Below the pieces are notes generated by a model. That model did no database searches. It saw only the letters and a list, made by a program, of their open reading frames with translations, and was not told the DNA's origin. A stretch of DNA of 64,000 bases, taken from the NCBI RefSeq assembly GCF_036417845.1, contig NC_089980.1:62618501-62682500 (forward strand), in the 5' to 3' direction. The position numbers and the translations under genes are program-made. Source of the stretch: Apteryx mantelli. Taxonomy: Eukaryota > Chordata > Aves > Apterygiformes > Apterygidae. Below, piece by piece: positions 1 through 64,000 of the stretch; within the stretch, counting starts at the first letter, position 1, and each line of letters begins with the position of its first letter.

Positions 1-1978
1 TATACCCCTGTTCAATCATCTGTTATGACCATGATTCATTCACTTCAGAAGTTTGCATGATAGCTGCCAAAGTTTATTCAGCAGGGTGGGTTAACAGCCA
101 TGCTATAATAGGAGACAGTTTGACAGAGGTAGAGTATTTCTGTCTGAACACTGTCAGCTCACATGCTGCATGCCAGATCACACAAGGCTTGATGTCATTG
201 ACTCATTATTATGAGGAGTAATTATTATAGGAGTATTTGTAAGTAATAGTAATATGTGGTCAGAAAGATTCCTGGGGTTGTTGTCTTATCTCTTCAACTG
301 GATTTTTTTTTTCTGTACTTCCTGTCCTAAAAAGCAAATTGTGTGTAGTACTGCCTCTGACATTATTAAAATGGCATGATCCACATATGAGAATGGTGAA
401 CTTTGGTTAAAGCAGTATGATTTTACTGTGTAAAAGCCTGGCCTTTGGTTTAATGCTTGTACAGCCGGACACAGCTAAAATCACTGCCAGGTGTTTGAAG
501 GTACTTAGACACTGGACACAGAAGTGACTGTCCTTGGATACAGAGAGAGGGAAACTGTTTCTGAGTCAATGCAGACACTGCAACAGTCTAGCTACAGTAG
601 CTCCTGTCTCCCCGGGAACTTACTTTGGAACTGGGAAAATAAGCCTGGACTGAATTTAGCACTACTTGAACTTAGTTACCAGCACCAGAGCTGATTGTTT
701 AAAGCTAGCTTGGCTCCTGCTAAATCATGCCATAATTCTTTCTCGGATTGTATCATAGACGTACTCAGTGACCAGACATGGGACATCTATGAACAGGATC
801 AAGTTCATTGCAGTGCTTGTCTATATGCTAGAACCTTTGTGTTCAATATAGTAATAGGCCATTTTCAAAGAAGCTCCATCAAAAAATTGGGGCCCATACC
901 CTGAAACCATATCTTTTGTAGACCTGATGCATATCCAGCTGTTTTCTGGCTGTGCCTGACAGTGCAATATAGTGCAGACAGCACTCCATGCTTTCATTCA
1001 TCTTTCAAGTTTGAACATTTGCTCATATCTGAAGTTTTAAACAGATGCTATTTATTTTCATCAGCCAAAACAAAAAATGTTCCAGACTGTTTCTTTTAAA
1101 GAAAACTGGTTGTGTGTTTGAGGTTCTTTCTATATCTGCCTTACACCAGCTGCATTATCCCGGTACAAAACAGCTGTAAGATCTATATCAAACTTCCCTG
1201 CCTAGGATTATCTTCTATGGCTCCTCTCCATCTCTCCTCCTTCCAACAGACCTGGCTGTTCCTGCAGCTGAGCTGGTATGTTCCTGTACCCCAGCAGTTT
1301 CTAGCTGTTGCAACAGATGTATGGGGCTGTAAGCAGCCATGAGAAAATTTTAATCTTCATTTTGATGTTAATCGTTATCCTTGCAAACATTTATATACAC
1401 ATCACTTCATTTATATGATAGGTATGCTGAAATAAATGGGGCAACCGTGGGAGAACAGTTACTCATGTATATAAACGTTTATAGGATCTATTTTGTACTT
1501 CTTCTCTGAATCACCTGGAATAATTTATCACCCAACACTTCACAAGGTGAGTTCATCTATCCTGATTTAATCCTGTTGATGGCTCAGTTCCAGTGAACAG
1601 CAATAGGAACTGAGATATTCTCCATTTGTCTCTACATCCCCCTAACTAGAGGATAACAAATTAGTAACTCATTCTACAACTGTCAGTTGTCTCAAATTCT
1701 GCAGTGTTTCAGGTTTTATCTTACACTTTCATCTCTACCCACTTCATTACTCAAAAAAAGCTGTTACCTCGTTGCAAACAGAGCTATTTTCATCCTTCTA
1801 AATGCTTACAGAGTTCATACAATATAAAACACTGAAGAGATGAATTACCTGTCATTGTACCTTATTTAAATGTATTGAGAGTTTTTCATCCTCTTCATTC
1901 AAGTCTTATTGGCTCCTATCATTATTTCTGTAACTGTTTTGTATCTCCTCTTGTACTCTTCCTTACAGGTACTGATGC
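1..1978. other. Intergenic DNA, nothing recognised
   Basis: AT-rich sequence with short scattered open frames (69-76 codons at most) that have no family motif, no flanking splice signals and no similarity I recognise. No repeat family identified. Confidence 0.6.
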
Positions 1979-2031
1979 TTATTTTAAGGTGCTTCCGTGC
2001 TAGGAAGCGTAGCACATAGCACTTAAAATAA
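1979..2031. repeat. 53-nt near-perfect inverted repeat (hairpin)
   Basis: The outer arms TTATTTTAAGGTGCT and AGCACTTAAAATAA pair over 14 bp with a single bulged G. A 3/2-nt internal loop follows, then a second perfect stem (GTGCTA with TAGCAC) closed by a 7-nt loop. This could be a short non-autonomous DNA transposon, a pre-miRNA-like hairpin or a chance palindrome. The arms are seen directly; the function is not known. Confidence 0.75.
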
Positions 2032-5000
2032 CAATTGAATGTTGTGAGCTAATCTGCTTTCCTGGAAGCAGTACTCTCTCCAGCTACAGCCAGCTGAGGA
2101 ATCTGGCTTATGATCCTTGTATTAGGGAGCTGAGAGCTCTGTGACTTGCTCTGCTGAGCAGCTAGGGGAGACATAGCCTCCATGCATTCAGCATTTCCAT
2201 AAGCCAATTCAGAGGGTGTCATGGATGTTAGTTATAAAGGATACTACTTTTGAAGCCTTTCTAGCAAAAAATAGTAGAGAACCGTAAGGGTCGGTGCTCT
2301 GGAAGAGCTATGAAAAGCTGGACAACCAAGCTTAACAGCTCCTTCACCCATTTCTTCACCCCTTCATCCTTTTTTATCTTCCCTCCCCAGAGACCTTCAA
2401 CCAAACAAAACCCATATATCCTACAGGATTTGAGAGAGTCTCTTTTCCCTATCCATTTTGTATGATGGAATCCATATGTCCTTCTGCAAAGAATCAAGAG
2501 CACTACAGATCTGCAGGTGTCACACAGCATTTGGCTGGCCTACTTAGTACCTTTCAGTGAGATTAGAGATTCTCAGGATCTCTGTGTACATTATAAATAC
2601 TCACTGGTTGTTGACCAGGTGATAAATTGTGAAAAAAATGTGTTAAGCCTACCTGTTTGCGTGACTGACACCCTACTCTGTCCTGTTACATGTCTCCTCC
2701 AGAACAGATTTCTGAATCTTGAAGATCCTCCTACTTATTTTAAACAAAAACTCATTTGCCAAGTTTTGGGAGGTTGTCCTTCTTTCCCTGAAAGTGGAAA
2801 TATTTCAGCATTGACATGTATGTGTTTCATCTTGCTGTTTTGAATTTGACCGCACTTTAGCCAAAATAAAAAACTCAATCTATTTAACCAATTACTCTAT
2901 GAAGATGGAGTATTAATATTTACAATAAAATTCAAGGGATAAAATTATTCCCGAACAAATGTTTTTGTTCATCAGCTTTTCTTCTGGGGATGCGGAATCT
3001 TCTTATGGAGCTTTGAAGAAGTTTGTAGTTGCAATGAGCACAAATCTTACCCCAGCTACACCTTCTGCCATCCTCCTTCCTCTCTCCTCACTTGCTTGAA
3101 TAATGCTGCATGCATCCATAACAGTTGCAGGGGCTACACAGAATCATGACTTGAGTACATGACTTGAGAAAGATTTGTCTTTTGAGGGTGGATCTTCTGT
3201 ACAGTTTTATATCTTCCTCATAATCCTGTTATCCCACATGTGGCATATCAGTTCTTTCTAAGTTCTTGACTGAAAAATATTTTATAGATAAATTAAATAC
3301 AATCTACTTTGACTGTATTGACAAACATGCAAATTAGATTTTCAAAAGCATCACGGTTACAAGGGTAAAAGGAAGAGAAATTTGGGGCAAATTTGAAAAT
3401 TGCTAGTAGGTTTTATTGTATTGTAACTATCTTTTATTCCTATAGCAATGGCTTTAGAGAAAGTGTTCTGGTTACAATTATGAGAGGGTGCGTCATTTTG
3501 CTTTTTTCCTAGGTTCATAATTTTCCAAAACACTTCACAATGAACCAACACTTTTCAGGTCAAGTTCCATCCGAAAAAGGATTTTGTCAAAATTTGGACA
3601 AAATGCATTTAAAAGTTTGGAATCACATGCGTGTCCTTTCATTCCTAAGGAAAAAAAAGGCAGATTGTTTTTCTTCTTTTTCCTACAAAGAAAGATATGA
3701 AAAACCCCAGTGACCTGATATTGAAATGTTTCAGGTGAAGATAATCTTCATAATGAAATCCCCCCCCCCAAATTGTTTGCAGATATACATATGTAATTCA
3801 TGTGAAAATTCACTTCAGTGGAAGGCTGCTGCAGTTACTGCTTTGCAGTCGCTGGCACACTAGTGCTCAGGGAAGAGCAGAATATCAGAGAAATAATTAT
3901 TTCTTGTGCATCTGTAAAAGGAAAGTTCAGTAGCATAATCTGAGACAGCAGTGTCAACTAACAAACATTTGATGTTTATGCTGTTTTAGTGTAAGAGATG
4001 AAGTTTACTATTATCTTTATGGTTCTCCAGTTAGTCTCATCTATGTATGATAATCGTATCACTGATTGACTGTTTTGCTTGAGATAAAAAAACAAAGAGA
4101 AGGTTTTGAAAGTGGTGTCACTGATTTTTAACCAATTTTTATGTTAAAATACTATGTAACCCAAACATAATTTTTGTAACTTTATTGTTTTCCTTATCTC
4201 TGTGAACGCTTTTGAAAAACAATGGGTTTTTTTGAAGATGGATGATATCAACACCTTTGGGTGGTGGATTTTGCTATGACTGTGAGGATACAATAGGCTT
4301 TGTTTTTTTAATTAAAAAGTAGCTATTTTAAGTATAAATTGCGCCCTGAAGTCATTCTGTTCCACAGTTCTAGTGGAACATTGCTGTCAGCTCTAGTGAT
4401 AAGATTGATAATCAGAAATACAAACAGACGCAACAAAATTTTGTTTGTTCTTGTTTCTAACCAGGGAAAATAATATGAAATACTGTGTTGTGGGACAATG
4501 GGGTGACCTTATTGAAGGTGAGGATCTGTCATTGCCCAATTCCTCCTCTCCCACAGGCTGAATGCTGTGGCATATTTGAACCCTATTTCTGCTGCATGTC
4601 TGTAGATATTCTGTAGTCTAGGAGAGAAATTTTCTTCACCCTTAACCCTAGCAGAGACACTTGTCAGTCAGCCCTACTACTTAGACTAGAAATTGAGACA
4701 CTAACAGAAAACATTCTGAAATCAGTTAAAAGACTCCAGCTTTTTAATGATGCATGGATGTTGTAGTACACAGGAAGAGCACACGTTATTCTTTCGGTAG
4801 TGCTGGAGAAGGACTGCTGACTCGAGCTTGCGCGTTGACCTCTCAGAGGCATTCGGTATGGTCGGTTACAAAACTTTATTATGCGTGCTACAGAACCATA
4901 ACCTGCCTGCATGAGATCATGGAGTTATTTATCTTCTAACTAACTCTTTAGATGGCCGCTAGCTCTTTAGATGGCCATATGAGCCCATCTGTTTGAAGCT

Positions 5001-5209
5001 GTCACTCTTGCTTTTCCTTAGGCATATATGAATGCTCAGAATGAGAAGACATGTATTCTATAAGCTGTGAAAGATGACTTTAACACATATTGTATATCTA
5101 AAGGAGTGATTATGGTTAGTATGTTAATCTTTTTATCTCTAGATTTAAAATTTCAAGATTAACACTTGAATTAATATTTTTGCATTAAAAATATAACATT
5201 TACACATTT
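2032..5209. other. Intergenic DNA, nothing recognised
   Basis: No gene or repeat family recognised. It contains a C9 run near 3763 and a two-unit tandem repeat in which CTCTTTAGATGGCC occurs at 4944-4957 and again at 4963-4976 (period 19 nt). The CpG-containing stretch 4750-4880 carries overlapping chance frames on both strands. Confidence 0.55.
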
Positions 5210-5718
5210 ATAAAACACCTCCAAATGACTGTCCAGTTCTGGGTTCCACAGTACAAGACAGATGTGGACTTACTGGAGTGAGTCCAGCCAAGGGCTGCAA
5301 AAATAATTAAGGGCTTGGAGCATCTGTCATATGAGGAAAGGCTGAGAGAGCTGGGACTGTTCAGTCTGGAGAAAAGAAGGTTCAGGGGGATCTGATCAAT
5401 ATATCACTGTATAAATATCTGATGCAAGGGGAGTAGAGAAGACAGAGCCAGAGTCTTCTCAGAGAAAGGACAGGAGGCAGTGGGCGTGAAACACAGGAAA
5501 TTCTATTTAAAAATCAGAAAAAGCTTTTCTACTGTGAGGGTGATTCAACGCTAGAACAGATTGCCCAGAGAGACTGTGAACCCGCCATCCCTGGAGATAC
5601 TCAAACCCAACTGGACACAGCCCTGAGCAACCTGCTCTGGTTGGCCCTGCTTCGTGCAGGGGGGTTGGACTACATGATTTCCAGAGGTCCCTTCCAACTT
5701 CAGCGATTCTGTGACTAA
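5210..5718 (+). mobile_element. CR1 LINE, 3' fragment
   Basis: A 5'-truncated CR1 retrotransposon of about 500 bp. It shows the usual CR1 order: a segment resembling the end of the reverse-transcriptase frame (around TGAGAGAGCTGGGACTGTTC), then the GTGAGGGTGA segment, then GGTTGGACTACATGATTTCC, and the terminal CTTCCAACTTCAGCGATTCTGTGA. Internal indels and stops show it is dead. CR1 is the dominant LINE of birds and other sauropsids, which supports the host assignment. Confidence 0.9.
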
Positions 5719-7789
5719 TTTTAAGAAATACTTTTGAATTGCAAACAAACTCTAATACAGAAAGATTGCTGGGAAATACAACTACTTAAAAGCACACAAC
5801 AGCACAAAAGTCGTACAATTTACCATTTTGTCACAAATTGTGTTTTTTAATGAATTTCTGAATAGACAACTGCAGGTAAGAATTAAATTATTCTAAAGTA
5901 TATCATTCATGCTGCTATTCAGTAGCCACTTCTTTTCCATATTCAACTGATAATTTCCTGTCAGAAGAAGCTGTACCAAAACTATTTATATGGATCTAAG
6001 GACAGCTTTGTGTGAAAATCCTTTTCCCCTCCTCTCCAAAGTTGTGTCATTTCTTACTGATGAAGTTTTACAACCAGGCTAACCACACTGACTTTTTTTG
6101 TATTTTATTTTTGGGCTATAGGTTAAGTGTTTTAAGAAATCTTTAAAGAATAATTAACATTAACCTTGTATTTTGCCTTTGTACCTCAATTGATTCAAAA
6201 TACTGATATTCAAATTCTATAAATTATAAACCATTGCACTTTACATAGCAAATAAATCAAGCCTGTCATTATATGGTTGTGGTCTCCTTTAGTGCTAGGC
6301 ATAAAGTGAATGTAGCACCCTTATTCATTTGTAAAAAGTCAGATTCTGAAAAACTTAGATTCCTCTGATTTCAACAGTTCTTTTCCCTGTGTGAGTTTTG
6401 CCCAACCAAGAAACGAATTGGCTATGTGCTATTCCCTGTTCATGGCACTGCACCTCAGCTGGGGTTTCTGATACATTTTTAGTAACCCACTGCCTGCATT
6501 TGAAATTAATCCTTAAGGACATTGTGTGGAAATTACCTAAAATCTATTTATATTATCAATGTTTTTCAATGTTACATTTCATGCTACATTTATTATAGCT
6601 ATTCTAAATCTACTTGTCTTATTCACAACAGTCTGCCAAACTGAGTGGTTGAAGAAGAGGATTTTACTGTATATGGACCTCTCTTCTTGGAGTAACTAGC
6701 TCACATGGACTTCAGAAAGGGAAGTTTTGCTTTCCTCATCACTTGTCTAAAGAGGGTAAGGGAAGAGCTATCAAAATTACTCTCTGATGCAATCCAGTAA
6801 CTATGAGTCTCCTAGAAAGCTGGAAGCTGTAGATGTCACAATCACAGCTTGTAGAGTTAGCCTGACAGACTCCAGTTTTTTCTGATCTGTAAGGACAAAT
6901 GATCTTCATTTGAATAGAAAAGATTGTCTGAGAAAGCAATAACAAGTACCAGGCCTTTTAAATATGCCACTGAGTCCTATTTGATTATTGGTATTTTGGT
7001 CCACAGCTCAGTAACTGTAAGTGCACTGACAAGTTTTCATCATGGAACACTATTTGCAATTTTTAGTGCAAATCAGAAGTTGTAATCTGATTACTAGGTT
7101 GACATCCACAGAGTCTTCTATTCATGCATAAATATGAGGAGTCAACGTGAAACAGTTGCACTCAGATTGGTGGCCACAGTTCTAGAAGCTGATTTTGAAA
7201 ATGTGGCCCTTTACATATAACAGTAATCAGAAAGTTACTATTTAAGTGTACAATGTCTGTATTCAGAGCCACATAAAGAATCAGTTGGGTTACCTATTTG
7301 GTGCAATGTTATAAAGCAGGTTTACTAGGTTTCTTAACCTACCTCTTTTTAACATATTTGATACCTAGCTTCTTTATTTTAATTTAGAAATATAAGAGTA
7401 CTGTTGTATAATATGGATGGGAGGAAAAATTAAGAAATATTGTTAGATAAATACAAGAACAGCCACAACAGGGCACATCTGGGTGTGATATTAAATGGTG
7501 GGTTATGTTAGTAAACAGAGTTACATACAGAAGAGTTAGAATGGATGGAACAGCCAAAACAAGAGGGTGTTATAGGTGCTGCTTTTATAGTTTAACTTGA
7601 GCCTTATTCTAGCCTGGTCTATGTGTTAATGTAACAATTGATTGGACAGAATTTATCCACTTTTGTTTCAAAGTAAGAAGTTTGCCTTAAAAATAACTAA
7701 TTGGGATTTAATTTCTGTTATTTATTATAATGTATATATGAGCAATATCTCACCTCTGTACAATGTTTAATTTTTCTTCTACATTCTTG
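5719..7789. other. Intergenic DNA, nothing recognised
   Basis: AT-rich, short chance frames only. It lies just left of the part where similarity to the 51.5 kb region becomes visible. I could not follow that similarity convincingly to the left of about 7.7 kb. Confidence 0.5.
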
Positions 7790-9900
7790 GATTACATGGT
7801 ACTTTTTTCCAAAGCATTTTCACTCGCAGTGATCTTCATCTCTGTAGGATCTGCCTAGCCTAAAAAAGTTTTCTTGGTGTATTTAAACTGGATGTAAACT
7901 GGCAGAAGTATAAATACAGCTCCAGCAGTGCTTATGAGTATAATCAAATCTCTTCTCAGTGCAGCATAAAACTGTAATAAGGTGTGCATTTTTTACCAGT
8001 ATAACTAAATTGATAATGGAGCTGCTGCTGGCATAGATAGTGGACACTCATCATTAGCTTACTGCAAAATTGTCATTTATTTGACATACAAGTTGGAAAA
8101 AAGTTTATTCTGATCAGTAAAAAAAGACCCAGTTTAGGGGCTGGGGATCTGCATTTTTTGCCAAGTTCAAGGCACTTTCTGTTGAACAGGCTGCACAGTT
8201 TAGTTGTTGAATGCTCATCCAGCTGCATGCTGCGTATCTGCCAAATATAATATAAGAGCAGTACACAGATTCCTTGGATATAAACAAAAACCTGAATGTT
8301 CTCCTCCCCACCACTAATAACCGTCACTATTCAAGGTTCATATTTCTTTGAAGTGCTAAATAAGGAAAGTCTTTCCAAACCCCTGGCCTCTGTCTAGGTG
8401 AGAAAAATAATTAATGCTAAGATTTTTCAGTCTAGTTCAAGATCTCTAAACCAAGCTGGTCTGTTTTGCATTGTTCATGTGAAATGCAAACGGAATTGTG
8501 GTGCTCAGTGTCTCTGAACATCTTTGCAAGAGTACATAGGTATGCGTTTAATCTGCATTTGGTAGAGCTAAACATTAAAGAAAAACATTGGCAAAATCAA
8601 AGAGCTGCAAGTTTAGCAGTGACCTGGCAAGAAATCCCTGTGGCTTTGCAGGAGGATGAGGTCATAGCAGATGGCCAGCCATATCCTCAGCCAGCTCATT
8701 TTTGCTGCAGGCCTCCTTGCTCCCAATCTGCAGAGTCCTGACCTGTCATGTGCCTGAAAGGGAATTGCACTGCAGAGCTTCTGCTTTTCTCTTGCCTGAG
8801 TGCTCTGTCCCCTTACATCCATGTGTGGTAGCACAGTGCATGGCACATACTGACTTGATTTTGAAATTATTGTGAAGTAAGGCATAACCGTATTACATGC
8901 TGTTGATATCTGCAAGGGTAAGGGAATGGACAATGTGGCCAGGGAGGTGCTTTGCCTCTGGGTTGGACTTCAACATTCAGCCACAGGAAAATAATTGTCG
9001 CCTACAAGAAATTTGTCAGGGACTGTGGTTCTTTCCCCCCAGCTCTCTAGTACAGTTGAAGGAGTTTTCAAGTTACACCTGTTTAGGGAAGGTGTAACCT
9101 CTGACTTGGGCTGCCTAGCTGGCTCAACAAGCAGGAACGGGTCAGGGTGATGCAAGCCCTGCCCATGCCCTTCCCTGTGAGACAATTTGTTCCCTCATAA
9201 GTACCAAGCAAACTCTGCAGCATTTAAGGGGGGGAGGAAGTAAAAGAGGCACACAATCATCTTTGTGAGTTTCAAAGGTAACCTGGCATCCTAACAGTAT
9301 TTTTACAAAAATATATTTAGTTAATTTATGCAGGCAAGAGGATACCTGTATAAGGAAGCATAGGAAATTCAAGAGAGCAAGCAGAAGATATAAGAGGTAT
9401 TCAGTGAATGACTACTGAACTGATAATCAAATATTATGGTGCTAGAATAAATTTGTTAACTTTAAAGAATGAACAGTTGAGAGTTTTGCAATAGAAAAGG
9501 ACACTGAAAGTGTTTTATAGCAGAGGAGGCTTGCTAATCTGTAATATTGAAAGGGGCAACATATTCCCCTTATATTGAGTATGTTTTTGAGGTGTTTCCA
9601 GGGAAAATATAATAGTGAATAAAATGCACTTCACCCAAAAAAGTATATTCTTAAGTGTTGTTAGAAATGAAGCAGTCATCAGCTCTTATATGAAACGGAT
9701 TGCTTAAAAATGGACCCTTTCAAGGAAAGGAGGACAATAAGCCATTCTTGCAGGAAGTCTCAGTTGCTAACATCATTGGCCAAGTTTAAAATTTACTGGA
9801 GAGCAGGAGCTGAGGATGTACGAGATCATATTAGGCTTAAGGTTACAACTGGACAAGTGATAAATTATTTTCATTTCACTGGACAAAGTTAACTCCTTGT
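7790..9900. repeat. Segmental duplication copy A, block 1
   Basis: Non-coding sequence paralogous to 51480-53340, in the same order and orientation. Shared landmarks include GCTGCACAGTTTAGTTGTTGAAT (8190s) with GCTACACAGTTGAGTTGTTGAAT (51900s), the motif GAGCTTCTGCTTT (8776 and 52508), and a closely matching run in 9715-9890 versus 53150-53330 (for example GAGATCATATTAGGCTTAA with GAGATCATGTTAGGCTTAA). Many substitutions and indels separate the copies, so the duplication is old. The open frames here (91 and 106 codons) are not conserved in the other copy and are not called genes. Confidence 0.8.
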
Positions 9901-12900
9901 CCTGTTTATGAGGTGCCCAGTAACAGCTTTTAAAATTGCAAAACAAGAAACCCTCCCAATTGCATCATGAATCAGAATCACTAATACCAAACATTCTTCA
10001 AACAAGTTTAAGTTAATGCCTATTGCAAATTTTCCCTGGAGTATTTAACGTATGTGTTATGATATTTATGTTCAATGTGACATTCATGATATATTTACGC
10101 TGCCTGAGCAAGCACCTCACTCAGAAGATATTGCTGCTGTTCTGCAGTGAGATGACTAATGTCACCCCTGTATAGCGAGGCAGTGTGCTACCATTACATC
10201 AAAGCTCTGAAAACATGGAAGGTGGGAGGTGAGTGGTGCCTCAGGCCTGTACTGCTCTCTCTATTTACTGGTGACATTCACTTTTTTGATAGAAGGAGGT
10301 TTCAGTTACTAGTTTGATATACACTTTTGGCAGATAAGCGAAGAAAGACCATTCTTGCAGATCTAGCAGGACATACAAATACGGTGCAAGAATTCTATTT
10401 TACACCGTTTCCAAGATTTTCACCAATTTCAGAGGATTAGGAAAAATTCTTTAAATCCCAACTCCTGAAGCCATGTGAATTAGAAGCAAATATAAATTCA
10501 GATTAAATTTCTGTCTTCAATTTTGAAGTAAGGGGTTTGAAGACAGGATCCAGAAGTATTCTAAAGTTTCAGTAAGCAAAACAAATAGACAGCAAATAGA
10601 AAGGATCCACATACTTAGGCCAGCCTCCTCATTCTGGGGGCCTGAATCATGACTTCTGAATGCTTGGGTTAGCAATTCTGTTTCTAGCAGTGACCAAAAT
10701 GTCCAAAAATAGCTTCTCACTATTTGAGCAGCTGTATTTATGCTTGGTAAAAGCCATGCTAAGCTGTTAAAAAAAGAAACCCAAACTTTGGCAGTCAGCA
10801 GAGCATCTCCACAAAGATCAATATGCACCATTGCCTCCTGAATTTGAAGTTCTCTACTCCTCTCCACAGTGATAGAGACTGACAGGAGCTGCTCTAAAGA
10901 ACTTTGCTTGTTCTATCAGTCTTTCTTTTGATCTGGTGCATAAAACAACAGTAGACAAATTGACTGAACTTCCAAAAGAGCAGATTCACTAGGCATAAAA
11001 TTTATTTGCTTTTAGAGTGAAAAAAACCCTGTGATCTGATAAGTTATGTTAGTGGAAAACTGGGCAAAGTGTTCCTGATAAAATGCAGACAAGCCTTATC
11101 CAATTACCTGCATTTCCTACTCATTTGCCCCTGCTCTGATTTATTTGTTAATCTTATCCACCCACATATGTCTTATCTTTTAGACAGTTGGTTCTGTGAG
11201 ACAGAAACCATCACTTTCCATATTTTTTTAAATATGTCAGTGAATAACCTGGCTGGCCCTTTTGACTTGCTGTATTTTAAGTGTTAAGTAAATAATAATT
11301 TTGGTCAATTCCTAGTCACAATGTTATGTCCAAAGCTATAACAGGAAGTACATGAAGCAGTAAAAATCAATTCTTTCAGGCATCTATCTGGGAGAGTTCT
11401 TCATTCCAGAATACAGGATTTGAAAGCTGGCTTCTGGAGTGATGCAAATAGGTTTTCTTTTCTACCATCTGTGCCTTCTGACATCTAAAGGTATTTTAGA
11501 TGCAAATTTAGATACTTCTGCAAGGAAAATTAAGACTATTATGTTAAAAATGTGTCCTTGTTCTGTATTGGCAGACTGAGAACTATAGAAACTCCATAAA
11601 GCTCCTTCAGTCCAAATCCGAGATATAAGTACTTTAATTAACTGTCTGGAATCAGAGCCCAGCTGACCCTTACTCAGAGAAGGAACCAGCCTTTTCACCC
11701 CCTAATCTGGCCTGCACAACTGCTGGTCACAGCTGCAACTCCTTAGAGCACCAGCTGTTCCCTATGTGCTAGCCAAGAAGAGCAGGATATACCACAGGTA
11801 TATCCTTTCTTTGTATTGGCCAATACAAAAAAAAACACAAAAGCCCAAAAATAAAGACCATGAAAAGAGAATGTATACTATGCTAACCAGAACAGGGAGC
11901 TCTTGTGAGAGAGTGTATTTCTCTAAATAAAACAGAGCAATATTGCAATGCACTAACCTGTATGCAAGCCTCTACTTGAACCCTGCCTTGAAGATACCAC
12001 GATGGAAAATTTTCCTTGTCTCCTATTGATTTTAAAGTACATTTTTCTGCCTATAATTACTGTATGTCCTTCCTTTCTAAAACTTGTATCATCCTGTCAT
12101 TGTGGTGCAAAATCATGCATTGTTATCTGAGCTATTTACTGCTATCTGTACATTTCTTATCTTAAGATATCATAGGTTATAAGAAGTTAAGATAATTACA
12201 TCTTATAAGAATATAAGTTACGTATGCTTTAATGGGACATGTTTGTCGAATATACTGGCATATGCAGCCCTGGTAATGAATTTAAAGATTAGAGGATTTA
12301 AAACTATGCCAAAGGTGTTTTGGATGACTCTGCACTTTGCCAAATGTAGCCAGCTGTGTGATAAGATGTGAAGATAGCATCTGCATGTCAGATTCCCTCA
12401 CATTATTCAATAGAGGTTAACTTAACTTTACATTAAATATGTATGTGAAGGACATGGAAAAAAATCTGACTTTTGTCTGTCTAATGTCCTTCAGAGTCAG
12501 CTGCTGTTGTCCTGGGTTGCATGGGAGATTTGATCATATAATCATTCCATTTTTCACCATGTGCATATCAGTGCAAGAAGAGTTAGGACACAATGCTGAG
12601 TAATTTATCCAGTTAGTGTCAGAAATCACAAATTCTGTGTAAGATGTTATCAAAAATATGCAGGGTAGATGATGCATGTAACAACACAGTATGATCTGCC
12701 ACAGCACTAGTTGTTCTGCATCAGTTCCTCCAAAGATTGCCTGTCACCTGAGAAGCAGCACTTTCTATGCGCCTTGTGTACCTTCCCCATGGAACAGCAA
12801 GCTGTCTCAGCAACAAGACACTGAAAAAGCAAACAGGCCTAAGCCCCTCAAGAAACAAAGGAGTTATACTGCCCTTCTATAGATTCTAGCTTTACTAAGG

Positions 12901-13110
12901 TGAAATGCTTTTACAGATTCTAAGTGTAAATCCTAACTGTAGCCACATTCACAGCATCTACCTGGGAACTACCCTTTCAAGACTACCCGCATAATTGATA
13001 GTAATAACTTTTCAGTTGCGTTCATTATGCCTTTGCAGAAATCATTCAGCTCTTTCTTAGCCCCATCTGATACTGTCCCAAGTTATCTTCTCCAGAAATG
13101 ATCAAGATCA
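9901..13110. other. Copy-A-specific stretch, no gene recognised
   Basis: The offset to copy B falls from about 43.8 kb to about 40.4 kb across this stretch, so roughly 3.3 kb is present here and missing (or unrecognisable) in copy B near 53.34-53.5 kb. It is AT-rich, with frames up to 116 codons on the minus strand that show no motif. No repeat family recognised. Confidence 0.5.
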
Positions 13111-14000
13111 GCTGAGAGAGAGAGAGGCTAATTTCTCAGATGCAAGGCTGAGCAGGATTTTCCAAAATGCCCAGCAAATATATGACAGAGAGCTAACTGA
13201 TATCATATAAATGAGACTCAGGACAGGTCCATCATTGTAGAAGCAGATGTAGCACTCCAGCTATAATGTTTTGTTTTGTTTTGTTTTGCAAAATACCTAG
13301 CTGTCTTTTTTGATATTTGTATTCTCTGTACCTCTGTCACTTTATGAAAGAAAAACAAAAAAAAATTTATTAATGGTATCAGTAATAATGCTACTCACTT
13401 GCCTCATGAAATGCTTTAGAGTGAAATGCAAAACCCACAAGCTCTTTTAGAGGATTTAAAAAATGTGATTATAATAACACACAGTCTGTTTGCCAGTCCA
13501 GCTTCCAACCCTGTACCAAGCAGGAAAAGTCACAGTAGACGTAAGCATGGAAAAAATTATGTAAAAGGTCCTTTTTAGTATTACATTTGTGCATACGTAG
13601 GGACAAGGATGACAGTTAGTCAAATGCCCTGAACACTCAATTTCTCCATTGAGAGAAAGTGGGTTCACAGTTTTTTTCTCTACAAAGACGCCTCTTAGCT
13701 TGGATTCTTTCCTATGGTGCTGAATGCCAACTTGTTCTGGAAAGAACAGGAAGGGATTTAAAAGGACATGAAACTAAAAGGGCTTCTGGACAGATGGGCA
13801 TTTATAACAAAAGCAAGTTTGCATTATGTAGAGAAGCAGAGCTTCTTACTTCATTACAGTATGTACGCAAGATACATAAATACATTTTTATTAAACATTT
13901 TCCTTTGCTTGTAATGCCCTTCTCACATCTTAAGTGATTCCTACCTGTGAAAGTAAATAGCTAATAGAATGGCAAGAGGAGGCCCTCATAAAAACTATCA
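13111..14000. repeat. Segmental duplication copy A, block 2 (empty-site version)
   Basis: Paralogous to 53510-55060. The match is clearest in 13480-13650 versus 53850-54015 (TTTGCCAGTCCAGCTTCCA with TTTGCCAGTCCATCTTCCA; TACATTTGTGCAT in both), and in 13740-13850 versus 54935-55045 (AAAGAACAGGAAGG in both). At 13736 the two flanks are contiguous, while copy B carries about 840 bp of extra sequence at that point, so this copy represents the pre-insertion state. It includes a (GTTTT)4 tract at 13268-13288. Confidence 0.8.
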
Positions 14001-17000
14001 TGTGGCTTTTTTTCTGTATGATTTTTTTGATTGTATGACATGCAGAGGTCAACTGAAAATGTAGAAGACTTTTTTGCAGTTCTTGATATTAGGCAAGTGT
14101 TTGCACTATTTATTTTTATTGACTGTCAGGTAGGCCTCTTGATTCCCCGCCTCATTTTTCTTTACTGTTTAGCCCTGTGGAGGAATGTCCTGAGGCAGAA
14201 TCTGTACAAGCAGCACATACAAAACGAAAGGCTATCCTTGCCTAGACATGAAATTGATGGGTTTATTGGTTCAGTTATTCCACTGAACTTCCTCTGGCTG
14301 ATCAGAGCTGTCTGGCAGGCTCCAAGAGCTGGAGCTGTAGACTCAGGCCAAGAGAAGTTACATCTTTTTCCATTTCTGCCTAAACCCATTCCATGGCAAG
14401 ACCAAGCCATTTCCTCAGAATGTATCTTGAGCCAAATAAAAGCCAGGCTTGCTGTATTTTTCCTGAATACACCCCTGGGAATGATTTACTGCTTGACTCC
14501 TTTACACCCAGCAATCCTTTTGGGTAGAGGGTGCCAACCGGGGCACTCCAGCCAGCTTGGCACCCTCCTGGGTGGCTCGGCCTGGCATTCACAGGACATG
14601 ATGGGGCAGAAGCTCAGGGACTGGCAGCGTCAGGGAAACCAAGCAGAGGCATTTTACAGAATGGAGACTGCTCCTTCCCACACTGGTCTGCAGGCAGAGG
14701 CAAGACAGAACAGAGGTGACTCATTGAGGTGGCTCAGAGGTGACCTGTGACTCCTTCTCTGAGACAGCTCACGTCTAGAGGCTCTTCTGACCAGAGTTAT
14801 TACAGATGACCAGCCAAGTAAAACAGCCACTGTGGGGCAGTACACAGTATTGATGGGAGCAGAGCTATGGGGTTTAGTCTGGGGTTGCGGAGACTTCACC
14901 TCCCTTCTTTGGCGGTGTGGAGGGGGTTGTTCATTGTCCCAGGAGCTTGGTGGCACAAGCTATTCTGCTGTCTTCTAGAGGGCACTTCTGGCACCAAGTT
15001 GTCCTGGTTAAACTGTACATGCAGCCTGAGCCAAGTTCTCAGATTTTATATTTGAGGAAATGAGGAGTGCTCACACATGAGTTTTGGTGCCACTGCTATG
15101 CAGCGAGAGGTGTGGGAACTAACACATAGGAAAGGTAGTAACATCTCTAGCCATCAGCAAATGGCTTCATCCATATCACCCTGTTAGTCACATAGCCAGG
15201 AACTGCAAGCACTGACTGTAACTTTAGTCATGTCTGTTGCTGCAGCAAGTCACGTCATTTGGTCACTTCTGTTGCCGTAGCCATTTCAGTCTGCTTTGTA
15301 AAGGGAAGTTCAGGTGAACTATTATGATGAGCTGGATTAAAAGATTATCATCCCCACTGTTTGCTGCTGCAGCACAGCTCTAGTGCTTTTACTATTCATC
15401 TGGCCTGTTCTGTAAAATGATTTGGATGAGAAAACAAGCCAATCTGGTAATGGTAAAATATGGAGGGATGGGGAAACAGTATAAAAAGATTGAGGTGATA
15501 ATCTGGGCTCAGGGACAGCTGAAACAATTTATCTGACTGTGATCTAAATCAGGTTGTAGACACCTATTTTCTTTGGAAACAGCAGTAACAGTTTAAAATG
15601 TTACCATTTCCCAACTATCCCTTACAGCACCTATCTGTACAGTGTCTTTCTGCTGGAGACTTCTGCCCATCTAACTGAGCTTCATTAACAGATTGCTTGC
15701 CTGAATGCATGGCTATGAGGTTAGACTCAGCCACAGCAGATGAGGGCTTTTAAACTGAGCCAAGCATCTTTGCGCAGAGGCTGGTATATAGTGCTCACAT
15801 GGTCTGCTCTTTTAAGGGGGTGACAGAGGATTGGAGACAAATAGTCAAATATAGGCAATAATGTCTTAAACCATCAAAGCTGTTTGTGTTGTAAACATCT
15901 AGCCATCCTTTTGTCACTTTAAATTCCAGATGATCTGAACTTGTCTATGTACTTGTAAAAAGAATATTTTAGTATTTAATCAAAGTAGTTTTCCAGAAGC
16001 AAAATGTATTTTAAATGTTTTTGTGGATATAGAATGATTTTGTATATTTCTCTCATATGTCTCTGAAGTTTTCAAAATTGCACATATTAGATGAAAAACT
16101 CAGATGCTGCAGTAGGCAATCATACTGGATTTATTTGGTTGCTCTTGCAAGCCTGCTCCTCTTAAAATACAGAAATTATTAAGTTCTTAAAGTATCATAA
16201 TATGCTTGGTGGTCTGCTAACTTTATGTTAGTACCTGTATAATAGGTAGGAATTCAGATTTTAGGCACTTAAACCAGTTTCTCTGGGATGCAGAGGATAC
16301 ACTGAAATTTTCAGATGATCCAGTCTAATTGCTTATTCTCACCTGTAGGATAACAAATATAGTGCTCAAATACCAGGGGACAAAAAAGAGAGAAACTAAA
16401 GTGTAGTCTGACTTCCCCTAAGAAACAAGTCCTAGCCTATTCTGGCTTCAAACACCTCCCAATAGCTTCCAGTAGGAATATATCTTGAGGCTCGCTAATA
16501 ACTTATGTAACCATAATATTTAGCATATAAGCAATGCTTTTCATTTTTAAAGCTGTTAACAAGCACAAACTCACTACCAGCAAACTGAGGAAACAGATCG
16601 GCATGTGTTGTCACCCTCGTTTTACTTGCAGGGAACTTGAGCACTGCTTTACCTTAAGTGGGTCACACGCTTTGATTAAGTGTTCAGGATTTAGGATGCC
16701 ATTCCCCAGCCTGTGGCTGCTGTCTCACACAGGCTTCCAGTTCTGGGGTGCCTGCAGAGGGCAGCAGCTCCTTTCTTCCTCCTCTCTTCAGAGACATCCC
16801 ACCTCCTTCCACCTGAGGTGGAAAGGGAGGTGGCATGGAGGCTCCTGGCCTGCTCAGCTGTGTGGAACTAAGCCCTGAGTCCCAGTCTTAGCTGAGAGAT
16901 CTCATAGTAATGCTTATCATGATGAAAATAATGATTAATGAGAGAGAACTGTTTTAAATGTGGCATCTTGTATAATAAAACAAAAAAAGAGCTATCAAAA

Positions 17001-18690
17001 TAAGTAATTGAAAAACCCAGGAAAGACTGACGTCCAAAGAAAGCAAAACACAAAAGTTTAAAAAAAGCTTCTCTACTTTCTATAAATATAATGGCTTCTT
17101 CCAGGATTGAGCTGTGCTGAATGTATGCCGGAGTCCACTGGCTTAGGTGGAATGGCAAGGAGTAAGAAACACACTGCAGAATTAGCAGAAATAGAATCAA
17201 ATGTAACCAAATTCATTCACTTTGGAAAACAACTGAACACTGAGATGCTGTGAACAACACTGTGCCTACTGTCTATTACATCACTCCCCATGACTGTTAT
17301 CCTACTCCTTTTTCACAGTCACTGCAGTATTTTTCTCAGTAGACAACTGTGAGACATCAGGTATCAGAGGAAAAAAATGCAGAGTGGCAAAGAGAGTAAC
17401 CTGTGTATGTGTATATGATGGAATTGTGATGCGTAGTTACTCATATTTCTTGGATAACATGACCTGCTAGTGGCTACCTAACAAGTCAGTCCAAGAATGT
17501 CTAGAGTTGCATATTGAAATGATTTTTCCTTCCCTAATAAACCAAATTTAAAATGGAAGCTGTGTGTCTAATTTTCCATTTACTTGACTAAAAATAGTGT
17601 AATTTCCTTTTGTGTTCCCTACACTCATTTTCCTCCTTTTTTCCTCCTCGATTCTAAGACAAACACACCAAATAATAAAAGGCTTGACTGGAAGCCTACT
17701 GAAGCCATTGGAAGTAGTTCCTTGCTGCTGGCTTCAGGTCTTTGGTCTTTGGATAAACAGAGTGCAGAAACTACCTATAGTCAGACTGTTCTGATTAGTC
17801 TCTTAGTTGGTCTCCTTAGCCATACTTGGAAGAGTTAGGTTATGTGACAAAAGGCTCGTCCCCACCAACACAAAGGACCACAGAGACACAATGACAGGTG
17901 GGGAATCCCAATAAACCAGTCAGAGGAAAGGAACCCTGCCTTGGCTCCTCCTGGGACTGTTCCAGGAGAGCCATCAGTCCCACAGGCTAGGTGGGAAACC
18001 CAGCAAACAGTGGGTGAGGATCTCCCCAGGGCACCTTTCAGACTGAGGTAGGTTACTGCCTAGGGGGTAGGGGACTTATGATGGGATGCGGGGGAAGAGC
18101 ATCTTGGGATTGTACAAGACTTATTTTGGGATGGTTAGGGGAGGAAGCACAAGCAGGTAGAGGGAGGGATCAAATTTAATTAAAACCCTTTTCTTCCTAA
18201 ACTGTGTTTGCATATTAAATGAAATTCTAATGCACCTTTTCTATTCAGTAGGAACTTGGCCTAGGTACTGGCGTCTTCTGATTCAAACTTGCATGAAAGC
18301 TTGATTTTTGGCCTGATTTCTTCATAGTACTTCATAGCATTTTCATAGCATTGTCTCTCATTACTCCTTTGTTGCTTTTCCCTTGTTGGCTTGTTCCTCT
18401 TTCCTTTTTTCTAATTATTTACTGTTTTTCAATTCTAATTGTTTACTCTTTTTCCACTTTTTATTTCATTTCTGCTCCTCTTTCTCCACTGTCTTAATGG
18501 AGCAGGAATCGATCAATACTTGTATTACGGTCAAACATTTGCACCCTCCAGGTGAGGATGAATTTAAGGCAAAGCTGTTCTAAGCATTTCTCATTTTAGT
18601 AATCCATTACTTTCCTGGGGGGAGAAAGAGTGTCAGTGATTTAGTTATATGGTTCCCAAACTGCAAGATACAAATAAGTCCTTGAATTTT
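14001..18690. other. Intergenic DNA; contains a 239-codon frame of doubtful meaning
   Basis: No gene recognised. The longest uninterrupted frame of the window (14031-14750, + strand, 239 codons) lies here. Its second half is locally GC-richer, it has no recognisable motif, and overlapping frames are open on the other strand, as expected from base composition. Alignment to the copy B flank (55.06-60.37 kb) is not convincing over this interval. Confidence 0.5.
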
Positions 18691-20200
18691 ACCCCTCTTG
18701 CTATTGTCATTCAGTTTATTGTTGAAGGCTGGTTTTGATTAGCAAGACACCATTAGTTTTATGAGAGTGGTCCAGCTCTGGAAATGATGGCTACAGTTCT
18801 CTGCAGCAATTCTGGGACTTTGCAAATGAAAACAGCTGTATTTGAAAGTCTCTTTTAGGGCTTCATGTTCAAATTCTCCATGGCACTTCTCTCTTCTCTT
18901 TCCATCAACACTGACATTTCAATCTTGAATCATTTTTCCTTTACCTCTCTCATCCTTCTCATTATTTCTAGAAGGGAGAAAGAAGCAGAGGAAAAAGAGC
19001 AGGGCCTGGAACCAAGTTTCCATATACATTAGCTCAGTGGAATGGGCAAGGAAATAGCAAGTAGTTGTAAATTAACTCAGTTAATAAGCAAATACCTCCT
19101 GCTTATGCACGACAGTGTCATTACTGGCATCTTTATTGTTCTGAATCTTATGTTGTTAAACCTTCTTTCCAAGTAAAATGTCATAAGCAGCACTCTTCTA
19201 GTCATGCTCAGAATAGCATGTATTTTTTTAGAAAACTTGTACAGAAATGTAGTAAGATCAAAGGATGAATTGGATCAGTAAAAATTCAGTTTCCATGCTT
19301 TCCATGCCTACTTTATCCTCCATCCTTCTGACTGATCTGAAGACCAAATGAGATGCAGTGGCAAAAAAAGTTTCCATACTGTCTTCTGCCAAAATTGAAA
19401 TATAGTTTCAGATCACATATGTACTTACACTTTATGTTTTTTTGCTGCCTAAGGACAGAAACTGGCTCCCATGTTTGTTATATAATGCTCAGTTAATTGC
19501 AACCACAGTATAATATTTTATAAATTGTAGGCAGAACAATTAGAAGGTACATAGAAGATACATGTGCTTTATTCTCATTTTTGCTTTTACCCCCAGGAAA
19601 TGAAAACAATTTGTGGAGAAGGAAGAGATTTTCTTTGCTGTTACACATTCTTGAACTGTACTTCAGTGATCAGCAACAGATGCACTGAGCATGATATTGA
19701 AGTGCTGTAAGTAAAAAAAGGGTATAACTGTTGAAATTAAAGAGTATCAATAGAAGTTAGCTGTATCTGTGCCGATGCAGTACCTGTGCAGCCTTAAATA
19801 GAGAGATCTCCTGTTCCCTTGAAAGAAGATGATCTTCCTCCTTCCAGACTTCACATGCTGCCTGCTATGGAAAAGACATGAACATGTCTGTGTGTGTGTG
19901 CTTCCATTGGAAAGAAAGTCTGGCTCAAGACATCTTGAAACATAGATAAACTGAATTTGTCCACCTCAGAGATGAGGATAAAATGAATTGCTGTGTATAA
20001 GTAAACTTAGTCTTGCAATGGCAATGATCCTTTGAGATACCATGGTACCCAAACAATAGCTCTAGTTCCTGGCAGCAATGGTTTATTGGCTGTGTTGACT
20101 GACTGTCCTGCCTCTTGCCACAGCTGAGCACATGTGCCTGACCACTCTGAAGCAGTGTAATATAGTAAGCTGGGGAAAAAGAAGGAGAGAGAGAGGCAGA
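18691..20200. repeat. Segmental duplication copy A, block 3
   Basis: Paralogous to about 60370-62050. Shared landmarks are GTTGAAGGCTGGTT / GTTGAAGGTTGGCT followed by GTCCAGCTCTGGA in both; ATTTCAATCTTGAATCA / ATTTCAGTCTTGAATCA; GTTTCCATGCTTTCC / GTTTCCATGGTTTCT; and ATTCTTGAACTGTA / ATTCTTGAACTGAT followed by GATCAGCAACA / GACCAGCAGCA. Sequence is non-coding. Confidence 0.75.
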
Positions 20201-23200
20201 AATCATGGTCATGGTTCACTTGCTTATAGACAGCCTTGGGGCCCAGAGCTCCCTGGGAAACATGTTGTCTTGGGAAAATTGCTCTGGGACTAGCCATGGC
20301 TGAATGAGTTTCTCTTCTTTCTCTTGTTCAAGGCTATGACTTTGTTATACCTGCTGTCCAAAGCAGTTGCCTACTCTGTGGCTAAAACTGGTTATTTAAT
20401 GATCTTGTATAGCAAAAGGTTATTAGCAAGCTCTCTTGATGAAAACCCTAGTGGGAGTCCCAGCATTTGGAAAGTTTTGAAGTCCATGGGACACAGCTGT
20501 GGATTCAGTGGATAAAGAATTAACACTGGAACTTTTTATGATAAACCCTGCCAAAATATGGAAAGACAGACTTGTTATCTGGGAACAACAAGTGAAACTG
20601 CTGGCTGACAAAATATAGGTAGTACAGAACCATCTGCCTCTCATAGCCGAGAACAAACCTGTCCATTTCAGTTCTGGAGAATGGGAAATTTGTACCTCTC
20701 TTTCTGGATTTCCTTGCACTTCTCTCTGCACACAAAAGACTGTGGCTCACAAAAGCTGTGTTGGACTCCCCAAGATAAATTATTTAAAGAAGTTTTTAAA
20801 AAAGCTATACAATGATGCAGTCCTTCAGGCACTGGAATTCATAAAGCTCTCCTACTATTGCTTCTAGGATGTCTGCTGGAGAAATGTATCTCAGAAGCAT
20901 GAGGGGAGGAGGCAAATGCAACACTTAGCCACTAATGATGAATAGTTAGAAGGGTCATTGAAGCTCTTGGGTTTTACCTATTAAACATTCAGTTGAGGTT
21001 AATTATGGAGTCACAATTCATGATAATATCTCAACAGTATGAAAGACACCAGTGCTAGGATAAGATGCTGAGGCCTCATGAAGGCACCTAGAGGAAATAT
21101 CTGAGAGAGCAACATTGGGGAGAGAGACTGAGAGGCTGAAGGAGACCTGGGTCTTCCAGCTACATAGAAAGGAGGTAGGTAAATGTGAGAAACTCTGTTA
21201 AAGAAACACGAAGCTGGACCATGACTGATGTCAATTAGCATCCTTCTGCTAGTAGATGTGAGATTCCATGGAAAAAGGCAGATTATAAGGCTTGCAAACA
21301 GTTACACAGCCTCATAAAATCTGAAGTGATAGGAGTAATTTAAAAATGCTGACTACATTTATATCTGGCAGTTTTCAGTTATTTTTGCAAATCAACTGTT
21401 TAAATTCCAACCTTGCTACTTAAGATCAAAAAAAGGAGTTCTTTATAGGTAATGCACTAGCAGTTTTAATAACATCATATATATTCTAAATAACAGCAGC
21501 ATGCACTATACTTCTCTTTAAGAAAACATGATGGATGATAATGACCGAGAGATCTCAGTGAGCTAACTTAAGATTTACAAGCGTGCATGAGTTTAGACTT
21601 AGGTGCCATGCCTTAAGTAGCAGATATTTTCTTGAGAAAGTACAATCTTTTTATTAAGCAACACATAATAATGGTTTCATAAAAGTGTAAAAAATTACAT
21701 TATTGTGAATTGAGAATTTTGAGATTGTAGTGCAAACAGACCAGGTATTATTCAGTTTATTTTCTTGACACATGTACATTTTAAAATCTGCTCAGCTGCC
21801 AGTACCATATTGCTGAGGATGAAATTCTAACTCCATTGAAGTATGTGACAGCTCCCCTTGACTAGGGTAGGGCCTTGATGATCTCACTGGTGTACACATT
21901 GAGCGAAATGCAGTAGTCATTAGTTTGCCTGCCCTTTTAGCATTTTTATTTTATTTGTGCAGAGGAAAGAAATCCTAATCAGTTAATGATATGACAATAA
22001 TAATTAAATAATAAAAAGAATTAAGTGATCAGTGATAAACTTAAAACATCAAAATAGAAACTCTTCTGACAATATGGATGTATAAGTAATATGGAAGGTG
22101 GGGAAGTTTTGTCAGTGTATGTATGACTGCCACTAGCATGGAGAATTGCATACGTGCATGCTATATCAATTGTACTTCCTGGGTAAGAAGTTTGTGTAAA
22201 AAAACTCCTTAGATGTGGCAATCATCATAACTAATAGTCTGCACCACAGTCCCACAAAGTTCATCACAAAAAGCATCACAGACATGCACAGTCCTGTTTA
22301 AATAAAATATCAAAATGCTGAAGCTTTAGGAGAACCCATAGGTTGCTGGAAGTCTTCCTAGGCATTCAGGTGACTCCTGCCTAGAATGCAAAATCCCTCT
22401 GCGCTACTGTAGAAAACTCTGCCCCAGAGTCTCTTCCTATGCCAGGGAAGGGAAGGTACTTCACTTTTTGTTCTCTCAGCTAAATTCTGCCACCAGGTTG
22501 TCAGTATTCATCCCCTCATATCTTAATGGGGTGGCTGAAGTGTTAGGCTGCTTAGCAATAACAAAGAAGAAAGGCCGATAAAAATAGAAAGACAGCCTAC
22601 AGAGGAGTCTGTGGTCATATATAAAAGCTTGCATTGTGGCACAGAGACTGCTTGACTGCTGTGTCCAAAGAGAGGGTGTGTGGCCACAGTCCCCTGACCA
22701 CAAGCATATGTGGAACTTGATGACAGATCAGTTATTTCTTGTAGTCTTTCAGCAGCAAGCAACAGTAACTAAAAAGGCCCAAATGTTCTTTGTTTTTCCG
22801 ATCTTCCTATTAATGGTTAGCATGTCCACATGGAAAGAGCACTTGCTCAGCACATTCTTGAGAACAGATGAAAGTGAAGTAAGCTCTTTCTCAGTGGGAC
22901 TGCGTACACTGTAGGTGGATTTATCTGATCAAATACAGAGATCTACAGTGTAGATGTCTACTGCTAAGTTCATTACACTAAATTCCTTTTGTAATCAATG
23001 ACAGAAATGACAGTTCCTAGGATGTGACTCACCCTGGAGTAGACAAATATATTTAGTCAGATGAACTGTTTCCAAAGTACCTGTCTCTCCATTGATTGGA
23101 AAGGGTATCTGAGGGGTGACTAATTAGTCACAGACTAGTTAGACATCAGCATTTACCTTGTATCTTACCTTCATCTTAAGTTAGCTAAGTTGAATTCCAT

Positions 23201-24470
23201 TCTGCAATTCTTTTCCCATAGGAACAAGACACTGTTAAGGTTTTCCTGTATCTTCCCCAAGAATGGTGCTGCCATTTGACCTGCTTCTTTGCTGGGGTAC
23301 TGAGTTTCAGTATAAATTTCCCTTTTGGGGAGTCCCTGCTGGACTATACACTTCTCCCTTCCAAACTCTTCCCAGTATCCTATTATTCTTTGATGGCATT
23401 TTTGCAGAACAAGAGGGATATTTTTACCTCAGTAATCTACTTTATGAGGCATTGTTGGTTGTTTTCCACTGTACTGTATCTGAAGGATTCTTCCTTCTGT
23501 AGGTAAAAGCTCCTACTCAGCCAAGGGCATCTGAATCTTTTGAGGCAAAACTCAAAATTTGGACTGTTAAAATGCATACCAGTGGAATCTTCTCCTACAC
23601 TTTTGGTAAGATATCTGCATACTTATTAGTTTATTATTTTAATTCAAAGTTGTTCTCTAGTTTACAGTTACAGGAAATAAAATTCCTATCCCTATCCTTA
23701 AAAAGCTTACAAATTCTCTGCATTCTGTTCCATCTCAGAATGCTAAAGAGAACAAGCCAGCATCCTCCTCTTCATGTTTGCATTGTTTTTCCCATGTAGT
23801 AACCCCCAGATTGACTGTTTGAACTCAGTAAAAAAATCTTACAGTAAAAAAAATCTTATTATTAAAAAATCTTATTTTACTTAGAGTAAAAAAATTAATT
23901 TTTCTGACCTTTTATCCAAAGCTGAAGTCCCCAGGATGTACATTGTCTTTATGCTCATTTAATTTACCTGATATCAGTAATGCCATAAATGCTTGAATAG
24001 CTGAAGTATTTGAGAACACTTGGTATATTCTCAGTGAAAAAGAGCAAAACATTTTGAAATGGTGAAATTAGTTTGTAGAATAAAATATTCATATTATCAG
24101 AGAGCTTTAAATTATTAAACCATGCTTCTTGAAACTTGTTCAAGAAGGTTTCAACCTTCTTCAAAGGATCAAATTTTGAAGTTTGAACTCCCAACTGAAA
24201 CAGGAAATGAGATATGGAGAAGTGGCCCAAGACACAGGGGTATCTGTTTTAGAGCTAGTGGTGGAATCTGTCCCATCCTTGTTCCAAGTGCCAGATGACA
24301 CAACTTCCTGGACTGTTGGGAGTACAAAGAGCTCAGGTCCAAGATACTAGAACGTTTCAGAGAAAAACAGGATTATCTGTTCTATCCCTCTGCCCTACAG
24401 CAGAGCAACTGTTTCTACATCAGTCCTAAGTCATCTTTTCAGACAATCTATTCAGAGCTTTCTTGTTCTT
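20201..24470. other. Intergenic DNA, mostly copy-A-specific, nothing recognised
   Basis: Copy A is about 5 kb longer than copy B between this point and the plasminogen promoter. Open frames reach about 100 codons on the minus strand at 20007-20731, without motif or splice context. There are short A/T-rich direct repeats near 23830-23900. Confidence 0.5.
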
Positions 24471-25000
24471 ACCATGGCAGGTTTTTCTTCATGTCTGTCT
24501 TGAGTCTTTCAAACTTGAATTTAAACTTATCCATCATGAGTACAGAACCTCTTAGAGATTTGAAAGTTGCTATTGTGTCGTCCCACTGTCCCAGAACTGC
24601 AAGTTTTGTTTAAACTACGCAAAACCTATTTCTTCCAGTCTTTCCTCATAGATGATGTTTCAGGATACCTGACCATTTTTAGTCGCCTCTCTCAAACTGT
24701 CTTTTGAAGTGCTGTGCCAAAAGTGGACACATTTTTGATATTAACCCCTCTTCAGCTTATGAAAAACTGGAATATGCAGTCTCTTTTTTGCAAAATTGCT
24801 AGATATTCTCCACTTCATATTTACTTTTTTTTTTTTTCTGGAGAAAAGTAAAGCCTTACTTTTTCCCAGGCCATTCTTCCAGTCTGTCAAGATAATTTGG
24901 AATTCTAATCCTGTCCTCAAATATACTTGTACACAGCCCGGCTTTGAGTCAATTTTAATTATTCCATCGTGCAGCTTATCAGTGGACACTCTAAGTGCTA
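24471..25000 (-). mobile_element. Old CR1/L3-like LINE fragment, minus strand
   Basis: The plus strand reads as the complement of CR1-type LINE sequence: CTTCCAGTCTTTCCTCATAGATGATGTTT, then GACCATTTTTAGTCGCCTCTCT, then GCTGTGCCAAAAGTGGACAC, and further on CTGTCAAGATAATTTGGAATTCTAATCCTGTCCTC. Divergence is high and a T-run interrupts it near 24826. Boundaries are approximate. Confidence 0.65.
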
Positions 25001-25619
25001 GCGAGTCTGGCTGGTAAAGAAATTTGACCTCAAGAGGTCAGGTGCCAGGGCTATTGTGCAGTTTACTGTGTTTTCAGTCCTTCTTTCTTGAAATTGCAGT
25101 GCATCAGGCACAGTTGCACAACAGCTATACACTGGCAGCCAAAGAACAACTGAATCCTTATGTACTGCTGTCTATCCCTCTGTTCAGCTGTTTTTTCCAT
25201 CTGTGATGAGTATAACCACTTCTATCTTCAGTTGACAGCTACTTCCTTGGGCTGAAGCATTTCTTTTCTATCTGTAAAGCTAAGGATTTCCACAAATGAA
25301 AGTCTTGTTTTAAAAGGGCACTGGGACTCCAGGCAGAGTCTGCTTCCAGTGAGACTTTGTACACTACGAGGCTTTGCCAGGTGTTTTGAAATAGTTTTCA
25401 GTTCAAAAACCAACCAAACAAACAAAAAGTCAAACAAACCTGCTGTTAGGAGATCCTATTAGAGAAATTTAGGTTAGACAGAATTCGCTCTAAATTCTGT
25501 GAGATTTCACAGTCTTGCAAATGATAACTTATCCGACTCCTTCCCAATTTACATCAGTCCTTGCTCTCACATGTTTGCACTTTCATGCCATCATTACCAC
25601 AATGTTAGAGCAATGAAGA

Positions 25620-25775
25620 TTAAGAACAGTCTTCCTGCTGGAGTAGTGTGTAGGGGCAAAGAACATACAGTTTTATAATGGAGTTTGATAAATTTTTGTG
25701 TGTGACGGTAAGGTGTGGATCTCCAATTGCAGGGAACTAGATTGAAGGTCCTTTATAATCCTGCATTTCTTATAT
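25620..25775 (+). mobile_element. Possible very old CR1-like 3' end
   Basis: The order GGAGTTTGATAAATTT ... GGGAACTAGATTGAAGGTCCTTTATAATCCTGCATTTCTTA resembles the diverged 3' end of ancient CR1-family elements (GGGACTGGACTAGATGACC ... CCAGCCCTATG type). Weak similarity only. Confidence 0.45.
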
Positions 25776-26168
25776 TGCATGTAACCCTTTCTCTTGTAGA
25801 CTCTGGAGAGTAAGACTTGCCTGTTTAAATCTATTATTCCTTGATTATGATTCTCTCTTGTCTTAACCTGACTGAGAACACTGCTGCAAATACAACTTTT
25901 CCAAAGGAAGGAGTGTCTGGGTAAGGCAAATTGAATTGCTGTTAAAATCAGACTGCAACATGGATGGGCAAACAGGTCTGGCTTTATGATTAGGTAATAT
26001 TGTCCTTAGTTAAACAAAATGAGGCGTAACAATGTCAGAGTAACGTGTTTAGTAAAACAAGAGTGCCTTCACCTTTCCCAGCATTCAGTACAAGCATGTG
26101 AATATTATTTTGTAAGTGCTTACATTCAAGGTAATGTTTGGAGATTAAAAAAATGAAAATGAAACTGA

Positions 26169-26281
26169 GGAAATTATTAACTTCTTTCAACACATCTGTT
26201 TTTTGATGCATAACTCCAGCAAGAATTGATAAGACTGTGCACCGACACACACAACTTCCAGCACCAGCCTGCTGGGCCAAA
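26169..26281 (+). promoter_or_regulatory. Plasminogen-like proximal promoter and 5' UTR, HNF1-like site
   Basis: GGAAATTATTAAC at 26169-26181 matches the HNF1 consensus GTTAATNATTAAC at 10 of 12 defined positions and sits about 100 nt before the ATG. The region from here to the ATG aligns with the copy B promoter (63602-63715): ACTCCAG, GTGCACCGACACAC / GTGCACTGACACAC, CAACTTCCA, and GCTGGGCCAAAATGG are shared. HNF1 is known to drive liver expression of mammalian PLG; its use here is inferred. Confidence 0.7.
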
Positions 26282-26330
26282 ATGGGGATTAGCAAAGCCA
26301 TCTTTCTCTCTCTCTCATTTCTATGCTCTG
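26282..26330 (+). pseudogene. PLG-like exon 1: signal peptide
   Basis: Encodes MGISKAIFLSLSFLCSG with the last codon split after its first base (phase 1), followed by the donor GTAAGA. A short basic start and a hydrophobic core make a good secretion signal. The copy B exon reads MGISKAAFLLLFLLSSG with the same phase and length (49 coding nt). The ATG context CCAAAATGG is identical in both copies. This exon carries no lesion. Confidence 0.9.
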
Positions 26331-28845
26331 GTAAGATTTCTTTGCCTTGCATTTGAATTAGTGAAGTTAAAACCCACTATTTTCAAAATCAAGTTTGTGA
26401 AATCAGGTTCTGATTTTCAGGCTTACTGATCAATCACCACAGTCACTGCAAGAACATCAGACCTATGATTGCTCAGGACTGCTAAAAAAAATTTCTCGTC
26501 TTTAAGAAATATCTTTTGTAGAAGGTGGCACATACATGAAAATGGATACTGCACTCCTAACAAGCTGCTGCAAGTTTCTATTTGATTTAGGGATGAGCTT
26601 AAGATACAGAATTCAAGTTTCATCTGAGTAGCCAGTATTCCAGGGTTTCAGAGACATATAAGCTCCTGAGTTTGGTTTCCTATGAAACACTTCAGTTCCA
26701 ACTACATTTACAACGGGAATCTTGCTTAAGATATTAATTCCTCCAGAGTTCAGGGGTCCCCAAAGCAGCTTTGAACCAGTTATGTGGAGATATAAATTGG
26801 TATAAATATATATTATACATTGTATTTAACATATAAAAGTATATAATATAATGTATATTTTTACCTGAAAAATATTTCTGTTCTTCTGATCCAGTACAAT
26901 TTATTACTAAGATACTTTTTGATTTTTGTGAAAATTGAATACAGAGTACCAAGCTTAAGAAGTCAAGCTGCAATCAAGCTTACATGAAAATTGTTGGTGG
27001 CTGGGACAGTGCTATATATGTATACACTGTTATCCAGGGTAACTTCTCTGTTTATCTGTTTATAGCTACTTTGGGGGAAGGGATATGGTCTGGACAAGGA
27101 CGTCTTTCTGATGTTTTTAGGCTTAGACCATTGAAAGTCTGCTACAAAACCTATTTCAGTTGGGATAAAAACTCCATTTAACTTCACTGAAATGTGGAGC
27201 AGGCCCTGGATCTGTTTATTGCCTCTGTTGCTCTCAAATATTTTGTCGTTTAGCAGCCCTACTTTTAATCTGCTTTTTTTTTTTTTGAAACCCAAGCATT
27301 AAAAAAAACAGCATGAACAAAGGCAGAGGATATTCACTCTTTTCTGTGACTACATTTTCATATGAGGCTTTCTTATTGCTAATTAGAATAGGAGCAAAAA
27401 TAGGCTTTTAGTAGATTAAAATACAATTTGCGGTTGTTTAGATGTTGCAGGATTTGTCTTTCAAAGAAATATAAGCAGATTTATAACAAATGGTTAAACA
27501 ATTTACAACAATAGCTAAACAATATGGTAAAATTTTAAAAGATACATGTTACTTCTAAGCAGATCTGTAAAAGCTTTAGGGATTTGGAGTATATATTCCA
27601 GTAAACACAGTACACAATCAACTTTGATGTAGTATCAGACTGTGTTTTCATTTAGACATTAGATATGTCTATATTTACTGCTGTAGCTGCACTTTTAAGA
27701 TATAGTAACAAGTAACAAGTAAACAAGCAAGTCAATGCTTTTTTTACAGTTATGTAGTAATTCAGAGATACAGTATGACAGAACTATACAGAAAAATGAT
27801 AAACTATAAAGGAATGTGCTGTGTGTGTGTTGGGTTAATAAAATGCGGTTACCGTATTTGATCAGCCTTCTTATTTCTAGTTAATGAGGAATATGGCCTC
27901 AGTGAAAGTGTCTGAAACACTTTGGATTAATGCAAGTTCATTTCTAAAAGAAATATTGTAAAGTGAATAGATCAGTTTACATTTGTGATTGTCCTGTTTA
28001 GTTGTCCTGTGCTTAGAATGGCTTCAAACCAGGCTGATGCATGTTGCTTATCTTTTGAAATCAATTTTTAAATTGATTGTCAAGCAATTGTGTCAAGCAC
28101 ATTTTCCTTTTCCTCCTGCTGTTTGGAGATTCAGCTTAAGTCTCATTCCCACTTGAGTAGGCATTTCACTCAGACTCTCTTATGTTCAGCTTGAACCAGC
28201 TAGAATGCACATTCCTTTATGAGCAAAAAAGAACGAGTAGCGGAACTGGGACAGTTTTGAAGAACACATGGAATTTACGATTAACAGTGGAGAGAATCAC
28301 AGGTGGCTCATAGAATCCATTGCTCTATAATTCTGCAACTGGATGGTGGAGAACTGAAGCCATCAGTATTCTGTCTCACTGTCTTAAGTGCTTCTATGTT
28401 CCTCCTTGCTATCATGTTTGATTACTTCAGAATTTTCCAAATATTTATCCTCATTACCCCTCAGTGAGCCAGGCATTTTAAAGGTAAGGGGCTGAAATGC
28501 AAGGAGACTACTAGTGAGATCTAAAATGTAATAGTGCCTAGTCCCAGGGCAACAGTTGGGAAAACCCCTCTGCCCTGTTTTAAGCTAATATTTGTCTTCA
28601 AAAACAGTACACTGTATTGCTGAAAGCTCTGTCTTTGCTCTGCCTTCTCTCCTGTTCCGTACCATCTATTCAAGCAATGCTATCCTGTGCTGTTTCCAGG
28701 AGACTGAATTTATTCAGAGTTTGCTACCATTAATGCAAAATGAAAGAAATTACATTTTAACGCAAATTCTACGTTGAAAGTGGGATGTAAAGTCACAAAC
28801 AGTCAGAAAAATGCTCATTTTTCTATATTCTTTTTTTTCTTTTAG

Positions 28846-28978
28846 TGCAAGGAAACATCTTAGACAGCTATTGAAAAACAGAGTGAGCTTGGATAAATGC
28901 ACATCAATGGTTTTATAAGGCAAATACCGCAGAAGAATGTGCACCACAATGTGAAGTTGAAAAAAGTTTTACCTGCAG
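28846..28978 (+). pseudogene. PLG-like exon 2: first half of PAN/apple domain, two stops
   Basis: Acceptor TTTTTTTTCTTTTAG, donor TGCAG|GTAATT, 133 nt. In frame with exon 1 it reads VQGNILDSY, stop, KTE, stop, AW..., then EECAPQCEVEKSFTCR, which matches the plasminogen PAN motif (EECAxxCExxxxFTCR) including its cysteines. The stops are TGA at 28872-28874 and 28884-28886. The exon is otherwise well kept, so the stops are true disabling changes and not a wrong frame. The intron before it is 2.5 kb. Confidence 0.9.
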
Positions 28979-30839
28979 GTAATTTAGGTGTGCTGTTTCT
29001 GAATATTCTGCTTTATTTTTTTTTTTCAATGCAACTTTCTAAAGTTTTGTAAGGAATGCAATGGGTATCAAGAAGTGACCACCTGGGAGATGCAGATTAG
29101 GAGAGAATACATGGAAGGAGAGATTAGAAAAACTGTTTCTAACATCAACATGTATTACAGAAAAATATTTTGCTGTTTTGATGAGGAATATAGTACACTG
29201 AAAAATATTTGCGTGAAGATTTCTTCACAACTTTTTCACATATGAACGTGAAAGAAATATGTTATTCAGAAAATGAGATATCAGCAATGATGTGGTTTTT
29301 GCACCTATCACATTGCCATTAGGCCTGAGTATCCACAACGTTATCATGTGTAGAATAATTTCAGTGGCCATCCTGCGTAGAGAAAACAATGAAAGTTGGA
29401 GGTTTTTTTCATTTGTTTATTTGTTTTTCACATGAAAGCTCTATGTCTTTGTTTGTAGGGATATTACTGAGATTTTGATGCCGGGATAGAGCAGGGGATG
29501 GCCAGCCTGTAGCAGTCTCCTTTCATCTTTTTTTCTGTGTTAGTGGGACTTACTGTTACTTGTGCCATCATTAGTATTTCTGGAGCTGACTGTGAGTGGG
29601 GCTGGTGGTGTAATTTAAAGGAAGACCTTTGAATCATAATGGGTGGCTGTCCTCATTGCAGGTCCCTCCTGTGAGGCAGGGGTATCTTCTTTTCTAAGCT
29701 TCAGGAATACTTAGTGTACCACATCCAGAGAATGCTTTTTTGAAAGAGATGAACTTTTTGGATTCTTTATGGTGATATGTTTCTCTATACCCAGATTTAA
29801 TTCAAGGCAACAATAACTTGCTACAGAGTTTCTGAAGCATTTTATAATTTGCAATCATTTTCAAAAAGGTTGAAAACCTAGCATCAGGGAGAACTAGTAC
29901 ATTTTTTTTTAGGGGATGCAACCAGAAGGGATCACAGAAGTCTCTGCTTTTTGATCCCACCCTTCTTTTCAGGCCAGGAGAGGACAAAGAGCTTGAGCAG
30001 CACTTGTGAAATTTGGGGAAAAGGCCTCTGAATGGGTCAAAAGTTTCTGAAGAAGTATTCAGAACACACATTTATCTTTTACAAATTGCCTTTATCTTTT
30101 GTTTGAAGCTGGGTATCTGCTTTGTCCAATATTACCTGTTCAGGCCAAATCACTTGGGCCTTGCATCATGTATATAAATATCCCTTGCATCATGCATATA
30201 AATATCCTAAAACAATGGAAGAATGGTTGAGTTCTTGGGTGTAGGAAATCAGATGAAGAACATATAATTCAGAGATGGGATGATATCTTAATAAAAATGA
30301 TTTGAGAATCAGGTTGATATTACAATGTGGGGAGATTTCCCACCTGTGCATTCATCCATATGTATTGAACAAGATATTCTTAGTCTCCTTTTAAAAAAGC
30401 AACCATAAACATTATACAGTGTTTATAACTTTGTCCACACAAGGCAAAAAGTTGAGCTTAAGTCAGGCTCAATTAACATGATCTAGCCAATGTTGATATA
30501 AATATAAAGGCATCTCATAACATGATACCCAAGGAAAATAACATTAGCTTAGGTTCTGCAGGCTTAGTTGCAATCTAGTCAGTACATAGTCTAGGCAAGA
30601 AACAACATTTTCCAAGACAGAAGAAGGTTCAGAAATGACATAAATATGCTATTAAGAGGTAAAATTGGGTCTGGATTTACAGTGCATAATGACTTCCTGG
30701 TAATTTCTCATGTTCTTAATGCAAATTAAATGCAGGTTAGTTTTCCTCTTGTCACTTTCTAATTTGGATAGAAGGATTACACTACTTAATTCTGATCAGA
30801 TGTTTGGAAAAATTGTTTCTAATGGTGGTAGTTAAACAT

Positions 30840-31014
30840 TCAAACAGGTTACCCAGGGAATCTGTGGAGTCTCCGTCCTTGGAGATATTCAAAACTCAAC
30901 TGCATACGGTCCTGAGCAACCTCATCTGGCTTAGCAGTCAGCCCTGTTTTAACTGGGAGCTGGACTGAGACCTCCATAAGTCTCTTCCCACTTAAATTAT
31001 TCTGTGATTCTCGA
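30840..31014 (+). mobile_element. CR1 LINE 3' fragment in intron 2 of the PLG-like pseudogene
   Basis: About 175 bp of CR1 3' end: GGTTACCCAGGGAATCTGTGG, TCCTTGGAGATATTCAAAACTCAACTG, CCTGAGCAACCT, and the terminal ATTATTCTGTGATTCT. Same strand as the host gene. It is strongly 5' truncated. Confidence 0.85.
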
Positions 31015-31325
31015 TACTTTCCATTTGCTGGAGTAAAAGCACGGATGAAAGTGGTTACTGTGAGTAACTTAAGAAGCAGCTGTAAGTTCACAGCCTAGCT
31101 TACGGTGCTATAACTTCCTCATATATCCATATCATTTGGAAGCTAAGACCAGTTTAGGCACTTGGCACTTGGGAGTAAAAGTCACTAATGAAAACAGGGG
31201 CCAAAGCCTAACTCTGAAATACGATGTACAACATCCAGAATAGATTCTAAAAATGTTCAGAGGATAACAGTTTGAACAAAATGACTTATTGCTCTTCATG
31301 TGCTCTCCCCTCTCAATTTCAACAG

Positions 31326-31432
31326 GGCCTTCCTATTCTTCAGTAAAAATCAATGGTGTTTAACATTGTCTAAAACCTCCAGGACAACAAAGATTTTCAA
31401 AAGAATAAATTCAGTTCTCTGTGAGAAACAAG
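31326..31432 (+). pseudogene. PLG-like exon 3: second half of PAN/apple domain
   Basis: Acceptor CTCAATTTCAACAG, donor CAAG|GTATGT, 107 nt, the same length as the human PLG exon. It joins exon 2 in phase (TGC AG + G) and reads RAFLFFSKNQWC, then LTLSKTSRTTKIFKRINSV, then LCEKQ. This aligns with the mammalian RAFxxxSKxxxC ... FEKK segment. The frame is open and ends in phase 1, the phase at which PLG kringle exon pairs begin. No kringle 1-3 exon follows. Confidence 0.87.
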
Positions 31433-32492
31433 GTATGTGAACACCTGTAATAAGTTTCCTTATGTACTTTGTTCATATCTCTAATTTCCTTTTATTAATA
31501 ATAATGGAATAACATTCACATTTCTGTGGGACTGAATGTCTGAAATATGCTAAATATAACTGATTTGCAAGTGCACAACATCAGTTAGGGGAGACATATG
31601 TAACTTCTGATACTGATTCATCAAAAGTATATTTTGTTTCAGTTTATCTTCTAGAGTGCAAGAAAGGAAAGGGGGAGGATTACAGAGGAACAAAAGACAG
31701 AACTCAGAAGGGTGTGCTATGCCAGAAGGGGGTGGATAGTGCACTCCACAAATCAAAGTATGGTCTTCTCATGTTTGTCTAAACGTTATGATTGATTTTT
31801 TCTGAACTATATATAAATAGTGTGCTTTAAGCAATTTTGCATCACAGATTGTCAAAGACAGATACTTACTGCTGAGTTTAATTTGTAATGAATAATTTCC
31901 TCCTTGTATCTCTCACTCTGAGTTTTAGCTCTTACAAAAAAAAAACAACAGGTCTACTGATTGACAAATTAGAGAGTTCTAGTCTTCCTTTTACATGTAA
32001 CTAAATACAAGAAGATATGAAAAACAAACACGACCAAAGATCTCTGGTGAAAAATGTCTCTGTCTTAATGCATTTGGAGGGGAGGGTGGGGGGTGAAAAC
32101 GGGGATGAAAGGAGAAAAAAGCAGTAAAAGAATAATGATCCATTTTTTTAAATCCTGAACATTAATCTCCTACATCTAACTTATGAAAAATTTAATTTGA
32201 AGAAATTTTAGATCTATATGTGTACCTTTTGATTCCCTAATCCAAACAAATTTGGTGTGCAGAAGTGAAATTTAAATGCAAGTGCTCCTGTCAAGTACCA
32301 TCTGGTGCATGAAGGCTTTCCAGACACCCTTACACATGCTTTCTGGTTTTTATTCTCAAACATTCCTGCAACTGCTTACTATTTTGTCTGATTTTTCTAA
32401 CTCACTTTTACCTCTCTCCTGAAGGTTTTTTTTTATTTTAAATTTAAGCACATAAATAAAATTAAGGGACTGGTTTCTGCTGTTCATTATAG

Positions 32493-32660
32493 ATGATGAT
32501 ATGCCAAGGCAGTCTGCAAGTCCAGAGCAGTGCTATTGAGAGAGAGGCCTGGATTATCCGTGGAACAGCTTCTTTTACTATCACAGGAAGGAAATGCCAA
32601 GCTTGGAATTCAGTGTCGCCACATCATCACAATAGGACGGCAAGCAATTTCCCAAGAGCA
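32493..32660 (+). pseudogene. PLG-like kringle (most like K4) first-half exon, stop plus frameshift
   Basis: Acceptor GTTCATTATAG. It joins exon 3 in phase and gives a linker ([13 protein letters not shown]), then the kringle start CY, stop (TGA 32537-32539), ERGLDY. One extra C at 32558-32559 shifts the frame; after it the reading is [34 protein letters not shown]. This matches a kringle first half. The linker length (13 residues), the CY start and the TGRKCQAW segment favour K4; HNRTxxNFP recalls K3, so a hybrid is possible. The expected donor is gone: TATGTTT follows where GT is needed. Kringles bind lysine residues on fibrin. Confidence 0.85.
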
Positions 32661-34158
32661 TATGTTTATTTTGCATTTTTGTGTTGTTTTAGCCAGTTGT
32701 TCTCACTTTACACACAGTTGCCTTGAAGTAGTTAAAAGTAGAAGGGAATGTCCTTGTTAAAAAAATGACTTTTCATTACTATTTTTCTAAGCCAGAAACT
32801 TTATTATTTGTCCAAGCTTTAAAAATGACCTTTTGGTCTTTTTTTCCACAACATTTAAATTGTGGACTAAACATAAATAAAAAACATTATTTTAAATTGC
32901 CCTTAAAGAATTTAAGAGTTGCCATTACTCTTGAAGAACATATGCAAGAACAGTCATTAAGGCATATGGCAAAATATCTGCCTGCTTTCCAAAGCTGTCT
33001 CTTTATTAATATTTGAGAGAGCTGCGATAGCCTTTAAAGCTGCTTCAGTGAGTAACAAATGGAAGAATTCAACAGCCTAGATATTTACCAATGGCCTGGA
33101 CCATTTTTATATGGGAAAGCCATCACATTGGCTAACAAGTCCACCCTTAGTTGTGCACTGGAATGGAAATGGTGAGACTAATAAAAATATCTCCTTTCCA
33201 GGCTCTGTAACGCTGAATCCTGTCCTTTTCGATCTATCCACAATATATCAGTTTCAGTAATCATCCTGCTGGAGTCCTCTCATCTGTCATTTGCTTCACG
33301 AATCCTTTCAGTGTATCTTTACTGCTTCTCACATAAATCTCTATTCACACTCTGCCTACAGCTCATCTCTTCTTTCTATCCCATCCCAAATCACACTGTT
33401 TTGATCAACTCAATTATTATTTTTGTGAAAGATTTCTGTTTGTGAAACTCTTGGAGATTTTGTCACTCCTCTGATTCAAGATGGAGAAATTATCTGAACT
33501 CTTTAAAATTCTTGGGGAGAAGACAACCATTTCCCTTACTATCCCATCCAACCTTCACTTTGCAAACACTTATGTGAGGAAATGCTCACTGAATTCAGTA
33601 GAACTATTCCTAGATAGTAATCCCTACTCAAATTCACATGCATATGTGTTCACTGGTCCTAAAAGTTAGAAGGAACAATTCTGTTGTTTTCTCAATTTCT
33701 AACACTGGAAAAAGCATTCTTTTTAATCTTTATGGTAAGCTCCCAGTCCTAAAAGATACAATCAGTTTAATTGTGTATTAAAATTAATGGATATTTTCTG
33801 CATTTGCATATATGTTCTAGTGATTGTTAATAAAGATGAATACTACATCATCAAGCATTATGCAGCTAGTCAGAATATTTCTATAACCTGCAGTTAAGAC
33901 TCCACAAACATTATTAGGTTTTATCAAAAATGAAATGGACAGCTATGCTGTTGTACAATATACACCTTGCTGTTTATACCATATCAATAATTACTTATTT
34001 CTTTTTACTTGATAGTTATCTGAGTTCTGTGATATATAACAAAGAAGCAAATCTGTACCATTTCTGTATTTTGCACACCTCACCTATTCTGTGAAATATT
34101 CCCATGCATTTTTTGAAGGCTATATATGAATCAAAGTGCATTGTATTTATATTTCTAG

Positions 34159-34349
34159 GGATCTGAGAGAGAACTATTGCCAAAACCCAGGTGATGATAT
34201 AGCCCCTTGGTGTTACACTACTGTTCCTACTGTGAGATGGGAATATTAGAATCTGCAAAAGTGTGACTATGGAGGACACTTTGTTTCACCTGAACCACCT
34301 TATTCAACATTAGAACCAGGCACTGATATGACTGTTTCGAACATAACAA
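34159..34349 (+). pseudogene. PLG-like kringle (K4) second-half exon with stop at a structural Cys
   Basis: Acceptor TTTATATTTCTAG. It reads [29 protein letters not shown], stop, NLQKC. The stop (TAG 34247-34249) stands where all kringles have Cys; the surrounding WEYxNLxKC is the mammalian K4 signature (WEYCNLKKC). The first acidic lysine-site residue has become Gly (NPGDD for NPDAD). An open linker of about 28 codons follows to a plausible phase-1 donor A|GTAACC. The 3' end is less certain because another GT (AAG|GTGGAA at 34394) also fits the phase. Confidence 0.85.
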
Positions 34350-35718
34350 GTAACCACATAGCTACAAGTTTGACTCTTCTAGAATTAAAAGAAGGTGGAA
34401 CCAAGAGGTACCTACTGAAATCGGTCTAAATGACAGTAGAGTATGGTAAGAAGTTATACCTTTCCTCTAGTTTACAATTTCTTAGAATTAAGTGGCCAGG
34501 ATTCTGTATTGAAATGTGTATGTTAACAGAATTCCCTGTTGTTATCTATCATATTGTATAATATTCTTTTCTTCTTAAGAGACACAGAAGAAATCAAATG
34601 GGAGGTTTTGAGACTGTATCATCACAGTATTGAAAGAGCTACTAGTCATGACAGCACATATAGATATGAGGTTAATAACTGACGTGAAGATTTTGTTTTC
34701 AGTCTACCTAAACAAAGAGGCTGTCTTAGTAATTGGAGATCTCCTGTGTACAGAAGACTTTGTTCTGTGTGCCCAGTGAAAGCGAACCTTCCCTCAAATC
34801 CCTCAAGTCTGTTCATGTGTGCAGAATACAGGTGATGTGAGGTGTAGGTTGAGCACCAAGAGCTGTATCTCAGGAGCCTACTTTCAAACTAAGGGCCTGG
34901 GTTGGGCCATACCTTTACATTTCTTTTATAGGTTCTATTCTCTGCTCAAGTGCAGCTAACATTTTCCATTTATCTGTAGCAAATTATTAGTATCTCTGCT
35001 GAGGATTTTATTTGCCTTATTTTGCTTGTTTTTCTAATTAAAAACCTTACTGACAGAAGCTGTGCTTTACATGTGGCAAAACATTGCAATGGGCAGTTGT
35101 GTTTTGAAGAAAAAAGGTAGAACAAGATTAAATATTTGATCCTGCAAGGTACTAAGTACTCTGTGCAACACCTTGTAGGAGCAATCTTTGGGCTTATAAC
35201 ATAGCTGCTAATAGGCACGCATCCAGAGCCCTGCCTCTTGCAGTAGTGAGAACCATCTGAGCCTAAACTTTGCTTTTAAAAATGATTTCTAATTCTTGTG
35301 GCTGAAGAGAAAAGCTTGAAAATGTGACTCAGTTGCAAACAACAAGTTAATACCTGCTGGTGATGGCAAAAAATCTGAAGTAATATCTGTGGGAAGCAGG
35401 AACTTCTTCCATTTTAACTCTGAAATGGGTCACTAATACTAAGTGCATAAGAAACAGTATGATGGAGTCTTTTCAATATTTTTGCACTATATGTGATAGC
35501 TGAAAACAATCATCTCCAAATCAGCAAATTCTGTGAACTGATATTTTGTACAAACGCATGCTTCAGTAGAATTTTTCTCAGAATATCACAGGTCAGAAAA
35601 ACTTCTTTATGTAAGCAGAAGGGAATGAAATAGTTCCATCTGCTTATTTCCATTTATCTTGGAATTTTACCCAATGATTTACAGCAAAGCATTATTACTT
35701 TTTCTCCTTCCTTTACAG

Positions 35719-35867
35719 AGTGTATTATTGGCAATGGTAAAGATTATCGTGGTGCAGTCATGAAAACTAGAAGCAGCAGGACTTGTCAAGAGTGGAGTTC
35801 TCAGGAGCCTCATCACCACAGTTATCTCACTCCAGAGACTCATCCAAGATCAGGCCTGGATAAAAAT
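35719..35867 (+). pseudogene. PLG-like kringle 5 first-half exon, intact
   Basis: Acceptor CTCCTTCCTTTACAG, donor AAT|GTAAGC, 149 nt. It reads ECIIGNGKDYRGAV, MKTRSSRTCQEWSSQEPHHH, SYLTPETHPRSGLDKN, matching K5 including the K5-specific longer TPETxPRxGLxKN segment. It ends in phase 0, like mammalian K5, whose second exon also starts at YCRN. No lesion. Confidence 0.93.
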
Positions 35868-38800
35868 GTAAGCAGCTGTTAATGCAATATTTGCATCTAA
35901 TATTGCCTTCCTCCACTCTAACATGGACACTGATTGTCAAAGAAACAAACTCCATGTCCTTGAAACAAACTAAGAATTTGTTTTCATCAATTCTTGTTGG
36001 TGTGAATAGTCACCACTTGTGTGACAAGGTGAGTCCAGCAGTTCTGTCACACTCTCCCATGGTCCACTAGTATAGTTTTCTCTCTGGCTGCGCTAAAAAT
36101 GATGAGCATCGTCTTTAGATATGATCTATCAAATGATAGGTCCTCCTGTACACCTGAGGACCACAAGGCCTGCCCTCCAGAGAGTGCCCCTGACATTCCT
36201 GCTAGGAGAAGCAGGTTTAGAAACTGTTTTTCAGTAGTGACAGAGGCAGAGACAGAAGTCATAGAGACTGAAAGTTTATACCAGGCTTCTTTAGCCACCT
36301 TTTTACTATGATACTCAGTTCCACAGACATCTCAAATTTAGCAGCCATACTTCACAGCACTAGCACACATAGACATCAAATCCCCATTCTAGTTCTCCAG
36401 CAATCATCCATTTTCTTCTAACTCATTTTAACATGCCTCCATTCCAAGCAGTGACTTCACATGCTCTGGTGTTTCATATTCTCCCTGCTGCCTGACTTGT
36501 GCTATGGTGTAAACCGTTTCCTCTACAGTCACATTACTTTGGACCTTGCTGAAACCTTTCTCCTTGTGATGTGAGAAGCTCAGCTCTTCCATCAAATTTC
36601 AATTTTTCTGTGAGGAATTTCTCCTGAGTTACTGTGTCCTGAAGAAAAGCAGCTGATCAGACATACCTTCCTTCCTTCCTTCTTGGAATTATGAAGATTT
36701 TCTTAGATAGAGGAAGAGCAGAAGAAACAGCAAGCATTATTTTTACTAGGGAGAAAGGGAATGTTCAGAGGAAAGAACAGAAAGAGTCTATCAACTCAAA
36801 CTGATTCGCATCTTTTTCTCTGCCTTCACTGTCCTTTTCCATTGAAGCAGTACAGCATGCCCTAAAAAGCAGAGAGGGTGAAGAAAACTTAAGAGGCTGA
36901 AGGAGCACAGATGATAGTGAGCCTGGTTCTAGGTTGACAGAGAGCAGATGAGAATGTAAAGCACAGGGAAGAAAATGGAAGTTCTGTGCCAGGAAGCAAT
37001 CAGTAAGGGAGACAAATCGTATCCTCTATGTTTTTGAGAGCTGACAATAACTAACTGAAATACATATACATGCAGCATGGATGGAACAGAGTTACATTTT
37101 AATATTGTTATTATATCTCATAATTTTATGGTGATTTTAGGATTTTGAAGAGTCTGGTGTGCTTTTTCAACTGAATATTGATAGTAATGCACTCTTTTTA
37201 TCTATGAAAAATACTGCACAAAGAGCAGCCCAAATCTTAGCAGTTACAGTCCTGATAAGCACAACCAAAGTTTACTTAAATGATGAAAGCTTTTATGATG
37301 CAGACCCAGTTTGTTTTTCTTTTCTTTAAATGTAGAATCTGGAGCAATATGTCAGGATTGGCTTACCTGAGCTGGGATAATAAGCCACTGGCAAACTGCT
37401 CTGTACAGTCTTGGCCTGAGGTTGTTAGGGATGGTTTACTGAAAAAGTCACTGAAATAAAGCTACTTATTAAAGTGCTTGTACACTGCCTGGATGCTTCT
37501 CCCACTTAGGAAAAGGGGAAGGAGGGTGATTAGGAAACATGGGCAACAAACCATGCCAAATTCCAGAAGAGGAGTTATTTTTCTTCTACAGATCATTTTC
37601 TGTATATATTCTTTAGACGGTGACTCCAAGCGGTATCCCTTCATATTCATGGATTGCTTGGAAAGAGATCTCAGAGTTTTCATGTAAAAAAATTATTTTT
37701 AGAACCATTCTACCAAAGAAAGAATCAGCCTGGCACTTCTGCAGCAACATAGCACACAGAAAAACTGGAGGTCCCACATGGCTGCACTGCAGCTTCAGGA
37801 ATGGCAACATGTTTCATGTGAGGCCACCAAGGTAACTTGAACTCTAGTGAAGCAGCTGATCATTGCATGCAAATTACCATTGCTAGTCCCAAAGCAAATT
37901 CTGGCATAATCAGTTATTCAAATAGCCAGTCCTCATGTGGACATAGCTGCACCTTTGAGACGCAAATGCCCATGGAAATCACTTTCAAAGGCTCAGTACC
38001 AAGCTATTAGAAAAGCAAGATCCGTTTGACTTCAGATATTTGAAGAGACAGTTTACAAGCATGTGACTCAAGTGAAAAACAATGGATAGCTCATCTTCTG
38101 ATTCTGGGGAACATTTCTACAACCTTAGGCAGGATATTAGATGGGTTCTGAGACAGATCTTGTCTAGGAACAAAAAATTGAGAATGAAATTGCCATTAAC
38201 ACCTAGATTTCCCCATTTTCTTTGCTGATGTAATTGCCACTTCCATGGAAAGATAAATCCATAAACACATGATTATAGAGCCACAGATTTGATTTCTGTT
38301 CTCACTGGCAAACAGGATTGTTTAGTAGTAGTCAGACTGGCATGAGTTTCTTGAATAGCTTCTGGGCAATAAGAAGGATGCAAAAAAAGCTTACATCTTC
38401 TGTCATATAATGAGATGAGACTACAGTGGGATACATCTTACCTGAACTAACAAGCTCTGCTTTTCCAGGCTGTAGTCCAAGATTACAGGTTTTGAAACCT
38501 CTGTCATATCTGGTTGAGAACCATACCAAGACAAATCAACCATTAAGTTCACCTCATCACATATTTTCAGCTATTAAGTATGTTCTTCACAGGGGTTGGG
38601 TGTCATCATTGAAGCTATCTGATCTCTGAGGATAAAATGTGATGAGAAAAAGAGGTTCTGACAGATCTGAAAACCCTGAGATCCTCCTTGGGGCTTTTTC
38701 TGTGCCAGTAAATTAAACAAGGCCAGACCAAGGGCCATATCTCAGCTCATACCTATAGAGAAACACAGGCCACATCTGCACTGCTTGCTGGGAAAGTCGT

Positions 38801-40713
38801 AGATTGTGCCAGCCACCAAACCATGTCTTGGCACTGTTTGAGACAGTGCTAGTCAGTATGGCCCAAAGCCATGCCAGGGAATCTGCTAAGAATTAAACAG
38901 CTTGCATGATCATGGTGTAGTGCACAAGCCCAGGCTCTGGCCAGGCTTAGTTCATTAGTATAGACATAGTCTTTGTCCCCTCTTAGACAGACAAAGGACA
39001 GCCTGGTGCTGGAATCATTGTCAGTCAAGCTGGAAGGACTAGGATCAATGTAGGAACATACTAGCATTGGGATAAGTGGGGCACAAGGAGAAGATTATAT
39101 GCCTTTTCTCCGCAAGTTAGCAGTGTATTCACCTTTGGGCATGGACATAGATCAGTTTCTGAGGGGGGTGGTAAATGCAGATGCTGAGGTGAAGACAGCC
39201 TTTTGTGTGTACTTCCAAGTCAGCAAAAGAAAACATGACCCTGGCACTGTCAGCTGGCACTGAAGGCCTGGCAAGAGTGGCAGCTGATTTCCAGAGAAAC
39301 AGGCACATCCATTAGGGCTGGGGACTGCACCAGGGGAAGGGAGATGCCACAAGGCACAGCCACAGCTTCCTAAACTGGAAGCAACTTCAGAAAAAAACAA
39401 ACATTTGGCCTTCCACAAGTTCACAGGAGCAAAACCCTCAATGAAAGAGAAAATAAAGGGAAGAAGGAAGGTAGAATTCTCTGGAAATGGGCAGTGTTGC
39501 TAACAAAACATTCCCTTTGAGTACTGCAAGAGAAGAAAGCTTTCAAATTTAGTGTTTGTTATGCACATGTATTTATGTGCATAATTACTTATGATTGTGC
39601 ATTTGGACAATACATTGTACTACCAACAAGTGACTTTCCTTTGTGACTTAGATACAAAATACTCTAGAAGAGAACTTCTTGTATTTTTCACTGGACAGCC
39701 TCTTCTCTGGTCATTTCTTGCCCTGTGGAGGATGCATCCTCCTGCCTATCAAATGAGCCTGTCTCTGGAACTTGTTTCAGATTCTGAAAGAGCTGTAGGA
39801 AGTGGATTTGATTGTAATGCGGGTGGATGGTAAGATGACTAATGCACTAAAAGGAAAAGATCCAGGTCCAATTTCCAGCTGATATAGTGAACTGAGATGA
39901 AACTCAGAGTTCCATACATTTTTCTAACCTAATACCATCTTCCTAGTATAAATAACCGTTACACTTCCCTCCCAATGAACTCCTCTGTCTTTCAACTCTA
40001 TAGTATGAAATTCTTTGTCCTAATCCACTGACTATGTTTATCCACAAGGGCCCACAAAAGAGTTCAAGCAAATCTAGAAACCCTCTCAGTCTTTCCACAG
40101 CTAGCAGAGGAGACTAGCAGAGGACTTTGCACACTGCTTGGACCCTGCTAATTAAAACACTGATGTGGCATTTGAAATGGGTGGGCAAACGATGCATATG
40201 AAACTGCATGGTGCTTTCTTGACTCTTCAGTATATGAGTTCCATTGCACATATCAGAGCAAAGCCCTTTGCTGCTTACCCAGTGCTTTGCAAACTGAGCA
40301 GGAGTCTGAAGAATTCTCAGTGTTGACCTGACTCTTATTGAATTAAGTGGCATCAGGGCTAAACCAACACTCAGTGTGTAGTGCAAAATCCTGTTCTCTG
40401 TCTAGCTGTAATTCTCAGAAGTCCTTAGAATCCAGGACCTTCAGGCTACCTCTGCTGACCAAACATTTCCTTGATGATGGCAGAAGTAGAAATTTTACTT
40501 TTATCATATTTTCTTTTTAACTAATGGTTTTGATAAAAAATAAAGCAAATAATTATATGTCAAGAAGAAAGAAGAATCTATCATAAGCAAAAAATAATGT
40601 GGAAAAACTGTTCAAAAGTTAGATTTTGCATTAGTGCTAGATGTAAATTAGGAAATTGGGAAGTATTTCCATCCTGAAGTTGAGTCTTTGTGTTCTTTTT
40701 TTCATTGTTAAAG
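35868..40713 (+). other. Intron within kringle 5, 4.85 kb
   Basis: No further exon recognised. Overlapping chance frames near 36.05-36.31, 37.46-37.84 and 38.3-38.6 kb lack family motifs. A (CCTT)n tract lies near 36668, and a perfect 10-bp inverted repeat (TTATGCACAT ... ATGTGCATAA, 6-nt loop) at 39559-39584. Confidence 0.55.
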
Positions 40714-40807
40714 TATTGCAGGAATCCTGATGGAGATATTAATGGACCTTGGTGCTACACAACAGACCCCCAGAAAATCTGGGAATACTGTGAAACTCCC
40801 AAGTGTG
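40714..40807 (+). pseudogene. PLG-like kringle 5 second-half exon, intact
   Basis: Acceptor TTTTTTTCATTGTTAAAG, donor TGTG|GTAATT, 94 nt. It reads [18 protein letters not shown], then [13 protein letters not shown]. All kringle cysteines, the DGD acidic pair and the PWCYTT core are present. It joins the preceding exon in phase 0 and ends in phase 1. Confidence 0.94.
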
Positions 40808-40849
40808 GTAATTATTGTTTCAGAAACATAGATTCATATAAATATTGAT

Positions 40850-41830
40850 AAGAAAGTACCTCTAGAGTGCCACCAACTCCAGGTCTGCTGTGGCTTTGTT
40901 TCATCAGATCCTGAAAGCATCCAAGCATGGGAATTCCACAGCCTGCCTGGGACCTTGCTCCAGTGCTGCAACACTGGTTGCTGCCACACTTGCCCTGGTT
41001 AATTTTTTTTTTTCCTACTCTCCAAATTGAACTTCCCAAGCCAGTATGTGACCATTGCCCCTTGTTATGTTGTCTGGCATTACCAAGAAGACTTTGTCTC
41101 TGTTGTTTTTGTAACTCCCCTTCAAGTAGCTGTAGGCAGCTGTAGAACCTCACTTTACCCTCCTCTTTGCCAGACCAAACAAACCAAGCTCCCTCAACTT
41201 CTTCTAATGGGCCACATGCTCTAGACCCCTGACCCTCTTGGTAGGTTCAGCTGGATTCTCCTTAGATTCCCTCTTGAACTGGTGACTCAAAACCAGACAC
41301 AGTATTTCAGATGCAGCCTCATCAGTGCTAAACAGAGGGGAACAAAACCTCCCTTTTTTTGCTTCCCGTGTTCCTCTTCAGGTAGTACAGTATGAAGCCT
41401 GCCTTATTCCAACTAAGAGCACGCTGTTGGCTCCTATCCATCTTGCCCTTTCTGTAACCCACAGACAATTTTCAGATCCTCCTCAACCAGTTGCTTGCCA
41501 GCACATGGGCTTCAGGCTTCTTCCACCCTAGTGCAAAACTAGGGGTCTGTGTCAGCCACTTCCCCTACTTTAATTCACCCTCCAATTTGATGATGGTACA
41601 GTCAATGCCTTTGTTCAGGTCAGTAATGAAGGTACTGACAATATGGGTCCCAGTTTTGACCCCCTGGGGCACTCTGCTCATTACTGGCCAGGCAAACAAT
41701 GAGCTACTGATTGCTGTGCTTTAAGCCCTGAAGTCCCCCCAGTTTTCAACTCACCTAACAGTCTACTTGTCCAGCACACAGCTCCTCAGACTCAACTTTT
41801 GCTCTTCCTTTTGACAGTCTTTTGTGACAG
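40850..41830 (-). mobile_element. CR1 LINE, minus strand, about 1 kb, diverged
   Basis: The plus strand reads as the complement of CR1 in the expected order: AGCATCCAAGCATGGGAATTCCACAGCCTG (3' region), then CCAGACACAGTATTTCAGATGCAGCCTCATCAGTGCTAAACAGAGGGGAACAA, then the segment around CACATGGGCTTCAGGC, then GTGTCAGCCACT, and GACCCCCTGGGGCACTCTGCT from the upstream reverse-transcriptase frame. It lies in the intron after kringle 5. The reverse-transcriptase frame is broken. Confidence 0.85.
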
Positions 41831-42456
41831 TTGTGAGAGGTAGCTTCATTTTTCAACCCAAACTCAAAAGCAATCTAATGACAGCTATAGACTTGAATTA
41901 TGTCCGCATGCAACTGATAAAAGTATCTGCCTGTAATAAATGTCTAGCTGATTGTACTAATGTCAGTGACCCAGTAAAGAGTCATTATCTGTCTCTGAGA
42001 ATCAATACAATATTTTTTCTCTGTCCTCCTGGTTTGTTCTTGTAGTCAGTGTGCACTGCCATGTAATTTTAACAACCCTAACCAAACCCACAAACTCAAC
42101 AGGAGGAAGTGTGAAGTGGGATTACAAATCTTGCCTTTGCTGCTGCTGTGCTTTTTGAAGTAGCTACTGTATTTTTATGGATGCTGTTACTTCTTGATCA
42201 TTGTTGTCCAAATGATACCTACTTAATTCAAAGTATTTTGTGGGATATTGCTATGTGGAAAGTGACATCTTAGCCACAAAATTTCCTAGTGGAAGTGACT
42301 TAATAACATTTGTTTATTTGTATTTTTTGGTTTGCAGTTATGTAGGTAAAGAGTGAACAACTAAAAAGGATGACGATTATACCTTCCTCCCTTACGTTTG
42401 ATTGCATTTTGAATGATGTTTAAAATTCCTTCGTGTGACTACTTTTCATTCTGTAG

Positions 42457-42574
42457 CTCCCTTTCAACAAGAATGTGGGAAACCAAAGAGGAAACCCAAG
42501 CAATGTCAAAGGATTGTGGGTGGATGTACGTCAGTGCCACATTCTTGGACCTGGGAAGTCAGTCTTATGACAAG
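42457..42574 (+). pseudogene. PLG-like activation-site exon (start of protease domain)
   Basis: Acceptor TTTTCATTCTGTAG, donor ACAAG|GTATCA, 118 nt. It reads [39 protein letters not shown]. The CGKP and PHSW segments are plasminogen hallmarks. The zymogen cleavage site is R-I (Arg codon 42510-42512) in CQRIVGGC, where mammals have CPGRVVGGC, so the activation loop is one residue shorter and lacks the Pro-Gly seen by plasminogen activators. The new N-terminus IVGG would still be trypsin-like. Confidence 0.94.
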
Positions 42575-42816
42575 GTATCACTACTTCATGTTGCACTGAA
42601 GCATTATGAAATATCAGGGGACAAAAGCAACAAAGATTAGAGAAGGTGTTACGTTATGGTGTATATCCTTCTGGAGAGCACCCTTGATCTGATATTAAGA
42701 GCATCTGAAAGGATGGGGAGAAACATTTTGAGAGTCTATCAATAAACACATTGTGTGTTGCAAGGATGATGGATAATTGCCTTCAAGTCATATCAAGTCT
42801 TTTATCTTTATTCCAG

Positions 42817-42891
42817 TACCAACATGCACCTTTGTGGTGATACTCTGATAGATCCCCAGTGGATTCTTATAGCAGCTCAGTGTTTGGAAAG
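42817..42891 (+). pseudogene. PLG-like protease exon with catalytic His replaced by Gln
   Basis: Acceptor TCTTTATTCCAG, donor GAAAG|GTAAGT, 75 nt. It reads TNMHLCGDTLIDPQWILI, AAQCLER. The invariant AAHC of trypsin-like proteases is AAQC here (CAG at 42878-42880), so the catalytic triad is broken. HGF, a kringle-containing non-enzymatic relative, has Gln at the same position. The oxyanion-side CGGT is CGDT. The splice sites are excellent and the frame is open. Confidence 0.94.
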
Positions 42892-43806
42892 GTAAGTGTC
42901 TTCTATGGCAAACTTTATGTTTATATGAGAAGGATTTCATGAATTTCAAGGAAATAATACTAAGATCCCACCAACATACAGATCAAAGCCTACCACAAGC
43001 TGCTTTAGCTGTGGGGAGAAGAAAAGATGATGGAATCTGTACTGGGACACTGTCTTACAAACCTACTGATAGACTCCATCTTGCGTGTCTGTGTCAGTTT
43101 AGACAATGCCAGACTAAAGCAGTCTTCCATTATGCATCTAGGCAGTCTCTGTCCCCCCTGCTCTAGGGCTAAGCTAACTCATTTGACTTGACATTGGAAC
43201 AGAATGGAGGAACATTCATAGCATCAGACATCAGTCTCCTCTGAGAAGCAACATAGTCTCGTGCCTGCCACTTCTCTAAGATGCATATTTGATCCTAATA
43301 CAGACATGGGAACAATGAAGAGAGCGATGAAGTTTGCTGGACCAATGCACTGTGCTGAGGCCCAGGCCAAGCATACAGTCTGTGTTGGTGTAACCTCAGG
43401 TTTTCTGGTTGCTTCAATCTTGATCTTACAAGAGCAAGGCATAACTTAATGCTGTTATCACTTTTGCCCTTTTGCCTCTTGAACTGTGAAGAGCAGGTGT
43501 AGAACTGATCGCATTTGCTGCCTCTGACAGGGCTTGGGAACGCTGCAGATAGCCAAAAGCTGCTGGAGTTTTGATTCTGCCCACTAAGCAAGAAAGCACT
43601 GTGCAATTTACAGACACACGAGGTGAACATAAAAAAAATGCAGGCATTTATTTTGTTGAGAGGAACAATCTGCTCTTCTGTCTTGTTCAGCATACTTCTG
43701 CAAGGAAACGTTCACATTTATCAGGGATGGATCCCCGGGCATGTATAAGAACGTGATTGTGTGTTATTATGTGTTTCATCTCATTGTGTGCAATTATTTC
43801 TTACAG

Positions 43807-43947
43807 GTCATCGACGCCTTCTTCCTACAGGGTCTTCCTTGGACTACACATGGCAAAGGCTGTAGAGCCATCTGTGCAAATCCGAGAGGTTAAGGGTATA
43901 TTCCAGGGACCATACGGGGCAGACATTGCCTTGCTGAAGTTGAGCAG
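43807..43947 (+). pseudogene. PLG-like protease exon with catalytic Asp
   Basis: Acceptor TTATTTCTTACAG, donor GCAG|GTACCA, 141 nt. It reads SSTPSSYRVFLGLHMAK, AVEPSVQIREVKGIFQGPY, GADIALLKLS. The catalytic Asp is kept in DIALLKL (GAC 43922-43924). The PSSYxVxLG and EPxVQ segments are plasminogen-specific. Frame open, phases consistent on both sides. Confidence 0.94.
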
Positions 43948-44029
43948 GTACCATTTCAATCCCAGCACTCCTTCTCAACTCCTTTCTTCTGACCTCACAA
44001 ATAAACTTATGTGGATATAGATTTGAAAA

Positions 44030-44145
44030 GTGGCTGCTGATCCTGGTACATGGAAAGAATATTCCATCTCAGAGCCTGTGAGGTTTGATTTACCAAGGCA
44101 TGGAGCACAGACAGCTGCCACTGATATAAATATGTGATGAGAATT
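44030..44145. repeat. Local intronic duplication X, copy 1
   Basis: Similar over about 90-110 bp to 45370-45485. Shared core: AAGGCATGGAGCACAGACAGCTGCC / AAGGCATGGAATACAGACAGCTCCC, followed by ACTGATATAAA, and preceded by TGTGAGGTTT / TATGAGGTTT. It lies 0.2 kb before the next protease exon. Confidence 0.75.
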
Positions 44146-44339
44146 CAGCTTGCGTCATTAATTTACTTCCTATTATTGCATGAAACCATTTCACATGATC
44201 CATCCATGAAACTATTGAATGTGAAAACAATCAGGTGTCTTGCTTCTCTCCCACCAGTATTGCTGAAGGGCATAGAGTGCAGGTGGATCAATGACAAACA
44301 AACTAATGGGTTTATATCTTTGTGGATCTTCCTTTTCAG

Positions 44340-44446
44340 TCCTGCAATGATTGTTGACCAAGTTATACCTGTGTGTTTACCTGAAGAAAATCTGGTGGTA
44401 GGAAGTGGAACAGAATGCTTTGCTACTGGATGGGGAGAAATAAAAG
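44340..44446 (+). pseudogene. PLG-like protease exon (IPVCLP / TGWG segment)
   Basis: Acceptor TCTTCCTTTTCAG, donor AAAG|GTGAGG, 107 nt. It reads PAMIVDQVIPVCLPEENL, VVGSGTECFATGWGEIKG. The IPxCLP and TGWGE motifs are those of plasminogen. Open and in phase (2 to 1). Confidence 0.94.
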
Positions 44447-45369
44447 GTGAGGCATAGTCAATGCAGCTGGGAGTTTAATAGTCTTGGCAGGATTTGTACA
44501 GTTGGTCTCAAGAATTTTTACACTCATTGTTCAGGAAAAAACAAATGTGCGTACTTAAACTTTTACATAAATCAAAGATTACTGGTCAGTGTCAGTCATT
44601 CCATTCCCCCTCGAGCAATCCCACATACACTGAAAATCAAAAAAAAAAAAAAAGAGAGAATAAAACCAGTGAAACCAAGCAGGGCTTCCCTCTTTCCAGA
44701 GTAGTCTTTTCCTTTTAGCTTACTATTCCACAGATTCCTTATCCCTTTTGTACACTGTTTGGCCACAAATAAGAAACCCCATCATCAGTTTAATGTATAC
44801 CTGCAGCATTCACCAAAACATCAGTGAGTGGCATTAACTGGAATTTACTGTGGCAAAAGTGGAGTGAAAATGAAGATAAGATTCTGTCACATCAGCTAAA
44901 AAACCTGAGGATTAGAGATGGATCAGAGCAAAAGCCACATCTTTGAAAACTTTGCAGTTTGTGAAAAGTTCATTTTCCAAGCTTTATGGCTGGAAACTCA
45001 CTGTACAAAGAATTGAATGGAAAATCTATACTTGAACCTCTTTTTTCCTCAGTCTTTGGGGTAGAACAGATCCAAACTTACTGCTGAGCCTGCAGTAAGG
45101 CATTTCTCCAGTATCAGAACTTGTCTTATTATTACACTGCTGTGAATTAAAAGCAAAGTGATATTTCTCTGAGCTTTCAGCACTCTCTCCAGCAAAGACA
45201 GGACCTCTTTAAAGGTGTCCTTGGTTTTATAATATGAAGGGTACTTTCTTTCTGAATTTCTAAATGTTTCCAAGTTTAGGTTTAATAAAGTTTAAATAAC
45301 TTCAAAATGCATATAGACTGATGTGTTTTCTTCCTCCTCCTCACCCCTGAATCAGATGTTTCTCTGTTA

Positions 45370-45485
45370 CCCCTTGCTAAATCATTTACAAAGACTATTC
45401 TGTCTCAAAGTCTATGAGGTTTATGTATTAAGGCATGGAATACAGACAGCTCCCACTGATATAAAATTAGGATGGGAGAACAGGT
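45370..45485. repeat. Local intronic duplication X, copy 2
   Basis: Partner of 44030-44145, lying just before the penultimate protease exon. Divergence between the two is around one fifth to one quarter by eye. Confidence 0.75.
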
Positions 45486-45578
45486 TGGAGGACAGATAAA
45501 CTGTCAGTACTAAGCTCTTGATAACAGTCTTTATTTTTGTAGTTTATATTTTTTTTGTTGGTTGTTTATTTCCAAAAT

Positions 45579-45724
45579 ATACTGGTGGAGAGTATGTCCT
45601 AAAACAGACCAGCTTGCCCATGATTGAAAATAAAGCATGCAATAGCTTTGAATTTCCAAATGGAAGAGTCAAAAAGTTTGAATTCTGTGCTGAGCCCGTT
45701 AATGGTTGCACAGATACCTGTCAG
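45579..45724 (+). pseudogene. PLG-like penultimate protease exon, acceptor lost
   Basis: The coding part reads TGGEYVLKQTSLPMIENKAC, NSFEFPNGRVKKFEFC, AEPVNGCTDTCQ and ends at the donor CAG|GTAAGA. Counting back to the phase required by the previous exon gives 146 nt, the mammalian exon length, but the two bases that should be AG (45577-45578) are AT. A pyrimidine-rich tract with AG at 45541-45542 lies 36 nt upstream and would splice in frame, adding 12 residues (VYIFFVGCLFPK). The S1-pocket Asp before the last Cys is kept (GAT 45713-45715). An extra Cys appears in NGCTDTC. Confidence 0.9.
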
Positions 45725-45767
45725 GTAAGAAAAGCTTAGGAGCATCTAATCAGTCATTTCCTATCCT

Positions 45768-45900
45768 CATTACAAGCCTTTAGAAAGTACATTGATCTTA
45801 GAAGTTTACTTTTCTTGTTCTTTGGTGCTCTCAGTACATTCACAGATCTCCTGTATCATTGTTAATGGCTGTGCTTCAAGTTTCTGCTTGATGCTCTAAG
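45768..45900. repeat. Local duplication Y, copy 1 (intronic)
   Basis: Similar over about 130 bp to 47617-47750. CCTTTAGAAAGTACATTG / CCTTTAGAAAGTAAATTG, GTGCTCTCA in both, and TATCATTGTTAATGGCTGTGCTTCAAG / TATTATTGTTAATGGCTATACATCAAG. Confidence 0.78.
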
Positions 45901-46900
45901 CAAATCAAATTATACCTTAGTCTCAGTGGTTTAGTTCTTAGATTATTCTCTGAAAGTATGTGCTGCACCCTCCATTTAAAATGTAAGAGTTGAAAGATAC
46001 ATACAGTGCCTCATTCTCCCTTTCCTAGCACTAAAACTAGATGTTCCCTAGACACTGTGGGTGTCTGTGATGTTATGGACACTTGGAATAGAAATATGAA
46101 GATTGGCATCAACAAAATATGAATGGAAACGTGTGTGTAAGTGCCAGGAGAAAGAGCAGAACAAAGGTTAAAAGGATAACGAAAGACATCTTTCCCAGTA
46201 ATAAAACTGAGGAACATGCTGTTCCTGTCAAACCTAGAAGGCCTATGCTGTGGTAAAGACCACAGCACAGGCAGCCTGTCAGTGGAAGACCCATCTGACA
46301 GCAGCAGGAGGAAAATAAAGTTTAGCACATCACATTGTGCCATTCTTTTTTCTGTTAACCCATCAGGAAGACAAACTATAGAAAAGGACCACTCCATAAG
46401 AGCTGTTGACTCCTAAATGATGTAAAAGATCTGTCCAAAAACTAGTTAGTCATCGCCAATTGGAAATAACCCAAGATGTGATGAGGACTCAGTAGCTGCT
46501 GTCCCTTGTCCTTCATGTTGCACACCAGTAATACTGACTGGACTGCTTGGATGCATACATCTTGGTGCTTGTGTGTATGTGGGTGTAAGAGTGTAAGCAA
46601 ATGAAATCTATGAGAGAATGAGTGTGAACTGGAAAATCAACTCATTTAGAGATTTCGTAAAAATAATCACTTCTTCTTCCATAAGTTCTCACACTGAGTT
46701 TTGTTACATTACTGTCCTGCTACCACCCTGTTTTTTATTCCAGAGCAGATTTCAAGGCTGTTTTGAGTGAGTCACATACCTGGCAGTGAGAGGTAGATAG
46801 AAGACAGGGAAGATCATAAGTGAAGAAAAACAATCCGACTCTACATTTTGTTGCAGAAATAACTCCTCACATTGTTCCATAAAAATATGAAACAAAAATA

Positions 46901-46928
46901 TGAAATGAAATGAAATGAAATGGAATGG
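46901..46928. repeat. (TGAAA)n short tandem repeat
   Basis: About four and a half units of a TGAAA pentamer ending in a TGGAA variant, in the last intron of the pseudogene. Confidence 0.85.
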
Positions 46929-47158
46929 TCAGTCTTAGTTCCTGGCTGTCTCCAGAGCTCTTTATAACATACAGATTTACAAGAATTATCTAATAGACAG
47001 GGAAAACTCTTTCCTAGCCAAAGTTCAGGGTTTTTTATGACTTTTATTGTCCTTGTACAGCTGTGGAGATATATTCACTCTTCTTCTTTACCTCCTATTT
47101 GCATATTCCTGATTACTCATGTGCTATCACTAACATAGTGACATTCTTTCTTCTTTAG

Positions 47159-47320
47159 GGAGACAGTGGAGGACCTTTAGTTTGTCTTGTCCAAGACAGG
47201 TTTGTCCAGTATGGAACCACCTCCTGGGGCTTTGGTTGTGCCCTGCCTAAGAAACCTTCTGCCTTTGTCCAAGTTTCTAGTTATACTTCTTGGATTAAGA
47301 ATATAATGGGAGCCAACTGA
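47159..47320 (+). pseudogene. PLG-like last exon with catalytic Ser and natural stop
   Basis: Acceptor TTCTTTCTTCTTTAG, 162 coding nt to TGA. It reads GDSGGPLVCLVQDRF, VQYGTTSWGFGCALPKKPS, AFVQVSSYTSWIKNIMGAN. The catalytic Ser (AGT 47165-47167) is intact in GDSGGP. The pocket Gly in KPGVY is Ser (KPSAF), which would narrow the specificity pocket. Length and C-terminus match plasminogen. Confidence 0.94.
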
Positions 47321-47538
47321 TCCTGGGAATGGACTGCCCTCTCCTGGAAAGCAGTATGCACATTAGAAATATGAGATTACGATTATATTAAATTTTAAGA
47401 ATGGAAAATAAATATAAAATAATAATAAAATAAATATAATCCATTATAAATTACTGTAAGCTAACACTCTTTCATAAGTAGCCAAACTGATGGTTTGTTT
47501 CCCTCTTTCAGTATTCTCTGTGTTTCAAGGTATTCTAC

Positions 47539-47544
47539 AATAAA
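47539..47544 (+). terminator. Polyadenylation signal candidate
   Basis: AATAAA 219 nt after the stop, followed by TGTGTGTAT at about 47580, a suitable downstream GT-rich element. An earlier AATAAA at 47407 sits in an AT-rich tract without a clear GT-rich element after it. Confidence 0.55.
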
Positions 47545-47616
47545 TACATGTGAAGCACCCATTCAGAAATCTCATTTCTGTGTGTATCTGGACTTCACAT
47601 GTAGTTCTAGCCTTCA

Positions 47617-47750
47617 TATAAACCTTTAGAAAGTAAATTGTTCTTGAAATTTTACTATTTTAGTTCTTTTGTGCTCTCAACTTTTTTACTGACCTCATGT
47701 ATTATTGTTAATGGCTATACATCAAGGTTTCTCTGAGGACCTCTCATAGG
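47617..47750. repeat. Local duplication Y, copy 2 (3' flank)
   Basis: Partner of 45768-45900, just beyond the polyadenylation site. The two copies bracket the last coding exon. Confidence 0.78.
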
Positions 47751-50700
47751 TCATGAAGACACCCAGTTGAACTATGGAGGTAGAGACCTTTCATAGGCAA
47801 GTTTTGGTCTGTGAATGCCTCTTTCAGACAGCAGCGTGTGGCTGTAGTAGTCTCCATGATCTGGAGCTCACCTGTGAGCAAACATGAAGATTCCTAGGCA
47901 GCTGCCTACTAGTATTGGGATTATATTCTCCTGCAGATGCAATGCAGGCAGAGGAAAAGAGCAAAAAAACCTTCTGTTTTAGATCCTCTTACTTGGCAAT
48001 CAGCTTTAGACAGGATTTTCCCAGGGTCTTAAAAACAAATGGTGGAAAGGGAAAAGACTTCTTTTTCTTCTTTTTTTGTGTATGGTAAATTTGCAACTGT
48101 TACTGAGTCTCAAAACTGGAGTACGCATGCTGCAGTAAAATACAAAATGGCCAGCTTAAAAACTTTTTCATAGGGCAGACTGACGCAAGTCTTCAGAGCT
48201 CTTCAGTGCTGTTGCTGGAAAACCAATATAGCACAAAGAAAAAATGACACCAGATCCTTAGTACCTGCCTTGCTTCAGTGTGTAAACATTATAGGTGGAA
48301 TTTGGCTACCTATAAATGGATGGCTAGTGTCATTTTAGAAGTCTTTGTTTGTTTGAGACATGTGAATGAGCCTGGCTGAAATATTGTAGGATTTGAGGGT
48401 GACACAGTGGCAGCTGGATTCCAGACAGGATTCTCTGTGAAGTCTAAGGCATTAGATGCTTTGTTCAGACAAGTCCCAGCCTAGATGTAATTTTTTTCTC
48501 TAATTGGAAAGGATTTATATCATAATGTGGCTAACCAAAGTTATGGCCATGACCTATTAAAATAAATACCTCTTACTGCTTGATGATAATTTGAGATGCA
48601 ACAGAGGAAAAGAAAACAAAGAAGCTCTAATGCATTGTAGAAGAACAACCTACTTCTTATTATGCCTTACAATACTAAACTGATGAACCATCAGATCTCA
48701 ATATGGGTATTTTAATGTTTCATTTTGCACTAGTGCCTTCTTTCTTCAGTAGTGCATTCCATCACAGTACTCCCTAGCATCCAAACAAGTCTCCCAGCCT
48801 GTGTTATAAATAGCATTGGGGTTTTTTGGACAATATAATGAACTACCATCTTTAAGAAAAAAACTGTCAAGCTGTTTAGAAATGTCAGTACATGCAAAAA
48901 ATCATCTGCCACTCATAGCCCCAGGAATAACCCTGAGCTTAGATAACAGTCACCCTGGACTAGATTCAGGTATACATTACACAAGATTTTCATCATCCTG
49001 CTCTCCTGGGAGACCAAAGATTAGATAGAAATCTTTTTTAAGGATTTCAGCCTGTTCTGAGCTGTGAATCTTGCTGCCTGTGGATTTTGGACACATGAAT
49101 TTACTTCTTTCTAAATGCTTACTTTGTTTATTTCCCCACAGAGACAATACAGATATAAAGACTAATCTGACTTTTATTTTTCCTCTTCAGCATCTGTCTT
49201 CTAAATTCCAGTGACAAATCCTTTACTATTCACAATGACATATATGGCAGGAAGAACGCTGTTTCATTCCTGCCCTGAAGTGGGTTTACCTGCATAATAT
49301 TATCAGTTAAAATGTTGCTATCTTTTATCCAGTTATTTCTATTATCTGCTGTCCTTGCTGTTTTCTTTCGCTGCCTCGGAAAAGCAGAGAAAACTTTGGA
49401 GCAAATAATCCAGTTATTTCCCACACCAAATATTCTGTACAAATAAAGATAGGGAAGTTGCATATCTATTCTCAAAAAAGTTGTGTTGAAGTTATTAAAT
49501 TTATTATAATAAATGCATGTTTGTACAGTAGAAGGAGAATAATGGCTTAAGACAGGTATTTTTCTAACAAAGTAAAACCCTAGCAGTTGTTACCATGCCC
49601 ATTATCTTGGCAAGAGCAAAGCAGATAGATATCAGAAAGAACATTACAGCAACAGTTCCTTTTCTAACTGAACAGCCAAGCTTGCTGTTCTTATCTTTAA
49701 AGTATCCACTTAACATATGTATTTGTAAGCAATATGCACTACATGATATATCCAGTATACTTTGGCTATCTTATTTGATTGGATAATATTGTACTTTAAT
49801 CACTAATATAATTAGAAGAGTAACTGTAGTCAGACACGAGTTTTGTAAGTGTCTTAACTTCATTAATATTTTAAAGGGACACAAGGCTAAAACATCTCTA
49901 TGACTTGACTTACAAACTTCAAACCCAGCACACTAAGACATTACAAATTTAATTGCCGATATCACTCCATTAAAAAGATCTCCCATCTTTTATCTTAAAC
50001 CCCTATGCACTTACATCTATGTTCTTGCTTGTGCTATGCTTAATAATCTTACATGTGTGTAACAGGAACTAATACAACTTCTAATTAGATCGTTCAAAAA
50101 CCTAATTTGTTTCTGTTTTGATTCTTCCTTTGCCATTTTTCTAGAAGGCTTAATCTGTATAACAAGTAGAGGGCCAGTGGCTAGATACTGTTCCCTTTTT
50201 CTTCTCATATGAAAATCGTATAAAATTGAGAGAGAGAGAGAGAGAAAAACAGCTAAAATAAACAGAAATTACTTTGAAAACCAGAAGAATTTAACAAATG
50301 TTGATTTCCTTACCCAGGCAGTTTATAGCATCAGCTGACACAATTCAGTAGAGAACTAGTTTGATTTGAAATTACTGATCTGTTTTCTTTTTATGTAAAT
50401 TTTCCATTCTATTTTGCCTTTAGGAACGCTTCAGTATATTTTAATAGCTTATATATTTCTCCATTATGTATTGGTTTAGAAGACGTACATTGCATAACTC
50501 TATAGTTTTTCATCTTCTGTAAAAGGCAGAAACATTTGACATGGCAGCTGTTCTATTAAGGATTTTCTAACTACCTCATAATCCCTTTCTCCATGGTGGG
50601 GTTAAGAAGACTATAGCATCATTAACCAGTTTTCTTAATTATTTTATTTACTTGACTTATCGTCAACCTTACCTTTGCCTGTGAACTAGCTTTTCTGGTT

Positions 50701-51479
50701 TATCATGGTTCTAAATATAAATGTGAAATATGTGAACATTTTGATAAAGATTTTTAAAAGCCACTGGTGAGTTTTAATATAACAACTATTCAAAAAATTA
50801 CCGGACTGATTTCTTACAATAGCCATTGTATTTAGTCACAAAATTGTTCAAAATACTGTTTTGTGCTTAAACAGAAATTTTCCAACTCTGTCAACCAGTT
50901 GTTCTTCTTTTTGGAAAGTTTGGATAAAATCCATTCAGCAGTTTGGTATTCTGTGCATGAGATCACTTCCACTAGGGAGAAAGTAATTATCTGTCAGAAT
51001 TTCTGTTTTCCTCAGAAAATGAATGAAAAAAATGTTAAAACAACACTGAAATACTTCTAGATGGTGTGTAATTCCAGGATCATATCGACAGTCCTGACCT
51101 CTCCATGTTTATTACAGAACAGAACTGGTTAGGTAGATCAACCTCCACAGAGAGTCTTGCTTCAAAATAGTAAATATGCTATTACAGCAAGTGTGTGAAC
51201 CATCTGCATTATCTCACCCCTGTGTATCTCTTGATTCTCTAGCTATCACCATTACTGTTCCTAAGTAGAAGTGATATCTTTTATCAGCCCAGCTTTCATG
51301 ACTGGAAAAAGACAGTCCTTGAGGCACAAAGAAGAGCTTGTGTGCACAAAAACTTGTCTAATATTTTCAACTACGTTGGTTGGTCTAACCAAAGATATTG
51401 ACTCTACCTATAAGGCTTGTCTGTTGTACATACATCACAGCAAAAGCAAACAAACAGAAAGCCTTTTCTACCTTTATTT
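47751..51479. other. Intergenic DNA between the two plasminogen copies, nothing recognised
   Basis: AT-rich; short chance frames only. Includes a (GA)n tract at 50228-50245. The tandem-duplication junction should lie somewhere between the pseudogene end and about 51.4 kb, but I could not place it. Confidence 0.5.
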
Positions 51480-53340
51480 GTATGGAATGGTACTTTTTTC
51501 CCAGGGATTCTCAGTCTGTGAAATGATTCCCACCTCTAGAAGATAAGTGGACTGAAAAACTTTTCTGCTTTAATTGTTCTGATGTAGTTAAACTGACAAA
51601 ATACCCAGAAGTGGATGTAGTTATGGAAGGGTTCATACTAACATAGATTCTGGCTGTGCCCTACCCAGCATAAGCTACACTTCTATGTCCATCTTTTACT
51701 CATATCTCTAACTTCATGAAAGTTTTTACTGATATGGCTTTGCTAGTTGAACTTTCTAGAGTAGGCCTAGCCATAGCTTACCTGGGATTTTTTGCTTAAG
51801 ATGCACATGGATAAATCCCTATTCTGACTACTAAGAGAGGAGCCAGTTCGGTGGATGAAAAAGCTCAGTCTTTGCTCAGTGCCAGGAGCAATTTTTTGAA
51901 GAAGCTACACAGTTGAGTTGTTGAATTTTGGATACTTTTCTGATCCAGCCGTATGCTCTATTTGCCGAGCATATTATTATGGCAATACCCAAGATCGTTG
52001 GCTATGAACAAAAGCCTGGATGCTGCTTTAGTAGCAACTCTCCTAACATATCAGGCCTCAGCCTACCTGCCTGCCTGCCTGCCTGCGTCCCTCCTTCCCT
52101 TCTTTCTTTCCTTCTCTTTTTTTGCATCAGATAAGGCTATTGAAAGAAAAGACATTTTTCAAACATAAATAATAATTTAACTATCTGTGTGAAGGGTGAT
52201 TAAAGCTAATATGCTTTCTGGAAGAATTCCCAAGATGGACAGCTAAATCCATCTCTAGCCCACTAAATCAAGTGGGCTTGTTTTGCATTGTTAATGTGAG
52301 GTCCAGGAAAAGAATAAGAACTGCAGGTGCTCAACATCTCTGAACATTGAGGTCTCTTTCCCAGGGTACCTAAGTATGCATTTAATCTTCAAATGTAGGG
52401 CTAAACCTTATTAAGAAAGCACTTGCAAAACCCCGAATCTGCAAGTTCTGCATTGTACTGGGACAAGATGCCTGCAGGTTTGCAGATGATTAAGGGATCA
52501 CACTGTAGAGCTTCTGCTTTCTTTATTCTTGCCTGAATGCTTTGTGCCCTAGGTTTGTTCCCACACATGGAGGCACGGGCACAGGGGAAGAGGAAAAGGG
52601 CATTTTCTACAACTGTCCTACCTTTGGAGAGACAGGGCTTTTCTCCCTCTCACCTTAGGCAGCCAAGTCCTTTTTATACAGAAATACCTCCTCCTAAGGC
52701 CTCGAGCCAAGAAGAAACAGAGATAAAAGTTTTATTGTTTCAATCTCCTCGATGAAAAAAATGTAATCTCTCAAGAAGGATATCTACATAACTTGACAGT
52801 CTGAAACTCCAGAAGCAGGGCAGAGGCCAGAGGAGAACCTGAACAACTACTGTATAGAGAATAAAAGTTCATGGTTCCGAGCAGTTTGCTGACTCACCAG
52901 GCAAGAAAGTGGCATGATCTCACATCAGAAAAGGGAGGAGAATAAAAATAGTTCATTACAGCATGGGATTGCTAATGTGTCCTAATATAAAGGCCAGTAC
53001 CTTCTGCCTGTAGCAATTTAATGTCAAGTTGTTTCCAAAGAAAATAAAATTGTGATTAAAAGGGACTTTATCCAAAAGCACATATTCTAAAGTGTTTTTA
53101 GAGATGGAAGAGTTACAGCTCTAGTGATTTCCTAAAATAGCATCCTTTACAGGAAAGGAGAGCAATAAGCTGCTGTCACTAGAAAGCCCAGTTGCCAATG
53201 ACACTAGCTAAGTTTAAAGTCTGCTGGATAGGAGGAGCTGAGGGTGTCTGAGATCATGTTAGGCTTAATGTTATATCCAGACAAACAATATATTGTTTTC
53301 ATTTTACTGGACAAAGTTAGCTCTTATTTGTGTTCATGAG
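51480..53340. repeat. Segmental duplication copy B, block 1
   Basis: Paralogue of 7790-9900 in the same order, including ATGGTACTTTTTTCC (51487 and 7796), AACATCTCTGAACAT / AGTGTCTCTGAACAT, and TTTACTGGACAAAGTTAGCTC / TTCACTGGACAAAGTTAACTC. A (CCTG)n and pyrimidine-rich tract at 52065-52125 is present only in this copy. No gene recognised. Confidence 0.8.
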
Positions 53341-53509
53341 CTGACTGCTAACATTGTAATGTATGTAAACGTATGCAGTCATCTGAATTGTTTGGCATTT
53401 ATTTTATGCTAGTGAATTTCAGTCACTGACAAGTGACCCATGACAGGATATCCAGCTGACCACAGTCACTTCTATTAGGGGGAGAGGAGAGGTATATGTG
53501 GGAAATGGT

Positions 53510-54091
53510 TTCCCTCAGATGAGACTGAACAAGATTCTCCTTAAAGGGAGGCCCAGCTTATGACAGAAAAATAAATGACAACATAACACCTGAGACTGGC
53601 AGGAAGGTATAGAGGACTAAAACAAACATAGGACTAAGGTAGTCCAGACATTGTGTTCATAAAACATTGGCCTGTGTTGTAGCTCGCTGTGTTCTCATGT
53701 ATAGTTTTGCCATTTTCTTTAAACCCAGTAAAACATGTATTAATAAATGTCATAGAAGATTATTATCTCTTTGCTTAGTGAAATGTCTAAGCAAAACAAG
53801 TAAGTTCTTCCAAAGGGTTGTAAAAAGTGATTGCAACAGTAATCTCTTTGCCAGTCCATCTTCCAGCCCTGCACTGTGTGCGAAAAGTCACAATGGTTGT
53901 AAACATGGAAAAGATCATGCAAAAGGTCTTTATTAGTGCTACATTTGTGCATCTGCAGGGGGAAGGATGACAGATAGCCAAGTATCATGAACATTAAATT
54001 TCTCCATTGAAAGAAGCTGCTTTTGCAGATTTTTTGCTACAAAGATGCCCATTACCTTGGATTCTTTCCTGTGGTGCTGAGTGCCAACTTG
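53510..54091. repeat. Segmental duplication copy B, block 2, left part
   Basis: Paralogue of 13111-13735. It ends at GTGCCAACTTG (54081-54091), exactly where copy A continues directly into the sequence found here only after 54932. Confidence 0.8.
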
Positions 54092-54932
54092 GGCAGCTAC
54101 GTATGCTCACATAGATTGTGTGATGAATTGTTTCTCTGCAAAATATTACATCAAAAAAGCCCCTGAAATGGGACTTTGATTGCAAACTAAAGGAGATTTT
54201 TAAAGAAAGCAGTAATATCAGATGAACCATAGATTAATTCAAGGCCTGCTGGCATTTTACGCTGTATATAAGGACTGGGAGTCCTGGTGGGCAACAAGTT
54301 GACCATGAGCCAGCAATATGCCCTTGTGGCCAAGAAGGCCAATGGTATCCTAGGTTGCATCAGGAAGAGCATTGACAGCAGGTCAAGGGACCATGTCCTT
54401 CCCCTCTACTCAGCCCTGGTGAGTACAGTGTCCAGATCTGGGCTCCCCAGTAAAAGAGAGACATAGACCTACTGAAGCGAGTCCGGAGAAGGGTTACCAA
54501 GATACTGAAGGGACAGGAGCATCTCTCACATGAAGAAGACTGAGAGAGCTGGTACTGTTCAGCCTGGAGAAGAGAAGACTGAGGAGGGATCTTATCAATG
54601 TGTATAAATATCTGAAGGGAGGGTGTAAAGAAGATGGGACCAGACTCTTTTCAGTGGTGCCCAGTGAGGAGGAGAGGCTACGAACACAAACTGAAACACA
54701 GGAAGTTCTGTCTGAACATGAGGAAAAACTTCTTTACTGTGAGGGTGACTGAGCACTGGAACAGATTGTCTAGAGAAGTTGTGGAGTGTCTATCCTTGGA
54801 GATGTTCAAAAGCCATCTGGATAGAGTCCTGGGCACCTGGGCTCTAGGTGATCCAGCTTGAGCAGGGGAGTTAGTTAGACTAGATGTTCTCCGGAGGTGC
54901 CTTCCAACTTCAACAATTCTGTGATTCTGTGG
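54092..54932 (+). mobile_element. CR1 LINE inserted in copy B only
   Basis: About 840 bp absent from copy A. From about 54265 it is a clear CR1 3' end: GTCCTGGTGGGCAACAAGTTGACCATGAG, TGGCCAAGAAGGCCAATGG, TCAGCCTGGAGAAGAGAAG, and the terminal CTTCCAACTTCAACAATTCTGTGATTCTGTGG. A 75-codon frame at 54634-54861 keeps the CR1 ORF2 C-terminal pattern ([16 protein letters not shown]). The first 170 bp (54092-54264) are not recognised and may be 5' CR1, another insert, or sequence deleted from copy A. Less diverged than the other CR1 pieces here. Confidence 0.9.
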
Positions 54933-55060
54933 AAAGAACAGGAAGGAATTTTAATGCACATGAAACTGAAAGGGCTTCTTCTGGACAGATAGACATTTAT
55001 AACTAAAGAAACTTTGCATTATGTAGAGAGGAGGGACTTCTTTCTTAGTTATGACATGTG
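54933..55060. repeat. Segmental duplication copy B, block 2, right part
   Basis: AAAGAACAGGAAGG, CATGAAACTGAAAGGGCTTCT, GACAGATAGACATTTATAAC and TTTGCATTATGTAGAGA match 13740-13850 of copy A. Confidence 0.8.
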
Positions 55061-56080
55061 CCAGACAGGGAACTAAACTTCTCATGTCCCTAGCTTGTAG
55101 CTTCTGACTTAAATGATCACCTTCACCTATGAAATCAAGTACCTACTGGCACAACATGGAGGAATTCTGATCAAACCTTTGCCCCGAACATATTTCCTCT
55201 TTCAAGTAATAAAACTGTATGAGTGGAGTAGCCTACTGAAAGCAGAAAGGCTTTCCCTGTAGTTCTTGCTATGAGGAAGTCCATGGCAAGAACACCATCT
55301 CCAGGCCTGCATAAGCTTATTTCACAGCAGGAGCAAGCTAGATGCCCTCATGTGAAGATATCCTGAGACAGCATTTTTCCTGAGAGAAAGATCTGAAATA
55401 GTACTCTTAGCCCAATGTTTAGTCTACCAAGAGGGTATTTATCACCTGACATATTTCAGAGCAGATGCAGACTACCAGAAGGTCTAGCTTGGCACAGCTA
55501 CAATGAAGGCACTCTAGGACCACCTGTAGGAGAATAAACATGTGCAACATCGGAAACAACAGGGATGTAGCCCTTCTTGCCTTGCCTGTGTCTAAACATT
55601 GCTCTGATAAGAAGCAGCCTTGGCTAGCAAACACACTGCTGGAAAAGTGAAGTCTGGGGCCACACGGCATGGAGGTGGCTGTAAAACTTACTCTACAGAG
55701 CACAATGAGAGATGTTAGTCATCTCAGTAATGTCAACTCAGACGTTTGCTTGCAAACATCTGAAGCAGGTTGAGACATTACTGTCATATACCTACTTGCT
55801 TTAGCAATACTGAAATTTATCATGAATATCTTGTATGTATTAGTTATATGTGTTTTGCTTGAGGTATTCTGCATGTAGTTCAAATCTCACATTGAGTGTT
55901 GTCTGAATGCATTTCTAAAAACCCTGCTGTTACATTAGTTATGTAAACATAATCTATTCATGCAGAGGATATTCTACTAGGTTTTTACTATCTTGGGTTA
56001 TTTTTACAGTTCTGTTATTCTACTTAGTAGTTTGTTAATTTTTCATTTACTCTAAGAAGGGAAATAATTAAATTACAGCA
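55061..56080. other. Intergenic DNA, nothing recognised
   Basis: Short chance frames, the longest 94 codons on the minus strand at 55419-55703, without motif. Alignment to copy A is unclear here. Confidence 0.5.
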
Positions 56081-56300
56081 AAAAACTTTAGGTTAGACAT
56101 CAAGAAAACCTTAAGTGTAAGGATACTTTACTGTAAGTTAGCTACTTTCCCAAGGATGGTGTGGGATCTCCATCCCAGGAAGTTTTTATGGCTGGTTGTT
56201 CAAGCAGCAGTCAGGAAGGACATGGTGCAGTTGATTCTGTTTGAGGGAATGGAGATGGACTAGGCGGTTTCTGGGCATCATTTTGCAGCCCTTCTACTGT
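56081..56300 (+). mobile_element. Old CR1 LINE 3' fragment
   Basis: TTTAGGTTAGACATCAAGAAAACC, a TTTACTGTAAG segment, GGTGTGGGATCTCCATCCCAGGA, CAGTCAGGAAGGACATGGTGCAG and GATGGACTAGGCGGTTTCTGG follow the order of a CR1 3' region (RT C-terminus and 3' UTR). Highly diverged and rearranged. Confidence 0.65.
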
Positions 56301-57640
56301 TATAATAAAGGGCACAAATTCACACTTTGGGTGTATACAGTGCATTTCAAAGTAAAAGTTCAACTATTTATAGCCACCTGCGGGAGGAAAAAACATGGGG
56401 CCAAACAACAGCAGAAAGAAAGGGACTCCAGGCCCATGTCTCAAAGCTTCCTCACAGACAGCAAGCCATAGAGACCTTCCATCCTGAGAGCAGTTAGCCA
56501 TGGACAACCAACTGTTTCTGACTATTAATGTGGGCATCGTTCCTCTGAGTACACTCCATTGGAACTCTCTGTCCTTTAGATGGGTTTCAACTGCATGTCC
56601 ATATGGGGAGGATCATACAGGCTAGATTATGTTTTAAAAGGACTATCAGTCTCTTCTTTTGCAAGGTCGTTTAGGTCAAGATTTTTTCTGAAGCTTTTTA
56701 TCATCTGATAATTCAGCATCTGACTATTCCAAATAAAGAGCTTTCAATAAGAGCACTGCTGAAAGCCTGCTGGTAACTCCTGTGATGATCACACTGAGAG
56801 GCTGGCTGGATTCGAGCCTGAAGCAGGAGAACAGCAGCTGGGTTGGAGCCAGAGTCCCAGTTTGGCAGGGCCTGGGAGGGCAGAAATTCTCCCTCACCAG
56901 CTGTGGGAGAACTGGCAGAGGCCAGGGAATCAGGCCTAAACAAGTCTGACTTGCATGTATTTCTTGTCATAGCTGGAGGGCATTTCTGCTAAAAACAACT
57001 GATCTGTCAAAGTGAGGCAACTCTAGAAGTTGCAATTATGTTGTGAAAAGCAGGGGCAAACCAACTGTGCTCAGTGTGCCCAGGGCAGGAGAAACTGTCA
57101 CTTGAGTAAAATGACATTACTTGTAGGCTTGTACTGGAGAAATTCTGAGAAAGGAGATTTCTGAGTGTTCCCAGGACAGTTTGGAAAAGAAGGGATTTTT
57201 TCTTTCTTTAAAGAGTATTATTCTGCTCAGGTAGTTTTCCTGTGGCAAGGATTCTGTGTTATTGTGCTCTTCCCAAAGGAAACCAAAATGCTTGAGGGAT
57301 GACCTACAGCACTGAACTGCAGCCCACCAACAGAGCAGAGTGTGTGGAAATACCTGAGGTGGTTAGTGGTGACTGCAGCAGCAGCAATTACAGTAAATAA
57401 AGCTGGGAAATGCTGTGGATTCCTGGAAATGCAATGTCCTCTTTTCAAGTCAACAAGTTGTGGGAGTGGATCAATGGAGAAGGAAGGTGCTGGGTAGGTG
57501 CAAAAGTCATTCCACAGAGAAAAGAGGGGGACTGCTGGTCAGGATAACTGCCAGCAGTCTGTGCAGAGTGGCAGTACAGCTGTTTTGGGGAAGTTTTTAG
57601 GTTTCCTCCATCTAATTCACCGAACTAGAGGAAAAGGAAA
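56301..57640. other. Intergenic DNA, nothing recognised
   Basis: No gene or repeat recognised; chance frames up to 85 codons. Confidence 0.5.
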
Positions 57641-57910
57641 ACAAAAGGAGTTATCTATTTCAGCCCTCTGAACTAGATATATATCTATACAGACTACACA
57701 TATATATATATACATATACGGATATAAAATATCTGTGAGCTCTTTATCAAACCTCTTCTTGAAACTTCCAGTGATGAAAATCCCACAGCCTCCCCAGGCA
57801 AAAATTCAAGTGCTTCATACTCCTTAGTGTGAAAGAGATCTTTTTTCTAATTTTGAACTTAAATCCATACTGTTGTGCTTTCTGCCATATTTATGGTGAA
57901 TAGATTATCT
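57641..57910 (-). mobile_element. Old CR1 LINE fragment, minus strand
   Basis: The plus strand shows the complement of a CR1 3' region: AGTGATGAAAATCCCACAGCCTCCCCAGGCAA, then TCAAGTGCTTCATACTCCTTAGTGTGAAAGAG and TTTCTAATTTTGAACTTAAATCC. An AT-dinucleotide tract (57677-57720) interrupts its distal end. Confidence 0.65.
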
Positions 57911-57929
57911 ACTCTTCTTTGCAGTAACC

Positions 57930-57964
<35 letters not shown>

Positions 57965-57985
57965 ACATATATGTATATATATAAT
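57930..57985. repeat. (TA)n microsatellite
   Basis: An uninterrupted TA run of about 30 nt followed by a degenerate TATATGTATATATATAATG stretch. It can form a cruciform. Confidence 0.9.
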
Positions 57986-60369
57986 GACTGTATTTGAAGA
58001 TTTTTCTCATGTATTTCCCTAGTAATATCATCTCCAGCGTTCTTTTTTATCCTTTCTTCCTTTCTCTGCCTTCCTCACACAGCTTCCCAGCAAGTTCTCT
58101 CTGATTTGCTGAGTTGTTTAACTTGGGAGAAGGAAGGCATTGATCTGTCAGACAGCCTCGTTTGATTTCCCAGACATGTGGGGAGGCCTCAAGCCAGTAT
58201 TGCTTATAAGCTTTAAATAAATACCTATAGAGTTTGAACCATATCTGTGTCCCAGCCTGGCTAAAGGGCTACACTTAGACACTACGAAGTCTTTGCCTTT
58301 TTTCTCCAAAGTAAACCTGAACTTACTAACCTCACAACAGAAAGGCAGTGAAGTATCTTTTGCCTCTATTTTATAGGTAGGAAACCTGTTGCAGTGTTTT
58401 GTCCAGGAGACATTATCCAAGGGGCAGGAATGAGCATGTAGGAGCCTCATTCACAGTCCCAAGCTCCTGGAACATGTTAAGCAGGCCCATTTCTCCGGGG
58501 TGCCTGAGGAAGGCACTTGCTTCTTGCCTTTTTCTCATCAACTTTCTTACAGCCACTCCCTCCCTTAGCTAGAAATGCAAGCAACAGGCTGTGTGAAGTC
58601 AAATGCCCATATGGACCAATTTGTGGAGTGGGCAGGAGAGATTTGGGTTTCTGACCATGCCACTGCCTTGACCATGCTGTTTCATTTCTTCATCCCTTGC
58701 CTGCTTGTGGAATAAACTGCTCAGAGCTGGGACAGTCTCATATCTGTGTGGAGCACTTAGTGCTTAAGTCCTGACTTCAGGTGGAGGCTCTGATAATATT
58801 AATAATCATCAACTCTGATATCCTGTAGCAAAAAAGTTAAGTATCCATCAGAACAAACAAGCAGGAATGGAGCTCCTATTATAAAATTGGCTTTCAAAGT
58901 TCACTGATGAGTGGAGCTAGGTGCTGTTTGGTGCTCAGTGTATCTAAACGGTGCCCTAATAGTCCACTCAGTTCGGTGGTGTGTCAGTGGACAAAATCTA
59001 CCATCCACCAGGAAACCATTAATGAGAGAGTTAGAGGACAGTGCACTCATTCACTCTGGAATATGGCTTGCAGCTGGGAATACTGTGAATAAACATGGGA
59101 AATGCTGAGCATGAAACTGGAAAACAAACAGATTGGCCAATCTTATGAAAGCATTTCTTGCAGCTGATTTCTCGCTTTCTATTTCTGTCACTGTATCTTC
59201 ACCAGTAAAGAACAATTGGGGATTAGAGAAATAAAGTACAAAGTAGTTTAGGAACTAGTTCTTTGGAATGTATTTATGTCTGATGGAAAAATGATAACTT
59301 ATCTGTATTTCATGGAGGTTGTAACTCACATGACTTTGTTTAAGAAGGTTTAAATAGCTGAGTTTCAGAGGAATTTTTCTGTTATTCTTTCCCTGCAGAA
59401 GGAACTGTCCTTGATGAGGGACACTGCACATTTGATTTCCCACTCACTTGTTTGGAGATGCATTCATTTTCTTTTCTGTTCCTGGATTTGTTTTCCTCCC
59501 AAGTGTCTTTAACTTGATTTTAAGACTTACATATTATACAAGGTCTGTCAAAAAGCCCTCTGAAGTCAGGAAAAATATTTCTGTTCCACTGACAGGCTTT
59601 ACTGAATCAGTGGCTGGAAGTATCTGCTTGTTTAACTTTCCTGTGCATCATTAAAAGAAAATGCATATTCCAAGTCAGCAGAGCAGAGCTCTATGATGTT
59701 TCTCAGTGAAGATGTAAAGTGAACCACCATGTACAAACCTCTCTCTCTCTCTCTCCAAACTGAAAGCTTGATGAAAATATTTTATAATCTGACACTTGGC
59801 ATTCATATTCTTTCTTTTTATTATTTCTATAGAGCTCTATAGTTATGTTTTTCCAGATTAATTCAAAAAGAAAAATAGCTTGAGCTCACAACCCCTTTAT
59901 TCATTTTTATCCATATTTATTTTCATTTTCAAGGGAGTGTTCCCATCCTTTCTCATTTTTCTAATTTAGACAAAATCTGCCCTGTGCTCTCTCAAAATTT
60001 GGGTTTTTTTGTTCCAAATAAGTGCCTTTTGTCACCATCTCCTAATCTTTGTCATATTTTGCAGTATCTTACAGTGAAAATGTTACATTTGGCTTTTTTC
60101 TTCCTTCTTGTTCTCCTTCTATTTTTTTTCTCTGTATTTCATGCTTGAATGCTGTCTTTCCTAGATGGAATATAGCTATGACAAAATACATCTTCTGAGC
60201 CTATTAATATGATATTAGTTGAAACCAAAGAACTTTAAGTCTCTTGTATTTCAACAATCAATACCCTTTTCAGAAATACAGAAAGTGCACTAATTGATAT
60301 AGTAACTCTTACTCTGCAAGATAAAAATATTCTTCAGATTGTCTTACCAATGCTCTGTATCTCTCTTTT
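57986..60369. other. Intergenic DNA, nothing recognised
   Basis: Includes a (CT)n tract at 59739-59755. Chance frames up to 100 codons (minus, 58148-58450) without motif. Confidence 0.5.
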
Positions 60370-62050
60370 CATTGGCATCCAGTCTAGTGTTGAAGGTTGG
60401 CTAAGGCCAGCATCAGACCCTTGGTTTCCTTGGAGGGGTCCAGCTCTGGAGGTAAAGGACAATGATGGATTATCTGTGTAGCTTTTCTGTGATGTGGCAG
60501 GGTGGAAGGCGGTTATGTTTGTAGTTGCTCCCTGGGACGGATTATTGAATCTTATTGCACACTTCCATGCTCTCCTTCTATCAGCAACTGAAATTTCAGT
60601 CTTGAATCACCCTCTTTTCCTTCTGATTTCTTTTCACGCTATTATTATTATTACATCAATATATAGGGAAGGGAAGGGAAGGGAAGGGAAGGGAAGGGAA
60701 GGGAAGGGAGAAAACAAGAACACATTTGCTTAACACGAATTTCCTTATAAGCTTGTACTGTGAGCTGAGCAAGGAAATAATAAAGCACTTGGGAATTATC
60801 TAGGCTCCTGAACAAATATCTGCCTATGTGTCATGAGTAGTTAGTGACACCTTTGCCTATGCTGGGTATTAGTGTCACCTGCTTTGTCAGAAAAGTATCA
60901 TCTGCTGCACCCTTCTGGACACTACCAGAACAGCACATTCTCCAGAAATTCCCAAAGAAAATCAGGTAAGATTAGAGGATAGCTTTGATAAACAAAGATG
61001 CAGTTTCCATGGTTTCTGTTAGAAAATGTACATGAGATCTCTCTACCTTTGATTGTCTAAGACCCAAGAGAAAAGGATTTTCTGTGCTATCTATCAGCAG
61101 ATTTAGAGTGGTTTCAGGCAGCACTCCTGCATCTACAGGGTTTTTTTGCCCAAAAATGCATCATTTTGCTGTCTGAGAGCAGAGCAGGTAGTGCTGTCAG
61201 TGGCAAAATGAGCCAGGCTTTGCTATGCATAGGTTCATATCCCTGCTAGTCCTTTCCCCCTACACCTCTGCCGACCTCACCTCTCTCCTGTATCCCCTGT
61301 CACCCCCAAACTGGGAAATCTCCAGGTCTCCCATGCCCTCCTCGCCCCCCAAATGGTCCCCTAATCCTGCTTCTTCAAAACATGGACCTTCCATGGGGTA
61401 CTCTCAGCTGCCTTTAGGACACCCCATCTCTTCTACATCCTTGTATGCTTTTATTAGGCACAAGGCAGATGTTGCCAGGATTCCCCTGCTGTCCTGCTGG
61501 TTGGCAGGGTATAGACCTGCTGCTGGTCAAGCTGAGATGAGTGATGGCTGTTTCCGCTATGAGTTTCCTTGGGGGGAACTACCTGTGGTTTCTTTTCTCT
61601 GTCTGATCACTGATTTTCTCAAATCTTGTAAGGACTAGATCTTGTAAACTAGATCTGCCAGATGTGATTGAAATTGGATGATATGTTCAAAAAGTGATTG
61701 TGGAGAAAGGAACAGGCAACTTGAGGTCTTGGGAAGACTTGTTTCCTTAGGAATCCAGGCCCCCTCAAACATTGCAAAATATTGAATGAATTGAAAGTGC
61801 ACCATTCAAGTTCTACAAATTGCATGCCAAAAATATGAAAAATGCATTTTGACTGCTTTGCAAAAATCCACTTTATTTCCCCCAGGCAGTTTCATTTTTT
61901 CCCCTACCGGAAATGGCAAAGTAAATTTTGCTTACTGCACTGTATTCTTGAACTGATTTTGTATTTTGGTGACCAGCAGCAATTATGCAAAGCATGATAC
62001 CAGGATGGGCCTAGATTAAAAGTGCTGTCAAATTGAAGGTATTGTGATGC
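60370..62050. repeat. Segmental duplication copy B, block 3
   Basis: Paralogue of 18691-20200 (GTTGAAGGTTGG, GGGTCCAGCTCTGGA, TTTCAGTCTTGAATCA, CAGTTTCCATGGTTTC, TATTCTTGAACTGAT, CAGCAGCAATTATGC). The 137-codon frame at 61225-61638 inside it falls in a C-rich stretch not found in copy A and shows no motif. Confidence 0.75.
60666..60710 (+). repeat. (GGGAA)8 GGGAG pentanucleotide microsatellite
   Basis: Nine GGG runs spaced by AA on the plus strand; enough for an intrastrand G-quadruplex. At the aligned point copy A (about 18972-18985) has a single AGAAGGGAGAAAG, so the array expanded only in copy B. Confidence 0.95.
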
Positions 62051-62639
62051 ATTATACTTAGAAGTTTTGATGTAGCATTTGTGTATCTGTAATCAAGAGA
62101 AAATCCTCCAAGTATCCTGATCCAGCTAGCTATGTGCATGTGCTGTCTTTGATAGAAAACTTGGTTTTTTTTTTTCCTGCTTTTACTGCTCTTTTAATAG
62201 ATAGTAAAGGGAATTTTGACTGCAGGTTGTGTAGCAATACCTTTTGGTCAGAGATACACAGCGAAAACAAGACTGAAGATGTCATGTTATATTGGAGGAT
62301 AATGTAGGGTATTTCTTTCATTTCAGATTAGTTTTGTTTCTTACTCAGCCCTTGCTTCAGAGATGCTGTTGCAAATTGGATGAGAATCAAGGTAAAGAAG
62401 AATATAAGAAGAGTATCAAGGAAGCATATTCATGTTTCATTAGTACCACAGAAAACACAAGGCAGCATTATCCATGTCTTGTTTTGCTTAAGAAGCCATC
62501 TGTCATTAAAAGCAGGAACGCATGCTCAGAGAGTCGCTTCGCTCTCTGCAATGAAAGATGTTGCTGGAGGTGCATCTGCCCTATAAAATAGAGCGTGTGT
62601 GTAATTTCCTGAGTTTCTGGGTCAGCTGGGAGTAAGGTG

Positions 62640-63170
62640 CTGTCTCTGGAGGGCACGGCGCCACGTGGAGGCGTGAGCGGAGGTCTCAGGCCGCGTAACG
62701 GCGCCAGGACGGCGGGGTGCGCAGGCTCATAGTCCCCACTTATGAAGGCCACTGGTCTTCTTGTCGAATTTACCATCACAGTCCTCTCTGGGGACGTCCT
62801 CAGTGCTGAAGGCCTGGATATGTGCTGCCTCACTTCCTGGGGCCCCAAGAGCTGCGGAGGTGACAGCGCACGCACACGGCTGACACCAAAACAGTTAAGG
62901 GAGAACAGCCAACTGTTTTCCCACTGGTGTCTCATCCCCGCTCAGCCTGGCCGCCTCCTGAGAGCCCTCCACGACGCCTGCAAGCCTGGGTGGAGGGGTC
63001 ACCCCCACAGCTCCCCCGCTGGCCAGGCCACAGTTCCCCCCAGGCCCAGCAGGCCCCTGTCAGCCATTTTGGCCGCGGCTGCCCCACCTGATCAGCCATG
63101 TTTAGGGCAATGCGGCTGCTGCACCTGGCACCTCCTCTCACGAGCGGCAAAGTCCAGCGCAGAAACAGGA
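62640..63170. promoter_or_regulatory. CpG island about 0.55-1.1 kb upstream of the PLG ATG
   Basis: A sharp GC- and CpG-rich stretch in an AT-rich window, with clusters such as GGCCGCGTAACGGCG and GGACGGCGGGGTGCGC. On the minus strand it contains CCAAAATGGCTGACA and AACATGGCTGATC, both resembling YY1 sites (core ATGGC). The long overlapping frames here (145-155 codons on both strands) reflect lack of stops in GC-rich DNA. It may be a promoter for PLG or for a divergent non-coding transcript. No such island precedes copy A. Confidence 0.6.
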
Positions 63171-63601
63171 AACCCCTGAGAAAAGGATACGTCTTTTCCC
63201 CAGGGAGGAAACTGGAGACTGTCAAAAGAAACTCTGAGACAGAGTTAGCATTAGCTGGGTCAGGTTTTTGGGCCTGGCTCACACAACAGCGTAAACCAGA
63301 AGTTCCCACCTCGAAAGTGGTGTGCCTGGAAATACCTTTGGGACCTAAGCTGAATAGACAGGACGGCATAGATTCAAATTCTCCCTGAAGATATTTCCCA
63401 TGCTTTCCACCAATATTATGCCCATCTTCACCTCAGCGAAGTGAGGCCCAGCAAGCTGAGAACGAAAGCATGCCCAGCAAAATGAGAGCATGCCTTCATG
63501 TTTCCAGGCATCCAGTACAAATGATTGAGTCCTATTTGGTAATATATCCGATTCAAGGTTGGTTGAACATCCATACTACGGTAAAGGGGGTCACAGAGTG
63601 G

Positions 63602-63715
63602 GAGAATGATTAACTTGACTGCTGTGTTTGTTTCATGCCGCCTCACTCCAGTGCGAGTCAATAAAACTTTGTGCACTGACACACGCAACTTCCAACACCC
63701 GCCAGCTGGGCCAAA
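63602..63715 (+). promoter_or_regulatory. PLG: PLG proximal promoter and 5' UTR, HNF1-like site
   Basis: GAGAATGATTAAC at 63602-63614 matches the HNF1 consensus at 10 of 12 defined positions, about 100 nt before the ATG, in the same position as in copy A. The AATAAAA at 63660 could act as a weak TATA-like element. The segment TGCACTGACACACGCAACTTCC and the GGGCCAAAATGG start context are shared with copy A. Confidence 0.7.
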
Positions 63716-63764
63716 ATGGGGATTAGTAAAGCTGCCTTTCTCCTTCTTTTCTTGCTCAGCTCAG
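63716..63764 (+). CDS. PLG: Plasminogen exon 1 (signal peptide), 5' end of second PLG gene
   Basis: Encodes MGISKAAFLLLFLLSSG, with the last codon split in phase 1, followed by the donor GTAAGAG. It is a typical secretion signal for a liver plasma protein and is homologous to exon 1 of the pseudogene (49 coding nt, same phase and donor). It has a stronger hydrophobic core than copy A and no lesion. The rest of the gene lies to the right of the window, so its integrity cannot be judged. The PLG name rests on the paralogy to the fully traced upstream copy. Confidence 0.85.
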
Positions 63765-64000
63765 GTAAGAGTCCTTGGCCTTCCGCTTGAGTAGGGGAGA
63801 TGGGGACCAAACACTTGCAAGCTCCACGTCATGAAGGTAGGTCCCAAAATCCATGTGTCTCCACGTCCCCGGATGAGGCTGGACGTCGGGGTGACTGGCC
63901 GGTGAGGGTTGCTGTCGAGCAAAGCGAGAGCTGTGGTTGCGGCGTCCCCTGAAAGGCAAGGGCTCAGCGGGGTCGCGTTTGTTAGAGGCAGCGGAAGAGC
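63765..64000 (+). other. PLG: Start of PLG intron 1
   Basis: The donor GTAAGAGT is followed by moderately GC-rich sequence with several CpGs up to the window end. No exon is expected here: intron 1 of the pseudogene is 2.5 kb. Confidence 0.7.

Follow-up and report, generated by a model that had tools for sequence, protein, structure and literature searches.

Based on the combined comparison of exons, introns and reading frames, the plasminogen (PLG) paralogue analysed here, copy A, is understood as a decaying PLG duplicate with an internal deletion, and not as a neat rerun of the origin of apolipoprotein(a), apo(a); we put the probability of this reading at about 0.85. The window, the whole stretch of 64 kb that was analysed, is C3:62618501-62682500 (C3 being the contig that carries it) within a 1.504-Gb assembly. 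Searched by tblastn with human PLG, the query letters having been checked against PDB chain 4a5t, it contains one PLG-like gene, on the + strand from 26282 to 47320.

Copy A in a tandem array of three PLG copies

A genome-wide kringle search together with DNA comparison places three tandem PLG copies, A, B and C, on one contig, with A in first position. The search, in which only the best candidates were scored, returned 59 kringle matches in the genome and 23 on the contig of the window, the latter divided by position into 10 in B, 10 in C and three in A; it missed the K1 and K4 5' half-exons of A, and its 36 matches on other contigs are unsorted. Of the 56 DNA matches between copies, those considered span at least 150 columns. 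Comparison of the window with itself shows the upstream flank of copy A repeated ahead of a second exon 1 at 63716. The features of the window are as follows.

26282..26330, + strand, exon 1, encodes the signal peptide MGISKAIFLSLSFLCS; phase 1 at its end, GT donor
28846..28978, + strand, exon 2, first PAN exon; stops at 28872-28874 and 28884-28886; 3-bp gap relative to B and C
31326..31432, + strand, exon 3, second PAN exon; open, ends in phase 1, donor GT
31643..31757, + strand, K1 5' half-exon; AG and GT present, phase 1 in and phase 2 out, open
31839..32192, no strand, deletion junction zone of 354 bp; matches neither B nor C at the thresholds used
32193..32492, + strand, K3-K4 intron remnant; aligns to C upstream of the K4 exon of C
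32493..32659, + strand, K4 5' half-exon; in-frame stop 32537-32539, insertion of 1 bp near 32558, donor AT instead of GT at 32660-32661
34159..34325, + strand, K4 3' half-exon; TAG at 34247-34249 at a kringle Cys, AT for the donor GT at 34326-34327
35719..35867, + strand, K5 5' half-exon; open, AG and GT present
40714..40807, + strand, K5 3' half-exon; open, AG and GT present
42457..42574, + strand, protease exon 1, with the region of the activation site; QRIVGG retained
42817..42891, + strand, protease exon 2; Gln (AAQC) at 42878-42880 instead of the catalytic His, a change also seen in B
43807..43947, + strand, protease exon 3; ADIALL, catalytic Asp kept
44340..44446, + strand, protease exon 4; open
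45579..45724, + strand, protease exon 5; acceptor AT instead of AG at 45577-45578, frame preserved if an AG 12 nt downstream were used
47159..47320, + strand, protease exon 6; GDSGGP kept, stop codon
63716..63764, + strand, first exon of PLG copy B, next in the tandem array; the remainder of B lies beyond the window

The domain order of A is that of PLG (signal, two PAN exons, half of K1, K4, K5 and six protease exons), its exon phases are as in B and C, and it lies in a tandem array with both of them, C having the catalytic triad and the R-IV activation site. The gene is a tandem paralogue of the PLG family, additional to B and C, and its place as one of three copies with PLG exon order and phases bears out the first-pass annotation in calling it a PLG paralogue. 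Intergenic sequence at 7777-26408 is homologous to 51466-63842, mostly collinear and 60-78% identical in pieces, and marks the unit of tandem duplication. Copies of a dispersed repeat, CR1-like by its 3' end, lie at 5230-5714, 30807-31007, 54429-54924 and, on the minus strand, 41009-41445, one of them within the intron that precedes the second PAN exon of copy A. No Pfam family was found in the 10 longest of the 57 listed open reading frames and nothing in Rfam and tRNA scans of the window; a search for protein motifs of possible neighbouring genes had five matches, none convincing.

Copies B and C have 19 exons each, with GT and AG at every intron and no internal stop, and encode 817 and 802 residues, respectively; the end of the K1 3' exon of B was set at a later GT, chosen to keep phase. 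Copy C is taken as the canonical PLG from its catalytic triad and its activation site, QRIVAG. Copy B (C3:62682216-62711370) is open, has five kringles, is without the activation site and carries His57 to Gln and Ser195 to Ala, the first of these changes (H57Q) being common to A and B. Of the 17 informative sites in the K5-protease part, 11 join A with B, three join it with C and three with human, and the tree of that part joins A with B at 86/91, below the starred level of the tool. Grouped in this way, A and B probably descend from a copy in which the catalytic histidine had been lost once, before they separated. Exon identities form a mosaic, K1 and K4 of A being nearer to C and protease exons 2-4 nearer to B, from which gene conversion among the three copies appears likely and the grouping of A with B is not firm. 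The duplications are old, given a pairwise dS of 0.60-0.67 among the three copies (codons with gaps dropped). Promoter and exon 1 are 97.2% identical between B and C over 851 columns (63485-64333 versus 104710-105557 of the joined region; window 63485-64000 onward) and the rest is about 60-81% alike, which suggests recent gene conversion or a local duplication at that place.

An internal deletion that begins inside K1

The interval between the second PAN exon and K4 extends from 31433, the first base past the PAN exon, where its donor GT stands, to the base before 32493, where the K4 5' half-exon begins behind its acceptor AG. The first-pass annotation had regarded it as free of motifs. The exon-to-exon gap is real, but it holds the K1 5' half-exon at 31643-31757, and tblastn, the PDB search and the match to copy C together rule out a motif-free gap. 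Searched with human PLG by tblastn, the half-exon has K1 as its best match at an E value of 8e-8, with K4 next at 0.026; K1 is also the best domain in the PDB search; a tree of kringle 5' halves, with 18 sequences, puts it together with the K1 halves of human, B and C at 98/91; and the exon with its flanking intron (31608-31838) is 77.9% identical to the K1 exon region of copy C over 235 columns. One exon out of K1-K3 is thereby recovered in the locus, a finding that the first-pass annotation had itself set against its reading.

Five exons are missing from A, namely the K1 3' half and both halves of K2 and of K3. When these five exons of B and C were searched against the window, 142 and 159 matches at E values up to 10 were obtained and none outside the exons of A at E < 0.05; the matches at E < 0.05 fall on the known K1, K4 and K5 exons of A. 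A location of the K1-K3 exons of A elsewhere on the same contig was rejected on the best-scored candidates of the genome-wide search, whose 23 kringle matches there sort by position into B, C and A; a displaced exon may nevertheless lie elsewhere. From the K1 to the K4 5' half-exon the distance is 735 bp in A; the corresponding figure for C is 4,504 bp and that for B 5,207 bp. The match of A to C ends at 31838, which is 74 bp past the K1 exon of C, and resumes at 32193, 474 bp past the K3 exon of C; the counterpart of 31839..32192 in copy C is 4.1 kb with the K1 3' half, K2 and K3. The breakpoints are within the internal intron of K1 and the K3-K4 intron.

The kringle that follows the deletion had been described as K4-like, and rightly so: among the 18 sequences in the tree of 5' halves, the four from K4 form a group at 98/97, and the flanking intron agrees, the intron upstream of K4 in A aligning to the one that separates K3 from K4 in C. 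The tree of 3' halves, with 17 sequences, gives the K4 group only weakly (78/85), and the row of A in it is long. K3 as the next kringle was ruled out by the 5'-half tree and the intron flank, and also by tblastn with human PLG, in which K4 scores higher for both halves (52.0 versus 44.7 bits and 58.9 versus 51.6 bits).

Introns between kringles are in phase 1 and those inside the kringles K1-K4 in phase 2. The earlier claim that the junction keeps phase 1 is correct for the outer junction, where the second PAN exon ends in phase 1 and K4 starts in phase 1. The general argument built on it, that removal of whole kringles preserves the frame, is sound; it is not applicable here because the K1 half-exon ends in phase 2, so that its splice to K4 shifts the frame and stops at once. 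The proposed removal of K1-K3 in whole exon pairs did not take place, since the number of exons gone is odd and the breakpoints are in K1's own intron and the K3-K4 intron. A hybrid K1-K4 kringle formed by skipping of the first K4 exon would be in frame, but meets the stop in the second K4 exon.

Lesions and uneven decay of copy A

Copy A has four in-frame stops within its 224 N-terminal codons, one 1-bp insertion and three losses of splice sites (two donors, both in K4 and both AT, and one acceptor, AT at protease exon 5), and neither B nor C has any such disabling lesion. A transcript of all 14 exons would stop after 25 residues. Judged from its sequence, full-length A as it stands cannot encode a PLG-like or apo(a)-like protein, and the locus would make no full-length protein. 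It departs from an active plasminogen in the exchange of His for Gln in the triad, in its stops and in its broken splice sites.

The decay is uneven along the gene. Changes private to A, counted at codons that are the same in B and C (for A, 108 of 224 in the N-terminal and 137 of 324 in the C-terminal half), are N 34 and S 14 from exon 2 to K4 (p = 0.39 versus neutral), and N 20 and S 19 from K5 through the protease (p = 0.0025, below the neutral expectation); direct contrast of the two halves by Fisher test is borderline, with p = 0.077. Permutation between the halves gave 0 of 2000 for dN and p = 0.0225 for omega, yet the halves overlap in their bootstrap ranges for omega on A (N-terminal 0.45-1.51, C-terminal 0.21-0.55, codons with gaps dropped). 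Changes by codon position are biased to the third in K5-protease (12/11/22%) and flat in the N-terminal half (20/22/18%). K5-protease has no stop in 323 codons, where neutral evolution over the whole branch, half of it or a quarter of it would lead one to expect about 8.6, 5.2 or 3.0 (P = 0.000, 0.002 and 0.051); the four stops of the N-terminal half compare with 5.6 expected if neutral (P = 0.33). Among the residues common to B and C, copy A retains 17/17 Cys, 9/9 Trp and 164/200 overall in the C-terminal half, versus 11/12, 4/5 and 101/149 in the N-terminal half, but glycine is no better retained (16/20 versus 8/10). Indels per 100 aligned bases, figures that partly fall on the branch of the other copy, are 0.73 in N-terminal exons, 0.37 in C-terminal exons and 4.57 in introns when A is compared with C, and 0.32, 0.83 and 4.22 when it is compared with B. 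The absence of stops and the subneutral changes in K5-protease, together with the paucity of exon indels, speak for a long coding history, with part of the gene perhaps still coding. For most of the time since it arose, or at least much of it, copy A was thus probably a coding gene, and its N-terminal half probably lost constraint first.

We propose that a duplicate already without the catalytic histidine gave rise to copies A and B. An internal deletion of about 4 kb relative to C, in one event or several and with its breakpoints in two introns, would have taken the second exon of K1, K2 and K3, and the first PAN exon and K4 would have gained their stops, the 1-bp insertion and the losses of splice sites. 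This order of events is the one that we infer for the decay of A.

Alternative explanations

Copy A might instead be a short gene, encoding a secreted pseudoprotease with K5 as its only kringle, in which exon 1, or a new first exon, would be spliced to K5 and the N-terminal exons would be rotting as intron. The end of exon 1 and the start of K5 are both in phase 1, and exon 1, K5 and the protease would give one open frame to the native stop, provided that protease exon 5 starts 12 nt downstream; the third-position bias, the permutations of dN and omega, and the retention of Cys and Trp likewise favour the C-terminal half. However, exons 2 and 3 and the K1 half-exon keep AG and GT, and would therefore have to be skipped or bypassed by a new first exon, and the acceptor of protease exon 5 is lost. 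The contrast of the halves is borderline, glycine retention and the overlapping omega ranges set the C-terminal half no further apart, and compared with B its exons carry more indels than those of the N-terminal half (0.83 versus 0.32 per 100). Late decay of a once-whole gene would leave an open C-terminal half just as well. We consider the short gene unlikely, although it is the best placed of the alternatives.

Loss of the whole exon pairs of K1-K3 while the gene was functional, to yield a PAN-K4-K5-protease protein in parallel to apo(a), is less probable still. It is consistent with the phase 1/phase 1 outer junction, the correct identity of K4, exon indels that are fewer than intron indels and the probable long coding history. 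Opposed to it are the persistence of the K1 5' half-exon with both of its splice sites and an out-of-frame splice to K4, the proportion of changed sites in that half-exon (9/66 at codon positions 1 and 2, versus 68/302 in the other N-terminal exons), which makes it no more decayed than its neighbours and speaks against a long period of skipping, and a K4 in which either half is interrupted by a stop, one base pair is inserted and both donors are dead. Least credible of all is a normal PLG copy whose missing exons are an assembly artefact: only a single assembly was compared, but neither the 64-kb window nor the 143.5-kb joined region contains any N, the stops, insertion and splice-site losses reside in four other exons (exon 2, both K4 halves and protease exon 5) independent of the deletion, and the aligned introns of A, diverged by 30-32% from B and C, show that A did not come about by mis-joining of one of these two. 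The decaying duplicate with an internal deletion is accordingly the reading that we retain.

Relation to known PLG-family genes

LPA is without the PAN domain, and both PAN exons are recognisable in copy A. According to PMC7613587, apo(a) is a translated plasma protein in which K1-K3 are gone, K4 is multiplied, and K5 persists together with a protease that is inactivated. Like LPA of primates, as described there, copy A is a PLG duplicate that adjoins PLG, lacks an intact K1-K3 and has a dead protease. Unlike LPA, it retains half of K1 together with the PAN exons, its K4 is single and broken, its frame is lost, and it has stops and dead splice sites; the parallel to apo(a) drawn in the first-pass annotation therefore fails on clean loss, on frame, on the number of K4 and on the absence of PAN. 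A better comparison is human LPAL2, a PLG-family pseudogene that flanks LPA in the cluster and is transcribed in liver (PMC7613587); its exon content differs from that of A, and the two would be of separate origin.

For birds, section 6 of PMC6337849 gives two PLG copies, and the legend of Fig. 4 in that paper names the extra inactive gene PLG-2; the bird copy is not outright called inactive there. Copy B is perhaps PLG-2, and copy A, unlike PLG-2, is a further copy, internally deleted and broken. A third, internally deleted bird PLG copy is not named in the literature searched. The same section of PMC6337849 describes PLG copies of coelacanth with one kringle, no PAN and no catalytic activity. 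The open C-terminal half of A would be alike if it were made, although those are reported genes and the layout in A is an inferred one.

The tempting story of convergence on LPA is corrected by the half of K1 that persists, in the wrong phase. The array, with two copies that share the lost catalytic histidine, indicates that dead-protease copies of plasminogen arose in this lineage too. Should the short K5 pseudoprotease prove true, it would represent another stripped kind of PLG beside apo(a) and the one-kringle forms of coelacanth, and it would stand in an array with the canonical C and with B, a dead copy that has five kringles.
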